From NCBI RefSeq assembly GCF_910592395.1, contig NC_088323.1, positions 7,936,001-8,000,000 on the forward strand: a stretch of 64,000 nucleotides of DNA, read 5' to 3'. Below, in pieces: positions 1-64,000 of the stretch. Both the position numbers and the translations under genes were made by a program. Below the pieces are notes generated by a model. That model was not told the DNA's origin. It searched no databases and was given only the letters and a program-made list of their open reading frames with translations. Origin of the DNA: Lineus longissimus (taxonomy: Eukaryota > Nemertea > Pilidiophora > Heteronemertea > Lineidae). Every line of letters starts with the position of its first letter. The stretch's first letter is position 1.

Positions 1-1302
1 TTTCAAATAGCCTACGCAATTATCATTTCGGTGATATATAATGCATGCATGTAATAATTGATTAATCTACCTAAAACGCGCAATTAAAACGGCGAAAGAT
101 CGTGATAAACACTCTGGTGGCGGTCGCACTAAATAACGACCGGTAGGGCCCGGCGTGTGGCGGAGAAAAAAAGGTAGCGCCCGGAGGTTGAAACGGGATT
201 TTTATGCACTTTTAACTGTATATATATGTTGTTTAGATGTATTTCTAACAGTTCTGTAACTTTTATGACCAAGCTTGCACCCAAAGTTGGTAAAATTGAT
301 GCTTGTTTATGGACTGCGCTAGCGACCGGAGAATTCGCCGTCGGCCATTTTAGGACGGTCAACAAATCTCGCCATTTACGTTTGTTTACAATTATTTTGA
401 AAGTCACATTAGGCCTATGACATCGTAGTATGAATTCCACTGCAGTTTCCTTACGCAGCAATGCTCATGTTTTTGGTTGGCAATCCTGTACTGTCTGTAC
501 ACTGCGCTGTGCAGGCTTAGAGTATAACTCAACAGGCCCTCATGATTCATTTGATGGACACCTTATTTGATAGTACCTCATCATTAAGTCCACTAGATCC
601 TGTTCTGTTACATGATAGACAATTTTCAAAATGTAGTACACCACTCGCTCACGGCTCACATCATGTGGGCACGGTTGGCTGTTGAGTGTTATGGTTCAGT
701 CTGTGAGACTAATTCAAAGAGGTTACACTTTTATTTTGAATTGGAAAACAACCCCCAGGACTGACTTTTCACTGAGTGATAAGTGTGCCCTTCGAAGGTT
801 AAGTCTCTTTCTGGATTTGCTTCCATAGATGCCTTGTTCAGGATATCATCTGACCGATGCCTGATCAAGCACAGACTGTATCCGGTGGTGTACATTTCCC
901 CGTCTATGTCACCCTTTTTTATTCAGTCAGTGTTAATTTCTCTTCTCTTTTTTTACAGATTAACTGTTGTTGGTTATTGCAAGAGGAGTCGTTGGCACAT
1001 TTCAAGTCCAGGAAAGCACTTGCTGTTCCCACATTCAGAGTAAGGTGTGCTTACTCGTTTTACTGCTTTCCATTCCTGGAGAGCGTTATCAAATATCTGC
1101 CGCAAGGCAACAAATATCTGCCGCAAGGCGCTTCAATATCTGCCGAAAGGCATCAAATATCTGCCGCACCAATAAAGTTCATTTTGTTAACCAACTCTTT
1201 ATCTTCTTCGTTGCCTCATAATAACGGTACCGACACACACTTGACCCTTGCCTTCACCTATCCATTTCAGCTGAGCGCCAGGCCCTTGGGCCTCTTGTTG
1301 TT
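1..1302 (+). repeat. Dispersed repeat X, copy 1 (cut by window start)
   Basis: This stretch matches 40818-41444, then 47931-48144, 49257-49545 and 49917-50004 nearly base for base, so it is one repeat copy whose second copy has been broken up by insertions. It contains a good splice-acceptor-like tract ending at 957, four near-copies of AAATATCTGCCGCAAGGC at 1090-1169, an AATAAA at about 1171, and an end at GGCCCTTGGGCCTCTTGTTG. Open frames exist on both strands but are not kept between the two copies, so I do not call a gene. The family is not recognised. The terminal GGCC hairpin resembles the ends of tandem-repeat elements common in mollusc-like genomes. Confidence 0.75.
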
Positions 1303-1315
1303 AGAACTTAATCAT

Positions 1316-1517
1316 AAAGCAATTACAACTCTTTCAAAACGTAGTGACTGCTCATTCAATACCCTGGAGGCTGTTCTCTGGAAAACAAAGAATGGACTCC
1401 AGCCCTTGAAGTGAGCATTCACTATGTTTTGAAAGAGTTCTTGTTGCTTTAGGATTTGGAGGTCTGGCCAAAATGGCGGTACCTATGGTCAACCCTTAGA
1501 CAGTTTACTCCATGACA
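1316..1517. mobile_element. Hairpin MITE-like repeat, copy 1
   Basis: The left arm (from 1316, AAAGCAATTACAACTCTTTC) and right arm (ending 1450, GAAAGAGTTCTTGTTGCTTT) are imperfect reverse complements about 40 bp long around a short loop with CCTGGAGG/CTCCAG pairing. A conserved tail follows to 1517 (AAATGGCGGTACCTATGG). The same arrangement occurs at 11075-11278. No coding capacity is seen. It is most simply a non-autonomous foldback element. Confidence 0.7.
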
Positions 1518-4500
1518 CTTATTTTATCAAAGAGTTGACTTCCAAGGTGCTTTTTCTATTGTGCAGAGTACCTGCGATTTGGTTGTGCTTGTAAGAAAGT
1601 CCCTCCACAAAATGTGCAGAAGGATATAAGTTAGCATCCTTTGGCCCATATTTTTTTAGACCAGCTGCTTCGACCTTGAATCTGAATTGAGGCGACTTAG
1701 ATAAAGCAGTATGATTTTAGGCGCTGTGCCTGGACGCCAGGTCTATTTATAATGAGGGAAATTGTGATTGCCCTCTATCAAATGATCAATGTCAACTTTG
1801 GTTGCCTCATCATCGTGACAGGATCTTGCATAGAAACGATGGTCATGTTATGGGCGGTGGTGGAAGGAGACTTAGGCAACTGATCGGGGCCAGGAATTCA
1901 GCATGACCTCTATGGATAGGTGAACTGTGTTGAGGTTTTGCCCACAAAGTGGCTTCAAAACCATGAGTTTTCAAAGTTTCTTCTGCTCTAAACCGTGACA
2001 TGTAAGTGATGCCCCCTTTATTACAGACCATATCACTGGTAATAGAGGAACTAAAAAACTTTGAAAAACCATCATTGTGCTGCGAAGTCGGATGACTGAT
2101 GGTAGCTGATGACATCAATATCAAGCACCCATATGATAACAACAAGTCGTGTAAAACGTGTACATTCACTGCTGTTTAGCTCACTGCAGTGTCTGTATGC
2201 ATTATACATTAGTTGAGCATGTACTTTTGGCAGGTCAAGTGAAATTAAGGTTGATGGTACTCAATATGCTCCAGGTGTAATGACTTTCAAGGCTTTTCCT
2301 TCAGTTATTGATTTGCTACTTTATCAGTGTGCGATCACGCATGGCATGAAAACCTGTTAGATCTGTTGAAACTGACAAAGCTATGAACAGCAGTGTTTTT
2401 ACATTCTCCATGTTCTCATTTCCCATCTCAGTTGTGCTTAGAGTTTACTAATCTAGTAGCGCATCATTACAATGTAGGCGTCGTCCCTTACCACTGCATG
2501 TTGCAAATTCACAAGAGCTGTGTACTTAAACTAGAGTGTGACCCAAACGAGAGATGACCAAACGGCTACGATCTGGGCCGATCTTATCCTGCCATGGCCG
2601 GCAAGGGCCACAAACAAACAAACAAACAAAACCAATGGTGCTTCAACTGCTGAACCAATGACTGTAACTTCTTTGTTTAAATTGTTATCCTGGGTATTGT
2701 CAGCTGCATAATCTTGCTTTGACCAACATTTCAAGGTCCAAAAGGTCATAAACTAAACTTGTTTTGAATGTGACACGTTTTGTCATTATTTGTTATACAT
2801 GTGGAATATGTTAGGTTGTAATGGTCATCTACAGTTGCTCACCCCGATCCAGGTCAGTGTACTCTGACCTCTAATTTTCAGATATCATTAGATCAGTACA
2901 CAGACATTGTGTGTACATGTTTCTGACAGGTTATGCGCACAATAACCACTGACTGCTTAATCTTTTGACGGTGTGAATCAGTGGTCCTTGTCATCCGCTC
3001 CATCATGTCAGCATTGGCGCACATGTTCTTTCCTGTGCAGAATGAGGTGACCCGGATTCCTTAAAACAAATTAATCAGCTTCATTTATTATTTTCAGGAA
3101 AATTAAAATGCCACTGCAACTGCACTGCGGCCCTGGCAAAATATTTTCATGGCAATTTTCCATGATAGGCTTCATTAAGATCTTTCTATAAATATTTTTC
3201 TGGTTGCGATTACTTAATACAATAATGAATATAATACTTGATACAGTCAATAATGTTGTTCCTAGTTTAACTGGTACTTCTTTCCTACAAGTAACCCTCT
3301 CCCTACCAGGTCTTTCTCATCTTGGCTTTATTTAGTAATGGGAAAACTTTGCGTAGATGCTGTCCATAGCATGGCAAGTCATTTCAGCATCGATAATTGA
3401 CCTGACGTTTCATGGATATTCCCTTCATGGTGCTATGACTTTGGTTGTAAATAGATTTGAGGACAGTCCCATCATCAAAGTTGGTGTAGAATTACGAATC
3501 GTCTTCAGATCTCAGCCAGATACTAAGTGGTGTGGTAAGCTCACATTAGTGAGCTTCAAAATCATCACACCTTGTCTGTCATCATCTGTCTTCTGTCCGT
3601 CAACAATGGTGGCAGGTTTGCTCACCCATGAGTCCATGAATTGAGGAATATTTGATATAGGATAACATGGTAGCCAAACTTATGTCAAATACTTAGCGGT
3701 GAAGCATTTTGACCTTGACCTACTTTTCAAGGTCACAGATGTCAAAAAATAAATTTCTTTTAAGCCGGCAAGTTTCACATATACTTTTGGTGCAGAACAT
3801 AAGCAGTTGTGTGCATTTTATAATGTAAATGGTAAGAAAAATCTAGATTGGGACGACTTTCCCAATATCTTACGTTGGGCAAGGGCACGAAACTCCTAAA
3901 ATGAGGCATATCTCAACTGTCGCATCTCAACATTTTGTAATAAAACTGTCGTATTTGTTGAGGTCTTGGAGATCAGTGTTATCTATTTATCATAAATGAC
4001 AGACTTAAGTAGCCCCTGGTCATTAGTTTTTGATATGGAAGCTTATCTTGCAATAAGGTGCTTGACCTCATGGTTACTTCTTGACACAGATCTTCAACGA
4101 TCTAGGGATTTTCAATCGGGGCATGTTGAGGTCATGACTTTGATTATGAATTTGAAGAAATCAGTACTGTCAGATGTCACACAGACCATACATTGATTGT
4201 CTATATCATTATGCATTACCTTTGGTGGGCAACTGTGCAGGTGTGCAAGTATTCAAAGTTAAATTCACACTTTGGTATTATTTGCCAGTGGCGTTAACTA
4301 CATAGACCTTGACTCTTTAACCGGGTAGAAATTTCCCTTGTGAATAGTGTCCCTGTAAGGAATACACCACTGGTTAATCTTATGCACAGTTTGGGTGATT
4401 TTGGACCCTTAAGGCTGGTGTGACCAACTTGGCAGGTAAAAGCGTGTCAACGTCATAAAAACCTGTGATCAATATCTGAAGAAATATTCACTGCATTTAA

Positions 4501-4689
4501 GAAATGTTCCCTGCATGTTTTATGTCTTTGAGGCATAACAGGGCAAGTGGAGTAGAGATGATTCTGGGTGATGAAGAAAAGGCCCTATGGCCTTTGCAGA
4601 ACTCTGATATGGTCTTGCACACCCTCCCTTCTTTAAAAATCATTTGCTTCGCTTTAACAGTTCACCATGCATCATCAGCATTTACATGA
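1518..4689. other. Intronic or upstream sequence with no gene seen
   Basis: There are no conserved coding signals, RNA genes or clear transposon ends. One degenerate piece of the TGACCT..AGGTCA repeat family lies at about 3713-3760. Because the ceramide synthase exons begin at 7906 and the earlier part of that gene is missing, this is probably intron sequence of that gene. Confidence 0.5.
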
Positions 4690-5540
4690 ATAATGTCAGA
4701 ATTAAATGCTGGCTGTCATAACAGCATTTGGATAGATTAGGATAAGAACTACACTCCATCCATGTTTGATATTGAAAAAATTCAGAACTATATGTGCTAT
4801 TTGTAATATCAGGATTTATAAAATGAATAACCAGAACTGATTGTTTTATCAGATGCCTGGATAACCTTGGAACTGCATGCTTGCCGTAATGGCAGCATTT
4901 ACCTGGATAACCAGAACTATGTGCTATTTGTAATGGCAGCATTTACCTGGATAACCAGAACTATGTGCTTGTTGTAATAGCAGCATTTACCTGGATAACA
5001 AGAACTACGTGCTTGTTGAAATGGCAGCATATACCTGGATAATAAGAACTACGTGCTTGTAATGGCAGCATTTACCTGGATAACCAGAACTACGTGCTAG
5101 TTGTAATGACAGCATTTACCTGGATAACCAGAACTACGTGCTAGTTGTAATGGCAGCATTTACCTGGATAACCAGAACTACGTGCTAGTTGTAATACAAG
5201 CATTTACCTGGATAACCAGAACTACGTGCTTGTTGAAATGGCAGCATTTACCTGGATAACCAGAACTACGTGTTAATTGTAATGGTAGCATTTATTTACC
5301 TGGATAACCAGAACTATGTGCTAGTTGTATTGGCAGCATTTACCTGGATAACCAGAACTATGTGCTTGTTGTAAAGGCAGCATTTACCTGGATAACCAGA
5401 ACTACGTACTAGTTGTAATGGCAGCATTTACCTGGATAACCAGAACTACGTGCTAGTTGTAATACCAGCATTTACCTGGATAACCAGAACTACGTGCTAG
5501 TTGTAATACCAGCATTTACCTGGATAATGTTGGAACTAGA
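4690..5540. repeat. 44-bp minisatellite
   Basis: A tandem array of a unit of about 44 bp reads GCAGCATTTACCTGGATAAC then CAGAACTACGTGCTAGTTGT. It has roughly 15 fairly regular copies from about 4890 to 5525 and degenerate copies on the left edge back to 4690. Length varies slightly (42-46 bp). Short open frames over it are by-products of the repeat. Confidence 0.9.
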
Positions 5541-7905
5541 TGTAGCATCAGCAATAGTTGGATAACCTTATACATTCTATTCATAACATCAGCAGTAATT
5601 TGGGTATTAACCAGAACTAGAACAAAGGCACACAATGAACATGATGCGAAGCGGAAGGGACTTTCTCCGGATCTAGCAACAATCAGGAGTCTGGATTACC
5701 CAAGAGTTTTTCTCATGCCCTAAAGATGGTTTTATCGAATTGGCTGATCACCCTCCTGAGTCCTGCAATAGTCGTTTCCTGCTTTTTGGCACTTATATGT
5801 ATTTCTTCAAATTACACTCTTGAATGTTTTGATGGGCATTGGAGACTTATCTTTTAAAGGACTGCCCCTGGTTCACTTCAAGTGATTTTGGAAGAATTTG
5901 AATGAACCTTTTGGAGTAAAATTTTGGTTTTCTGTGGCTTTGTCGACTGGATCAATGCACATGTAGGGTATATGATACAAATTCTCTTAAACTTCTTCCT
6001 TGAAGTCTACCTCTTAGTTTCTTCAATGGTGTGGTTTATGTATTCTCTTTGAAATAGTAACATTTCGACTCTGTAAAACATCTTAAAAATTTGAACACTG
6101 GTGTACAAAATAAACCAATACCACTAATCTTGTGTTCAAAATGCTGTCCAAAAAAGGCTGTGAAAACCTCATTCACCTTTACACAGGACAAAAGATATTT
6201 CCTCTGCCAACACAGATTTCCATAATACACCACAAGGTCCTAAATGCACATGTGTGTGATGATATCGAAATCAACAGATCACAGGGATTAATCAGTCCCC
6301 ACAAGACCCACTGACAAAACACATAAATCCTAGACATGAAAGAGCGATGTGTGTATCAGTTAATTCGGGGGCGGAGGGGGGTTGATTGATTTCTATGTTT
6401 CTTGTATTTTCAAGCACCTATGACCTACTCCAGGAATCATTGGATGAGTGATACAAAATGGCAGCCTGTGTTGGCAGTCACCTCTTAGACATCCTACCCT
6501 ACAGATATTCGTCTAGTAAAACTTTAAAGCAAATGGCCAAAGATGCATATTGACCACAAAAATGAATAATTGGGATGATAGAGATGAAAAAGTTGCATTC
6601 AACTCTACATTGATTTGCTTTAAAAAACAGAAGACAAAAGACTAATTAAAGTGATGTTACAAGAGGTTAATCCATCATGAGTGTGCTTGCTTGGAACAGG
6701 ACAAACTTGGAGAGAAAAAAATAGAGAACTTGATGAAAAATCTCCTGAGGAAATATATTATCAACATGCAGAAATAAGGAAACTTATTATTTTTATGCAC
6801 CGATTCAAAAACATTAGTCGATTTGTCTTTTTGCCTTTTGTGACATCAGCTGAAAATTTGCATATTTTGTGTAAGAAAGAATTATTTACTGCACATCATT
6901 CAAACTTATACTTAATGATATCACTGCATTTCAGTATTATTGCACTGGTCTCATTTTGTTGGCAAAGAGAGACTTTATCCAGTCTGGATAAATCTTGCTC
7001 GACAACTTGAGTTGGTCTAGTGGCCGTTTGCTTTAATCCTTTCAGTGCGAAATATTTTTTGGGGTGTGACCCCCCATGCAAATAGTTTTTTTGAATTTAA
7101 TGAATTTCAGCTATTCCACCTTTAGAAGGAAAAAAACTCAATATTTCTGCAAGAAACTTTCGATAACAAAAGAAAAAGTCATGCTGTTATTGTAGAATTT
7201 ATAAAAAACATAAGTTTAGTGTTAAAATGTAATTCTTTGTTTACTAGAGATTCAACTCATATCAGTCATTTGTAAATGAACATTCACCTACCTAGTATTT
7301 TGGGCCATTTTTGTGTTGAATAAACTGAACCGAGCATAACATGGCGGCCATTACTATTGTATAGATTTCTGCATTGCTCAAGACTACTTTCCCTGTGGTT
7401 ATGAGTTATGCTATGGATAGCAGACGACAATGGAGTTGCCATGGTGACAGACCACTGTCTGGCGGTTTGCGCGTGTTGGGTCAACCGAATGGGCCCGCTG
7501 AGAAGCGGGGATGCGCACTGAAAGAGTTTAGAAATACACCAAGTGGAAATACTGAACAATACTTGAATTATGAAAAGCTTATTATTGCTTAGCTTGCAGA
7601 AGTGCGAGCCCCAGTAGGGCTTGCTTGGCTCTCGAATGCACACGACCATTTGGCCTCGAACGGTTGAGAGGATCCCATGAAGCCTTTCAAGCCATGAATT
7701 CTCTGTAACACTGACTTGTATTGTTTCTCTCTCAGTATTCATATATCAATCTTTTGCATGAAGGGAAGATGGAAAGCGATTTAAACCCTGTCACTGCTTT
7801 GTCATTATTATTAATCATATATATATATATAGGTAGTGCTGCTTCCTATTTCAGTGCAATTGACAAACCTAACTGAAATCTATTCTTGTATTCTTTTAAC
7901 AACAG
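5541..7905. other. Probable intron, no gene seen
   Basis: I found no exon encoding the earlier ceramide synthase helices here and no recognisable transposon. An AT dinucleotide tract lies at about 7818-7832. The last bases before 7906 form a pyrimidine-rich tract ending ACAACAG, the acceptor of the first alternative exon. Confidence 0.5.
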
Positions 7906-8062
7906 GGTTCTTAAGCCAGCTCTGGTAGATGCTGAGCCGATCACTCGATATTTTCACTCCGGCCGGGTGTTGCAAGTGCTTATCCTCATACTAATGGCAT
8001 TACATTTGATGTGGACGTATTTCATATGCAGAATTGCTTTCGGCTTTCTGTTCAGAAAGTCT
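7906..8062 (+). CDS. Ceramide synthase, alternative penultimate exon A
   Basis: Ceramide synthases are ER membrane enzymes that N-acylate sphingoid bases with acyl-CoA. This 157-base exon has one base completing a split codon and then 52 codons. It reads VLKPALVDAE at the start, then a hydrophobic helix ending LHLMWTYFICRI, and finishes FLFRKS. The W-T-Y-F-I block sits 36 residues into the exon, the same distance as in animal ceramide synthases, where this segment is the loop and helix at the end of the TLC domain. The acceptor is AACAG|G at 7905 and the donor is TCT|GTATGT at 8063, leaving at a codon boundary that fits the tail exon at 30953. It is the first of five versions of the same exon. 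The remaining TLC exons lie outside the window. Confidence 0.9.
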
Positions 8063-9305
8063 GTATGTATTTTTTACTATGATTGTGATATGTCTTATAC
8101 TCTGGGGTGCTATCCTCCTACTTGCTCTGTTGAATGTTGTTGCTGCCATTGTGGTCTGGTGTTGTTAGTATGCGCGGCCACAGCATGTCCTCTCCTCCTC
8201 CCCCTCCTGACACATCGGTGCTGGATGTGCACTGCGGTGCTTCATAGAGTCGGTTTCTTCAGTTGACTGCAGGCTGTGGCATTCCAATTATTTTAATTGT
8301 TGCACATAGACGGCTGTATATTAGCGATTTTGCTTTAAGATTTTTTCAACCTCCATTTTGCATGTTAGATTTTTGCTCACGTCTGGTGGGTTACTTCGTT
8401 AGTGCAGCATTTAGCATTGTCAGTATTGATCATCGGTTAAAGGACCAACTGGTAAATTTATAATGGCAGTAGTGCAGATTGGTTGGTGGCTAGTCATCTT
8501 TCACTGGTCGTAGTAGGTTTCATCACTAATTAGCATAGAAAATGGTTGGAAAATGGTCTCATTCCGAAGACGCACCTAATGCAATTGTCAATGTGTGTCT
8601 TGTATATCCCCTCGTCAAGGACACAACACCTCCAAGTCTTGTGGTAAAGCAAGGATATCCAATTAAGACAGTCAAAAACAGGAATATGCAGTGTATCAAC
8701 TCTTGTTTCCAGAACATGTCCATGAGGACTCCTATATCCCTAAAACATCTGTGTCTTACCGTAACCACTCTGTGAAGCTTTGACACGATTTTCGGGAGTG
8801 CTGAGAGATGACCTATATTAGCTTTGACACACATGGCAATATCTTGTTTTGAGTAGAGGGGAGTGCAAGGCACGCATTAGTACTTGCATGAGAGACACAT
8901 ACTCTCTAACTCCAGCACAGTGGATCCACCTGGTGTCAGAGGTGGGTTGATGGTGGAGCCACTGTCAAAGAATAGATCATGTGTGTTCTAAGTACACGAT
9001 ATGGCCTGGTGCCCATTTGATCATATGACCACGAGATGACTTATTATAATTTCTGATGTTTGTAGTGGTATTTTGACTACAGTATTTTGAAGTATTGAAT
9101 TCTTGCGTATCCCAATGTACGCAAAAAGTTATTAGATAATAGAATAAAATTGCTCGACATTTTCAGGACAATTTTCTGTTATCCTTACCATCAAATTGTT
9201 ATCATTGGTACACCTCATGATATTTTAACCGTATTCAATTGGAGTCAAATTAAAGACAAAGGCTTAATTTAGTCTGATGCATGCAATAACCGTTAAATAC
9301 TATAT

Positions 9306-9357
9306 ATACAATAAACCTGTATGGCATGAAATTACTAACAAGATGTCATCAAAAGAT
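9306..9357 (+). repeat. 52-bp direct repeat, copy 1
   Basis: The 52 bases starting ATACAATAAACCTGTATGGC are repeated exactly at 9952-10003, 646 bp downstream. The second copy lies inside the TIR element at 9783-10290, whereas this copy lies outside any recognised element. Confidence 0.85.
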
Positions 9358-9782
9358 CTCCTTGGGGTACTCTTGTAAAATGACCATACATTATGCCTGA
9401 GGTTTTTGTTCTCACTCATGCCTCAAGATCACCAAGGTCAAATGGCATAATTTGCCTGTAAGCTCTTGTACAATATGGCATGTCCTTTAAGCAATTTTCT
9501 CAGATTCTCTGCTCTAGGTCAGGTGACCTCAGGAAAACTGTGGTGGATACCGGTGGAAAAAAAGCTGTTTACCGGAAAGTGTGGTGGTGTCAAAGGCCTA
9601 TCATAAGGCTACATCTCATGAACAATGCAAGCAAGAATCATATGCTTAGGTCATGAGCTTCTAATGGGGATCATGTGATTGCCTACTTGGACCACATCCT
9701 GTTGATGATGTCACAATTGTATACTAATACTGTACAAAGGAGTAACACATGCATGTCATAGATCATCCAGTGTCATAAGTCT

Positions 9783-10290
9783 TACTTCCACTACAGATTT
9801 TAAACCCGGTGTTACTAGATCTGGAGGCTCTCCGGATATAAATAAACCTGAATATTTCTTGGTTCGTGTTCAACTACAGGCTTGCATATAAGGTTAATAA
9901 GCTCGGCGGTAGATGGCGACACCGAAATTTGCTCTCCAGTTACAGACTATAATACAATAAACCTGTATGGCATGAAATTACTAACAAGATGTCATCAAAA
10001 GATGGAGGTAAAAATATTGGGCACTATTTTCCACAATGCGCCGTGCGCACTTGTATTAAGCAATCGGCATGCCACCTATCGCCGAATCTATACAACTATT
10101 ATCTCCCGTGTTATTAGTATTCCACGACAGAAAACTCCGGTGCCGATCTGGACCTGCGTGCGAAACCCACCGATGATCGGCGGGTATAATAAACCCGGTG
10201 TTATTAGCTCCGGGCCTATTTAACCCGGAGATCCTGTAGTGGAATCAGAATAAACTCGGGCACACACCGGAGTTTTGTGTAGTGGAAGTA
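9783..10290. mobile_element. DNA-transposon MITE with 13-bp TIRs
   Basis: The ends TACTTCCACTACA (9783-9795) and TGTAGTGGAAGTA (10278-10290) are perfect reverse complements. Counting the outer TA as a target duplication gives Tc1/mariner-like ends. Subterminal AAACCCGGTGTTA motifs occur near both ends. There is no transposase, so it is non-autonomous. The superfamily is tentative. Confidence 0.7.
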
Positions 10291-11074
10291 CCACTATTAT
10301 ATCAGGTGCAGGGTTTTGATCTGCCACCTAAGACTGGGTTTATATAGGTGTCATGTTGTCACTTTGTCTTGGTATACATCTGGGTTCAGGATTGTGCGCA
10401 CTGACTTGTTACTGTCTGTGAAGTTCCTGCGGATGGTCTGTTACTGGTTTCTGCATGGAAGATAGCTTTGCATTCTCTTTGAAAACAGTGGGGGAAGTGG
10501 TGATGAAACAGTCGGGTCAGAAAGATTTCCAGTGATTTTCAAGACATTGTGCAAGTTTTCATGGGGCTATTTCATGTCATGAAAAACAAGTGTGATCACA
10601 TTGGAAACATGACATGTCACAATGGTATGGGTGTCATGGTGTAAAGTGAATCCTATGTTTAGAGCGCGTGTTGAAAATGACTCGATCTTTCTTTATATCA
10701 TGCATGACAAGTGAGGTCACACTGTCGGATGTCACACACGACAGTTTGACCTATGTAAACTCGGCCTTTCATGTCAACATTCAAACACCTTACTCATTTC
10801 ATTCATCTTCATTGCCGTACAGCCCTGTGCAAGCAGATAGTCCATGGACAAATTCATTCCTTCATTACACTGGAGTTTTTAGTCCTTGAAAGTGAGCTCA
10901 TGTCGTCCTCCTTGTCGGTCATACGTAGGTACGTTCGACGACAATTATGGCACATTTGCTCATGATCGGGACTGGATATTTCAAACTTGATGTGAGGGAT
11001 GTCTCACGACAACATGACATACCAATTAAGGGTTGACGACAGGTACACCCATTTTGGCTAGGACTTGAAATCAT

Positions 11075-11278
11075 GAAGCAATTAGAAGTCCTTCAAAATG
11101 TAGTGAATGCTCATATAAAGCCCTGGAGGCTGTTGTCTGAAAAACAAAGAACAGACTCCAGCCCTTGAAATGAGCATTCACTATGTTTTGAAAGAGTTCT
11201 AGTTGCTTTAGGATTTGGAGGTCTAACCAAAATGGCGGTACCTATGGTCAACCCTTAGACAGTTTACTCCATGACCCT
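11075..11278. mobile_element. Hairpin MITE-like repeat, copy 2
   Basis: This is the second copy of the foldback repeat at 1316-1517, with the same arms and the same tail (AAATGGCGGTACCTATGG, then CCCTTAGACAGTTTACTCCA). The match runs over about 200 bp with scattered substitutions. Confidence 0.75.
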
Positions 11279-12411
11279 TAGCATTGCGGTCTGACCTATA
11301 TATTCTGGGCTTTCAATGTCTTATAATATTGATAAAAACCAAGGGTGAGGTATCATTACCTACTTATCAACCTAATTTCATCCATCTTGGCCAGTATTCA
11401 ATGAAAAATAACCGAAATAGGATATTAGTAGCTGAGAACATCATCTATTCACTCTTGTGTAATATGCTAACTCATGTGAGCACAATGTCCCCTGGACATT
11501 TTACTATAATATCCTGTGTCCAATAGGGAATTAATCAAGATCAACTAAATTGTCAAAAAAATCAAGCACAAACTACTGAGGGGCATTTCTATCTCCTCCC
11601 TGTTGTCTGCTAACCCTCTCTCTGGCTACATGAGAAGCAGGTCTATCTCTAACTTGTTTACAAAGAGGACCGCTGGAATACAACCCGTTTGCAAGCAAGC
11701 AAGCTGTAGACTGACATTTACATGAGTGCTTTATTCTTGTGATTTTGGCATTGTGATGCATTAACCATTAAATTCCGGCAGCAAACGCGATTTTTCAGTC
11801 TACGGCCAATTGAAAATGAGCAAATTCTTGCACCATTTCACGGTTTACTCATGTGTAACCCCATACTACAACACGAAATGCAATTAACAATAGACCCTCT
11901 GCATACAAAGCATCCTTAAGGCGGACAAATGCTTCACTTAAAAAAGAAAAATGTCCTTATTATATGGATGAGAATGAACCATGAGGATGAACCATATTAT
12001 ATGAATGAGAATGAACCATTTTGGACCAATATCAGTGTCTTTTTAGAATATGCTGACTTAGGTTTCCCTAATAGGGGTTCTATTATATATTATTTGTGGT
12101 GCAAAAATTCACCACTGCTGCCACCTATGGAGAGCAGAACTACATTTCCAGCATGCCCCAAATGTAAACAAGTTCGGGAGCGGACCTGACCTTTCAGCAA
12201 CGGCTGAAGCCTGCAATGCTCCGGACCAATGCTTTCTTGCACAACCTTTCTGAGAGTAATATGATGTAATGATGGCTGCTAAAAACACATTTCCAGACTG
12301 GAATATTTTGCACTCAGAAATCAGCAGGGGTGTTGCTGTTGCAGGTGTGGCCATGCAGTTGGGTAAACTTGGACTAGAGACACATTTGCATTGTTCTCCA
12401 CAAGGCTATTT

Positions 12412-12570
12412 GTCAGGGTGGCCCACCCTACCTTGGAAGAGCCACCCCACCTTGCTCTAGAACTTTGTGGAGGGTTCCTATAGGGCCGCCCTACCTCAAA
12501 TTGCTGGCCACCCTACCTTGTGTTGCACACTGGTAAAACGTCATGAAAGTCAAGGCTATCACCCTACCTT
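12412..12570. repeat. CCACCCTACCTTG-rich patch
   Basis: About five irregular copies of a (GGC)CACCCTACCTTG motif occur in 160 bp, spaced unevenly. It is probably a decayed tandem repeat. No coding or RNA function is visible. Confidence 0.5.
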
Positions 12571-12780
12571 GAGAAAACCCTGTGGAGGACACTGATTTGA
12601 CATTAATCTTATCCCTGTCATTTTCAAAAAAGCGTAATTATCTAACTTATGTGATGCAACATGCAGCTTCAGATATTTGTCAAACCAAGTTGCTTTCAAC
12701 CAAGTTTGCCTTGATTCCTGGAACATGTTTGACGTATTATGGCGTCCATGTATGCATGTTTGGTTCCAGCGGATTAAGGC

Positions 12781-12878
12781 AAACTACAGGGTGACCCAGA
12801 ATTATTTTCCTTTGAACAATAGAATTCTATTGTGTATCCATTGTGTGAGGGAAAATAATTCTGGGCCACCCTGTAGTT
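12781..12878. mobile_element. Tc1/mariner-type palindromic MITE
   Basis: CTACAGGGTGACCCAGAATT at the left faces AATTCTGGGCCACCCTGTAG at the right. The TA dinucleotides at 12785-12786 and 12874-12875 fit TA target duplications. The element is under 100 bp and almost wholly palindromic. A 54-bp relative lies at 38484-38537. Confidence 0.8.
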
Positions 12879-14009
12879 TAATCCAACTTCTCCCTAGTCC
12901 TAACACTTCCTATGTAGGTTCGCTAAAATTCTGATCAAAGAAAGTATTGCAGTTCCTCAGTGTATCTATCATCATTCCAGGGGGCAGTCTCGTCTTGGAG
13001 TCATTCTCTGCTGCACTTTTTTTTCAACTTGGTAACAACAGTCTTCTCAGTTGTGAACAGTCCCCAATTCTCGCAGCATTTTAGTTGTGAAGCTCGTTGC
13101 TACTGTTAGGTCCTTCAGAATCCAAGAAAAAAGAAACGCCATTGTCTCTCATTCCCTCAGCTGACTGACCTACTTTTTGCCAAAAGTGGAAAAAAAATTC
13201 CGCAGATGGAAAAGTAGGTCGCAGCTTTGCCAATTATCGGTAGTTGTTAGCTTTCTTCTATGAATCTTTTTATTTGTGAAATTAGGAATTAGGTTTAAAC
13301 AGAAGTTGTTTGGCACATTTTGGATATAATCGTTGTATTAAGGCTTAAACGAAGATTTTTTTCCATTTAGAAGGTACACGCGTATTTAGTGATTTTGTTT
13401 TTTCATTGGAAATTCTTTAGGGTCCAAGATTGCCATTGTGGATTTAGTCAAAGTGTTCATAAATGTTTTTTGTGCATCATTTTGGGGCTCAGGAACACAA
13501 ACAACCAGTTTGATTTCTTTGAAGTTCGGCTTTAATTAATCCTTGCTTCGCGACCAAACAGCTTTATTCATTTCAGTAACCACGGTCACAAAAAAGTTTT
13601 ATGTAGGTACACTGACGGCGCTCATTGAATTCAAAATATAGCCTAACCTCTCCACCCCTCCCCCCTGCAAACCCCTTTGGGCTTTGCTGAGGCGATCTTA
13701 ATTTCTGTGAAAAACAATGGTGAACACGCAAAATCCCGTTGAGTGGCGAAGCTAAGATTTATAACAACCTAACTTCATTGAAATCCAACCAGTATTTTGT
13801 GCTCAAGAACCCAAATTGATGCAGATAAAACATTTACGAATGGACTATAGTAGACGTGCTTTGTTAGATAGAGCAGTGTCTGCCACCCTTCGTTGTTTAC
13901 CATTGCAAAGGCATGTTTCTAAGCAACCAGCTTTTCACCTTTAGAACTAAATTTAGACAACAGTGGACATGAAAGACGAGTTTGATCAGATTAACCAGTT
14001 TCCACATGT

Positions 14010-14400
14010 CGCCTGACTACTTCCCTGATTGCCACCTAATTTAGATCAGGGGTGCATGGAATGAATATATGTAATCAACATCTAACTACCATACATTACA
14101 TAACTACCATACGTTACATTTGACCTATATTCATGTCATGGGTACATTGAGTGGTAATTAGATATGCCATATACATGGCAAATCTAATTACCATATCTAT
14201 CATTTGACCTAATTCATATCATGGGGACATGATATGATGAGCATGCTTGAAATGAACATCTAAGTACCATACATTTCATTTGACCTATTAATGTCATGGG
14301 TATATAAAATGACAACGAATTACTTCATCATACATTGATTTGACCTACATTTCAACTGGTCACATGCATACCTTGAATATGGGTGAGCAATCAGAAATAG
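14010..14400. repeat. Degenerate tandem repeat of the TGACCT family
   Basis: Repeated blocks read like CATTTGACCTATTCATGTCA, then TGGGTACAT and ACCATACAT. The same words occur in the tandem monomers at 48.7-49.1 kb (ATATCATGGGTACATCTAAC). This appears to be an old decayed fragment of that element inside the intron. Confidence 0.55.
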
Positions 14401-14805
14401 TCGCTTCCTGATTTTAAGCACATGCATAGATTTTTCTTCTCTGGCTGGCAATGATCTCCTTTGAAGGTCAGAAGGGTTAACTCTATAGAAGGCACATATT
14501 TGGTATTTTGTCCTGAAATCTCAACCAAGTTTGTAGACTCCTGTTACAGCTTGGTAATGCAACCAACTTTCCAGGTGTGATTAGGCCAAGGCAGAGACAG
14601 TTTCTAGGCCTACCATTAGCAATGTCTGTGGGTAGAGGTGATCTCAATGGCCACTTGCCCTTTGATCGAACATATCATTCGTGAGTATTTGCAAAAAGGA
14701 TCTGATCGAATTGAAATTTTCAATTATTTTATTGTAAAATTTACTTGAAGTTTATTTATTTATTTTAAAAACCAATAATCGCTCTTATTTTGTGTGCCAT
14801 TGCAG

Positions 14806-14969
14806 GGTATTGAATTCCTCATTCTTTGAGATTGCCGATGTTATCCCTCCACCCCTACCAGCCGCGTTCACAACCATGAATGCCTTGTTGGCCACTTTGC
14901 AAGCCCTACACATCTTCTGGACTTATCTGATTTTCCGTGTGATTTTCACGCGCGTCATTCTCAATGCAC
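14806..14969 (+). CDS. Ceramide synthase, alternative penultimate exon B
   Basis: The exon follows GCCATTGCAG|G and begins VLNSSFFEIAD. It has a proline-rich loop (VIPPPLPAAF) and a helix ending LQALHIFWTYLIFRV, and finishes near VILNA. The entry phase and spacing match the other versions (W at residue 38). The nearest usable donor is C|GTATCA at 14970, which is one base out of phase with the tail exon. Splicing it to 30953 would add only RAKG and a stop. Reading on into the intron would stop at 15011-15013 after LCEK. So this version either makes a tail-less isoform, uses a donor I cannot see, or is decaying. The end coordinate assumes the GTATCA donor. Confidence 0.78.
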
Positions 14970-17671
14970 GTATCAGTTTTCCAGTCAAAAACATTTATCT
15001 ATGTGAGAAATAATCCCAACACCACCATGTTTGTTATAGTTTGTTTGGAATGAAGATAAATTTAGGTTGTCAGTTGAGAACTTGGGGAATCTTGTGAAAA
15101 TGAGGGCAAAATGTGTCGCAATGTGCAGGTCTTCTTTTTGAGTATATGTCTTCAAAAGAATGCGTCATCAAACAGCTCAAATGACCGATGGTATTATAAC
15201 CAAGCTACTGGCTGCCCAGTCACCTTCCATTCCACAGTAGCAGTTCCCATCTTAAATGAACACATGGAAAAACTCTGAAACTGACTAAATTCTCATGCTG
15301 ACCGATTTTAATCCCAAATGGATCTGCAGTCTTCGTGCTGATATGATTTTTGTGTGGATCAATGCACGACGACGTGCTGCGCAGTGACGAAAAGATGATG
15401 ACGTCGCACTGTTGGCACTAGATTACCCTTTTTCTGCGTCGATAATGGATGACGTTGTGTCGTAAAAGCAGGGTGACGTAAAGTCTGAAATTGGCGTGCA
15501 CTCATCTGGCGTGAAATGTATTACGGGCCAGGAGTAGTGCATGTGTAAACTAGTTTATAACCCATTTTCCTACTACCTAAGACATGTGAAGAGCTAAAAA
15601 AAAATTCGAAATTTTTAAAAAAACGCAGAAATAGTTTACTCATGAAACAGAAGAAGTACTAACCATCTGAAGTAAAAAAGCCGATCGCTTTGTAAAGACT
15701 TTACTAGACTTTCTGTCACATTGTTGCCATCTGAATTTGGCATTTGGCATTTTGCATTTAGCAGCGCATCATGTTTTTAAAAGGAGGAAATGTGTAGTTT
15801 CTGATAGGATTTCTCAAATGCCCATTGCGACTCATTTTGCCAGCGTGGTTCACAGTTTAGTTGTGGTATTATGGGTTAAATATGTGATTGGCTCCTCACA
15901 CCCTACACATGAAAAACATTTCAAGATATTGAAATGCCATAATCTGCCAAATCTCTCAATGTGTGTACCTATCCACAAAAGAGGCGTGATTCTTAAAGAA
16001 TGGTTAATGTGCACGATTTTGAGCTGTAGTTATTTTTTGGTACATTCCAAGAGATTCCACTGGCACTCATAACATTTTGACAATCTGATTTTTAAACTGT
16101 ACATGTACATACATGTAATTAGAGAACAGAACAAAGTCACGAAAAACAGAAACAGATTCTTGTACACCTCTATTGGTTTCAGTATTAAGTATTAAGTGAT
16201 AATAAAAATGGTGGTGTTTATAATGTTACTCTGTGAGTTTGACATCAAACCTAATATCTCGTCAAATTTCCTTTTAATATTTCATCTATTTCCCTTCTGT
16301 TTAATCTAGGATGATATCTTCTTCTCATCTCCACTGGCCCCTTTCTTAATTAATATCACAATAATAATATAGTTTTTGGTTTTTATTTTCTAACATTTCA
16401 CATGTAACACTTTCCTGTCGTGTGGCTATTTATTTTTTTTTCTTTAGAATTTTTTTCAGTATTTGCCCCTGTGTTGATATTTTTTGTCTCTTTTGGCCTG
16501 TTTTATTTGCAAATTTCTGGTTGATTCGCACGAGTTGACTGTCATCATTTCCTTCCAGCAGCACTGCTGGTGCTTGAAGGGCTGAATCTGAGCACAGGCA
16601 CCTCCTGGGCAGGTGATGAAGCGATAAATTATAAACTCATTACAAAAACACAAAAAAACATATCATACATATTAAGAAGTTCAGCAGTTTGCTAGAAACT
16701 GACCTTGACCTTCTTTTCAAGGCCACAAAGGTCAAACATAAATATTTCACTTTTGTTTTTCCTAAAGTCTAAATATAATTTCCTAAATTCTTATTGGGCA
16801 TTGACACTTGCTGAGCACTTAGTCCATTTGACCTACTTTTCAGATATGTAGGCCAAGATACATGCAGTATACCCTATTGTTGCATGTAATTGCAATATCC
16901 CTTGCTGGAGGTTTGCACACTGACCTCTGGCCATTTTGTAATTTCAGCCATATTTATATTTTTTTAAAGCCATCAAATTTCAGTACTTTGTTGGGTTATG
17001 GGGTATGTGTTGTCAGTGGTCATTAAAACATCTTCTCGTAATATCACTTTTTTCAGTCAGAAGAAGATGCATTTAGTTGCAAAAAGGCTTATGATCATTT
17101 ATCGGTGTATTTAACAAATATTTAGGGTATGGCAATTTCTTAGAAAAAAAGGCTGGACCGCTGTAGTCATGAGAGTGGGCTAGACAGGCTGTTTTACTGA
17201 AATAGATAGGCTATTTTACTGAAATGATGCAATACATTCCCTAGGCCACCAATGCAACAAACTAAAATTGTTAACAAAGTTTAACTTCTTGATCAGTTTG
17301 CCACAAAATTTTTTATCCTGTTCATGATCTTTATCTTATTGCCCTGAGTCCCCCGTTGGTAGGTCAGAGTGGGTTGGTTTTGCCTTCTGGATCCAATGGG
17401 CTGAGCAAATATATCGCGCACTCCCTCTTGGTGTTTTCTACTGCCCAGAATATAGTATGAAATGTAAACCAAACATAATAATGATTCCTTTCATCGAATT
17501 TCAGAATGTTGCCCAGCTTATTTCAAATGTACTAACCCCATGTTTCATTATCATTGTGACGCAGACATTGGGGAGCTCAGCGAGTTGCTGTGGGCTCCCC
17601 CAATCAACCAGCTGAATGCCGTCATTCATTCACCACTCTCATTCAGACATGTCATTTCTTTTCTCTCGAAG
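14970..17671 (+). other. Intron between alternative exons B and C
   Basis: No further exon is visible. A patch at 15360-15480 contains three TGACGT motifs and shares GCAGGGTGACGT with 49546-49916. A decayed TGACCTTGACC..AAGGCCACAAAGGTCAAA repeat lies at about 16695-16740. The hairpin at 17567-17604 lies close to the next acceptor. Confidence 0.6.
17567..17604 (+). promoter_or_regulatory. Stem-loop just upstream of exon C
   Basis: ATTGGGGAGC (17567-17576) pairs with GCTCCCCCAAT (17594-17604) with one bulged C, around a 17-base loop. It lies about 70 bases before the acceptor of exon C, where it could mask or present the branch-point region. The stem is seen directly. Its role in splice choice is inference. 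Confidence 0.45.
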
Positions 17672-17837
17672 GGTACTTCATCCCTGCTTGGCCTCTGATT
17701 CCGGCATGCACGAGGTTATCCATGAGAGTTGGCCAGCCTTGTTTGTCAGTCGTTGTATGATTGTAGTAGTGTTCCTTCTCAGCATTATCTGGACATATTT
17801 CATTTCGATGAATATTTATCGACGTGTGGTCGACAAA
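17672..17837 (+). CDS. Ceramide synthase, alternative penultimate exon C
   Basis: This 166-base exon has one base plus 55 codons. The pyrimidine tract TTTCTTTTCTCTCGAAG precedes it. It begins VLHPCLASDSG, has a loop rich in charged and polar residues (MHEVIHESW), then a helix ending LLSIIWTYFISMN, and leaves with YRRVVDK|GTATGT at a codon boundary. The W lies at residue 40, so this loop is the longest of the five. Frame, entry phase and exit phase all match exon A. Confidence 0.9.
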
Positions 17838-20800
17838 GTATGTACTAGCTTCAGGACCAAGCGGGTCCACATGCTGTCCCGTAGTTTTCTTAGCTGTGCT
17901 TCTAATCGTATAATCCCTTTGTATCGGTGGCAAGGATATAAACCCTAGACGCTCCTCCAACTCAAGTGGCAAGGGAAACGAAGACTAGTGTCATGCAGCA
18001 TGGTGGCAAAGACATTTATTAACACGTTTTTCACCCAAGAAAACCTCAATTAAGGAATTGATACCTCACTGGAGGTATTGGTTGTCTCTCGTAGCCGAGG
18101 TTTTGGCCAATATTTTAGCTCCACCCGAGCAGTTTGGGTGAGACAATCAATGCCGACAGTGAGGTATCAATTTCTGCTCTAAAATATCTCAAATTAAATA
18201 TCGAATAATGTGGTTTTAAATGCTTTTGAAGTGCTTCCACATTTTGTACCAACCCAAGCGGGTATGGTTGTCTCACCCAAACCTATGTGGTGAAAAGCAG
18301 GCTATATACATTATCCATTATGAAAATGAAATATTCTCATTCGGGTATTTTAGAATAACCAGCCTCAAGTTGTGTGGGCTTGCCGGTGCTGTAATAGTGT
18401 AATGTCAGTTATACCTTAATTTTCTGTTGTATATTTTGTAAGTGTGACAAAGCAATGGCCTACCAGTAAGAAGGTTTGCCAGTTTATTCGACATTGCGCT
18501 GTGAAGTGAATTAGTCGCTTCATAGGTGTGGTGATTAGTGCACATTCAACCCAACGTCGTTGGGCTCCTATAAACTGGCTAACAACGCTGTGAATAATCT
18601 CTAGATGCAGCAGTTGGTTTGTATGTTTAGAATTGTTTAAATTTTTCTTTAAAAAACTGAGACATTGAAGGGTTAACAAGCCATTAAGACCAACTGGAAT
18701 ATGGGTTTTGTGTTGGCCAGTCTGATCAGTTGGGGGGGGGGGGTGAAATAAGGAGGGCCCAATTGAAAATGTCACTGTCAGTATCTGCTAAATTGACTTT
18801 CAATGGTTCATAGGTATTTTGAATTGGAAATCAGTATCATGGTGTCATAGAGATGCCTCCCATCACGAATCGTATTGTATCCCATTTGACAAAAAGCTAA
18901 CCAATTTTAATTCTTGGGACAATGTGGGAAATAGAAATTTCTTTGCCTCTATGCTGCATACTAGTTTATTGGAATGCCAGTCACAGTTCTTAAATTTCAA
19001 TTCACTCAATCCAGTTGTTTGGTAGCTGCTGCTCGACATCACTGCAATTTTATCTAGTGGAAATTAACATGTTTATTTGCCATACGCTTTTGCCATATGC
19101 CCTTTTTTACCTGTTTTCAAATGTGTCCGTGCTTACCATTGTATCGATACAATACATAGCCTGCGAGGCTAAAAATTACTCCCGCCTATTATGGGATATC
19201 AGCAGAATCTGTAGTAGACACTATGGTGGTGGAGGATTTGCTACGTCATCACTGAGCAGCAAATTTGTGACGGTGATTCTCATCAAAACGCATCATACCG
19301 TATACGCAACGCGTGATAGTGATTCTCGTCAAAAAGCACTGAAGGTGTTAATCAACCCCCGAGACAAAATGCGCTTGATTTTGAAAAAAAATTATCTACT
19401 TGATGTCGAATAAAAAGTACCAAAATATACTTACATGAAAATGATACAACTAATTCAGAATGACGAGAAAGAATGCTGGTAAACTCAATAGCCTGAGAAC
19501 AAACCTGGATGGCACGCACCTTTTAATACTTGCGTGATTGTCATTTCAGGCTTGGCCAGACCGTGCCACTCATGATCAGTGCCAAAATAACGGCACAAGA
19601 AAAAATATGTGTCTGGCCGGTCGCCACCTGGGTCGAGTTGTCAGGCATTACTGGATTTTCCTGGGGGCCAGAAGTAATTTGCTCCCAGAAAGGCACTATT
19701 TCCACGTTGTGTGGCGCAATGGTCAAACCTTGAACGAGAATGGAAGAGTCCTGTATTACAATATGAGCTACTACTGTAAGAAAATAGCAATGAATTCTAG
19801 GAAAATTTGATAGTAATGGGTTAATTTTGGCTAATCAAAACAGACAGCCGTGTTCTGAAACTACATTCATCAAATCCACCATTAAGACCACCAAAAACAC
19901 CAGATAGCCTAACGAAGTGAAATACATTCAGCACTTAATAAAAATGCTTTCATTCAGTAAGTGTCTGGTAATGTTGTTGCAAAGCTTTCACAGATCGTGA
20001 ATATGCTTCCTTTATGGCCTTGTGGTAAATAATAGCGGAAATATAAGCAGGAAAAAAAAATGCACATTACTTGTTCTTCTACACAGAGTTTTGTCACACA
20101 TCTTTTCATCGGGAAGTTCTACCAGTTAAACATCTGGTCTAATCGTTTGTAAAATCAAGTCTATTTTAAATGTCAAAAAGCAAATAAAACACCCAGGTTG
20201 TGAATTTTGAAAATCGGGCGTGTTTGTCTCCAGTGTTCGCACGCGTGATGAAAAACTCGGGCTTTGGGAACATATCTTTGAATAGATATTAAAGTTGAAA
20301 TAGAAAGATGATGGCAAAAGTAACATTATTTTTTATGGTGGACTGAGATTTGATGGAATATAAAGCAAGAATGTTTTGACATAACCCGAGGAACAGACTC
20401 TGAACAGTTGAAATGATATGGTGCATTATCTCATCCAGTGCTGCATATTCAATTTGAAGGGCAGATGGTATTGGAGCAAATCTCTCAAGAGTCAAGCCTA
20501 TTCTAACAAGTATTGATTTTCGAAGAATTTTTAAGACATTTCCTAATGACAAAATTGTTACGACTAGCAAAACCACAGAGCAGCATGCATGCCACCTTGG
20601 CCATGGAATTGAGTAACGGGTGATCAGGGGTGCCACCTATACATTGGTTTTATGGTGAATTATGTAGTTCCATAACAAACTTTCCTTAAACCGTAACAAA
20701 TTTCTCCCCCGACGCTGTCCAGATTTCGTTGTGTATGAGTATGCATTTGTCGTCAAGAGAGAGGACTTCGTATACTCCACCTGTATGAACGTTTGTGGAG

Positions 20801-22098
20801 GAGGTTGCCATTCAAGCAATGTCTTGTCTTCCATTCTAACCGCAAACGGATGTGTGCGTGCCGAGTGCCTGGGATGCCCCATCTCTTCAAATCCGCTTCA
20901 CACAGGCCCAATCTTCCCTGTGACTACTTCAGCCAACTTCTTTGTTGCCTGTTTGCCATCGACACAGACCTGTTCTTGATGCTCTCAATGGCCTGCAAAC
21001 GAGTGATTTAAAAATGTAGCCACCTGCAACTTATCATGCATGCAACCAAAATCGCCGATTTGTTGTGGTTGTCGCAGATACGTGCAAGAAGAAGCATCGC
21101 TCGCAATTGACCTGCAATCAATATCAAATTCGGCTAGTACTGTAGAAGAGAGATCTTTTTGTTGCTCATGTCAGCAATTATAATTGACGGTTGCTCGCGA
21201 TTTAAGTGGCTCATTTGCGTGGCCATTGTTTTGTAACCTCTGAGATTCTGTGCCTCGCTATGAAATCTTGACTCGCTGGGTTGGATAGTCAAATACATGT
21301 CATAGATTCATCGTGTCATTCACGTCATTGTCACATTGTGTTAGATAACTTCTGACCTTGACCTAGTTTTCAAAGTCACAAAGTTAGTTCCATCATGTTG
21401 ATGAACATCAATACTGTTGACCTCTCAAGGTGATGCTATATTGACCTTTTATATCATAAGATTGTCCAAGAACAAATAGGTATCATTCAGAAATTCTCCA
21501 ATGATAGGTGGTGTTTATATAGCACTGGCGACCGGTGAACACAATGGCACTGTCATTTCATCGTAATGCTCATGCCTTTCATTTGCCTGTCTCCTTTGGG
21601 GCTTTGCTGTTGAGCATAGTGCAGAGGAGTGTTGTATCTATGTGGCCATCATGGCTTGTCTGGTATGACTCACTCCCATTGCTTCAGGGTGTTGATAAAT
21701 AGCGTTGATTTTGATGTGTTAGATTTAAGCTTTCTCTTACATGCAATAAGGAGTTGTTTCTAAAACAGTTTCTCGCAATGAATACAAGTAGATGGGATTT
21801 TCTGTTGTAAAATTCCCTGGAAAAAAAGACGTGTTATTTCTGAAAGGGGGTTGTCCCTATAGAAAAAATGGTATATGAAATTTGTTCAACTTGAAATCGA
21901 CTCTATCAATCAACACCCTCTAGAATGCTTTAGACTCACTGCCATCTCTCTAGGTGATACACGGGTTAGTTAAGGATGCAGGAACCTTTAGCCGGTGGAT
22001 AGCTAGAGGGCAAACTCTTCGTTGTCCTTGGTTCATATCATTGTTTCACATCCTGGATTCTACGGCCTTAAACTGTTACCCATTCCACCTTTTTGCAG
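17838..22098 (+). other. Intron between alternative exons C and D
   Basis: No additional xxWTYFI exon was found. Open frames at 19015-19413 (+) and 20289-20882 (-) have no recognised domain and no flanking support. A poly-G run lies at about 18732, and a decayed TGACCTTGACCTAG repeat at about 21355-21385. Confidence 0.55.
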
Positions 22099-22261
22099 CA
22101 TTATCAAACCAATTATGGTAACGCCGGGATTACACAACTACGTACCAGGCTGGCCTGGCTTAACTTTGATGAAAACGCAACTCATAATCCTGTTGGGCCT
22201 CCATATTGTTTGGACTTACTTCATTGGTCGCATTGCTGTCAAGTCCGTTTTGTATGACAAT
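22099..22261 (+). CDS. Ceramide synthase, alternative penultimate exon D
   Basis: This 163-base exon has one base plus 54 codons. The acceptor is CTTTTTGCAG and the donor is GACAAT|GTATGT. It begins IIKPIMVTPG, has an aromatic and proline loop (NYVPGWPG), then the helix LLGLHIVWTYFIGRI and the end SVLYDN. Unlike the other four versions its first base is C, not G, so the codon split across the junction differs. If the upstream exon ends TG, as the conserved Trp of the family suggests, this isoform would have Cys where the others have Trp. A 62-bp minisatellite starts about 180 bases after its donor. Confidence 0.9.
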
Positions 22262-25200
22262 GTATGTATCCCGGATACCAGTGTATAAACCCTGACACAA
22301 AGGAAAACCAGATTTCAATTTTTGGAATCTGTTGATTGGTCATACGAGTTGATGCCAAACTGTCAATTGAGAAATATCTGTGTGCATTTGAATTTCGCGT
22401 TTCTATTTGTGATAAATCGAAGAAAATCTATTCGAATTTATTGTAGAGTTGTCAAATTGCTAAATAAAGCATGTCAAGGAAGACAATCTCAATGAAATTA
22501 CTGTACAGTGTTGTCGAAATGCTAAATAAGGCATGTCGACGAAGACAATCTCAACGAAATTACTGTACAGTGTTGTCGAAATGCTAAATAAGGCATGTCG
22601 AGGAAGACAATCTCAACGAAATTACTGTACAGTGTTGTCGAAATGCTAAATAAAGCATGTCGAGGAAGACAATCTCAACGAAATTACTGTACAGTGTTGT
22701 CGAAATGCTAAATAAGGCATGTCGAGGAAGACAATCTCAACGAAATTACTGCACAGTGTTGTCGAAATGCTAAATAAAGCATGTCGAGGAAGACGATCTC
22801 AACGAAATTACTGTACAGTGTTGTCGAAATGCTAAATAAAGCATGTCGAGGAAGACGATCTCAACGAAATTACTGTACAGTGTTGTCGAAATGCTAAATA
22901 AGGCATGTCGAGGAAGACAATCTCAATGAAATTACTGTACAGTGTTGTCGAAATGCTATGTCAAAGTTGCAAATTCACAAACTGCAGACTGCCTTGGCCT
23001 CAGAATATTTCCCGATTGACAGTAGTCATTGATGAAAAGACTGGCAACGAATACCTGTGGTAGAGTTATGTTGGCGTAAAGGTTTTAACCTTGCAGTCAT
23101 TCTCACCAGCATCATATTCAAACTAGATGATGAGATGCCAGCCTCGCATTCTCGTCTTTGACACTGCTTCAAACTTGATCCCAATCCTTCCGATGTGTCT
23201 GCTTAAGGCTTGGGGCTTTTTAAAACCTTAATCAACCACCTTGTGGTTTGTCTGTGTGAGGGGCACTCACTCACGTGTGTGGACCTCTTCAGTGCGCATG
23301 CATCCTATCCTGTTGTCTGTGTGTGTTGGTGGTAAGCGGGGTCTTGCCCTAATGGCCTAACCCCCATCCCTTCTTACGGTCTCATTGTTGCTTGCAACTG
23401 TTGATGGGTCAATAAGTGTCAAACGAGCCATTCGAATTGCTACAACCGGCAAACTACAAAAATCATTTTTTTGCGTTGATTGCATTCGCAGGTGCCTGCA
23501 ACCAGGTTGCTGCAGCGACCTATGATCTTTATCAAACTCAGTGATTATGCATTTTACCTGCAGACAAGATATCTTTTTGTCGTAAATTGCAGCGAATATC
23601 ATCGCCAGTTGCAGCGATTTCAATCGCTTGTTTGCGCAGCACTTGTCGTGCTTCGCTTTGAATTTTGAATTGTGAAATTCTTTTGAAAATTATAATTTTT
23701 GAAAAACTTGTTGACCCCTTGACGAAAGGTGTAAATCACCAGAGTGTCTCTGATTTTTTTTTACTGTAGATCTGTGTCGCCATCCTAACCTCCATGTATG
23801 TCCTAACCACTTGTCACTGCATGCGAATCCTTTCACTCCAAGAGGATTTCCAAACGGCTGAACTCTTCATTGAATAGTTTGACAATGAAGTGATAGACTA
23901 GTCGGAGGTGTCAAAATTATGAGAGCAGCAAAAGCCTGCAGCAGGCATGATGACTGATGCCATTGCCTGAATGAACAATTGTATTTCTGTTGCAACTGTT
24001 AGTTACGATAGCCGGGCATCGCATACCCACTATAGAGTATGATTGCTCAATCAAGTAATGAAAGTTGCTTTAGGCTGTTGTTGGCTTTTGATAACCAAAG
24101 AAAATTGTGTCATCATCAAAGCTATAGATCAAAACCTACATGTAATAGTTCCAGTCCACAGAAATATCTTTGTTGTAACTCATTCAGCTGGACTGACAGG
24201 GCTAGGTCTTAGCTGCAGTTTGCTAGCCCATCAGTAATCTGATGACCATTCATTTTTCAAGATTTTCAATTGGTTGTATTATTTACCTGAAATCTACACA
24301 GACTCTTATTGTACTGGGGCTATAATTGTACCACTTTACCTTATGTTATTGCTGCTCTGCAATGACTTTGGTCTTGGAGGTCAAATCCAACTTTAGGCAT
24401 ATGTCAGCCACTTAAAAAATATATCTACCCGTCCTGGTACAGATGAGCACAGCAGGCCGTGGCTCTTCCCTTAAGAACACGACACAAAATGATCTTGAAT
24501 CGATTGATGTATGATTTTCTGAGTTGAGTTCTGGGTAAAGAACCTGTTTCAGCCAGTGAAAGTCCTTGTGTCGTAGAGCTTCACTCTGAATTGCATGAAG
24601 GAAGGGGACATGCCAGTTCTTAGAAAGCGCTTTATTCTGTACAACAGTGTCAAAGTACTTCATTCTCCGGCCTAACCTAAGTCTTTCTGTTGATACCAAT
24701 GAGTACACATACTGCCCTACACTCCACTTCAGACCAGTTGAGTACAGTACTGACAGGCGCCGACCGACAACCTTCAGGACAGATCACATTACAAGTCAGA
24801 TGCATGGAGGGGGAGAGGAGGGCTTTCTTTGCTTAAAATACATGCATGGCACAAACATGTAACATTTAGATGCATTTGCTTTCTGGACCTAAGGATGTGT
24901 GGGATTTATGGTATTGGTAATGGAGGATATGTGAATTTCCGTGATATACCAAACTTTGCATGAATTAGTGGTTTTGATCTATAGCTTTAGGAGAGGCCTT
25001 CAGATTTGTCTGTCTCTAGGTAACCTCTCATGCAGGCTATGCATTTAGTTGTAGACTCTGTGTTTATGCCCTGCTGTGCAAAGTGAAATAGCTGGTCTGT
25101 AGGTTTCAAGATTATTCAAAACGAATTATTGTGTGTGACTTGTTTCTTGATAGGAGCATGCATTCAGGTTACGATTTTCATCTATTTCTGTGTGTAAAAT

Positions 25201-25921
25201 GTGAAAGTGAAAGACAATATTTCAAAAAATGCACAGGGCCTCTTCTTGAAGATTTTAAAAATTTCAGAATTGACAATGCTGAAGTAATCCACGCTGATTC
25301 TCTTCAAACTCAGGTCTATATTGTCACAAGCTTATAAAAAATAGACCAGTTGGCACCTTCAAGGCTTAAAAACACCTGGGCAATGTTAAATGAATAGCCT
25401 TTATGTAGATAGCTACTTCCATGTTCCAGGTTACAGCTGGTGAATAAGTGCCCTTCAGGGCTTTCAATTCCACGAAGCTGGTCCGGAAAACGGACTACTC
25501 AACATTTGAAATATTTTCTGCTGAGGTGTTTCTGGATGTTGAAAGTGGTGAAATCTGAAAAAAACACCTTCATCCCAGGAATGAAATTCTCGAACACAAA
25601 GCCGAATTGTTGGCACAAACATAATGAAACCGCAATAAAATGAGTCTATAGGGCGGGCCAAGTCTGTTTCAGATTCTGGAATCGAAAGCCCTGACCTTTT
25701 AAAGTGGGCTCAATACTTTCCTTCTAAATTTGAGATAGTAATACCTCAAGAAGCGTAACAGGTTCATTTCTGAGTTACCGATAGTTCTAGAGTGGTTCCG
25801 CCTCCCAATAATATTGCCGATACGCTCCAACCCTTGCCAGAGGAGGGGTGTCCATTTCTGGAGTGTCCTCCGATATCCTAGCTTACCCTGCCTACATGCA
25901 TTCCCCCATTCATAATTCCAG
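22262..25921 (+). other. Intron between alternative exons D and E
   Basis: It holds the 62-bp minisatellite (22439-22965). An open frame of about 108 codons on the - strand at 24412-24730 has ordinary composition but no recognised domain. The rest shows no coding or transposon signal. Confidence 0.55.
22439..22965. repeat. 62-bp minisatellite
   Basis: There are eight to nine tandem copies with a strict 62-bp period (CTGTACAG at 22501, 22563, 22625, 22687, 22811, 22873 and 22935, with one variant, CTGCACAG, at 22749). The unit includes TGTCGAAATGCTAAATA and GGAAGACAATCTCAACG. The copies are highly similar, so the array is young. The absence of unique spacers rules out a CRISPR. Confidence 0.95.
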
Positions 25922-26081
25922 GGCTGTGTACAGTGCCATAATCGAGAGTCACAATACGATCGGGTCGCACCCCGCACTCATATGTTGCCGTTACTTATTG
26001 TGTCTTCTCCAAGTACTCAGTGTGTTCTGGTTTTACCTGATTCTTGTCGCCGCCAAGCGGGCGTTAAAACATGGCGGAAAG
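25922..26081 (+). CDS. Ceramide synthase, alternative penultimate exon E
   Basis: This 160-base exon has one base plus 53 codons, after CATAATTCCAG|G, ending GGAAAG|GTGATA at a codon boundary. It begins AVYSAIIESHN, has a short loop (TIGSHPALICC), then a helix ending LLQVLSVFWFYLILVAAKR and a basic end (ALKHGGK). FWFYLI is the form closest to vertebrate CERS5/6 type enzymes. W lies at residue 36, as in exon A. The acceptor has a weaker pyrimidine tract than the others. This is the copy nearest the tail exon and may be the default choice, which is inference. Confidence 0.87.
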
Positions 26082-29000
26082 GTGATATTGGCAGTCGGCA
26101 TTTTTCGGAGGAACCTGACTGGCAGCAGATACAAGCATTTCAATTTCTATCTGATCAATCTGACCTCTCATTGCTGGTATTTACCCTAGTCGGGCAGCTT
26201 CATGGTGTTGTGTAAACGCCAAGCATCTACACTGTATTGGTTGTGTCAGATTATTGTCCTCCCCCAATCTAGTTATCCTTTGGAAATGTGTCATGAAGTT
26301 GGCTTAAGCGTTGGTAGGCGAGAATGTTGCTTTAAGCGCCGCCTAGGGGGACTAATCAGAGTGCAGGTTCCTCATTGAGAATAGCGATTGGATAAATTCC
26401 TATGGACAATTATTTCTGACACAGATGCCATTTTGCACACAACTCTCGTAATTCTATTTTGAATGATTGCTGAAATGGATTTGATTTCGTCTGTAGACCC
26501 GGTGATTATTTTAGGATTTATTGTTTCTCATCAATTAATTGTCACAATTGACTTACCCACTGCTTCTCGTTAACCACGCACAGCCTATGTTCTGACACTG
26601 TTTGTGCCTAAGGGCTGGGTTGTGCGAAGGTTACCATTAGATTGCGCAAAACATACACGCATTTATAGGGATGTCATTGTCAATCGTTATAAGGACAGTA
26701 CCTTTTATGATTCTTGCAGTCAATAGCAGTCATAAAGGGGCATCTGGAACTTTAAAGGACTGCCTGGCTAATTAGCAGCATTATAAAAAACATGATCACC
26801 TTGACTCATCTTTCATACTTAACCAGTTTTCATTACTAATGGAATTACAACCCAGAAATTGGAGAAATTGAAATTTTGATGGACACAAGGATGGCACATG
26901 TTGTCATTAGTAATCCTTTATTTATGATCACATAAATCTCATTCATTGTAAACTGCTAATCTAGCATCGACTTCGCCACATTTTCCAAACAGTTCAAGTT
27001 TTGAATTTGCTTGTGGACCATTGTACTTCCTTGCAAGTTTCGTTATCACAAGTTAAAAGGAGGATATGGGGGGGGGGATGGATAAAATATTGTGGTAGTT
27101 GCAGAAGAAGCAGGCTGCTGGGCTTTGTGCGGTCAGCAGCCTGTCACGTTTATCAATAATCTATCCATCTCGGCAAGTGTTTGCTATTTGAATGTAGATG
27201 ATAATAAACAGGAAATGAGAAAGTCGGTCCATTTCTGTCATTATTCAAAATAGTATCGCGTAAAACTCTCCCACCCTGGCGCTTGATTGTGTGGCTATGC
27301 AAATGGGTAGATACCACAATGTCAGATTGATCCAGATATTCTAGTTCCATGTCAAAAAGAAACTGGTCGCATTCATGAAAATAAACTTTCTCGAGTTTAT
27401 ACCCTTTAGGTTTACAAGGGAGGACAATGTACATGCTCCGAGACCCCTCTGGATTGCATGAGACATGAAAAGTACATCAATTCCCATTCATTGTGCAGCA
27501 GGGTTTCAATTGAGGCAGTTCACTATCCTTCAAACGGCCATGGACGGGAGTCGGTGTACAAATGAAGTTGTTATGTTCTTGGTCTTTGTCTTGACACCCG
27601 CGGTCATGAAAGGTGTACACAGAGGCTGCCCACGGCTGTTTGAAAGATATTGATTGACACAGCCGGCAACAGCTGTTAGCCTGCCTGATGGGACATACCA
27701 AATAGCTCCTTCAAAGCGTTGCTGTCAGTGGCTCCATCTGTTGAGTGTAACAGCAACATTAAGTATGGTACTGGGATAAGTGTGAGTCTTGCTTGATAAA
27801 TGTAGTTGCACCAAGGTGCTGGGAGAGTGTGAGACCTGCTTTTAGCAGTTCAGCTAGGTACTGGGATAAAGTGAGTCCTTCATCAGTGAACTGGATAAAT
27901 GTAAGTCCTGATGCTTATAAAAGTGGCTGTGCCAAGGTCCAAGGATACTGTTCGTCCTGCTTTATAAAAGCAGTTAGTGTCTGCTGCAGTCCAGGTTTCT
28001 GTAAATGACCGTTATGTTTCTCATTTAAACTAAAGGTTTGACCAGTTAATTTTTTCGCAAAAAAACAGGGCTTCCGTTAGCCTTGGGGACGTCTAATGTC
28101 ACCTTACAGAATGATGAAGGAGCCTTGGCTTGGTGATTTCAAATCTCTTTCAAAACGGCAAGGGGAACCCTCCGAAAACTGTTTGCGATCTTTCAAAATC
28201 CGATGTTGTCAGGGTCTAGCGGAAGCCATGCACAAAATTCCGAAGCATATCACCTACATTCGTAATCATCGTTCAAATTGCCACCTTGTGCAGGAAATTT
28301 TGTACATTTTCATCCTGTTACTTTGTTAATTTGTACATTAACTTACTGCCTATTTTCAAATAATTGCATGAAGTTTCAAAATGAAACAAGCACCAATTGT
28401 ACTATTATGACAATCATGGCAAAATGCTTTTCAAGCAGTCAAGATCATAGAATCTTATCATTCATATCACCCCTGAAGTAATCCATCCCCTTGAATGTAT
28501 CACTCTCTTTCAACATTGTAAATGCATGATCCATTCTAAAAGTTTCTAAGGGAACTCCATGTCATCTTTAAACTCGGCAGCCGATCAAAAGTGACCAAGT
28601 ATATCGATGGTTTGCGACTTGCATAACTGTCCTAACTGTCGACCAAAGTTATTGATGCTTTGTGATCATTATCACAGTCCATATTGTGGACAGAGTAATT
28701 GATGCTTTGCATTCTTCGTAACTGTAAGCCAAGCTTCGCATGATAATAAGTTTACCCTGCCCTTGGGTGTTCCTTCCATTTTCTGTGGGGTTTCATATTT
28801 CATCAACAGTCCACTGTTGTTTAAATCGTGATCTTCTGTGTTGTTTTTCTCGAGGATGTTCTGGGCCCCTCACTGATAGTAATAATCATGCCACATCACC
28901 CTTACCTTGTTCGCAATCAAGTGAAAGGTGTCTCACTAGCTGTCATCATACCGTCTCTCGACAGATAGTTGAGTTCCTTTTCTGTCCTTATTGCGTGCAA

Positions 29001-30952
29001 CCGAACGGCCCCTGAAGAGTCCATGTTGGGCCACCCAAGATTTTTGTGACTTGATAAACATATGCCACCAATCAAGATTGATCTCTCTCTTTCTCAACAT
29101 TACTGGTATCAGTAACTATGGGTCTTAACAAAGTTCTTTGTTTGCCCTGATTGGGCTGTCCTCCAGAATGATGATTGACCAGTAGGATGACAGGAATAAA
29201 ATGAGTCAATTCAAAGCGCATTCCCATCTTGATGATCATTTTCACGCATGGGTTAGCTTTCATGAGATATGCTAAAGAAATATAACTGAACATCAATTTT
29301 CTGAATTCGATAGCATTTCTTAATGTAGGTAATGTGCTTCTGTTTGGTCTTTGTACAATACCTTTAGATGCTATGGAGGAAGGTACAAATGTACCTTATA
29401 AATGCTGTGGAGAGAGGTTGAGGTGCCTGCCCTACTCGCATGTTTGGAAGAGCTGAATACTCATCAAAAATGGAAATAGCATTGAACAAACTAAGAACTT
29501 CACCTTTTGGTGTAAATGTGTATTTCAAATGCAGTACAACCTACTAACATAGCACTGTAGAGGTCTTGTATTATCGTCCATTTTAAACCAGTTAAGTTTA
29601 GTAAGTTCTAAATTCCTTACTGTGGTAAGTACTAATTGTTTTCATATTATTGTTCCTTCCTCTTAATCTTGCACCTTGCTTGCTTCAACATCCGCATGCT
29701 TCTAGTTCCATTCTATCTTCTATCTCTTAGTGCTGTTTCTAGTGTTACTCATGTTAGTCTTTATCTTGAACTATGTTAAACTTGCCTCATATTACTGTTA
29801 ACCATTCGTTCACCTATACACACAGGCTTTCGAACTTTTTCCATGTATATTTACTGTAGATAAAAGATATGAAATTGCTGACATGCAGTATCAACCATCA
29901 CTATCTGACTTGTGGCCATGCGTCTATCCTTTGAAAATGCATAGATGTGTTTTAATTGGTTACTTTGGAAGAAGGTGACTGGTCACCTTGGCTTTCTACC
30001 TGTCTTCTGATTGGCCACTGTGGTGAATAGTACCCTGGATTGGTTACTTAGGCGAAATTAGGTTTGCAACGACTTAACACATTGCATTTCTAATGTCTGC
30101 TAATTAACTTCAATTCTTCAATATTGTGTTGTGAGATGTTGAAATTCGAATTGATGTAAAGAAGTGGAGAAAGCCTGTTGTGTTCATATAATTGTTGATT
30201 AAATAGATTGGTGAAGATTTTAAGTAACGAATGCTGAATATTTAGATTAATGTTGCTATTATAGACGATTTGATAACACAAGCTTTATAAGAAGATGACA
30301 TAGCTTACATGTTTGGCATGTAAGAATTCCTTTGCAAGCAATTTGTCGTTGCTGAACATTGCTTGCTGTGAATTTGAATGTAAACCTCACCCAACTGTTA
30401 AGAAGTTGTGTGTAGTATATATTACTGTGATATAATATTGTGATTACCTGGCAATACTGTTGGAATGAAAAGCTCTGTTTCTCACATGAATTTATATGAA
30501 AATATCTAGAAGTATACTTAACCTCTTGAATCCCGGTGACCGACCAGTTGGTCATTTTGAAATAACGTTTTTTCCCAGCGACCGACAGGTCTCAGTGATA
30601 TTTTTATTCCCTTGAGCTGGGACGCTAGTTTATTCCTTGTTTTAGTGTGGTTGATGTACAGTAGGGTCAGTAAGAGCATGCCTAGCTAGATTGTGCCTCG
30701 TTACTGACCTTTGGCGGTTGTATGCGGGCGCTATACATCGTGAAAGTCACACCCAATTTCGCAGCCACGTGACCACCCTGGGATCCCGGGATTTTCAAGT
30801 TTTGGGATTCAAGAGGTTAAGAAGAAATGCTCTGTTTGTTACATGAATTTATGAAAAATATTTATAAGTATATCATGAAGAATTACCTAATGATGTGTGT
30901 TTTTGTTTGGCCTTGAGAATGCTGACTGACCTTGACCTCACTTCCATTGCAG
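26082..30952 (+). other. Intron between exon E and the tail exon
   Basis: No sixth alternative exon was found. A decayed tandem region of GGATAAATGTAAGTCCT-like words lies at about 27740-27990. The piggyBac-type MITE at 30522-30816 lies 140 bp before the tail exon. Otherwise nothing recognisable is present. Confidence 0.6.
30522..30816. mobile_element. piggyBac-type MITE
   Basis: TIRs CCTCTTGAATCCC (30522-30534) and GGGATTCAAGAGG (30804-30816) are perfect reverse complements, and each is flanked by TTAA (30518-30521 and 30817-30820), the target site of piggyBac elements. There is no transposase. On each side lies a diverged copy of the same ~55-bp sequence (CTCTGTTTCTCACATGAATT and CTCTGTTTGTTACATGAATT). 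Confidence 0.82.
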
Positions 30953-31057
30953 GTGCAAAAGGATGAGCGTAGCGACAGTGAGTCTGCTGTCACTGAGGAG
31001 GAGACGAACGGTACCGTGCTTGATGGTAACTTGAACGTGAACAAAAAGAAGGAGTAG
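30953..31057 (+). CDS. Ceramide synthase, common C-terminal exon
   Basis: The acceptor is TTCCATTGCAG. The exon then encodes 34 residues in phase 0: VQKDERSDSESAVTEEETNG, continuing to a lysine-rich end (NVNKKKE) and TAG. The K-D-E-R-S-D-S-E-S block matches the cytosolic tail of animal ceramide synthases (DERSD or DDRSD followed by acidic serines). In mammals this tail is phosphorylated by CK2 and raises activity. The serines and threonine followed by acidic residues here (SDSE, TEEE) fit that. It accepts the codon-boundary donors of exons A, C, D and E without a frame change. Confidence 0.93.
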   Translation: MQKDERSDSESAVTEEETNGTVLDGNLNVNKKKE

Positions 31058-31185
31058 ACACGACACCGACGATGTGGAGCGGCTCGATGCCATTTTGTCC
31101 AAAACAGAATGCAAAATCGGAGAATGAGACCGTCCACTGTGCATGTTGTCATTTATCTGCTTGAATAAAAGCTAGTTGGCCCTGC
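31058..31185 (+). other. 3' UTR and poly(A) signal of the ceramide synthase gene
   Basis: A single AATAAA lies at about 31164-31169 (TTGAATAAAAGC), some 110 bases after the stop, in the usual position for a short 3' UTR. A second AATAAA lies at about 31316. The end coordinate is an estimate. Confidence 0.6.
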
Positions 31186-33858
31186 TAACTTTCTGTGACA
31201 TCACCAATATTATGACCTATTAGAAGAAAGTTAGGTCAAGTTGAAAAAGTTATCGAAGCCTTTTGCAAGTCTGGAAAAGCTTCCTATAACATTTCTGTTA
31301 AGGATTAAACATGGTAATAAAATGATGGATTCGGTTATAATCAATCAAATTTTTGTCATTGTTTTGATAAGGTGAGCGCCCTCCTTTATCTCAGAATCTG
31401 TATGATGGCAATCAGCTAACAGAGATTCGGCATTATAGTCGAGGTTGTATCATGGGAACGAGCTCACAATCCTCGGTCACGGCCCAAAAATAGGTCATCA
31501 ATTGACAAAACAAGTGCCATTGTTCAAAGGCGATCAAACTTTGTCATTTCCAATCGGGGATTGTACATTTTGGGCGTATTATGGCCTCTACTAGTTTTTA
31601 TTCAAGGCCAGAGTTTGTATTGTAAATAATATGCTACCACAACTGGGTGTTGCAGTGTTAATTTGTGGAAAGTTTAGAACTCTCATTCCTTGAAGCATGA
31701 CGGATTGAGTCTTGTGATGCTGCTGTACGAAAATGAACAAATAGCTTCAGGGTTCTGGCTAGGATTTGATCTCGGTACCTCTTAAAGGTATTGTGCTTGT
31801 TCGGTGATAAACAGTGTACAAGAAATGTCTTTCCTAGGTGTTTTCCACCAGTCCCCAATAGTTGGAAGAAATGCCTAAGCATGTGTAAGTTGAGAACTTC
31901 AATGCAATCTTAAACAGAAAAGCTTGGTATGTAAGACATAAAACAATTTTAGTAAGGTGAGCAGGTAATATGTTGGCCTGATGCACCAAAAAGGACCAGG
32001 TAGGACCCTGAATAACCTTATAAACTTTCCACAGGTTTATTGCAACACTCTCTCATCAGCCCAGACAATCAAGTAGTGGCTGGCATTGAGGTAATATCCA
32101 CGCCTTGCTGTCACCACTGCACTTTACACTTCATCCTGGAGAATCCGCTCCCCAGCTTGCTGGGAATCGGGCAGGCCTTCCAACTTGCCAAGCTGAATTC
32201 TAAATTGCTGAGTTCGCATGAACTCCAACCCTCTGGCCGGCACTATCCAGGGTAAGCTGCTTGGTAAGTTGGAAGGCCTAACCCTGAATACACAAGATCA
32301 TGATAAGGCTCTTGGTCATTTGCGGTGCTGATTCTCCAGGGTCCATTTGGTAGGGTTTGGTGAATATGGTAATTGTGTAGTGTAGAGTGCATTAGAGTAG
32401 AAAACATGAGTATTTTGTGAGAAAAAAAAATCTAGATATTAGGTGTAGAATTAGTATTTAACTCTCTCAAAGAAGCATGTTTGTATCACACTTAAGGATC
32501 GTGGACACATTTCTGTTCCTGTTATGAGCCAAGAAGTTGGTTCCAAAGTACAGTTTACAAGATTAAGAGGTACATTTTATACCTGTCCTTACATGTCCTA
32601 AGATGGTCAAATCTGCCACTTATCATATTTAAATTACATCACACCTCCCCACGTTTGAGACTGATTTATGGTGCACAAGACCAATGTTTGGCACAAACTG
32701 GATGAAGTCGCAGGAAAATAAGCCCAAATTAAGGAAAGCAGGATGTGTACTAAATTACGTTATTGAGGGCCTTCTTACATTGGATTGCAACCAGTTGGTT
32801 TGTTTTTGATTCCACTCGAAGCATTTTAGGAACAACAGTATTTATAAGCATACTCATTTTCAGCCAAAAAAAGTGGAAAAAATTGTTTTCTCAACTTGGG
32901 CAAAAGACATGGCATGTGAAAACAAATTGTATATCATATAGGGCCTCTGTCTCTCGAATAAGCTGCGCAGGAACACTGAACTTGTGGTCCATGTTGTGTG
33001 ATGCGGATGTTTGCCTTGTTGTAATCTGTTTTCGAATCAAACTGAAGTTACCACCTTGTGGCATTAGCAGGGATGTCGAATTTCTGATTTTAGGTGGATT
33101 TCAGACTTTTTCCACATACTAAATCCCAAAATTGGTAGCTGGAATAGAAAGATCTCTGTCTTGACTCTCCAAGGATCTTTGAATTTTCACACTTGAACCA
33201 ACGATAAGGATTTTAGAGGCACGTTCGTGCAAGCAATTGCTGTTCAAAGGGGAAGATTTTCACCCAAAAAATTGATTTCAGACCTAGTGCCTGAGCTCAT
33301 TCGCATCCCTGCATCAGATATTTTGGCTGGGTGTTGTAAGATTTTTTTATAAACACCACTCCAAATTTGTAAATATTTGTAAAGAAGTTGGTTTCAAGAA
33401 TTTCGCAAGTTGATGAAACTGATTCTGTTCATGCAAATGTTCATGTTCGTTCATGATATTAAACTAGAATTCTACTCTGAAAGTCATGTGCTGTCGTAAA
33501 TCTGTAATCGAATGTGTGTTCCTATTTTCTTCTCCATATCATGTGTTAGTTTCAACCTTTTCCAGTCTTTCTTCTCTATTCCCAACTTCATTAAACAGGC
33601 AAGACCTAAAGGGAGCAATCAGTCCATAAAAGTTGTTATCATTCGCATAGTTGCCAACCAGAATTTGGCAAAAAAAATTGAAGATTATAACACTTGCTGA
33701 TGCAAATGACTTAGGACTGCAAAAAGTCAGAAGTCTGAATGTTTTCTTACCAACTAGCTTAATCTGATCTTTTACAATAGCATAGCATGTTTTTTGACTG
33801 TGGCAGTGTTAGACTCTGTACACTGCCTACCAACCTCGGTGGACTTGTCTTTCCCTGA
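31186..33858. other. No gene seen
   Basis: An imperfect inverted repeat lies at 32130-32345 (CTGGAGAATC and GCAGGCCTTCCAACTTGCCAAG against GCTTGGTAAGTTGGAAGGCC and GATTCTCCAG), possibly an old MITE. A 35-codon stretch after an ACAG at about 33600 (GSNQSIKVVIIRIV) has no recognised match. No convincing exon structure is seen. Confidence 0.5.
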
Positions 33859-34257
33859 GAACATGCCGATAATGTCCCCGCCTGGACGCGTCTGGTCAGA
33901 TCACTAGCCACACCACAGGCACATCATATAACACAAAAAACAAGAATTTGTTGCAAAAGCAACAATGTCATATATTGGATCGAATGCCGTCAATGTCACA
34001 TAGAATATGTCGGCGAAACCAAACGTTCTCCACTAGAACATTTCCAAAATCACTTCCACAGTGTTACCAAAAACATTGCAACGGATGTCATAGGACATCA
34101 CTTTAACCTCCCAAATCACCATGGCCTCCAGGACTTCTCAATCTATGTCCTAGAATTCATGCACATCGCTCCAGTTGGTACAATCGCCAAGGCCAAAAGA
34201 CTCCAGAGAGTTTTCTTGAATCCATTGTTTGTGCACCATGTCGCCGTTAGGACATAA
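33859..34257 (+). pseudogene. Penelope-like element, GIY-YIG endonuclease fragment
   Basis: The frame is open from 33859 to the TAA at 34255. It encodes CKSNNVIYWIECRQCHIEYV, then GETKRS, a histidine-rich segment, then HHFNLPNHHGLQDFSIYVLE. The pattern C-K-S-x-N-V-I-Y-x-I-x-C-x-x-C-x-x-x-Y-V-G-E-T-K/R is the start of the GIY-YIG nuclease found at the C-terminus of Penelope-like retroelements. No reverse transcriptase is found upstream, so this is a 5'-truncated remnant. The usual Arg-rich helix after YVGET is altered. Confidence 0.8.
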
Positions 34258-34510
34258 CATCAAGGACAACACGTCCTGTTAACCTCCCTCATACTCTTCT
34301 GGCGTTTCCATCATTAGACTCTGAACATGTACAGCTGCTACGTCTAGGTAAAGTCATACATTGTGTAACGCAAGCTCATTTGATACAACCATTGCCTTGG
34401 TTTACTTTCATGCGTTTACTTTCACGTTTTGATACCTTGTCAAGAGTTGTGCTTTAAACAAAAAATCCTTGAGCTGCACGAACACATATCATGTGAATGC
34501 TGGGTTCTTA

Positions 34511-35168
34511 TGCAATTATCAACTCGTATCTTGTACCCCCCCCCCCTCCTCCTCAAGCCTTCGACACCTTTACGACATTCACCTATAAATTTTCGACTAA
34601 GCTACGACAAGGGTTAATCACACACTGATGGAAATTTACCATAAGCATCACTGCATGTACTGGTCATAGGGAAAGACTTTCGACATCTCATCACCTCTGG
34701 GCTTGGGCATGTCAAAAGATAAAGACGTCTCTTCACCAGTGACGGCCGAAATACCATTACAAGCACTACAACCACACAGTTGCCCATACTATGTTACATA
34801 TGCCTGTCCTTTGTGTTTTTTTTCCTTTGGTGGTTATCCATTTCAGTGTGAAGTTGGCTCTTTGCAGTCCCAATAAACTGCGTAGAAGCACGAGCATAAA
34901 AATCCCCGTTGGAATTCCAGACGACAAGATTTCGACGCAACATCACTTTATCGGCGTCAGTAGTTCGACAAGACTTGGCGATCAACGGCCCAGTTTATCG
35001 GCAAGATTCGACGCCTGATCACTGGAGGCTTACAAATCAACGTCGAAGCTACGGACGGCAATGCACAGATAATGGATAAGATTCGCCAAAATTCGACGCC
35101 GTATCTTGTCGAAGCTTGAGGAGGGGGGGGGGGGGGGGGGGGGTAAAAGATACGAGTTGATAATTGCA
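34511..35168. mobile_element. PIF/Harbinger-type MITE with ~55-bp TIRs
   Basis: The left end TGCAATTATCAACTCGTATC and right end GATACGAGTTGATAATTGCA are reverse complements. Homology continues inward through a poly-C/poly-G run and TCCTCCTCAAGC / GCTTGAGGAGG. The flanks are TTA at 34508-34510 and TTA at 35169-35171, a TWA target duplication typical of PIF/Harbinger. No transposase is seen in the 658 bp. Confidence 0.85.
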
Positions 35169-37115
35169 TTATCCTGAATAGAAATTGTTACAAATTCAAT
35201 CCTTACTTTCTTGAGCTTCTTAGCCTCAGTTTTATTCTGCTGACTTGCTAGGTCTTTGGGACAAGTATCAGAGCATAGCTAGTTAAAAAATGGCCCATTA
35301 TATATCCAGCGTTTTGACAATATGTGTGCTAGATTGTTGTGGATTCAGTATCGGGGAGTTGTCGCGATCAATTTGCTTCTCAGGTCGTTCTCAGGTAAAT
35401 GATGAACTAGAGCAAGTGTTTATGCAAACTTTGTCTGAAGTACACACTGCACAGAGGTCGCAAGTAACAATATCTGGTGTCGACCTTGTATTGATTGTGA
35501 GCAAGAAAAACTATCAAAGGCTTAATCCATAACAATCTACCATATACGTGTATTGTATCAAGCTCTGATATATATGCAAATCAAACAACTTTTTAACCAG
35601 TGAAAAAGTCCAGGTTTGCAGTGTTCATGTGTGGCGGCCAAAGGTATGTTAAAATTGAACTCCTTTAATTTCATATTTCAATTAAAATAACAAGATTGCT
35701 TTGCTAAATAAGGTAGAGACATATCAAAATAGCTAAGCAGGACATTGCATGGACTATTTTTATATTGGTTACTAGTATGTATTTATACATTCCATGTCAA
35801 CTTGTTGAATTAAAGCTCTATTGTATGCAGTTTACGGAATTTTCAGTGCTAGTTGACAAGTTGGGCAGTAGAGAGGCACCTAGCATCATTAGTAACTTCT
35901 TTGAAATTCTGTCCTGTCATGTTCCTTTGAAATCAAACTTCCAATGAGGCACTGTTTGCTGCTAGCACTCTAGTATACTAAAGTGTAGAACAGTACCACT
36001 AAGTCTGAGTCGACATAAAAGTCATTTTGGCATTTTATTCGAAGCGCCACATGAAGCCTGCAGGAAATTATTTGTTCGTTCCACAGTTCACCTATGTAAA
36101 CTCAACATGTATGTAAACTCTCTTTATGTGAACTCTTATATGGAAACTTGGCCTAATACTTTGCATTAAAATTTTTAAAAGTCCACAGACGTGAGTGTTT
36201 GTAAGCTAGCATAAAGTAGGGCTTTAAGATGTACGAGAAGCACTAGTTGCAGTTAGAAATCTTGGACATCTTGCTCAATATTGGCTTTGCACATATCTCT
36301 CTTCATTTCATCCTCACTTAGCTGATTATTCCATGACCACAATCGGTACACGGTACTGGGTTAGTAACTGTTGTTTGTAACATGTCTAAGTATCAGTAGC
36401 CTTCTCGTGGCTGTATCACAGACACATGTATCATAGTGTTACTTATATGCGTTTTTTCTCTCAATTATTTTTGTGTTATGAGATTCTGCCCGCTGTATTA
36501 CGTCTTGACATCCCTGATGCAATTCTGATAATTTCAGTAGAAAACCATCACATTCTGTATTTCTTTACAGTGCCAGGTGCAAAATCAGTTAGTATGGGAA
36601 CAAAGGTTTCTTGCTAATAGTTAATTTTTCCTGCTTGTAAGCTCACAATCATTATGCTGTATATGGTGCTACCACCAGTCTTTAAAGCAATGTGCTTCAA
36701 ATTGGCCTAATAGATAAAAATATCGGAACTCATTGAAAATTCCTAGTAACTCAACTAGCCTGATACTGTGGTTTAGCCTGTGCTAGAAGTTGGTACCTAT
36801 ACCTTTGTATACTCTAAAACTTTCAACCTCACACCAAAAGAATGTGGTTTAAGATGCGTGTGGGTCGATGTTTGGGCCACTTTGACTGCTGATTGTTTAC
36901 AACAGTGATTTGGGAGAGACTTCAAGTTCATAGATTAAGAATTCACCCTGGCCTCTCCATGAGGGGCGACGTCTGAAAAAGTACTCTTGTTTCCTTGGCA
37001 ACTGTTGGTAATGATGAAAGACCATGTCATTATTGCAAAATAGTTTTATGGGACCAAGACACAAATGAAAAGTAAAGGTGTTAAGTAAAACTGTGAGTCT
37101 AACTCTTTCTGTCAT

Positions 37116-37150
37116 TATAGACCCCACATACAACAAATGTGGGGTCTATA
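37116..37150. repeat. Perfect 14-bp stem-loop
   Basis: TATAGACCCCACAT and ATGTGGGGTCTATA pair without mismatch around a 7-base loop (ACAACAA). It may be the remnant of a palindromic MITE or a structured RNA. There is no other support. Confidence 0.6.
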
Positions 37151-37426
37151 TTGAGATTACTAGGAGAAGGTACTAGGCTTCTGCATTCTTCCCAGGTTAT
37201 ATTATGGAGGTAGTCCAGCAAAACTGCTATTTCAACTGAAAAACTGTCGCCCCTGTCCCATCAAACTAAACTCGATCTAGTGCACCTGGCAAAGATTTTT
37301 TCGAAATTCGGATAATTTTTATGACTTTGAAGCGTTTTTATGTGCCGATTTTCTGATTTGCTTTCAAATCTCCGACGCGATTCTGTCAATCACACGGACA
37401 TTAGCATAAGCTCTGCCCCGTAATGG

Positions 37427-37532
37427 TGACGTCATATCCTCATGCATCATGGCGGCGGTATCTCTTTGCCGAAGTGGCGAGCTGTCGAGTATTTTGAGCA
37501 AAAAACGACGGTTGAATGTAGGAATAAAATAA
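37427..37532 (+). promoter_or_regulatory. Candidate promoter with CRE and short first ORF
   Basis: A palindromic CRE (TGACGTCA, 37427-37434) lies 15 bases before an ATGGCGGCGG start. The short frame (MAAVSLCRSGELSSILSKK, then RRLN) resembles a mitochondrial presequence. A GTAGGA donor-like site follows RRLN. No downstream exon could be linked, so this is only a candidate. Confidence 0.25.
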
Positions 37533-38483
37533 AGGAATAGCCTTAAATGCTTATCGATGATCCATCCTGCCTATCTGAATAGGTTACGGTACAGTTTAAA
37601 TGTTATTGAGCGTGTGATTTTGAGAAAGTGCGAGCGTGTTTGTCCGGAAATAGGTCATCCGGAAACGGAATAGACTTCACTCCTCCATACGTGTACTGTG
37701 TGGGCCCATGGGGGCTATCAAATTTGCTGACAAGCAAATTTCAAATTTCTAGTTAACCATGTTAACTGCCGAGTGGTGAATGTAAGAAAGCTTATTGTAT
37801 CAAATCTGATTGTAATGTTGCGAGGAGTGTGTCTGCTTTATAATTGTTCCATGTTGCTGTCCATAATTTTTTATTTTTGACAAGTCAGATGCAAGGGGTT
37901 ATTTTGTAAGAAATAAGAAACAGTAAAGTGAGTGTTTTTGTACATAGTTTGGACCTGTTGCGGTAGTATTCACAGGCATCATAAGTGAAGTGAATCCTCA
38001 GTGAAAGTTGAAAAAACAAACTTAAACGCATAGTTGCCAAGCTTATTTAGCTAGTGGTCGCAACAAAAGCATCTGACACTAGTGACACTGCAACAAGCAT
38101 GGTCATATTATATTGTCTTCCAGGATTCTGGCTGTCCTTGCGCAATTCTGTCCATCGCTTTTGTCTGTTGATGTCAGTGATAACATATTTTCAAAGAATG
38201 TATATTTGTGAATTTTTTTAGGAAGAGTAACTGCTACGGCAATGTCCAGAGTATTGTACATTGCACTGCTGAGGCTGAGCTCATGTGGACATCTTGTCAC
38301 ATTTCAGCATGAACTTATGAACTTGTATGTGAAATATTTGATGGAAAGTTTGAGGAATCATTCTTTATCATGGCTCTTGTAGCTCTCTTTCAAATCGTCT
38401 AGACATGAGTTGTTCCAAAGTCATGCTGTACAATGTGCATGTACATGTAGATGAAGAGTAGCAGGAGTGAGTGCCGGTCGTAC

Positions 38484-38537
38484 TACAGGGTGGCCCAGAA
38501 TGATTTTCAAAGGAAAATAGTTCTGAGCCGCCCTGTA
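38484..38537. mobile_element. 54-bp mariner-type palindromic MITE
   Basis: TACAGGGTGGCCCAGAATGA faces AATAGTTCTGAGCCGCCCTG followed by TA. These are the same ends as the element at 12781-12878, but the loop is almost gone, leaving a near-perfect palindrome. Confidence 0.8.
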
Positions 38538-38702
38538 GAATGCATCTTGAAATATGCGCAAACTTGTGGATATGGTAAACCACCAAGTTTTAGGAGCATT
38601 TTATTTTTCTTTCATTCCGCATATTATCTGGATTCATGAAATCGTGTTTTTTTAATGCTCATAAACATATTCCATTATGATGAAAATTGTGAAAGTTCCA
38701 TT

Positions 38703-39830
38703 TTTGGCTCACCGTAAGGGGAGTCTATACGATAGCGCTGTGTCCGTCGGCGGTGGCGGCGTCGTCGTCGTCGTCCGTCGTATCCTGTTTCAGAAACAGT
38801 GGCACGTTTCTTAACCCCTAGGGCTATGAACTTGAAACTTTGTACACAGCACCCCCTAGGTCAGGTGACCTCTGACACTGAATTTCGGTCCGATCTGATT
38901 CTCAACTTGGCCACCAGGGGGCGAAATGTCGATATCTAAAAAGTGTGATATCTCGCTTATTAGTGACTTGTTTTCGATGAAACTTTTGTTGTAGGTACTC
39001 ATAGCAAATATACATCTTATATCATACGGGTTTTTAATTTGACCTACTTTTCAAGGTCACAGAGGTCATATGGCGTAAATTGGCCGTTAGAGTGTTAACT
39101 ATGGCACATTTCTTAACCACTAAAGCTATGAACTTAAAACTTGGTACATATAACCCCCTATATCACATAGTCTCTGGTGCTGAATTTCAGTTTGATCTGA
39201 TTCTCAACTTTGCCACCAGGGGGCCAAAAGTGGAAATCTAAAAAGTGTGATATCTCGCTTATAAGTGACTTGTTTTCGATAAGATTTTGATGGTAGGTAC
39301 TCTCAGGAAGAATACATCACATATCGTACAGGTTTTCAATTTGACCTACTTTTCAAGGTCACAGAGGTCATATGGCCTAAATTGGCCGTCAGAGTGTAAA
39401 CTATGGCACGTTTCTTAACCAGTAAAGCTATGAACTTGAAACTTGGTGCATATAACCCCCTACATCAGATAACCTCTGATGCCGAATTTTGGCCCGATCT
39501 GATTCTTTATTCGGCCACCAGGGGGCCATAATGGAAAAAGTAAGAAGTGCAATATCTTGCTTATTTTTAGTGATTCGTTTTCAATAACATTTTTATGGTA
39601 GGTTCTCCTAGCAAGGATGCATCACATATCATATGAGTTTTTGATCTGACATGCTTTTCAAGGTCACAGAGGTCAAATGGCGTGAATTGGTCGTTTGATT
39701 GTAACTATGGCACGTTTCTTAACCACTAAAGCTTTGAACTTGAAATTTGATACACATGACTCCCTACGTCATGTAACCTCGGACACCGAATTTCGAGCAC
39801 AATGGCCCCTGGCCGTTTCATTTCAGAAAT
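38703..39830 (+). mobile_element. Tandem-monomer element, array 1 (three monomers)
   Basis: It starts TTGGCTCACCGTAAGGGGAG, runs through a GTCGTCGTCGTCG microsatellite, then about three and a half ~302-bp monomers, and ends near GAGCACAATGGCCCCTGGCC. The 12-mer CCACCAGGGGGC sits at 38911, 39213 and 39515. Each monomer also has AGGTCACAGAGGTCA. No coding capacity is present. The architecture (fixed ends, microsatellite, tandem core, 3' GGCC hairpin) recalls Helentron-associated 'pearl'-like elements, an inference I cannot test here. Confidence 0.75.
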
Positions 39831-40817
39831 GTTTGTAAATCACAAAAATAGAAATGCACAAATACTTTGCGGTTTACAGTATAATACAGTGCCAGCCTGG
39901 CATTTGCTGCTGCTACTGTTGCCTTGAAGGAAAACCTGGATGTTTCCTATGAAACTGCAAAGTGACTAAATTCGATTTTGAGTTGCCCCAAGCACATTTC
40001 TGTATTTATTACGATAGACTCACTTCTGCTGTGTATTTTGTATAGGGGTTATATTTTGTGCATCTTTAACTAATATGTAAATCACTGCAATTTGATTCGT
40101 TGATATCAAGTTGAATAAAAGGGCCTACTAAGTCCTTTTTCAAGTTTACTTTTGTCTTCATCACTCATGTTATTACCAATGACCCTATCGTCAAGACCCA
40201 CAATGCAGTCGCATTGACTGAATTTTGGCGATTTCAAATTTGGCGGTGGCTCAACTTTTTTGCAAGCAGTGCTGCTGATTGGCCGATCGATAGAAGAGAT
40301 GCCACCATATAAAAATGGCGGTAGTCGCTGCTTCAATGAAGGTGAGTGAACTTTTTCATGTTCAATCGGTTGATACTCTTTTCATCAACATGACCATGTA
40401 CCTGAAATTTGTGAAGGTACTGCAAAGAGTCTATATAATTCAGATATATCAATAGTTTTTTGTGATATTGCGGAAATTTTGTGCACAAATTAGCGAAAGT
40501 TGGTGCTCGTCTCATGTCATTTTAGTGCGAGAAATTTGTTTCCGTCGATCTCTAACACTGAAAAATCGCTTGCATAGCTTCGAATATTTGTGAAAATAAG
40601 TATCTGAACTTGGTTTCAAATAGTCTAGAGAGTTACCTTTGTGGTGATACATATAGTATGTGATAAATATTTGTGGAATTTGTGAAATTCGGCTTTCAAA
40701 CGTGCCGATGATGCAAGCGATCTCACGTGAATTTTGCAAGTCCTAATTTGTCGACCGGGTGTCAAGAATCACTCGCCTTAATTCAGTTCAAAGATCGAAA
40801 ATAATATCTGAACTTAG
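39831..40817. other. Unassigned sequence left of repeat X copy 2
   Basis: It has an AATAAA at about 40115 and, at 40315-40341, a short frame MAVVAASMK ending AAG|GTGAGT, a strong donor, with an inverted CCAAT box at about 40277. This could be a first coding exon, but no partner exon was found. The second copy of repeat X begins by 40818 at the latest, since copy 1 is cut there by the window edge. Confidence 0.35.
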
Positions 40818-41444
40818 TTTCAAATAGCCTACGCAATTATCATTTCGGTGATATATAATGCATGCATGTAATAATTAGTTAATCTGCCTAAAACGCGCAA
40901 TTAAAACGGCGAAAGATCTTGATAAACACTCTGGTGGCGGTCGCACTAAATAACGACCGGTAGGGCCCGAAGTCTGGCGGAGAAAAAAGGTAGCGCCCGG
41001 AGGTTGAAACGGGATTTGCACTTTTAACTGTATATTTATGTTGTTTAGATGTATTTCTAACAGTTCTGTAACTTTGATGACCAAGCTTGCACCCAAAGTT
41101 GGTAAAATTGATGCTTGTTTATGGACTGCGCGAGCGACCGTAGAATTCGCCGTCGGCCATTTTGGCTACGGTCCCTGAGTTGTTGTGGTTGGCAATTTTG
41201 CAACAAATCTCGCCATTTACGTTTGTTTTCTCCCTGTCTGGTCATTGGCCGTGAAAAAAATTATTTTGAAAGTCACATTATGACATCGTAGTATGAATTC
41301 CACTGCAGTTTCGTTAGGCACCAATGCTCATGTTTTTGGTTTGCAATCCTGTACTGTCTGTACACTGCGCTGTGCATGGTTGTACTGTTGGCTGTAAAAA
41401 AAGACAAAAACGATAGCCTAAGAGGATAACTCAACAGGCCCTCA
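40818..41444 (+). repeat. Dispersed repeat X, copy 2, segment 1
   Basis: It corresponds to 1-545 of the window at high identity, with small indels (for example an extra segment around 41170-41250). It ends exactly where the BEL/Pao LTR begins. Confidence 0.85.
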
Positions 41445-42644
41445 TGTTTTTACGATGACGAAAGGTGAGATAATTAGGTTTTTTACTCACCGAACCGGAA
41501 GTCGATCTGCTGCTATTGGACCTCGCCAAACGGCACCCGTTTCCAACCCCAGTAGTCAAGTAGTGACGATCGAACACGGAAGTCCCCTCGGCAAGACGGC
41601 CCGCTTCAACGTACACAAGTCACGACATCAGGCGTGGAGCAGCACTATATCCTCTGATTGGTAACACTCTGGATTATACGCCCAGAGGGCAAGATTTTTT
41701 TTAGATCAGTGTCGAGTTCGGTAAATTGTGGCGTTAAGCCAATATAAGCAGCACGTAGTGCTTCACACACATAATTGATATATATATATAACGGGTTGTT
41801 GCATAATTACAGAGGGTTAGCCTATCACTAGACCAAACGAAACGATGACGAAGTCAATGCTGGCCTGGTGATACTATTAGTGTCAAAGAGTAGTTCTGGA
41901 AATATATTCTGCAACAACGGAACGGGACGTAAAAAGGGCGAGACTATTCTCATCTATAATTAGCAAGTGGACGTCCTAAAGGCGAGACTCTTAACAGCAC
42001 TCATCTATATACACGCAGCGATCCAGACATCACGGGCGTGTCGGTATCCTAGACAGGACGTTCCAATCAATTCTTGGCCTATGATTCTAACCCCCTCCTC
42101 TATGTCAACAACAATCTAACACAGCCCTCTAATAACGGAGGGTAATACATCACACACATGAAACTATATCACGTTTCTAAATATAAATCTATTCTCTATG
42201 TAACTATTTTTTGGGTTTTATAATTACGTAACGTCAACGATGTGCTTGAAGTTCTGAATTAAACCAACCATAAAAACTACTTACAAAGGTGAGGCCTATT
42301 GGACAGAATAGGCCTATCGCGGTCCTTCAGGAAGACTACAGTGCCGCAAGGCACCTGTAGCGACCCATTAAAATCCTTTAGAATAAAATCCACATCACGC
42401 TCACAAAACAGGACTGCACAAAAACAGGACAACACCGAACGAACACGGCAGTGCAGGAAAAACGTCTCCTCAACTCCACGAAATATGGTCGACTGGGATT
42501 ACGCCCAAAAATTAACTCAACCAGAACAAAAAAATAATATTAATTCAAAGTCCCGGCCCGCCTACCCGACAGGCAGTGCGCGCACCGGAACTGCTTACAG
42601 CAAGTGAAATGACAAAACATGGCGCGGCGGCGTCCATAGAAACA
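41445..42644 (-). repeat. LTR (3') of the BEL/Pao element
   Basis: It begins TGTTTTTACG and ends AGAAACA, so both strands show TGTTT..AAACA termini. It lies directly after the polypurine tract that follows the coding region and abuts repeat X on the other side. The length of about 1.2 kb rests on these ends, because no second LTR is left for comparison. Confidence 0.75.
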
Positions 42645-42663
42645 CCCCCCTCTGTGACCGGAA

Positions 42664-43067
42664 CTAGTCTTTCCGGGTCACATCCAAATTATCTCTTGAA
42701 ACGACCAACGGAACTAATCTCGTGATCGGTCTGATATACTCCTTTCCTCTCGAAAGGACCTTCACTGTTCGTGTATGACTATCACTGCTGGGAAAAACCT
42801 CGACTACACGTGCCAATGGCCAACTGCTACGTATCTTGCTAGATTCCTGCATGACAACAACATCTCCAATGCTCAAGTCCGGTTGAGGAGTCACCCATTT
42901 CCCTCTTGGCCGCTGGATGGATAGGTACTCCTTGGACCATCGTGTCCAAAACTTGCCCAGCAAACTTTGAACGACTCGCCAACGATTCCTCGGGTTGAAC
43001 GGCAGTTCCTCTATTCGTTGAGGCGCTAGAGGACCGCCACACTGCCCAACCAGAAAATGGTTTGGTG
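42664..43067 (-). pseudogene. BEL/Pao pol, post-integrase DUF5641-like segment
   Basis: The frame contains WTRWSKEYLSIQRP and WPLARVVEVFPSSDSHTRTV and ends before a TAG at 42664. This matches the DUF5641 region that follows integrase in BEL/Pao polyproteins. It is cut off from the integrase frame by a one-base shift near 43070, where the integrase frame runs into a TAA. Confidence 0.85.
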
Positions 43068-43969
43068 TTACACCTCCTCATCACATGGGTCGGAACTGCA
43101 GTGTGCCAGGGGGCGAGAGTTTAAGAGCCCCTCCACCTCCACGATCGCCGTCAGTAGTTCCTCATCAGTAAGGTGGGCTTCACCAAAAATTGCGTAAAGT
43201 GACCGCTTGGCAGACTTAATAAGTGATTCGAACACACCACCATGGTGTGACCCGTATGGCGGGTTAAACCTCCACTTGATGCCCTGATTGGTTGCGGACT
43301 CTAGGATTCGTTCTTGTTCCAACCCTTGAACTAACTCTCGAAGGACTCGCTCTGCTCCAACAAAATTGCTGCCGTTGTCACTGACTACCTCTGCTGGCTT
43401 TCCCCGGCGTGCAACCATTCGTGAAAAGGCGAGAAGAAACCCATCCGTCTCCATGGAGTGCGCCATCTCCAAATGAACTCCACGCGTCTGCATACAGGTG
43501 AAAAGACATAGGTACCTCTTGGCAGTAACTCTCCGAGTGATCTTGGTGATAAATGGCCCAGCGTAGTCCACGCCGCAGTAACTGAATGCTCGCAAAGACT
43601 GCATCACACGTGACGTGGGCAGCGGTGCCATGATCTGGGAGGCATGTGATCCCTTACGTCGTCGACAGAAAAAGCATTCGTATGCTACCCTCTTCACCAT
43701 CTCCCGCCCCTGAACAATCCAGAAATGCTGGCGGATCTCAGCCAAGACAGCGTTCACCCCTCTGGAATGTCCGGCAGTTGAATTGGCTCGTCGAATGATC
43801 AAGGTTGACAAGTGATGCTGGCTTGGAAGAATGATCGGATGACGTGCCTCATACGGCAATGACGAGTGTTGAAGTCTGCCGCCAACTCTCAAGATACCAT
43901 TCTCATCCAGAAACGGAGACAAATTCTGTAGACGACTCCGTCGACTACCCTGCCCTGATCTCAGGGCCT
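43068..43969 (-). pseudogene. BEL/Pao integrase segment
   Basis: An open frame of 284 residues from its first Met (43922) holds the zinc-binding HHCC module (H at about residues 37 and 51, ECFFC at about 82-86). The DDE core follows: D in VDYAGPF (about 119), D in SDNGSNF (about 182) and E in HHGGVFESLIK (about 232). It is separated from the RT/RNase H frame by a frameshift in a CT dinucleotide run at about 43986-43994, probably replication slippage. Confidence 0.9.
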
Positions 43970-46900
43970 CTATCGCTCCGTAAAACTCTCTCTCTGTACC
44001 GCCTGAAGCAACACCGTCTCTGCGTGTAGAAACCAGTTAAAGGAAGATCTAGCTGCCTCCGAAGCCAACTTCTCCCCTCTTACTCTCTTTGCCTTGACTC
44101 TTAAGCAGTCGATGAACCTCAATACCCACATCGTGACTCGGACCAGACGGATCCAGGTGGAGAACTTTGACAAATTTATTACCATCGTGCGCTCCGGTCC
44201 AGACACGGTAACGTGAACATAGGATCTAGAAGTCTCTCCCTCCGCCTCTGCACTCTTGGTTCCCATCGGGGTTTCCGGCCAACAATCCTCATCCGCATAC
44301 AAAAAGTCGGGTCCGTCAAACCATACATTCTTGGAAGTGAACTCCCTTGCTGTCATGCCCCTGGTCGCTACGTCTGCCGGGTTCAACACTCCAGGTACGA
44401 ACCGCCATTGACTCGGTAGGGTATCGGATTGCAAGTCTGATACTCTGTTGGCTACAAATGTTTTGAACTGACGTGACTGGTTGCGAACCCAGTGCACCAC
44501 ATCCATACTGTCAGTCCAATACGTCACGTTCATCATAGAATACTTCAAAACGGTGGTTATCTTCTGGGTGAGACGATGACCGAGAACAGCTGCCATTAAT
44601 TCCAGTCTTGGGATGCTCACTGTCTTCAATGGAGCGACCCTAGCCTTTGACGCCACCAACGCAAGGTTCACCCCGCCATCTGCCTTCTGCTGACGGATGT
44701 ACGTGACGGCGGCATATGCTTTTGAAGAGGCATCACTGAAGGTATGAAGAGTAATCTCGCTGTCAGGCTGTGTGCGGAAGTAGCACCTCGGTATTGAGAT
44801 GCCTTCGATCTTCTTCAGCTCAGCAAACCAATCTCTGGCTTCAGCAATCATTCCTGAGGGAAGGGGCTCATCCCACGTCAGTCCAAGCACCCATGACTGC
44901 TGAAGAACGATCTTGACACGAATGGTGAAGGGTGACAGCCATTGCAAAGGGTCGAACAACGTAGCAACACGACTCAAGAGTGTTCTCTTAGTCATTACTG
45001 CCGTTGGCGCGATGTTTTGGGTGGAGAACTCTAACATATCTGTCGCTGCGTTCCACTTGATTCCCAGTGTCTTAACGCTCGGCATCAAAGTGGAGTCCTG
45101 CAAGTCCACAATGCCTGCTGCACAGTCCTCACGGGGTACACCCTCCAATACTCCTGACTCATTACTACACCAACGGCGGATGAAAAACCCTGCCTTAAGC
45201 AAAAGGGCGCTCAGCTCACATCTCAACTTGATAGTGGCAGCGGTGTCTGGTTGAGAGTCAATGGCGTCATCCATATAAGTATTCTCCTGACACACTCTGG
45301 CTCCCTCTGGGTACTGATCTTGATGAGTTCGTGCGTGACTCTGCAGGACATACTGGGCCAAAAAAGGAGACGCCTTGTCTCCGAAAGTCACTCGAGTTGA
45401 CTCGTAGATCTTGATGGGAGCTGTCAAGTCCAAATCTCTCCATAAATTTCGATGATACGCCCGATCCTTAGGGTTCAACATCACCTGGCTGAACATCTCC
45501 TTGATATCTCCAATCAGCCCCACTGGACCTCGTCGAAACCGTGCTAAAATGTCAAAAATGTCTCGCTGCAGCTTGGGTCCTGCCAACATCGCATCGTTGA
45601 GTGAGACCCCCTGGCACTTGGCGGCTGAGTCGAAGACGATTCGGACCTTTGTAGTCTCTTTATCCTCCCGTACGACTGGGAAATGTGGCAAATACCAACC
45701 CCCTTCGGCATTAGCAGCTTCAATCTCTTGCAGATACCCCTTCTGGATATTCTGCCTCATCCAGTCGCAGTACTTTTCGGCTAAGTGTGGTTTCTTGAGG
45801 AGAGTACGCTCTATAGACAACAGGCGGCGCCGAGCTTCCTGAAAGTTGTTTGGTAAGTCAGTGGTGTCGCCAACCCACGGAATCGAAACTTCATAGCGAT
45901 TGTCTGTGTACACCTTGGAGGCCTCAGTCCTCTTGATGATCGCCCGCTCTTCTGGAGTGAAGTTGGTCTCTGATGTAGTTGTGAACACATCCATGTTCCA
46001 CAATGATCGGAGGCTCTCGTCCAACTGACGATCCGTAATTGTTGAATAAGTATTTGCAGTCGTAACAGAATTGCTGGTCAAAGGAGTGACCACCTCAATG
46101 GACCCTGTGCATGTCCATCCCAGAGGTGTCAGCCTTGCCACCGGCTCTCCCAGTTGGCCCGGTCGCTCCTCCAATGCTAACGTCAATTCCGGGTGATCAG
46201 CACCAATTAAAATATCGACGGTCTTGCACCAATCTACTCTTGGGAACTCGATTCCCTTCAAATGAGACCATTGATCTCGTAGATGCTGCCAATTTTGCGG
46301 CGGTAGATTCTCACACAACCTGTCAAGAACTCGTGCTCCCACCTTGGCCGTTATCTCGCCGCTCAAGCTTTCGATCGTCATCACCGTCAGGCCACTACGT
46401 AGGGATTTCTTAGGGTCAGTTAAAGTAGATACACTCAAGGCCTGTTCCTGCACAGGGGTGTTTAAGGCTTCTGCTGCAGATCTGGTTATATATGTTGAAT
46501 CTGAGCCATCATCCAACAGCGCGTTCAGTCGTTGACGTTGTCCTCGACTCCCAACTACATAAACTGGGATGACTCGTAGGGCGACCTTGCTTGGATAAAC
46601 TCTTCCATCCTTGGCGACTCCAAACATGTTGTTGGCATGGTCTTTAGGCTCGACGGACACATCTGTCTTCGGCTTCCTTCTGTGCAAGTGACGATGATGG
46701 TTCTTCTGACAGCCGTCAATCCCACACTTGCGGGATCCCTTCTGGCAATCCTTGCCCATATGGTTGCTACACAGGCATCTATAGCACAGGGCCTTCTCCT
46801 TAGCAATGTCCCAACGTTGGCTAGTAGTAGTAGGTGTCCATCTGTCACACTTGACGATGTGATGTGCGGCCTTACACAAAGGGAAGGAATACTGGTTTTC

Positions 46901-47930
46901 TGCGTCAGCTGGTTTAGACGTCGTCCCGGAGTAAGCGGTCGCAGTCGAAGCATAGACCGTGCTCTTGTCTGGTCGTTTCACCAACTTGTTAGCATTAGTC
47001 TGGCTTGGTCCCTTGCGGCGTGACTCCCTCAAGTCAGTCATTTCAATCATCAAACATACATGATGGTTGAACCATTTGGCGAATACTGCCAACCCATCTA
47101 TCCTCGTCGAAGTGTCCGACTCTGTGTATTTTACCAACAGGGAAACGGGCACCTTCCGCCTCACGAGAGCATACAACGTGTTCTGTCCAACTAACTCCTG
47201 GGCATGGTCTGTATCTGCTAACTTCGACACTACATCGCATAAATGGTTCGCCAGATCCTCCAATCCCTTCAAATCCTGTTCACTGACCTCGTTGAGTGCC
47301 ATCAACTGGTCGATGTATTTCTTCAAGATCCTTGACTCTCCGCCATAGCGCTGATCCAACTTAAAGAGGGCGATAGAGTACTGGGCTTCGGTAAAACCGA
47401 GATTCTCGACCAGCTTGCCGGCGCGTCCTATCAGGGCGTTCTTAAGCATGATCATTTTAAATCTGATCGGGACTTCAGCCTGCTCCACGAAAACTTCAAA
47501 CTGTGCCCGCCAATCCTCGTAAAGATCTCGATTACCATCAAACTTCGGTAGGTGAGGCTTAGCGATACCTTGGAAGAACTTTCCAACCTCTCTGGATCCA
47601 GTAGAGTTCTGGCCACCAACCACCCGGGCCGGAGTAGAGCTGTGCGCAGGTTTAGTCAGATGGGAAGAAGTAATCGAATGCACCAATCTCCCTAACGGAT
47701 CCTCACGACTCTCATCCGGTACTTCTTGCTCAGGCTGTGGCGGCGTCTTCATCTCAGCTGGTGACCTGCTCGTTATAACTGTCATGGGTAACCTCACGTG
47801 TCGCGCCGGGTCCTCGGACCACAACTTAGCCTCTAGCCTAGCTCGAGCCGCCTCATCCTCGGCCTCGGCGATTGCCATCTTGTGTTGAGCCTCCTTAACA
47901 GCCAGTTCCGCCGCATATCTTCTCTTTTCT
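43970..47930 (-). pseudogene. BEL/Pao gag-protease-RT-RNase H
   Basis: The frame is open from the cut edge at 47930, and the first Met at 47878 is internal. Numbered from that Met over 1302 residues: DUF1759-type gag at about 100-290; zinc knuckle CYRCLCSNHMGKDC at about 365-378; aspartic protease LLDDGSDSTY at about 454-463; RT at about 740-900 with LIGDIKEMFSQ and YMDD (868-871); RNase H with FSDASSKAYA (about 1047), RLELMAA (about 1091) and YWTDS (about 1120). The frame ends early at 43970 because of the CT-run frameshift. The catalytic motifs themselves are intact. Confidence 0.95.
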
Positions 47931-48144
47931 TGAGACTAATTTAAAGAGGTTACACTTTTATTTTGAATTGGAAAACAGCCCACAGGACTGACTTTTCACT
48001 GAGTAATAAGTGTGCCCTTCGAAGGTTAAGTCTCCTTCTGGATTTGCTTCCATAGATGCCTTGTTCAGGATATCATCTGACCGATGCCTGGTCAAGCACA
48101 GACTGTATCCGGTGGTGTACATTTCCCCGTCTTTGTCGCCCTTT
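47931..48144 (+). repeat. Dispersed repeat X, copy 2, segment 2
   Basis: It matches 706-913 of the window and lies between the deleted end of the BEL/Pao element and the second tandem-monomer element. Confidence 0.85.
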
Positions 48145-49256
48145 TTAGCTCACTTCTTAGCAGAGGTGAGCTTATCCCATACCGTGGCGTCCGTCGTCCG
48201 TCGTCGTCGTCGTCGTCCGTCGTCCGTTAGCAGGGCACGTTTCGTAACTGTTAGAGCTATTGAGATGAAACATTGGTACACATGTACCCTTATGTAATGA
48301 CACCTTGGAGACCATGTTTCGGTCCGATTCGTTTCATGGTTTGGCCACCAGGGGGCCAAACGTTAAAAGTGAAAATATGCAATATCTCCCTTAATAGTAG
48401 TCGGGAAATTTTGAAAAAAATATGGTAGGTACTTCTAGCAAAGGTGCATCACGTATCCTCCGGGTTTTTGATTTGACCTCCTTTTCAAAGTCACAGAGGT
48501 CAAATGGTGTAAATTGGCCGTTAGGATGTAACGATGGCACGTTTCTAAACTGCAATGACTATTGATACCAAATTTTGGTACACATTTACCCCTTAGTCAG
48601 GTGATCTCAGGGACTGAAGTTTGGTCCAATATGATTCACCACTTGACCACCAGGGGGCAAAATCCAAAAACCTTAAAAATGTGATTATTCCTTAACTTCT
48701 TGCCTGATTGCCACCAATTTGATATCATGGGTACATCTAACCACCATACAGTATATGTCACACAGGTTTTTAATTTGACCTTCTTGTCAAGGTCACAGAG
48801 GTCAAATGGCATAAATTCGCCGTCAGGCCATAACTATGGCACGTTTCTTAACTGCAATGACTATTGATCACAAATTAAGTACACATGTACCCCTTGGTCA
48901 GGTGATCTCAGGTACCGAAGTTTGGTGCGATCTGATTTGCCGTTTGGCCTCCAGGGAGGGGGCCAAATCCTAAATTCTTCAAAATGCCATTATTCCTAGT
49001 AATGACTTGCCCGATTGGCACCAATTTTATATCATAGGTACATCTAATTCTAACAACCATTCAATGTGTCACCCGGGTCTTCTTTGATTTGACCTACTTT
49101 TCAAGGTCACAGAGGTCAAATGTACTGTAAATTGGCCATTTTGGGGAAATTGTAATTGCTTGGACCTACATCAAACCTAACACTACATGACACAATACCA
49201 TGCTCTTTATCCATCTTTCCTCCACATGAGGTGAGCACAATGGCCCTGGCCATTTC
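48145..49256 (+). mobile_element. Tandem-monomer element, array 2, inserted in repeat X
   Basis: It starts TTAGCTCACTTCTTAGCAGA with a GGTGAG partner, then a GTCGTCGTCGTCGTCC microsatellite, about three monomers, and ends GGTGAGCACAATGGCCCTGG. CTCF-like 12-mers lie at 48345 and 48647. The third copy is broken (CCTCCAGGGAGGGGGCC). It interrupts repeat X inside a T run, so this insertion is younger than X. Confidence 0.8.
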
Positions 49257-49545
49257 GTTTATTCAGTCAGTGTTAATTTCTCTTCTCTTTTGTTACAGAT
49301 TTACTGTTGTTGGTTATTGCACATGGTTGGCACATTTCAAGTCCAGGAAAGCACTTACTGTTCCCACATTCAGAGTTAGGTGTGCTTACTCGTTTTACTG
49401 CTTTCCATTCCCGGAGAGCGTTATCAAATATCTGCCGCAAGGCAACAAATATCTGCCGCAAGGCGCTTCAAATATCTGCCGAAAGGCATCAAATATCTGT
49501 CACACCAATAAAGTTCATTTTGTTAACCAACTCTTTATCTCCTTT
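49257..49545 (+). repeat. Dispersed repeat X, copy 2, segment 3
   Basis: It matches 917-1202, including the ATATCTGCCGCAAGGC tandem copies and the AATAAA. Confidence 0.85.
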
Positions 49546-49916
49546 TCTTCACATACAAAAAAGACCGTCCCAAACATTTGGCTGCATCCACTTCATCAAT
49601 GTCCAGACAACAGTCGGTTCATTTGACCATTGTAAAGCACCAGGCCCCACCTCACAAAATACACTGTAATAATTATGTACCTTGTGTCCATGTGCATGTT
49701 ATTAGTTCCACCTACGCTGCATGAAGACAAGGACTCCACTCTTTGACGTCGCCACACAACTCCTTGACGTCATCACACACCCCACTACTGCAACGGCAAT
49801 AGAAATGACTTTACGTCATATAGCAGGGTGACGTCAACTCAGTACTTCAGCATGCACTGATATAGCAAGAAGGTCTTCGCACCAGCACTTCTGCGTGCTA
49901 GACGTTATAGCTTCAC
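49546..49916. mobile_element. 371-bp insert in repeat X with clustered CRE motifs
   Basis: It is absent from copy 1 of X. CTTCAC lies at both edges and could be the target duplication. It contains TGACGTCG, two TGACGTCA and an ACGTCA between 49744 and 49840. The words GCAGGGTGACGT and GCATGCACTGAT recur at 15470-15510 as GCAGGGTGACGT and GCGTGCACTCAT. No TIRs are obvious. Confidence 0.5.
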
Positions 49917-50004
49917 GTTGCCTCATAATAACGGTACCGACACACACTTGGCCCTTGCCTTCACCTATCCATTTCAGCTGAGCGCCAGGCCCTTGGGCCT
50001 CTTG
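49917..50004 (+). repeat. Dispersed repeat X, copy 2, segment 4 (3' end)
   Basis: It matches 1215-1302 and ends in the same GGCCCTTGGGCCTCTTGTTG as copy 1, which fixes the 3' end of the repeat. Confidence 0.85.
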
Positions 50005-51632
50005 TTGGCTCACCGTCTAGGTGAGTCTATAAAATACCGCAGTGTCCGTCGTCCGTTGTCCTATTTCAAAAACAGTGGCACCGCTAGGGCTATGAACTTG
50101 AAACTTTGTACACATGACCCCTCAGGTCAGGCGACCTCTGACAATGAATTTCAGTCCGATCTAAATTCTCAACTTGGCCACCAGGGGGCTAGAAGTGGAA
50201 ACCTAAAAAGTGTGATATCTCTCTTATGAGTGACCCGTTTTCGATAAAATTTTTATGGTAGGTACTCCTAGCAAGGATACTTCCCATGTCGTACGGGTTT
50301 TAGATTCGACCTAGTTTTTAAGGTCACAGAGGTCAGTCAAATGGTGTAAATTGGCCGTTTGAGTGTAACTATGGCACGTTTCTTAACCGCTAAAGCTATG
50401 AACTTGAAATTTGGTGCACATGACTCCCTTTGTTATATAACCGCAGACACCGAATTTCGGTCTGATCTGATTCTAGACTTGGCCACCAGGGGGCTAAAAC
50501 TAAAAAAGGTAAAAGTGCAATATCTTGCTAATTATTGCCTTGCTTTCGATGAAATGTTAATAGTAGGAACTCCTAGCAAGGATACGTCACATATCCTATG
50601 GGCTTTTGATTTGACCTGGTTTTCAAGGTCACAGAGGTCAGTCAAATGTTGTAAATTGGCCGTTCGAGTGTAACTATGGCACATTTCTTAACCGCTTAAG
50701 CTATGAACTTGAAATTTTATGCACATGACTCCCTTTGTTATATAACCGCAGGCACCGAATTTCGGTCTGATCTGATTCTAGACTTGGCCACCAGGGGGCT
50801 AAAACTAAAAAAGGTAAAAGTGCAATATCTTGCTAATTATTGCCTTGCTTTCGATGAAATGTTAATAGTAGGAACTCCTAGCAAGGATACATCACATATC
50901 CTATGGGCTTTTGATTTGACCTAGTTTTCAAGGTCACAGAGGTCAGTCAAATGTTGTAAATTGGCCGTTCGGGTGTAACTATGGCACATTTCTTAACCGC
51001 TTAAGCTATGAACTTGAAATTTGAAACACATGACTCCCTATGTCATGTAACCGCGGACACCAAATTTCGATCCAATCTGATTCTCGACTTGGCCACCAGG
51101 GGGCCAGAAGTGGAAACCTGAAAGGTGTGATATCTCTCTTATGACTGACTCGTTTTCGATAACATTTTGATGGTAGGTTCTCCTAGCAAAGATACATCAC
51201 ATATCCTACGGGTTTTTGATTTGTCCAAATTTTCAATGTCGCATAGGTCAAATGGCGTAAATTGGTCGTTTCAGTGTAACTATGGCACGTTTCTTAACTG
51301 CAAAAGCTTTGAACTTGAAATTGAAGTACACATGACTCCCTACGTCATGTAACCTCGGACACCAAATTTCGATCCGATCTTATTCTCGACTTGGCCACCA
51401 GGAGGCCAAAACTAAAAAAGGGAAAAAGTGCAATATCTCGCTTAGCCTATTAGTGACTTGTTTTCGATGATATATGTGTGGACGTTACTCCAAGCAACGA
51501 TACATCTCATGTCGTACCGACTTTGGTTTGACCTACATACTCTACATGTTGCACATTTCTTAACCAGGATGAATTCCTAACCGCCAAATATTGATACGGT
51601 GAGCACAATGCCCCTTGACGATTTCATTTTTG
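50005..51632 (+). mobile_element. Tandem-monomer element, array 3 (five monomers)
   Basis: It starts GGCTCACCGTCTAGGTGAGT at the very end of repeat X and ends CGGTGAGCACAATGCCCCTT. The monomers of 302-305 bp place CCACCAGGGGGC at 50178, 50483, 50788 and 51093, and a one-mismatch copy (CCACCAGGAGGC) at 51395. Monomers 2 and 3 are almost identical. Open frames across the monomers are by-products. Confidence 0.8.
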
Positions 51633-51937
51633 GTAAAGTACAGCCTAGAGAGGTACGGGACCCGTATCCTTGGGTCAGAATGCTAAAGGTACGGGAGTTA
51701 TTTTGCGCATGCCCAAAACGTTGTTGTCACTCAACTGCGGCTTAGAAATAATACTCTTCACAATGACAGTGTGCGCTTCTTTGATTTAGACAATTTAAAC
51801 AACCAAAATTTAGTAAATTGTGCGAGTGTGAGAATATTTGTCAAGGAACAGACAAAGGGCTTCATACAAAAGGTCCACACATTAAACTCCGTTGCTGTGT
51901 GGATCAGAATTACGTCTGAAACATTGAAAAAACAAAC
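51633..51937. other. No gene seen
   Basis: This is a single-copy-looking spacer between the third tandem-monomer element and the 15-bp minisatellite. Nothing is recognised. Confidence 0.5.
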
Positions 51938-52560
51938 ATTGACAAAACGAACATCAACAAAACAAAAGATAGACAGAACAAACATTAACAAAACAAACAT
52001 TAACGAAACAAACATTGACAAAGCAAACATAGACAGAACAAACATTAACAGAACAAACATTACCAAAACAAACATTAACAAAACATACATTAACAAAACA
52101 AACATTAACAAAACAAACATTAACAAAACAAAAGATAGACAGAACAAACATTGACAAAACAAACATTAACAAAACAAACATTGAGAAAACAAACACTGAC
52201 AGAGCAAACATTGACATAGCAAACATAGACAGAACAAACATTGACAGAACAAACATTAACAAAACAAACATTAACACAACAAACATTAACACAACAAACA
52301 TTAACAAAACAAATATTAAGAAAACAAATATTACCAAAACAAACATTAACACAACAAACATTAACACAACAAAAATTAACAATACAAACATTAACAAAAC
52401 AAATATTAACAAAACAAACATTGACAAAACAAATATTAAGAAAACAAATATTACCAAAACAAACATAGACAGAAGAAGCACAGACAGAACAAACATTGAC
52501 AAAACAAACATTGACAAAACACTACATAGACAGAACAAACATTGACAGAACAAGTCCAAA
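51938..52560. repeat. 15-bp minisatellite
   Basis: The array has about 40 copies of a 15-bp unit, AAAACAAACATTAAC, with variants GACAGAACAAACATT. Because the period is a multiple of three and the unit lacks stops, long frames stay open on both strands: pentapeptides TNINK on + and MFVLL on -. The 243-codon - frame has no initiation or splice support, so I treat it as a repeat artefact. Confidence 0.9.
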
Positions 52561-52716
52561 CAACCAAAGTCAAAGCCAGGTGTTGAAAATAAATATTGCC
52601 AAACAAAGCAAACAAAATCATCTATGATAGACTTCCAATCATGGCGACAACTCGAGGCACTGAGTTCAGGACAGTGAACAAGCATTGTTCAGTGTTGGTA
52701 TAATGTACATGTGTCT

Positions 52717-52826
52717 GTCATTCTACCAGACGGGTTTTGAAATGTTAGTGCCAATTATTCTGTCACACCACCTCCGTCTTTCAATGGCTCAGAGGCACAC
52801 AACAGAAATTTTGCCAGTATATTGTG
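52717..52826 (+). repeat. 110-bp direct repeat beside peptide gene copy 1 (3' side)
   Basis: These 110 bases (GTCATTCTACCAGACGGGTT onward) are repeated exactly at 53215-53324. One copy lies just past the poly(A) signal of the peptide gene (TTTATT at 52866 on +), and the other in the intron just before its second exon. Confidence 0.95.
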
Positions 52827-52934
52827 GATAACAAAAGGGCAGACTTAATTTAAGTTCGTTTGGGTTTTATTGTTTCTGTTTTACAGTTGAATTGGACATA
52901 TATCAATATATATTTAGATACCCAAAAGAGCATT

Positions 52935-53073
52935 CTACGCAACGCACGTTAAGTCTTTCTCGAAGGCCTGGTAGGTTGGTTCATTCCCGTCCTCGTCTCG
53001 GCATTTCCCAGACGCACAAGTAGCGTTCACGGTGCATTTGGACCCAATTGATGCTTTGGTGCTCCCCATGTAG
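52935..53073 (-). CDS. Secreted four-Cys peptide, copy 1, exon 2
   Basis: This is the second and last coding exon of the leftward gene copy. Transcript order is 55187-55126, then 53073-52935. It follows the acceptor ATTTCATTTCAG and encodes YMGSTKASIGSKCTVNATC and onward, ending LTCVA and TAG. The cysteines are spaced C-x5-C-x4-C-x18-C. The sequence is identical to exon 2 of copy 2. An AATAAA follows on the - strand at about 52866-52871. The family is not recognised. The short Cys-rich secreted form could suit a hormone, defence or matrix peptide, but nothing in the sequence decides. Confidence 0.85.
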
Positions 53074-53214
53074 CTGAAATGAAATAGGACAATTGTGACG
53101 AAAACAAACTTCAAGCAACGTGTGAAGTTTTACTGGAGGCAAATTGTAATTGATTTCTGAGGTGGTTCTGTATACTCTGAATAATTGTGTCTGTGGATTG
53201 ATGAGTTTAGCTAG

Positions 53215-53324
53215 GTCATTCTACCAGACGGGTTTTGAAATGTTAGTGCCAATTATTCTGTCACACCACCTCCGTCTTTCAATGGCTCAGAGGCACACAA
53301 CAGAAATTTTGCCAGTATATTGTG
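53215..53324 (+). repeat. 110-bp direct repeat beside peptide gene copy 1 (intron side)
   Basis: This is the partner of 52717-52826. The two copies are 498 bp apart and bracket exon 2. Confidence 0.95.
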
Positions 53325-54153
53325 CAATACCTTTATATCAGATATTGCGGAAGTCGTCACATTGAGGAAAAAAACAATCCTATCAGAATAATATTTTCAA
53401 CCTAATTCCGAGCAATTCATAACTAATAATGCTTACATTAAAGACTGTTTGATAATTTTGGAATGATTTTTTTCATTAATTTTTCCAGAAACTCGAGGTT
53501 TTTCAGACATTTCCCTTGACTAACCGGAGTCAAACATACCCAGTTCAGTAATCAGGTGATATGCTAAATTACTTTAAGTGACGTCACAAAAAATTAATTG
53601 ATTCGATTTAAAAAGCAATATCCTTGCTGCAGATGACCTGACAAAAGCAGGATTTTCATTGTATTTTGTCTTTTTTCCAACGTCTTATAGTTTATAATTT
53701 TGATTATCTCTCAATTATTGAAATATAAATATTTGAATGTTGTTGCCATCTTGTATGTTCCCTTTTCTATTGATTTCATTGCTTTAGATTGCTATACATG
53801 TAATGATAGTCCTACATAACCAAGATTTAAAAAGACGGCGTGTGGATGCATGATTGACCCCCCCCCCCCCCCCTCTCCCGAGTGAATAACCTCGAAAATC
53901 AGGATGGAGTCATCCCTAACTTCATTTTCTGGAAGGGGAGAATAATCCCGTGATTCAACTATACAAAATGTACTGCATTTCCTGGAAGGGGACAATAATC
54001 ATGTTTCAGGTTTTTTTTAAATGTTCACTGAGAGGTTACAGTCCAAATCACAAGTGACATCCCTTCTGTGCTGCGCGCTAGTGACGCGAGAGTGATATAA
54101 GTTAGGGGTTGCATATACAAACGGGGTCATTTGAGATAATAGCGAGTTTCCAT

Positions 54154-54615
54154 AAATCTCACGAATTACGTATATTACGAATTGCTATTTATCCATAAAA
54201 ATGACCACAAGAATGGTTTCTAAGCTGATCAACATCCGCTACCCTGAGAAGGGTCAATCAGGATCTAAAGTTCTTCAACCAAACCACTGTAATTTTTTAG
54301 ACGCAGCGAGTGTTGAATTCGTTGTGACGAATTGGCGGAGTCGTTACGAATTAGTCTACATTGTCACATCCTGAGATACAGGTTTTTGATACTCCTACAT
54401 CGTATACAAAAGTTTGAAAATCAAGAGGCGGAGTATATTTAAAACCACTGATTATGTCAAGATGCATTGTTGTAGGATCCGTTTTCAATGAGACCGGAAC
54501 TGGACGAAAGCATTAATTTCTAATACATAACTCAAGACACAGCTGGCTGCAAAATGGAACGCGAGTTCCCTCGTAATTATAAGTTCGTAATTCGTATTTC
54601 ATATTCGTGAGATTT
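54154..54615. mobile_element. TIR element in the peptide-gene intron (left arm)
   Basis: AAATCTCACGAAT (54154-54166) faces ATTCGTGAGATTT (54603-54615). Subterminal TACGAATT/AATTCGTA words extend the symmetry. It is a 462-bp non-autonomous element with no coding capacity. The mirror copy lies at about 62066-62527. Confidence 0.65.
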
Positions 54616-55125
54616 GATCAACTCGGTAATTTGAACGTCAACGTGTAATATGTAGGGAATTGTGGCTGTGTTTTGTCAAATCATGCATGTTCACGTCGTA
54701 TTTTGTCAGCTTCACTGGCCTACTAATAAGTTGTCAGGAAGACAGTGCAGACTAACCAAAACGTAAAATTTAGTGGTAGCGGTCGGTAAAATGTACTTAA
54801 ATTCGTGACCAATCACACCGTCCATACAGGCACCATCTATATTGAAGAGGTTCCATCCGTACTGGCGCATATCTGGATGGGCGCGGCACTGCGGTGGTCA
54901 CTGCTAGTGCTAGTAACGTTACATCGAGAGCAAACACACGACGTTCAGCATAACTACAATACATGTAAGCCTAGCACAACAAGGAAGGGATTATTTAAGT
55001 AAGCGTTGATGTCATCTTGATAATCACTTGATCATGAAGTGTTAAATCCATTTGCCACATACTCAGACAAATCTGTATTTTGGCCTAGCGCTTTTAGATA
55101 AATGTAGAAATTTTGATTTACTCAC

Positions 55126-55187
55126 CCATTGCCCTGAACAGCAGACAGCAGAAGAGCAGCAACAATGACGAGGAGGAATACCTTCAT
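55126..55187 (-). CDS. Secreted four-Cys peptide, copy 1, exon 1
   Basis: The ATG at 55187-55185 opens MKVFLLVIVAALLLSAVQGN and then two bases of a Gly codon before the donor GTGAGT. This is a textbook signal peptide: Lys at position 2, hydrophobic core 3-16, likely cleavage after Gly19. A TTTGTTTTAG acceptor 30 bases upstream indicates a non-coding 5' exon. A TATTTATA box lies further upstream on this strand at about 55880-55890. With exon 2 (52935-53073) it makes a 66-residue precursor. Confidence 0.85.
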
Positions 55188-56290
55188 TTTGGATTGGTTA
55201 TGGAGGCGTGGTTGGAGCTAAAACAAAATTGGAAAGCATCAAACACGTTCAGAAGAATAGTTTACTGATGAACCAGAAGAAGAACAAACATACTGCAGTA
55301 AAAAGTCGCCCATTCCTTTAACACAATAGGACAGTTATAGTTACGGAGCTAGATTCTATTATTTAAATGATCTGAGGCCAAAAGGGGTTGATCAACGTTT
55401 TGAAGAATAATATATTGGGTTGTACAAATTATGGAACCGGTAAAGAAGCTATAAAAATCACATTTTTATATTTAGAAGTATGAGTTATTAAATCAGTCCT
55501 CATCAGTGAGACGTCTTGGGTTTAGCAATTTATTGCGGTGCTTGGGGTGAGAAAACCAATACCCCCCCCCCCCCCCCCGTTCAATATCAATTCCTTCAAC
55601 CTAGGTAAGCCCAATCACTCCAGTATTGGCGAGTGCGTTCACCGTGTGACAAAGTAGGGTCATTCACACGGGCCAAACTGATCTTGACCAAACATATAAC
55701 CTGCAGCCTCGTGTCGATGATGAAGGCTGCAATTCGATTGAGCAATGAAAGGGGTGGTAAATGAAAAAGGGAGAATGACGAAATAGGTGATCGTGGGAGA
55801 GTGTATATACTATAAGGCAAAGTTTCTAGTCCGTGAGCCCAGAAATTTGGATGACACGGGTTGGTGATAAAGTCTTCTGTACTAAGTATAAATAGCCGAA
55901 TCCAACAAGATTACCCAGACTTGAAGGATTCCCGCTCGCGAGGTTTAGACGTGTTCAGGTTATCACCACAAAATAAATGCAAGGTATCACCAAGCGCGGT
56001 CAGAACCAGACACACCAGAGAATCAACAAAGTCCGCCTGGTGTCGATCAAGACATTTCATTTTCTTATTCAATAAAATGGGGGACGTAAACTGAAGAGGA
56101 GGAGAGCATCGTGCACAACTTCCGGTCCAGCAATATTTTTTACCCCAGGATTCTATCATAATAACATTATGCGTTTTCTACTTTAACAATTGTTCAGCGA
56201 AATAGAAAAGTTGACAGCTAATAAGTACTTTTTTAGTAATCATCCGACACCCCTTCATACAAGTCACTTGATCAACTGCAAATGCGGTAA

Positions 56291-56721
56291 AGCCCGCAGC
56301 ACACTAGCCGCCAACTTTGGCGACAAGAAGCGTTCAGCTGACGCCTCTAGACGCCGAAGTTGGCGGCCAGTGGATCACGGTCAGAGCACACCTGCCCAGA
56401 ATCGGCGTCCAGTAGCGTCTTTTCCGCCACTTTAGGCTGCCATTTTGAAATCATGTGACATCAAGACGCATACTGATTGGCCATAGCCTCGCCGCCGACG
56501 CCAATTCAGGCGGCAATCCGTAGCACACCTGGCTTCTTCTTGCGTTCAAAGGCGGCGACACGCGTCAAAAATCAAACATCTTAGATATTTGGCGTTTAGT
56601 TGCGGCAAGTCGCGTTCGCCGACGCCGTTCGTAGCAGACCAGGGATTTTTCAGGCGTTCAGGACTCTTGCGGCAAAAAACGCTTGTGAACGCCGAAGTTG
56701 GCGGCTAGTGTGCTACGGGCT
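56291..56721. mobile_element. Harbinger-type MITE in left arm
   Basis: AGCCCGCAGCACACTAGCCG and CGGCTAGTGTGCTACGGGCT form TIRs of over 30 bp, flanked by TAA on both sides. Internal copies of GTAGCACACCTGGC and AGTTGGCGGC give further symmetry. The mirror copy in the other arm is at about 59926-60359. Confidence 0.75.
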
Positions 56722-58000
56722 TAAGCGCGACTTGTTTTAAATTTGACTACAGTAAAATAATTTTGTGTGTAAATCACCATGCCACCGAGGAAGATGCGAG
56801 GATAAATTTGGGCAGAAAACGCTTACCTTAAATAAATCGAGAGCCTTGCGGAGAAGATTCGTGATGACGTGACCGTACTGCTTGGAGTCCAATGCCGGAT
56901 GATTGGAAGCCTGGTTAGGCCTAGTATATATGTAGGTTCCGGATACGCATAGGATTTCTGCGCGGACAAGTGTCGCAAATCGTGGTAAATTCCTTTTCGT
57001 ATACATATTCTGTACCCGCTTAGCTCGAACCTCCACCTGTCACACTTGATGACTGAAGTGATTCGACATGTTCCGCACTTGATGCAAATTTTCACCGATC
57101 GTGCATAATGTTACCAGTAGCCTTACCACGCTTCATGCTGATTTGATGAGTAAATCGTGTGCAGCAGTGTATTGATGTACATACATGACGTGTTGACAAA
57201 TTTCATTGGTATAACAGCCATTTTTTTCTTTGGTTACTTTTGTTTTTTCTGAATTTTTTCTCTCCCAACTATTTAAATCAGATTCACAATATGCATGTTC
57301 TATCTATAGTCGCAGGTGACAAGTTCACGATTTTTCTTGATCTAATACATTGGAGAATCAGACAACCCCGATTTAAATGAAATTTCATAGATGGATACAC
57401 AGTACTGATAACTATTTTCAAAATGACCCCCTCCCCCATGGAAGGAACGCTACCAAGGATTAGACCTTACAACTCCTCCCCCAAATTTCCTACCTGAATT
57501 TCAGACTGAAATGATTGAAATCCCTAAAATGAGACACCCAACTGAACCATAAACTTCAGTCAATGACACCCAACAACACCACACGGATTCAAACTACACA
57601 TTTAAAAAAAAAAACCCAACAGCGACGGGGGACTTTCAACGCTATGCTTGTTATTTATGCTGTATCCGGATGATTTACACTGAGAACCACAGCTTAGTCG
57701 CTTTGACCAATTTTTGGTAAGTCATCAATCTCTGCCTGACTTTATTAGTCATGGATTTGTCAAGCTGACTAAGCTATGTTAGTCAGACGATTTGCGATAT
57801 GGGACATGAAAGGACGATATTAAAGTTAGTACATGTACATTGAGAATGAAATGGCCAGGGGCCATTGTGCTCACCATGTAGATATTTGTTGGTTAGGAAT
57901 TCATCACGGTTAAGAAACATGCTACATGTATTAGTATATACATGTATAGGTCAAACCAAAGTCGGTATGACATGTGATGTATCCTTACTTGGATTACTTA

Positions 58001-58662
58001 CCATAAAAATATCATCGAAAACTAGTCACTAATAAGCGTAATATTGCACATTTTATTTGTTTTAGATTTGGCCTCCTGGTGGCCAAGTCGAGAATAAGAT
58101 CGGATTGAAATTCGGTGTCAGAGGTTACATGACGTAGGGAGTCATGTGTACCAAATTTTAAGTTCACAGCTTTAGCGGTTTAGAAACGTGCAACAGTTAC
58201 ACTCAAACGGCCAATTTACACCATTTGACCTATGTGACCTTGAAAATTAGGTCAAATCAAATACCCGTAGGATATGTGATGTATAGAGAAATAGATTGAG
58301 ATCTTCCATGTTGGGTCTCAGCTCACTGACTGGAGAGTTCCAGTATGTTGCAATACACCAATAGATGGCAGCACCTAATAGTCGACCTACATTAACCCTA
58401 CTAGTCCTGAACACAGATTTTAAATGGCGTAAATTGGCCGTTTGAGTGTAAATATGGCACGATTCTTAACCGTTTCTTAGCTATGAACTTGAAATTTCAT
58501 ACACATGACTCCTTACAATATTTTCAAACCAAAGCTATCTCAGGCATGTCACTTCACCATTGTGTAGACCGAATTAAGCCTATTCTCTATACAGAGCACG
58601 ATTGTATTGATTCGATCAGTTGCCACCACTTCAACAACTGAAGTTGTGAATTTTGCATTTCG
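58001..58662. other. Spacer at the centre of the inverted duplication
   Basis: It holds an inverted piece of a tandem-monomer element (to about 58283), about 150 bp of unrelated sequence, a forward piece with AAATGGCGTAAATTGGCCGT at about 58424-58530, and another unrelated stretch. The element ends GGTGAGCACAATGGCCCCTG occur on both sides, in opposite orientation (57853-57880 and 58778-58800). The duplication may therefore have been seeded between two such elements. Confidence 0.7.
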
Positions 58663-59101
58663 AGGTACTCCAAGTAAGGATACATCACATGTCATACCGA
58701 CTTTGGTTTGACATATATACAATACATGTAGCATGTTTTTTTAACCGGGATGAATTCCGAACCAACAAATATCTACATGGTGAGCACAATGGCCCCTGGT
58801 CATTTCATTCTCTATGTACATGTACTAACTTTAATATCGTCCTTTCATGTCCCATATCGCAAATCGTCTGACTAACAAAGCATAGTCAGCTTGACCAATC
58901 CATGACTAATTAAGTCAGGAAGAGATTGATGACTTACCAAAAATTGGTCAAAGCGACTTAATAGCTGGGGTTCTCAGTTTGAATCATCCGGATACAGCAT
59001 AAAGACCATTCGCAATATAACAAGCATAGCGTTGAATGTCCCCCGTCGCTGTTGGGTGTTTTTTGAAAAATGTGTAGTTTGAATCCGTGTGGTGTTGTTG
59101 G

Positions 59102-59535
59102 CCGAATTTTTGAGCGCTTCGGCTTACACGAAGCGCGGAAAAAATTCTTCAAGCACAATATCACGGGAGAGCATTTGTCGTGGGCGTCGAATAATGCACC
59201 TTTCAACGCCCCGGGACCCTCGGACTTTGGGCCTCGGATTTTGGGCGTTGAAAGGGACAGTATACCTACTACTAACGGGAAAGGACCAGACATGTACTGG
59301 CCAGGCCGGGAATCTGACCGGGATGATTTTTAGTGGGACACATCTTCAGATGTCCTTCACTCCTTCCACCAAATATCGATTAAATTGCTTGAGTCGTTTA
59401 GAAGCTGTAGAGTTGAAACGAGCACAAAGTTGGTGCCATGTACTAATACCATGTCCCCCTACACAAGCTCCGGGGAACAATTAGCTCCAGTGATGGTCGT
59501 TTCAAAATTGCTTGATAAGCAAACTGCGCAATTAT
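59102..59535 (+). other. Right-arm-only segment with SAM-like fragment
   Basis: This segment is absent from the left arm, where 57107-57573 takes its place. A + frame (59070-59333) reads VGRIFERFGLHEARKKFFKH and then NITGEHLSWAS. The order of hydrophobic, Gly-Leu and I-x-G-x-x-L positions is loosely that of a SAM domain helix set. There is no splice support and the match is by eye, so it may be a captured exon fragment or chance. Confidence 0.3.
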
Positions 59536-59925
59536 GCACGATCGGTGAAAATTTGCATCAAGTGCGGAACATGTCGAATCACTTCAGTCATCAAGTGTGA
59601 CAGGTGGAGGTTCGAGCTAAGCGGGTACAGAATATGTATACGAAAAGGAATTTACCACGATTTGCGACACTTATCCGCGCAGAAATCCTATGCGCATCCG
59701 GAACCTGCACCCTCTACATATACTAGGCCTAACTAGGCTTCCAATCATCCGGCATTGGACTCCAAGCAGTACGGTCACGTCATCACGAATCTTCTCCGCA
59801 AGGCTCTCGATTTATTTAAGGTAAGCGTTTTCTGCCCAAATTTATCCTCGCATCTTCCTCGGTGGCATGGTGATTTACACACAAAATTATTTTACTGTAG
59901 TCAAATTTAAAACAAGTCGCGCATA

Positions 59926-60359
59926 AGCCCGTAGCACACTAGCCGCCAACTTCGGCGTTCACAAGCGTTTTTTGCCGCAAGAGTCCTGAACGCCTGAAAA
60001 ATCCCTAGTCTGCTACGAACGGGTCGGCGAACGCGACTTGCCGCAACTAAACGCCAAATATCTAACATGTTTGATTTTTTGACGCGTGTCGCCGCCTTTG
60101 AACGCAAGAAGAAGCCAGGTGTGCTACGGATTGCCGCCTGAATTGGCGTCGGCGGCGAGGCTATGGCCAATCAGTATGCGTCTTGATGTCACATGATTTC
60201 AAAATGGCAGCCTAAAGTGGCGGAAAAGACGCTACTGGACGCCGATTCTGGGCAGGTGTGCTCTGACCGTGAGCCACTGCTGGCCGCCAACTTCGGCGTC
60301 TAGAGGCGTCAGCTGAACGCTTCTTGTCGCCAAAGTTGGCGGCTAGTGTGCTGCGGGCT
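59926..60359. mobile_element. Harbinger-type MITE in right arm
   Basis: This is the mirror copy of 56291-56721, with the same TIRs. One flank reads TAA and the other has drifted slightly from the left-arm copy, showing that the arms have diverged since duplication. Confidence 0.7.
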
Positions 60360-61499
60360 TTACCGCATTTGCAGTTGATCAAGTGACTTGTATGAAGGGG
60401 TGTCGGATGATTACTAAAAAAGTACTTATTAGCTGTCAACTTTTCTATTTCGCTGAACAATTGTTAAAGTAGAAAACGCATAATGTTATTATGATAGAAT
60501 CCTGGGGTAAAAAATATTGCTGGACCGGAAGTTGTGCACGATGCTCTCCTCCTCTTCAGTTTACGTCCCCCATTTTATTGAATAAGAAAATGAAATGTCT
60601 TGATCGACACGAGGCGGACTTTGTTGATTCTGTGGTGTGTCTGGTTCTGACCGCGCTTGGTGATACCTTGCATTTATTTTGTGGTGATAACCTGTACACG
60701 TCTAAACCTCGCGAGCGGGAATCCTTCAAGTCGGGGTAATCTTGTTGGATTCGGCTATTTATACTTGGTACAGAAGACTTTATCACCAACCCGTGTCATC
60801 CAAATTTCTGGGTAGTGTAGTTTCACTCTCGAGCTACTAACAGATGAGCAGCTCACGGACTAGAAACTTTGCCTAATAGTATATACACTCTCCCACGATC
60901 ACCTATTTCGTCATTCTCCCTTTTTCATTTACCACCCCTTTCATTGCTCAATCGAATTGCAGCCTTCATCATCGACACGAGGCTGGAGGTTATATGTTTG
61001 GTCAAGATCAGTTTGGCCCGTGTGAATGACCCTACTTTGTCACACGGTGAACGCACTCGCCAATACTGGAGTGATTGGGCTTACCTAGGTTGAAGGAATT
61101 GATATTGAACGGGGGGGGGGGGGGGTATTGGTTTTCTCACCCCAAGCACCGCAATAAATTGCTAAACCCAAGACGTCTCACTGATGAGGACTGATTTAAT
61201 AACTCATACTTCTAAATATAAAAATGTGATTTTTATAGCTTCTTTACCGGTTCCATAATTTGTACAACCCAATATATTATTCTTCAAAACGTTGATCAAC
61301 CCCTTTTGGCCTCAGATCATTTAAATAATAGAATCTAGCTCCGTAACTATAACTGTCCTATTGTGTTAAAGGAATGGGCGACTTTTTACTGCAGTATGTT
61401 TGTTCTTCTTCTGGTTCATCAGTAAACTATTCTTCTGAACGTGTTTGATGCTTTCCAATTTTGTTTTAGCTCCAACCACGCCTCCATAACCAATCCAAA

Positions 61500-61561
61500 A
61501 TGAAGGTATTCCTCCTCGTCATTGTTGCTGCTCTTCTGCTGTCTGCTGTTCAGGGCAATGG
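61500..61561 (+). CDS. Secreted four-Cys peptide, copy 2, exon 1
   Basis: This is the rightward copy of the gene at 55187-52935, with identical signal-peptide coding sequence and donor GG|GTGAGT at 61562. The acceptor TTGTTTTAG at 61469 again implies an upstream non-coding exon. The TATA-like sites at about 60762 (CTATTTATAC) and about 60880 (GTATATACA) are candidate promoters. The first lies near the copy-specific 40-bp indel, so the two copies could differ in expression. Confidence 0.87.
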
Positions 61562-62065
61562 GTGAGTAAATCAAAATTTCTACATTTATCTAAAAGCGCT
61601 AGGCCAAAATACAGATTTGTCTGAGTATGTGGCAAATGGATTTAACACTTCATGATCAAGTGATTATCAAGATGACATCAACGCTTACTTAAATAATCCC
61701 TTCCTTGTTGTGCTAGGCTTACATGTATTGTAGTTATGCTGAACGTCGTGTGTTTGCTCTCGATGTAACGTTACTAGCAGTCACCACCGCAGTGCCGCGC
61801 CCATCCAGATATGCGCCAGTACGGATGGAACCTCTCCAATATAGATGGTGCCTGTATGGACGGTGTGATTGGTCACGAATTTAAGTACATTTTACCGACC
61901 GCTACCACTAAATTTTACGTTTTGGTTAGTCTGCACTGTCTTCCTGACAACTTATTAGTAGGCCAGTGAAGCTGACAAAATACGACGTGAACATGCATGA
62001 TTTGACAAAACACAGCCACAATTCCCTACATATTACACGTTGATGTTCAAATTACCGAGTTGATC

Positions 62066-62527
62066 AAATCTCACGAATATGAAATACGAATTACGAACTT
62101 ATAATTACGAGGGAACTCGCGTTCCATTTTGCAGCCAGCTGTGTCTTGAGTTATGTATTAGAAATTAATGCTTTCGTCCAGTTCCGGTCTCATTGAAAAC
62201 GGATCCTACAACAATGCATCTTGACATAATCAGTGGTTTTAAATATACTCCGCCTCTTGATTTTCAAACTTTTGTATACGATGTAGGAGTATCAAAAACC
62301 TGTATCTCAGGATGTGACAATGTAGACTAATTCGTAACGACTCCGCCAATTCGTCACAACGAATTCAACACTCGCTGCGTCTAAAAAATTACGGTGGTTT
62401 GGTTGAAGAACTTTAGATCCTGATTGACCCTTCTCAGGGTAGCGGATGTTGATCAGCTTAGAAACCATTCTTGTGGTCATTTTTATGGATAAATAGCAAT
62501 TCGTAATATACGTAATTCGTGAGATTT
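62066..62527. mobile_element. TIR element in the peptide-gene intron (right arm)
   Basis: Mirror copy of 54154-54615, with the same AAATCTCACGAAT/ATTCGTGAGATTT ends. Confidence 0.65.
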
Positions 62528-63356
62528 ATGGAAACTCGCTATTATCTCAAATGACCCGTTTTGTATATGCAACCCCTAACTTATATCACTCTCGCGTCAC
62601 TAGCGCGCAGCACAGAAGGGATGTCACTTGTGATTTGGACTGTAACCTCTCAGTGAACATTTAAAAAAAACCTGAAACATGATTATTGTCCCCTTCCAGG
62701 AAATGCAGTACATTTTGTATAGTTGAATCACGGGATTATTCTCCCCTTCCAGAAAATGAAGTTAGGGATGACTCCATCCTGATTTTCGAGGTTATTCACT
62801 CGGGAGAGGGGGGGGGGGGGTGGTCAATCATGCATCCACACGCCGTCTTTTTAAATCTTGGTTATGTAGGACTATCATTACATGTATAGCAATCTAAAGC
62901 AATGAAATCAATAGAAAAGGGAACATACAAGATGGCAACAACATTCAAATATTTATATTTCAATAATTGAGAGATAATCAAAATTATAAACTATAAGACG
63001 TTGGAAAAAAGACAAAATACAATGAAAATCCTGCTTTTGTCAGGTCATCTGCAGCAAGGATATTGCTTTTTAAATCGAATCAATTAATTTTTTGTGACGT
63101 CACTTAAAGTAATTTAGCATATCACCTGATTACTGAACTGGGTATGTTTGACTCCGGTTAGTCAAGGGAAATGTCTGAAAAACCTCGAGTTTCTGGAAAA
63201 ATTAATGAAAAAAATCATTCCAAAATTATCAAACAGTCTTTAATGTAAGCATTATTAGTTATGAATTGCTCGGAATTAGGTTGAAAATATTATTCTGATA
63301 GGATTGTTTTTTTCCTCAATGTGACGACTTCCGCAATATCTGATATAAAGGTATTG

Positions 63357-63466
63357 CACAATATACTGGCAAAATTTCTGTTGTGTGCCTCTGAGCCATT
63401 GAAAGACGGAGGTGGTGTGACAGAATAATTGGCACTAACATTTCAAAACCCGTCTGGTAGAATGAC
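63357..63466 (-). repeat. 110-bp direct repeat, right arm, intron side
   Basis: Mirror of 53215-53324, lying in the intron just before exon 2 of copy 2. Confidence 0.9.
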
Positions 63467-63607
63467 CTAGCTAAACTCATCAATCCACAGACACAATTAT
63501 TCAGAGTATACAGAACCACCTCAGAAATCAATTACAATTTGCCTCCAGTAAAACTTCACACGTTGCTTGAAGTTTGTTTTCGTCACAATTGTCCTATTTC
63601 ATTTCAG

Positions 63608-63746
63608 CTACATGGGGAGCACCAAAGCATCAATTGGGTCCAAATGCACCGTGAACGCTACTTGTGCGTCTGGGAAATGCCGAGACGAGGACGGGAATGA
63701 ACCAACCTACCAGGCCTTCGAGAAAGACTTAACGTGCGTTGCGTAG
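63608..63746 (+). CDS. Secreted four-Cys peptide, copy 2, exon 2
   Basis: After TTTCATTTCAG the exon supplies the last base of Gly21 and 45 further codons to TAG at 63744. Cysteines fall at precursor residues 34, 40, 45 and 64 (CTVNATC, ASGKC, LTCVA). The run of acidic and polar residues between the third and fourth (RDEDGNEPTYQAFEKD) has no hydrophobic segment. NAT at 37-39 is a possible N-glycosylation site. AATAAA lies at 63810-63815. Every base of coding sequence matches copy 1. Confidence 0.87.
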
Positions 63747-63854
63747 AATGCTCTTTTGGGTATCTAAATATATATTGATATATGTCCAATTCAACTGTAA
63801 AACAGAAACAATAAAACCCAAACGAACTTAAATTAAGTCTGCCCTTTTGTTATC

Positions 63855-63964
63855 CACAATATACTGGCAAAATTTCTGTTGTGTGCCTCTGAGCCATTGA
63901 AAGACGGAGGTGGTGTGACAGAATAATTGGCACTAACATTTCAAAACCCGTCTGGTAGAATGAC
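63855..63964 (-). repeat. 110-bp direct repeat, right arm, 3' side
   Basis: Mirror of 52717-52826, lying about 40 bp past the poly(A) signal of copy 2. Confidence 0.9.
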
Positions 63965-64000
63965 AGACACATGTACATTATACCAACACTGAACAATGCT

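Follow-up and report, generated by a model that had tools for sequence, protein, structure and literature searches.

Anatomy of the locus

The window analysed here, a stretch of 64,000 nucleotides from Lineus longissimus (C16:7936001-8000000), contains the 3' half of a Hox-type ceramide synthase gene. Window coordinates are used below; negative values lie upstream of the window, and C16 positions are obtained by adding 7936000. Reading 30 kb upstream located seven constant exons, at -23481..-23285, -20152..-20026, -19212..-19106, -17467..-17410, -15467..-15324, -14540..-14412 (the sixth, carrying the Lag1p motif) and -13777..-13671 (the seventh, which ends at C16:7922329), as well as a variable exon, E0, at -10750..-10594 (C16:7925250-7925406), 10.75 kb upstream of the window. 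Five further variable exons stand on the plus strand inside it: E1 (7906-8062, encoding LHLMWTYFI), E2 (14806-14965, LHIFWTYLI), E3 (17672-17837, LSIIWTYFI, the longest of the six), E4 (22099-22261, LHIVWTYFI) and E5 (25922-26081, LSVFWFYLI). Each variable exon encodes the TM6-TM7 loop and TM7, and a single tail exon then follows on the same strand (30953-31057), which encodes VQKDERSDSE..., with the DxRSDxE motif in the form DERSDSE, and the stop codon. An AATAAA at 31164-31169 (plus strand), placed by eye, is the candidate polyadenylation signal of this tail. A sequence-only reading of the window had proposed five exons and a shared tail, and all were confirmed at the stated places; its five-way cluster, however, has to be enlarged to a six-way one by E0, which lies outside the window.

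The six variable exons are 157-166 nt long, all 1 mod 3, and run from phase 2 to phase 0. The constant part ends in TG, two bases of a codon whose third base is supplied by the variable exon, giving Trp in five cases and Cys as the first residue of E4. As the sequence-only reading had it, acceptors and phases agree in the five exons of the window: all have AG, use their first base to complete a codon and finish in phase 0. Its statement that most donors read GTATGT holds for three of these five (E1, E3 and E4) and not for E5 or E2, the latter lacking even the GT. From E0 to E5 the donors are GTAGAT, GTATGT, GCACGT (preceded by AAT), GTATGT, GTATGT and GTGATA, so that those of E0 and E5 are off consensus and E2 needs a GC donor to join the tail in frame; five of the seven constant exons have GTAAGT. 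Two minisatellites are found in the introns, at 4856-5527 (44 nt, 15 copies) and at 22448-22958 (62 nt, 8 copies), the second beginning about 190 bases 3' of E4. Elsewhere in the window, the minus strand of 42664-47935 holds long open frames of 1321, 322 and 137 aa, which we take to be a BEL/Pao-type retroelement with an integrase, and a 132-aa open frame at 33859-34257 resembles the GIY-YIG end of a retroelement.

By its motifs and predicted fold, the encoded protein is a Hox-type, CerS2-6-like ceramide synthase, as the sequence-only reading had supposed; motifs, alignment to CerS6 and fold matches agree on this. Residues H219, H220, D247 and D250 of the TLC domain and Lag1p motif, aligned to CerS6, are invariant in 63 aligned sequences, and the TM7 Trp (CerS6 Trp318) is conserved in all six variable exons. 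The DxRSDxE motif of the tail is described as a C-terminal ceramide synthase motif in PMC8789539. A Hox-like domain between TM1 and TM2 is annotated (PF00046, precomputed) in the Lineus database proteins P0001 and P0002, and predicted homeodomain matches fall at residues 87-135 of the structure model of the E4 form (AlphaFold2, pLDDT 89.9). The models of both the E0 and the E4 form match the CerS6 TM-barrel fold. Other fold matches (homeodomains, TMEM120 and ELOVL7) were partial, scored below the CerS entries and were set aside.

Duplicated exons, probably old, and the distribution of the alternative segment

Homology of the six exons is well beyond chance. In leave-one-out profile searches over 2524 reading frames from 94 kb, each held-out exon ranked directly after the other five, with E values from 1.4e-10 to 8.3e-7 over the six (E1, 1.8e-7; E2, 4.3e-10; E3, 2.8e-9; E5, 3.2e-7) and the best non-member at 0.26 or worse. 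A profile built solely from other species, using the 264 segments that could be excised between both marks out of 280 non-Lineus proteins collected, put the same six exons at the top of the 94 kb, at 3.6e-18 to 2.4e-4 (E1, 8e-12; E2, 5.5e-15; E5, 8.5e-14; E3, at 2.4e-4, the weakest), the next frame scoring 0.46. Neither this profile nor that of the six exons detected a seventh variable exon in the 94 kb. Pairwise protein identity among the exons is 19-34%, and every TM7 keeps its L, W, Y and I, which bears out the earlier claim of strong divergence around a preserved TM7 core. Identity at second codon positions (0.44-0.65) has been kept, while that at third positions (0.17-0.40) is near random; together with the alternative use of the same segment in oysters and a brachiopod, described below, this agrees with the proposal that the exons are old duplicates.

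How the copies are related is less clear, the tree of 47 rows and 56 columns having 8 well-supported branches among 44 inner ones. E1, E3 and E4 group together (97/90), E2 joins them weakly (78/89), and E3 has the longest end branch. The best matches of E2 are vertebrate CerS5/6. E0 to E5 do not pair off with oyster or Lingula types in this tree, and a Lineus-specific expansion of the variable exons appears likely but not firm.

The sequence-only reading had suggested looking for the cluster in ceramide synthases of related species, and at the protein level the same segment indeed proves to be alternatively filled in oysters and Lingula. Of 282 collected proteins, 277 could be divided into a constant part, the variable segment and a tail (11 showed no tail mark), and a shared-word filter followed by a threshold of at least 85% identity between constant parts left 305 pairs. 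Identity of the variable segments was at least 70% in 288 of these, 60-70% in five and 32-43% in twelve, with none at 45-60%. The twelve divergent pairs are Lineus P0001/P0002, Lingula P0005/P0127 and P0005/P0130, and nine bivalve pairs, two of which involve the oyster-like protein P0121; such divergence was absent from the other 293 pairs, many of them vertebrate. In the same-species pairs P0006/P0012 (Saccostrea) and P0007/P0008 (oyster) the constant parts agree to two decimals, and tail identity is 1.00 and 0.97, respectively; the species names attached to the latter pair, Crassostrea gigas and Magallana gigas, we take to be synonyms. Both bivalve segment types are common to oysters and scallops (P0010, P0011). 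In Lingula, P0130 represents a second gene relative to P0005, with constant parts 92% identical. In Lingula P0127 (isoform X3) an alternative TM7 segment leads into a short end of another kind in place of the shared DxRSDxE tail, which makes the pair P0005/P0127 weaker than the others.

Since the TM6-TM7 segment distinguishes the isoforms within the oyster and Lingula pairs, it is alternative in three lophotrochozoan phyla, and the divergent pairs in bivalves and a brachiopod mean that the arrangement is not peculiar to Lineus. In oysters and Lingula, where the swap is known from proteins alone, it probably also falls on an exon border. Six copies were seen only in Lineus. Among annelids no isoform pair was flagged at this segment, the proteins there coming from different, distant species and being hardly a test.

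Isoforms and the choice among the exons

Two database predictions, from among the Lineus isoforms of 'ceramide synthase 5-like' that are the best protein matches, each combine a single variable exon with the shared tail: P0001 (isoform X2) is identical letter for letter to the model made of the constant exons, E4 and the tail, and P0002 (isoform X4) to the corresponding model with E0. These predicted isoforms support alternative use of E0 and E4, and, if the numbering is a guide, X2 and X4 point to four or more predicted isoforms in all. Proteins with E1, E2, E3 or E5 were absent from the best 120 of 221 representatives (90% clusters, that of P0002 having three members); their open frames make use of these four exons plausible.

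Reading frame would discourage other combinations. Skipping of the variable exon and all 15 ordered two-exon pairs lose the tail frame, so the frame penalises double inclusion. The resulting stop precedes the last junction by 139-151 nt in six pairs and by 7 nt in four, and falls inside the tail in five, as it does after a skip; nine of the 15 pairs and the skip therefore escape the 50-nt rule, and nonsense-mediated decay would, by this count, clear only part of double inclusion. The earlier description of the exons as mutually exclusive thus agrees with the frame and with the predicted single-inclusion models of E0 and E4, and it is from these two lines that exclusion may be thought strict. 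In Dscam, tandem homologous exons are used one at a time by means of a docking/selector system. A crude word search of the introns of this one genome revealed no docking or selector words beyond chance, random window sets doing equally well or better in 15-21 of 40 cases for words and in 25 of 60 when docking was tested; in this the Lineus gene may differ from Dscam.

Proposed function, alternatives and significance

What the exon choice might do is suggested by the structure of human CerS6 (8QZ6, PMC11919693), in which the TM6-TM7 loop closes off the acyl tunnel at its luminal end and TM7 forms part of its wall; it is therefore most likely that choosing another exon changes the acyl-CoA used. 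An 11-residue loop between TM6 and TM7 has been reported to set chain length, in a study that later papers cite as Tidhar 2018. One paper calls the loop 'putative cytosolic'; the CerS6 structure paper, citing the same study, places it at the ER end (PMC11919693). The catalytic residues of CerS6 correspond to the constant exons. In the proposed mechanism, everything from TM1 through the Hox-like domain to TM2-TM6, which carry the catalytic Lag1p residues, would come from the seven constant exons; one of the six homologous exons would add the TM6-TM7 loop and TM7, and the one shared exon the DxRSDxE tail, so that exon choice would most likely alter which acyl-CoA the enzyme uses and leave the catalytic centre unchanged. 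Anatomy, phases and homology of the cluster are matters of observation; the change of acyl preference is deduced, and the preference of a given form is not readable from sequence. Taken as a whole, the reading of this six-way mutually exclusive cluster as a splicing-operated acyl-chain selector of a Lineus ceramide synthase has, in our estimate, a probability of about 0.72.

It is also conceivable, though rather unlikely, that the exons tune the level of activity, dimerisation, ER location or stability of the enzyme, or that some forms, catalytically poor, regulate others in dimers. The residue three positions before the TM7 Trp (CerS6 Asn315) is His in E1, E2 and E4 and Ser in E0, E3 and E5, and among the 282 collected proteins it is His in 275, Asn in four, Cys in one and Ser in one, which is the Lineus E0 form itself (one protein lacks the motif). 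Ser in place of a near-invariant His could make some forms less active, and CerS2 and CerS6 have been described (PMC8789539) as interacting and affecting each other's activity. Yet CerS6 in which Asn315 was changed to Ala or Asp did not lose its activity (PMC11919693), so the Ser forms need not be dead; moreover, the TM7 Trp is kept throughout, the DxRSDxE dimer motif sits in the constant tail, and the segment that varies matches the loop to which the setting of chain length has been ascribed.

Less probable still is the possibility that only one or two exons (E0 and E4) are used and the rest are decaying relics of duplication, a view that overlaps with the acyl-selector reading if some of the others are used. 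It accords with the fact that E0 and E4 are the only forms seen in database proteins (among the representatives listed), with the long end branch and lowest profile score of E3, and with the GC donor of E2. However, all six frames are open, and acceptor, phase and length are kept. In a simple simulation of neutral decay, started from E0 and E4 only with 3000 runs each, 0.6-1.0 substitutions per site left frame and splice dinucleotides intact in 0.3-1.7% of cases, and 0.3 substitutions per site did so in 5.6-8.0%; the observed exon identities suggest that the higher range of divergence may apply.

E2 offers a further comparison, as it and its surroundings, 5.6 kb or more (window ~9575-15222), are duplicated on C5, at ~1-5370 of the stretch C5:11687501-11697500, which as fetched begins inside the match. 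The copy is an isolated, intact exon with an identical GC donor. It differs from E2 at one of 160 exon positions, synonymously, and in the flanks at 221 of 4890 aligned positions; about 7 exon changes would be expected if both copies were neutral, and about 3-4 if one were constrained. Fewer changes than the flank rate predicts constitute moderate evidence that E2 may be under constraint, and speak against its being a relic.

That E1 to E5 are parts of several ceramide synthase genes in tandem, as their wide spacing might suggest, can practically be dismissed, since no second close copy of the constant exons or tail occurs in the 94 kb or among the best-scored candidates of a genome search, and the shared upstream exons are joined to E4 in P0001. 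In that search (queries, the E2 and E0 forms; figures resting on best-scored candidate matches), every constant exon and the tail had one close match, all at the C16 locus, in keeping with the one gene and one shared tail of the sequence-only reading; the published assembly is given as spanning 391 Mb (PMC8593623). The further matches were the E2 copy on C5, weak hits (E 3.5 and 5.6) on C3 and a 35%-identical match on C14 (E ~0.009). This last is a gene with WRKDS..MM.HH, HD..D and FRLYWFP on the minus strand (exons C14:107011-109223). We take it to be CerS1-like from the human sequence; it has a single TM7 exon, without duplicates in a 20-kb stretch that extends ~6.5 kb past the exon. Two or more ceramide synthase genes are accordingly present in the genome, and the idea that the C16 gene is its sole one was rejected; among the best-scored candidates, the C16 gene is the only one that sequence matches identify as Hox-type.

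A broader version of the acyl-selector reading, which we regard as tentative and place a little short of even odds, holds that lophotrochozoans (nemerteans, bivalves and brachiopods) set the acyl composition of their sphingolipids by splicing alternative tunnel caps into the product of one ceramide synthase gene, six in Lineus, instead of or in addition to using gene copies, and that the Ser-type forms E0, E3 and E5, altered at a near-invariant neighbour of the active site, have acyl-CoA uses not known from vertebrates.

Parts of this picture have precedents: mutually exclusive exons that switch the substrate of a lipid enzyme are already known from COQ2, and alternative splicing by skipping from CERS2. 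In COQ2, also a lipid-pathway enzyme, mutually exclusive homologous exons (6a and 6e of coq-2) switch the substrate choice of a polyprenyltransferase (PMC8659336), and both forms are also noted in the genome of the annelid Alvinella (PMC12403961). Unlike the Lineus gene, with its six exons and deduced function, COQ2 has two, belongs to another protein family and was genetically tested in C. elegans. Skipping of CERS2 exon 8 in breast cancer likewise alters ceramide levels through splicing of a ceramide synthase, but this removes a Lag1p-motif exon, a different exon, and is not a choice between homologues (PMC7876150). Muscle myosin heavy chain genes resemble the Lineus gene in having clusters of tandem homologous exons (PMC3912159), used one at a time in them and probably so in Lineus; unlike it, neither they nor Dscam involve the lipid-substrate tunnel of an enzyme. 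The titles, abstract openings and passages of the literature surveyed contained nothing on a ceramide synthase with alternative exons for TM7, and a paper on oyster ceramides mentions a ceramide synthase known from a single EST, its text having no mention of splice or exon. Vertebrate CERS2-CERS6 share the architecture of the Lineus enzyme, with acyl preference attributed to the TM6-TM7 segment (8QZ6, PMC11919693), yet their variety comes from separate genes, whereas in Lineus it would come from exons of one gene.

Knowledge of the chain-length determinant of ceramide synthases has so far come from mutants and from structures of a few enzymes. The Lineus gene appears to be a natural set of six chimeras with all other residues in common, and its six forms offer a direct test of the tunnel-cap model and may widen the range of known acyl preferences. 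If the acyl-selector reading is true, similar diversity has been reached by gene duplication in vertebrates and by exon duplication in some lophotrochozoans, and the membrane lipid composition of the worm could be switched by splicing.
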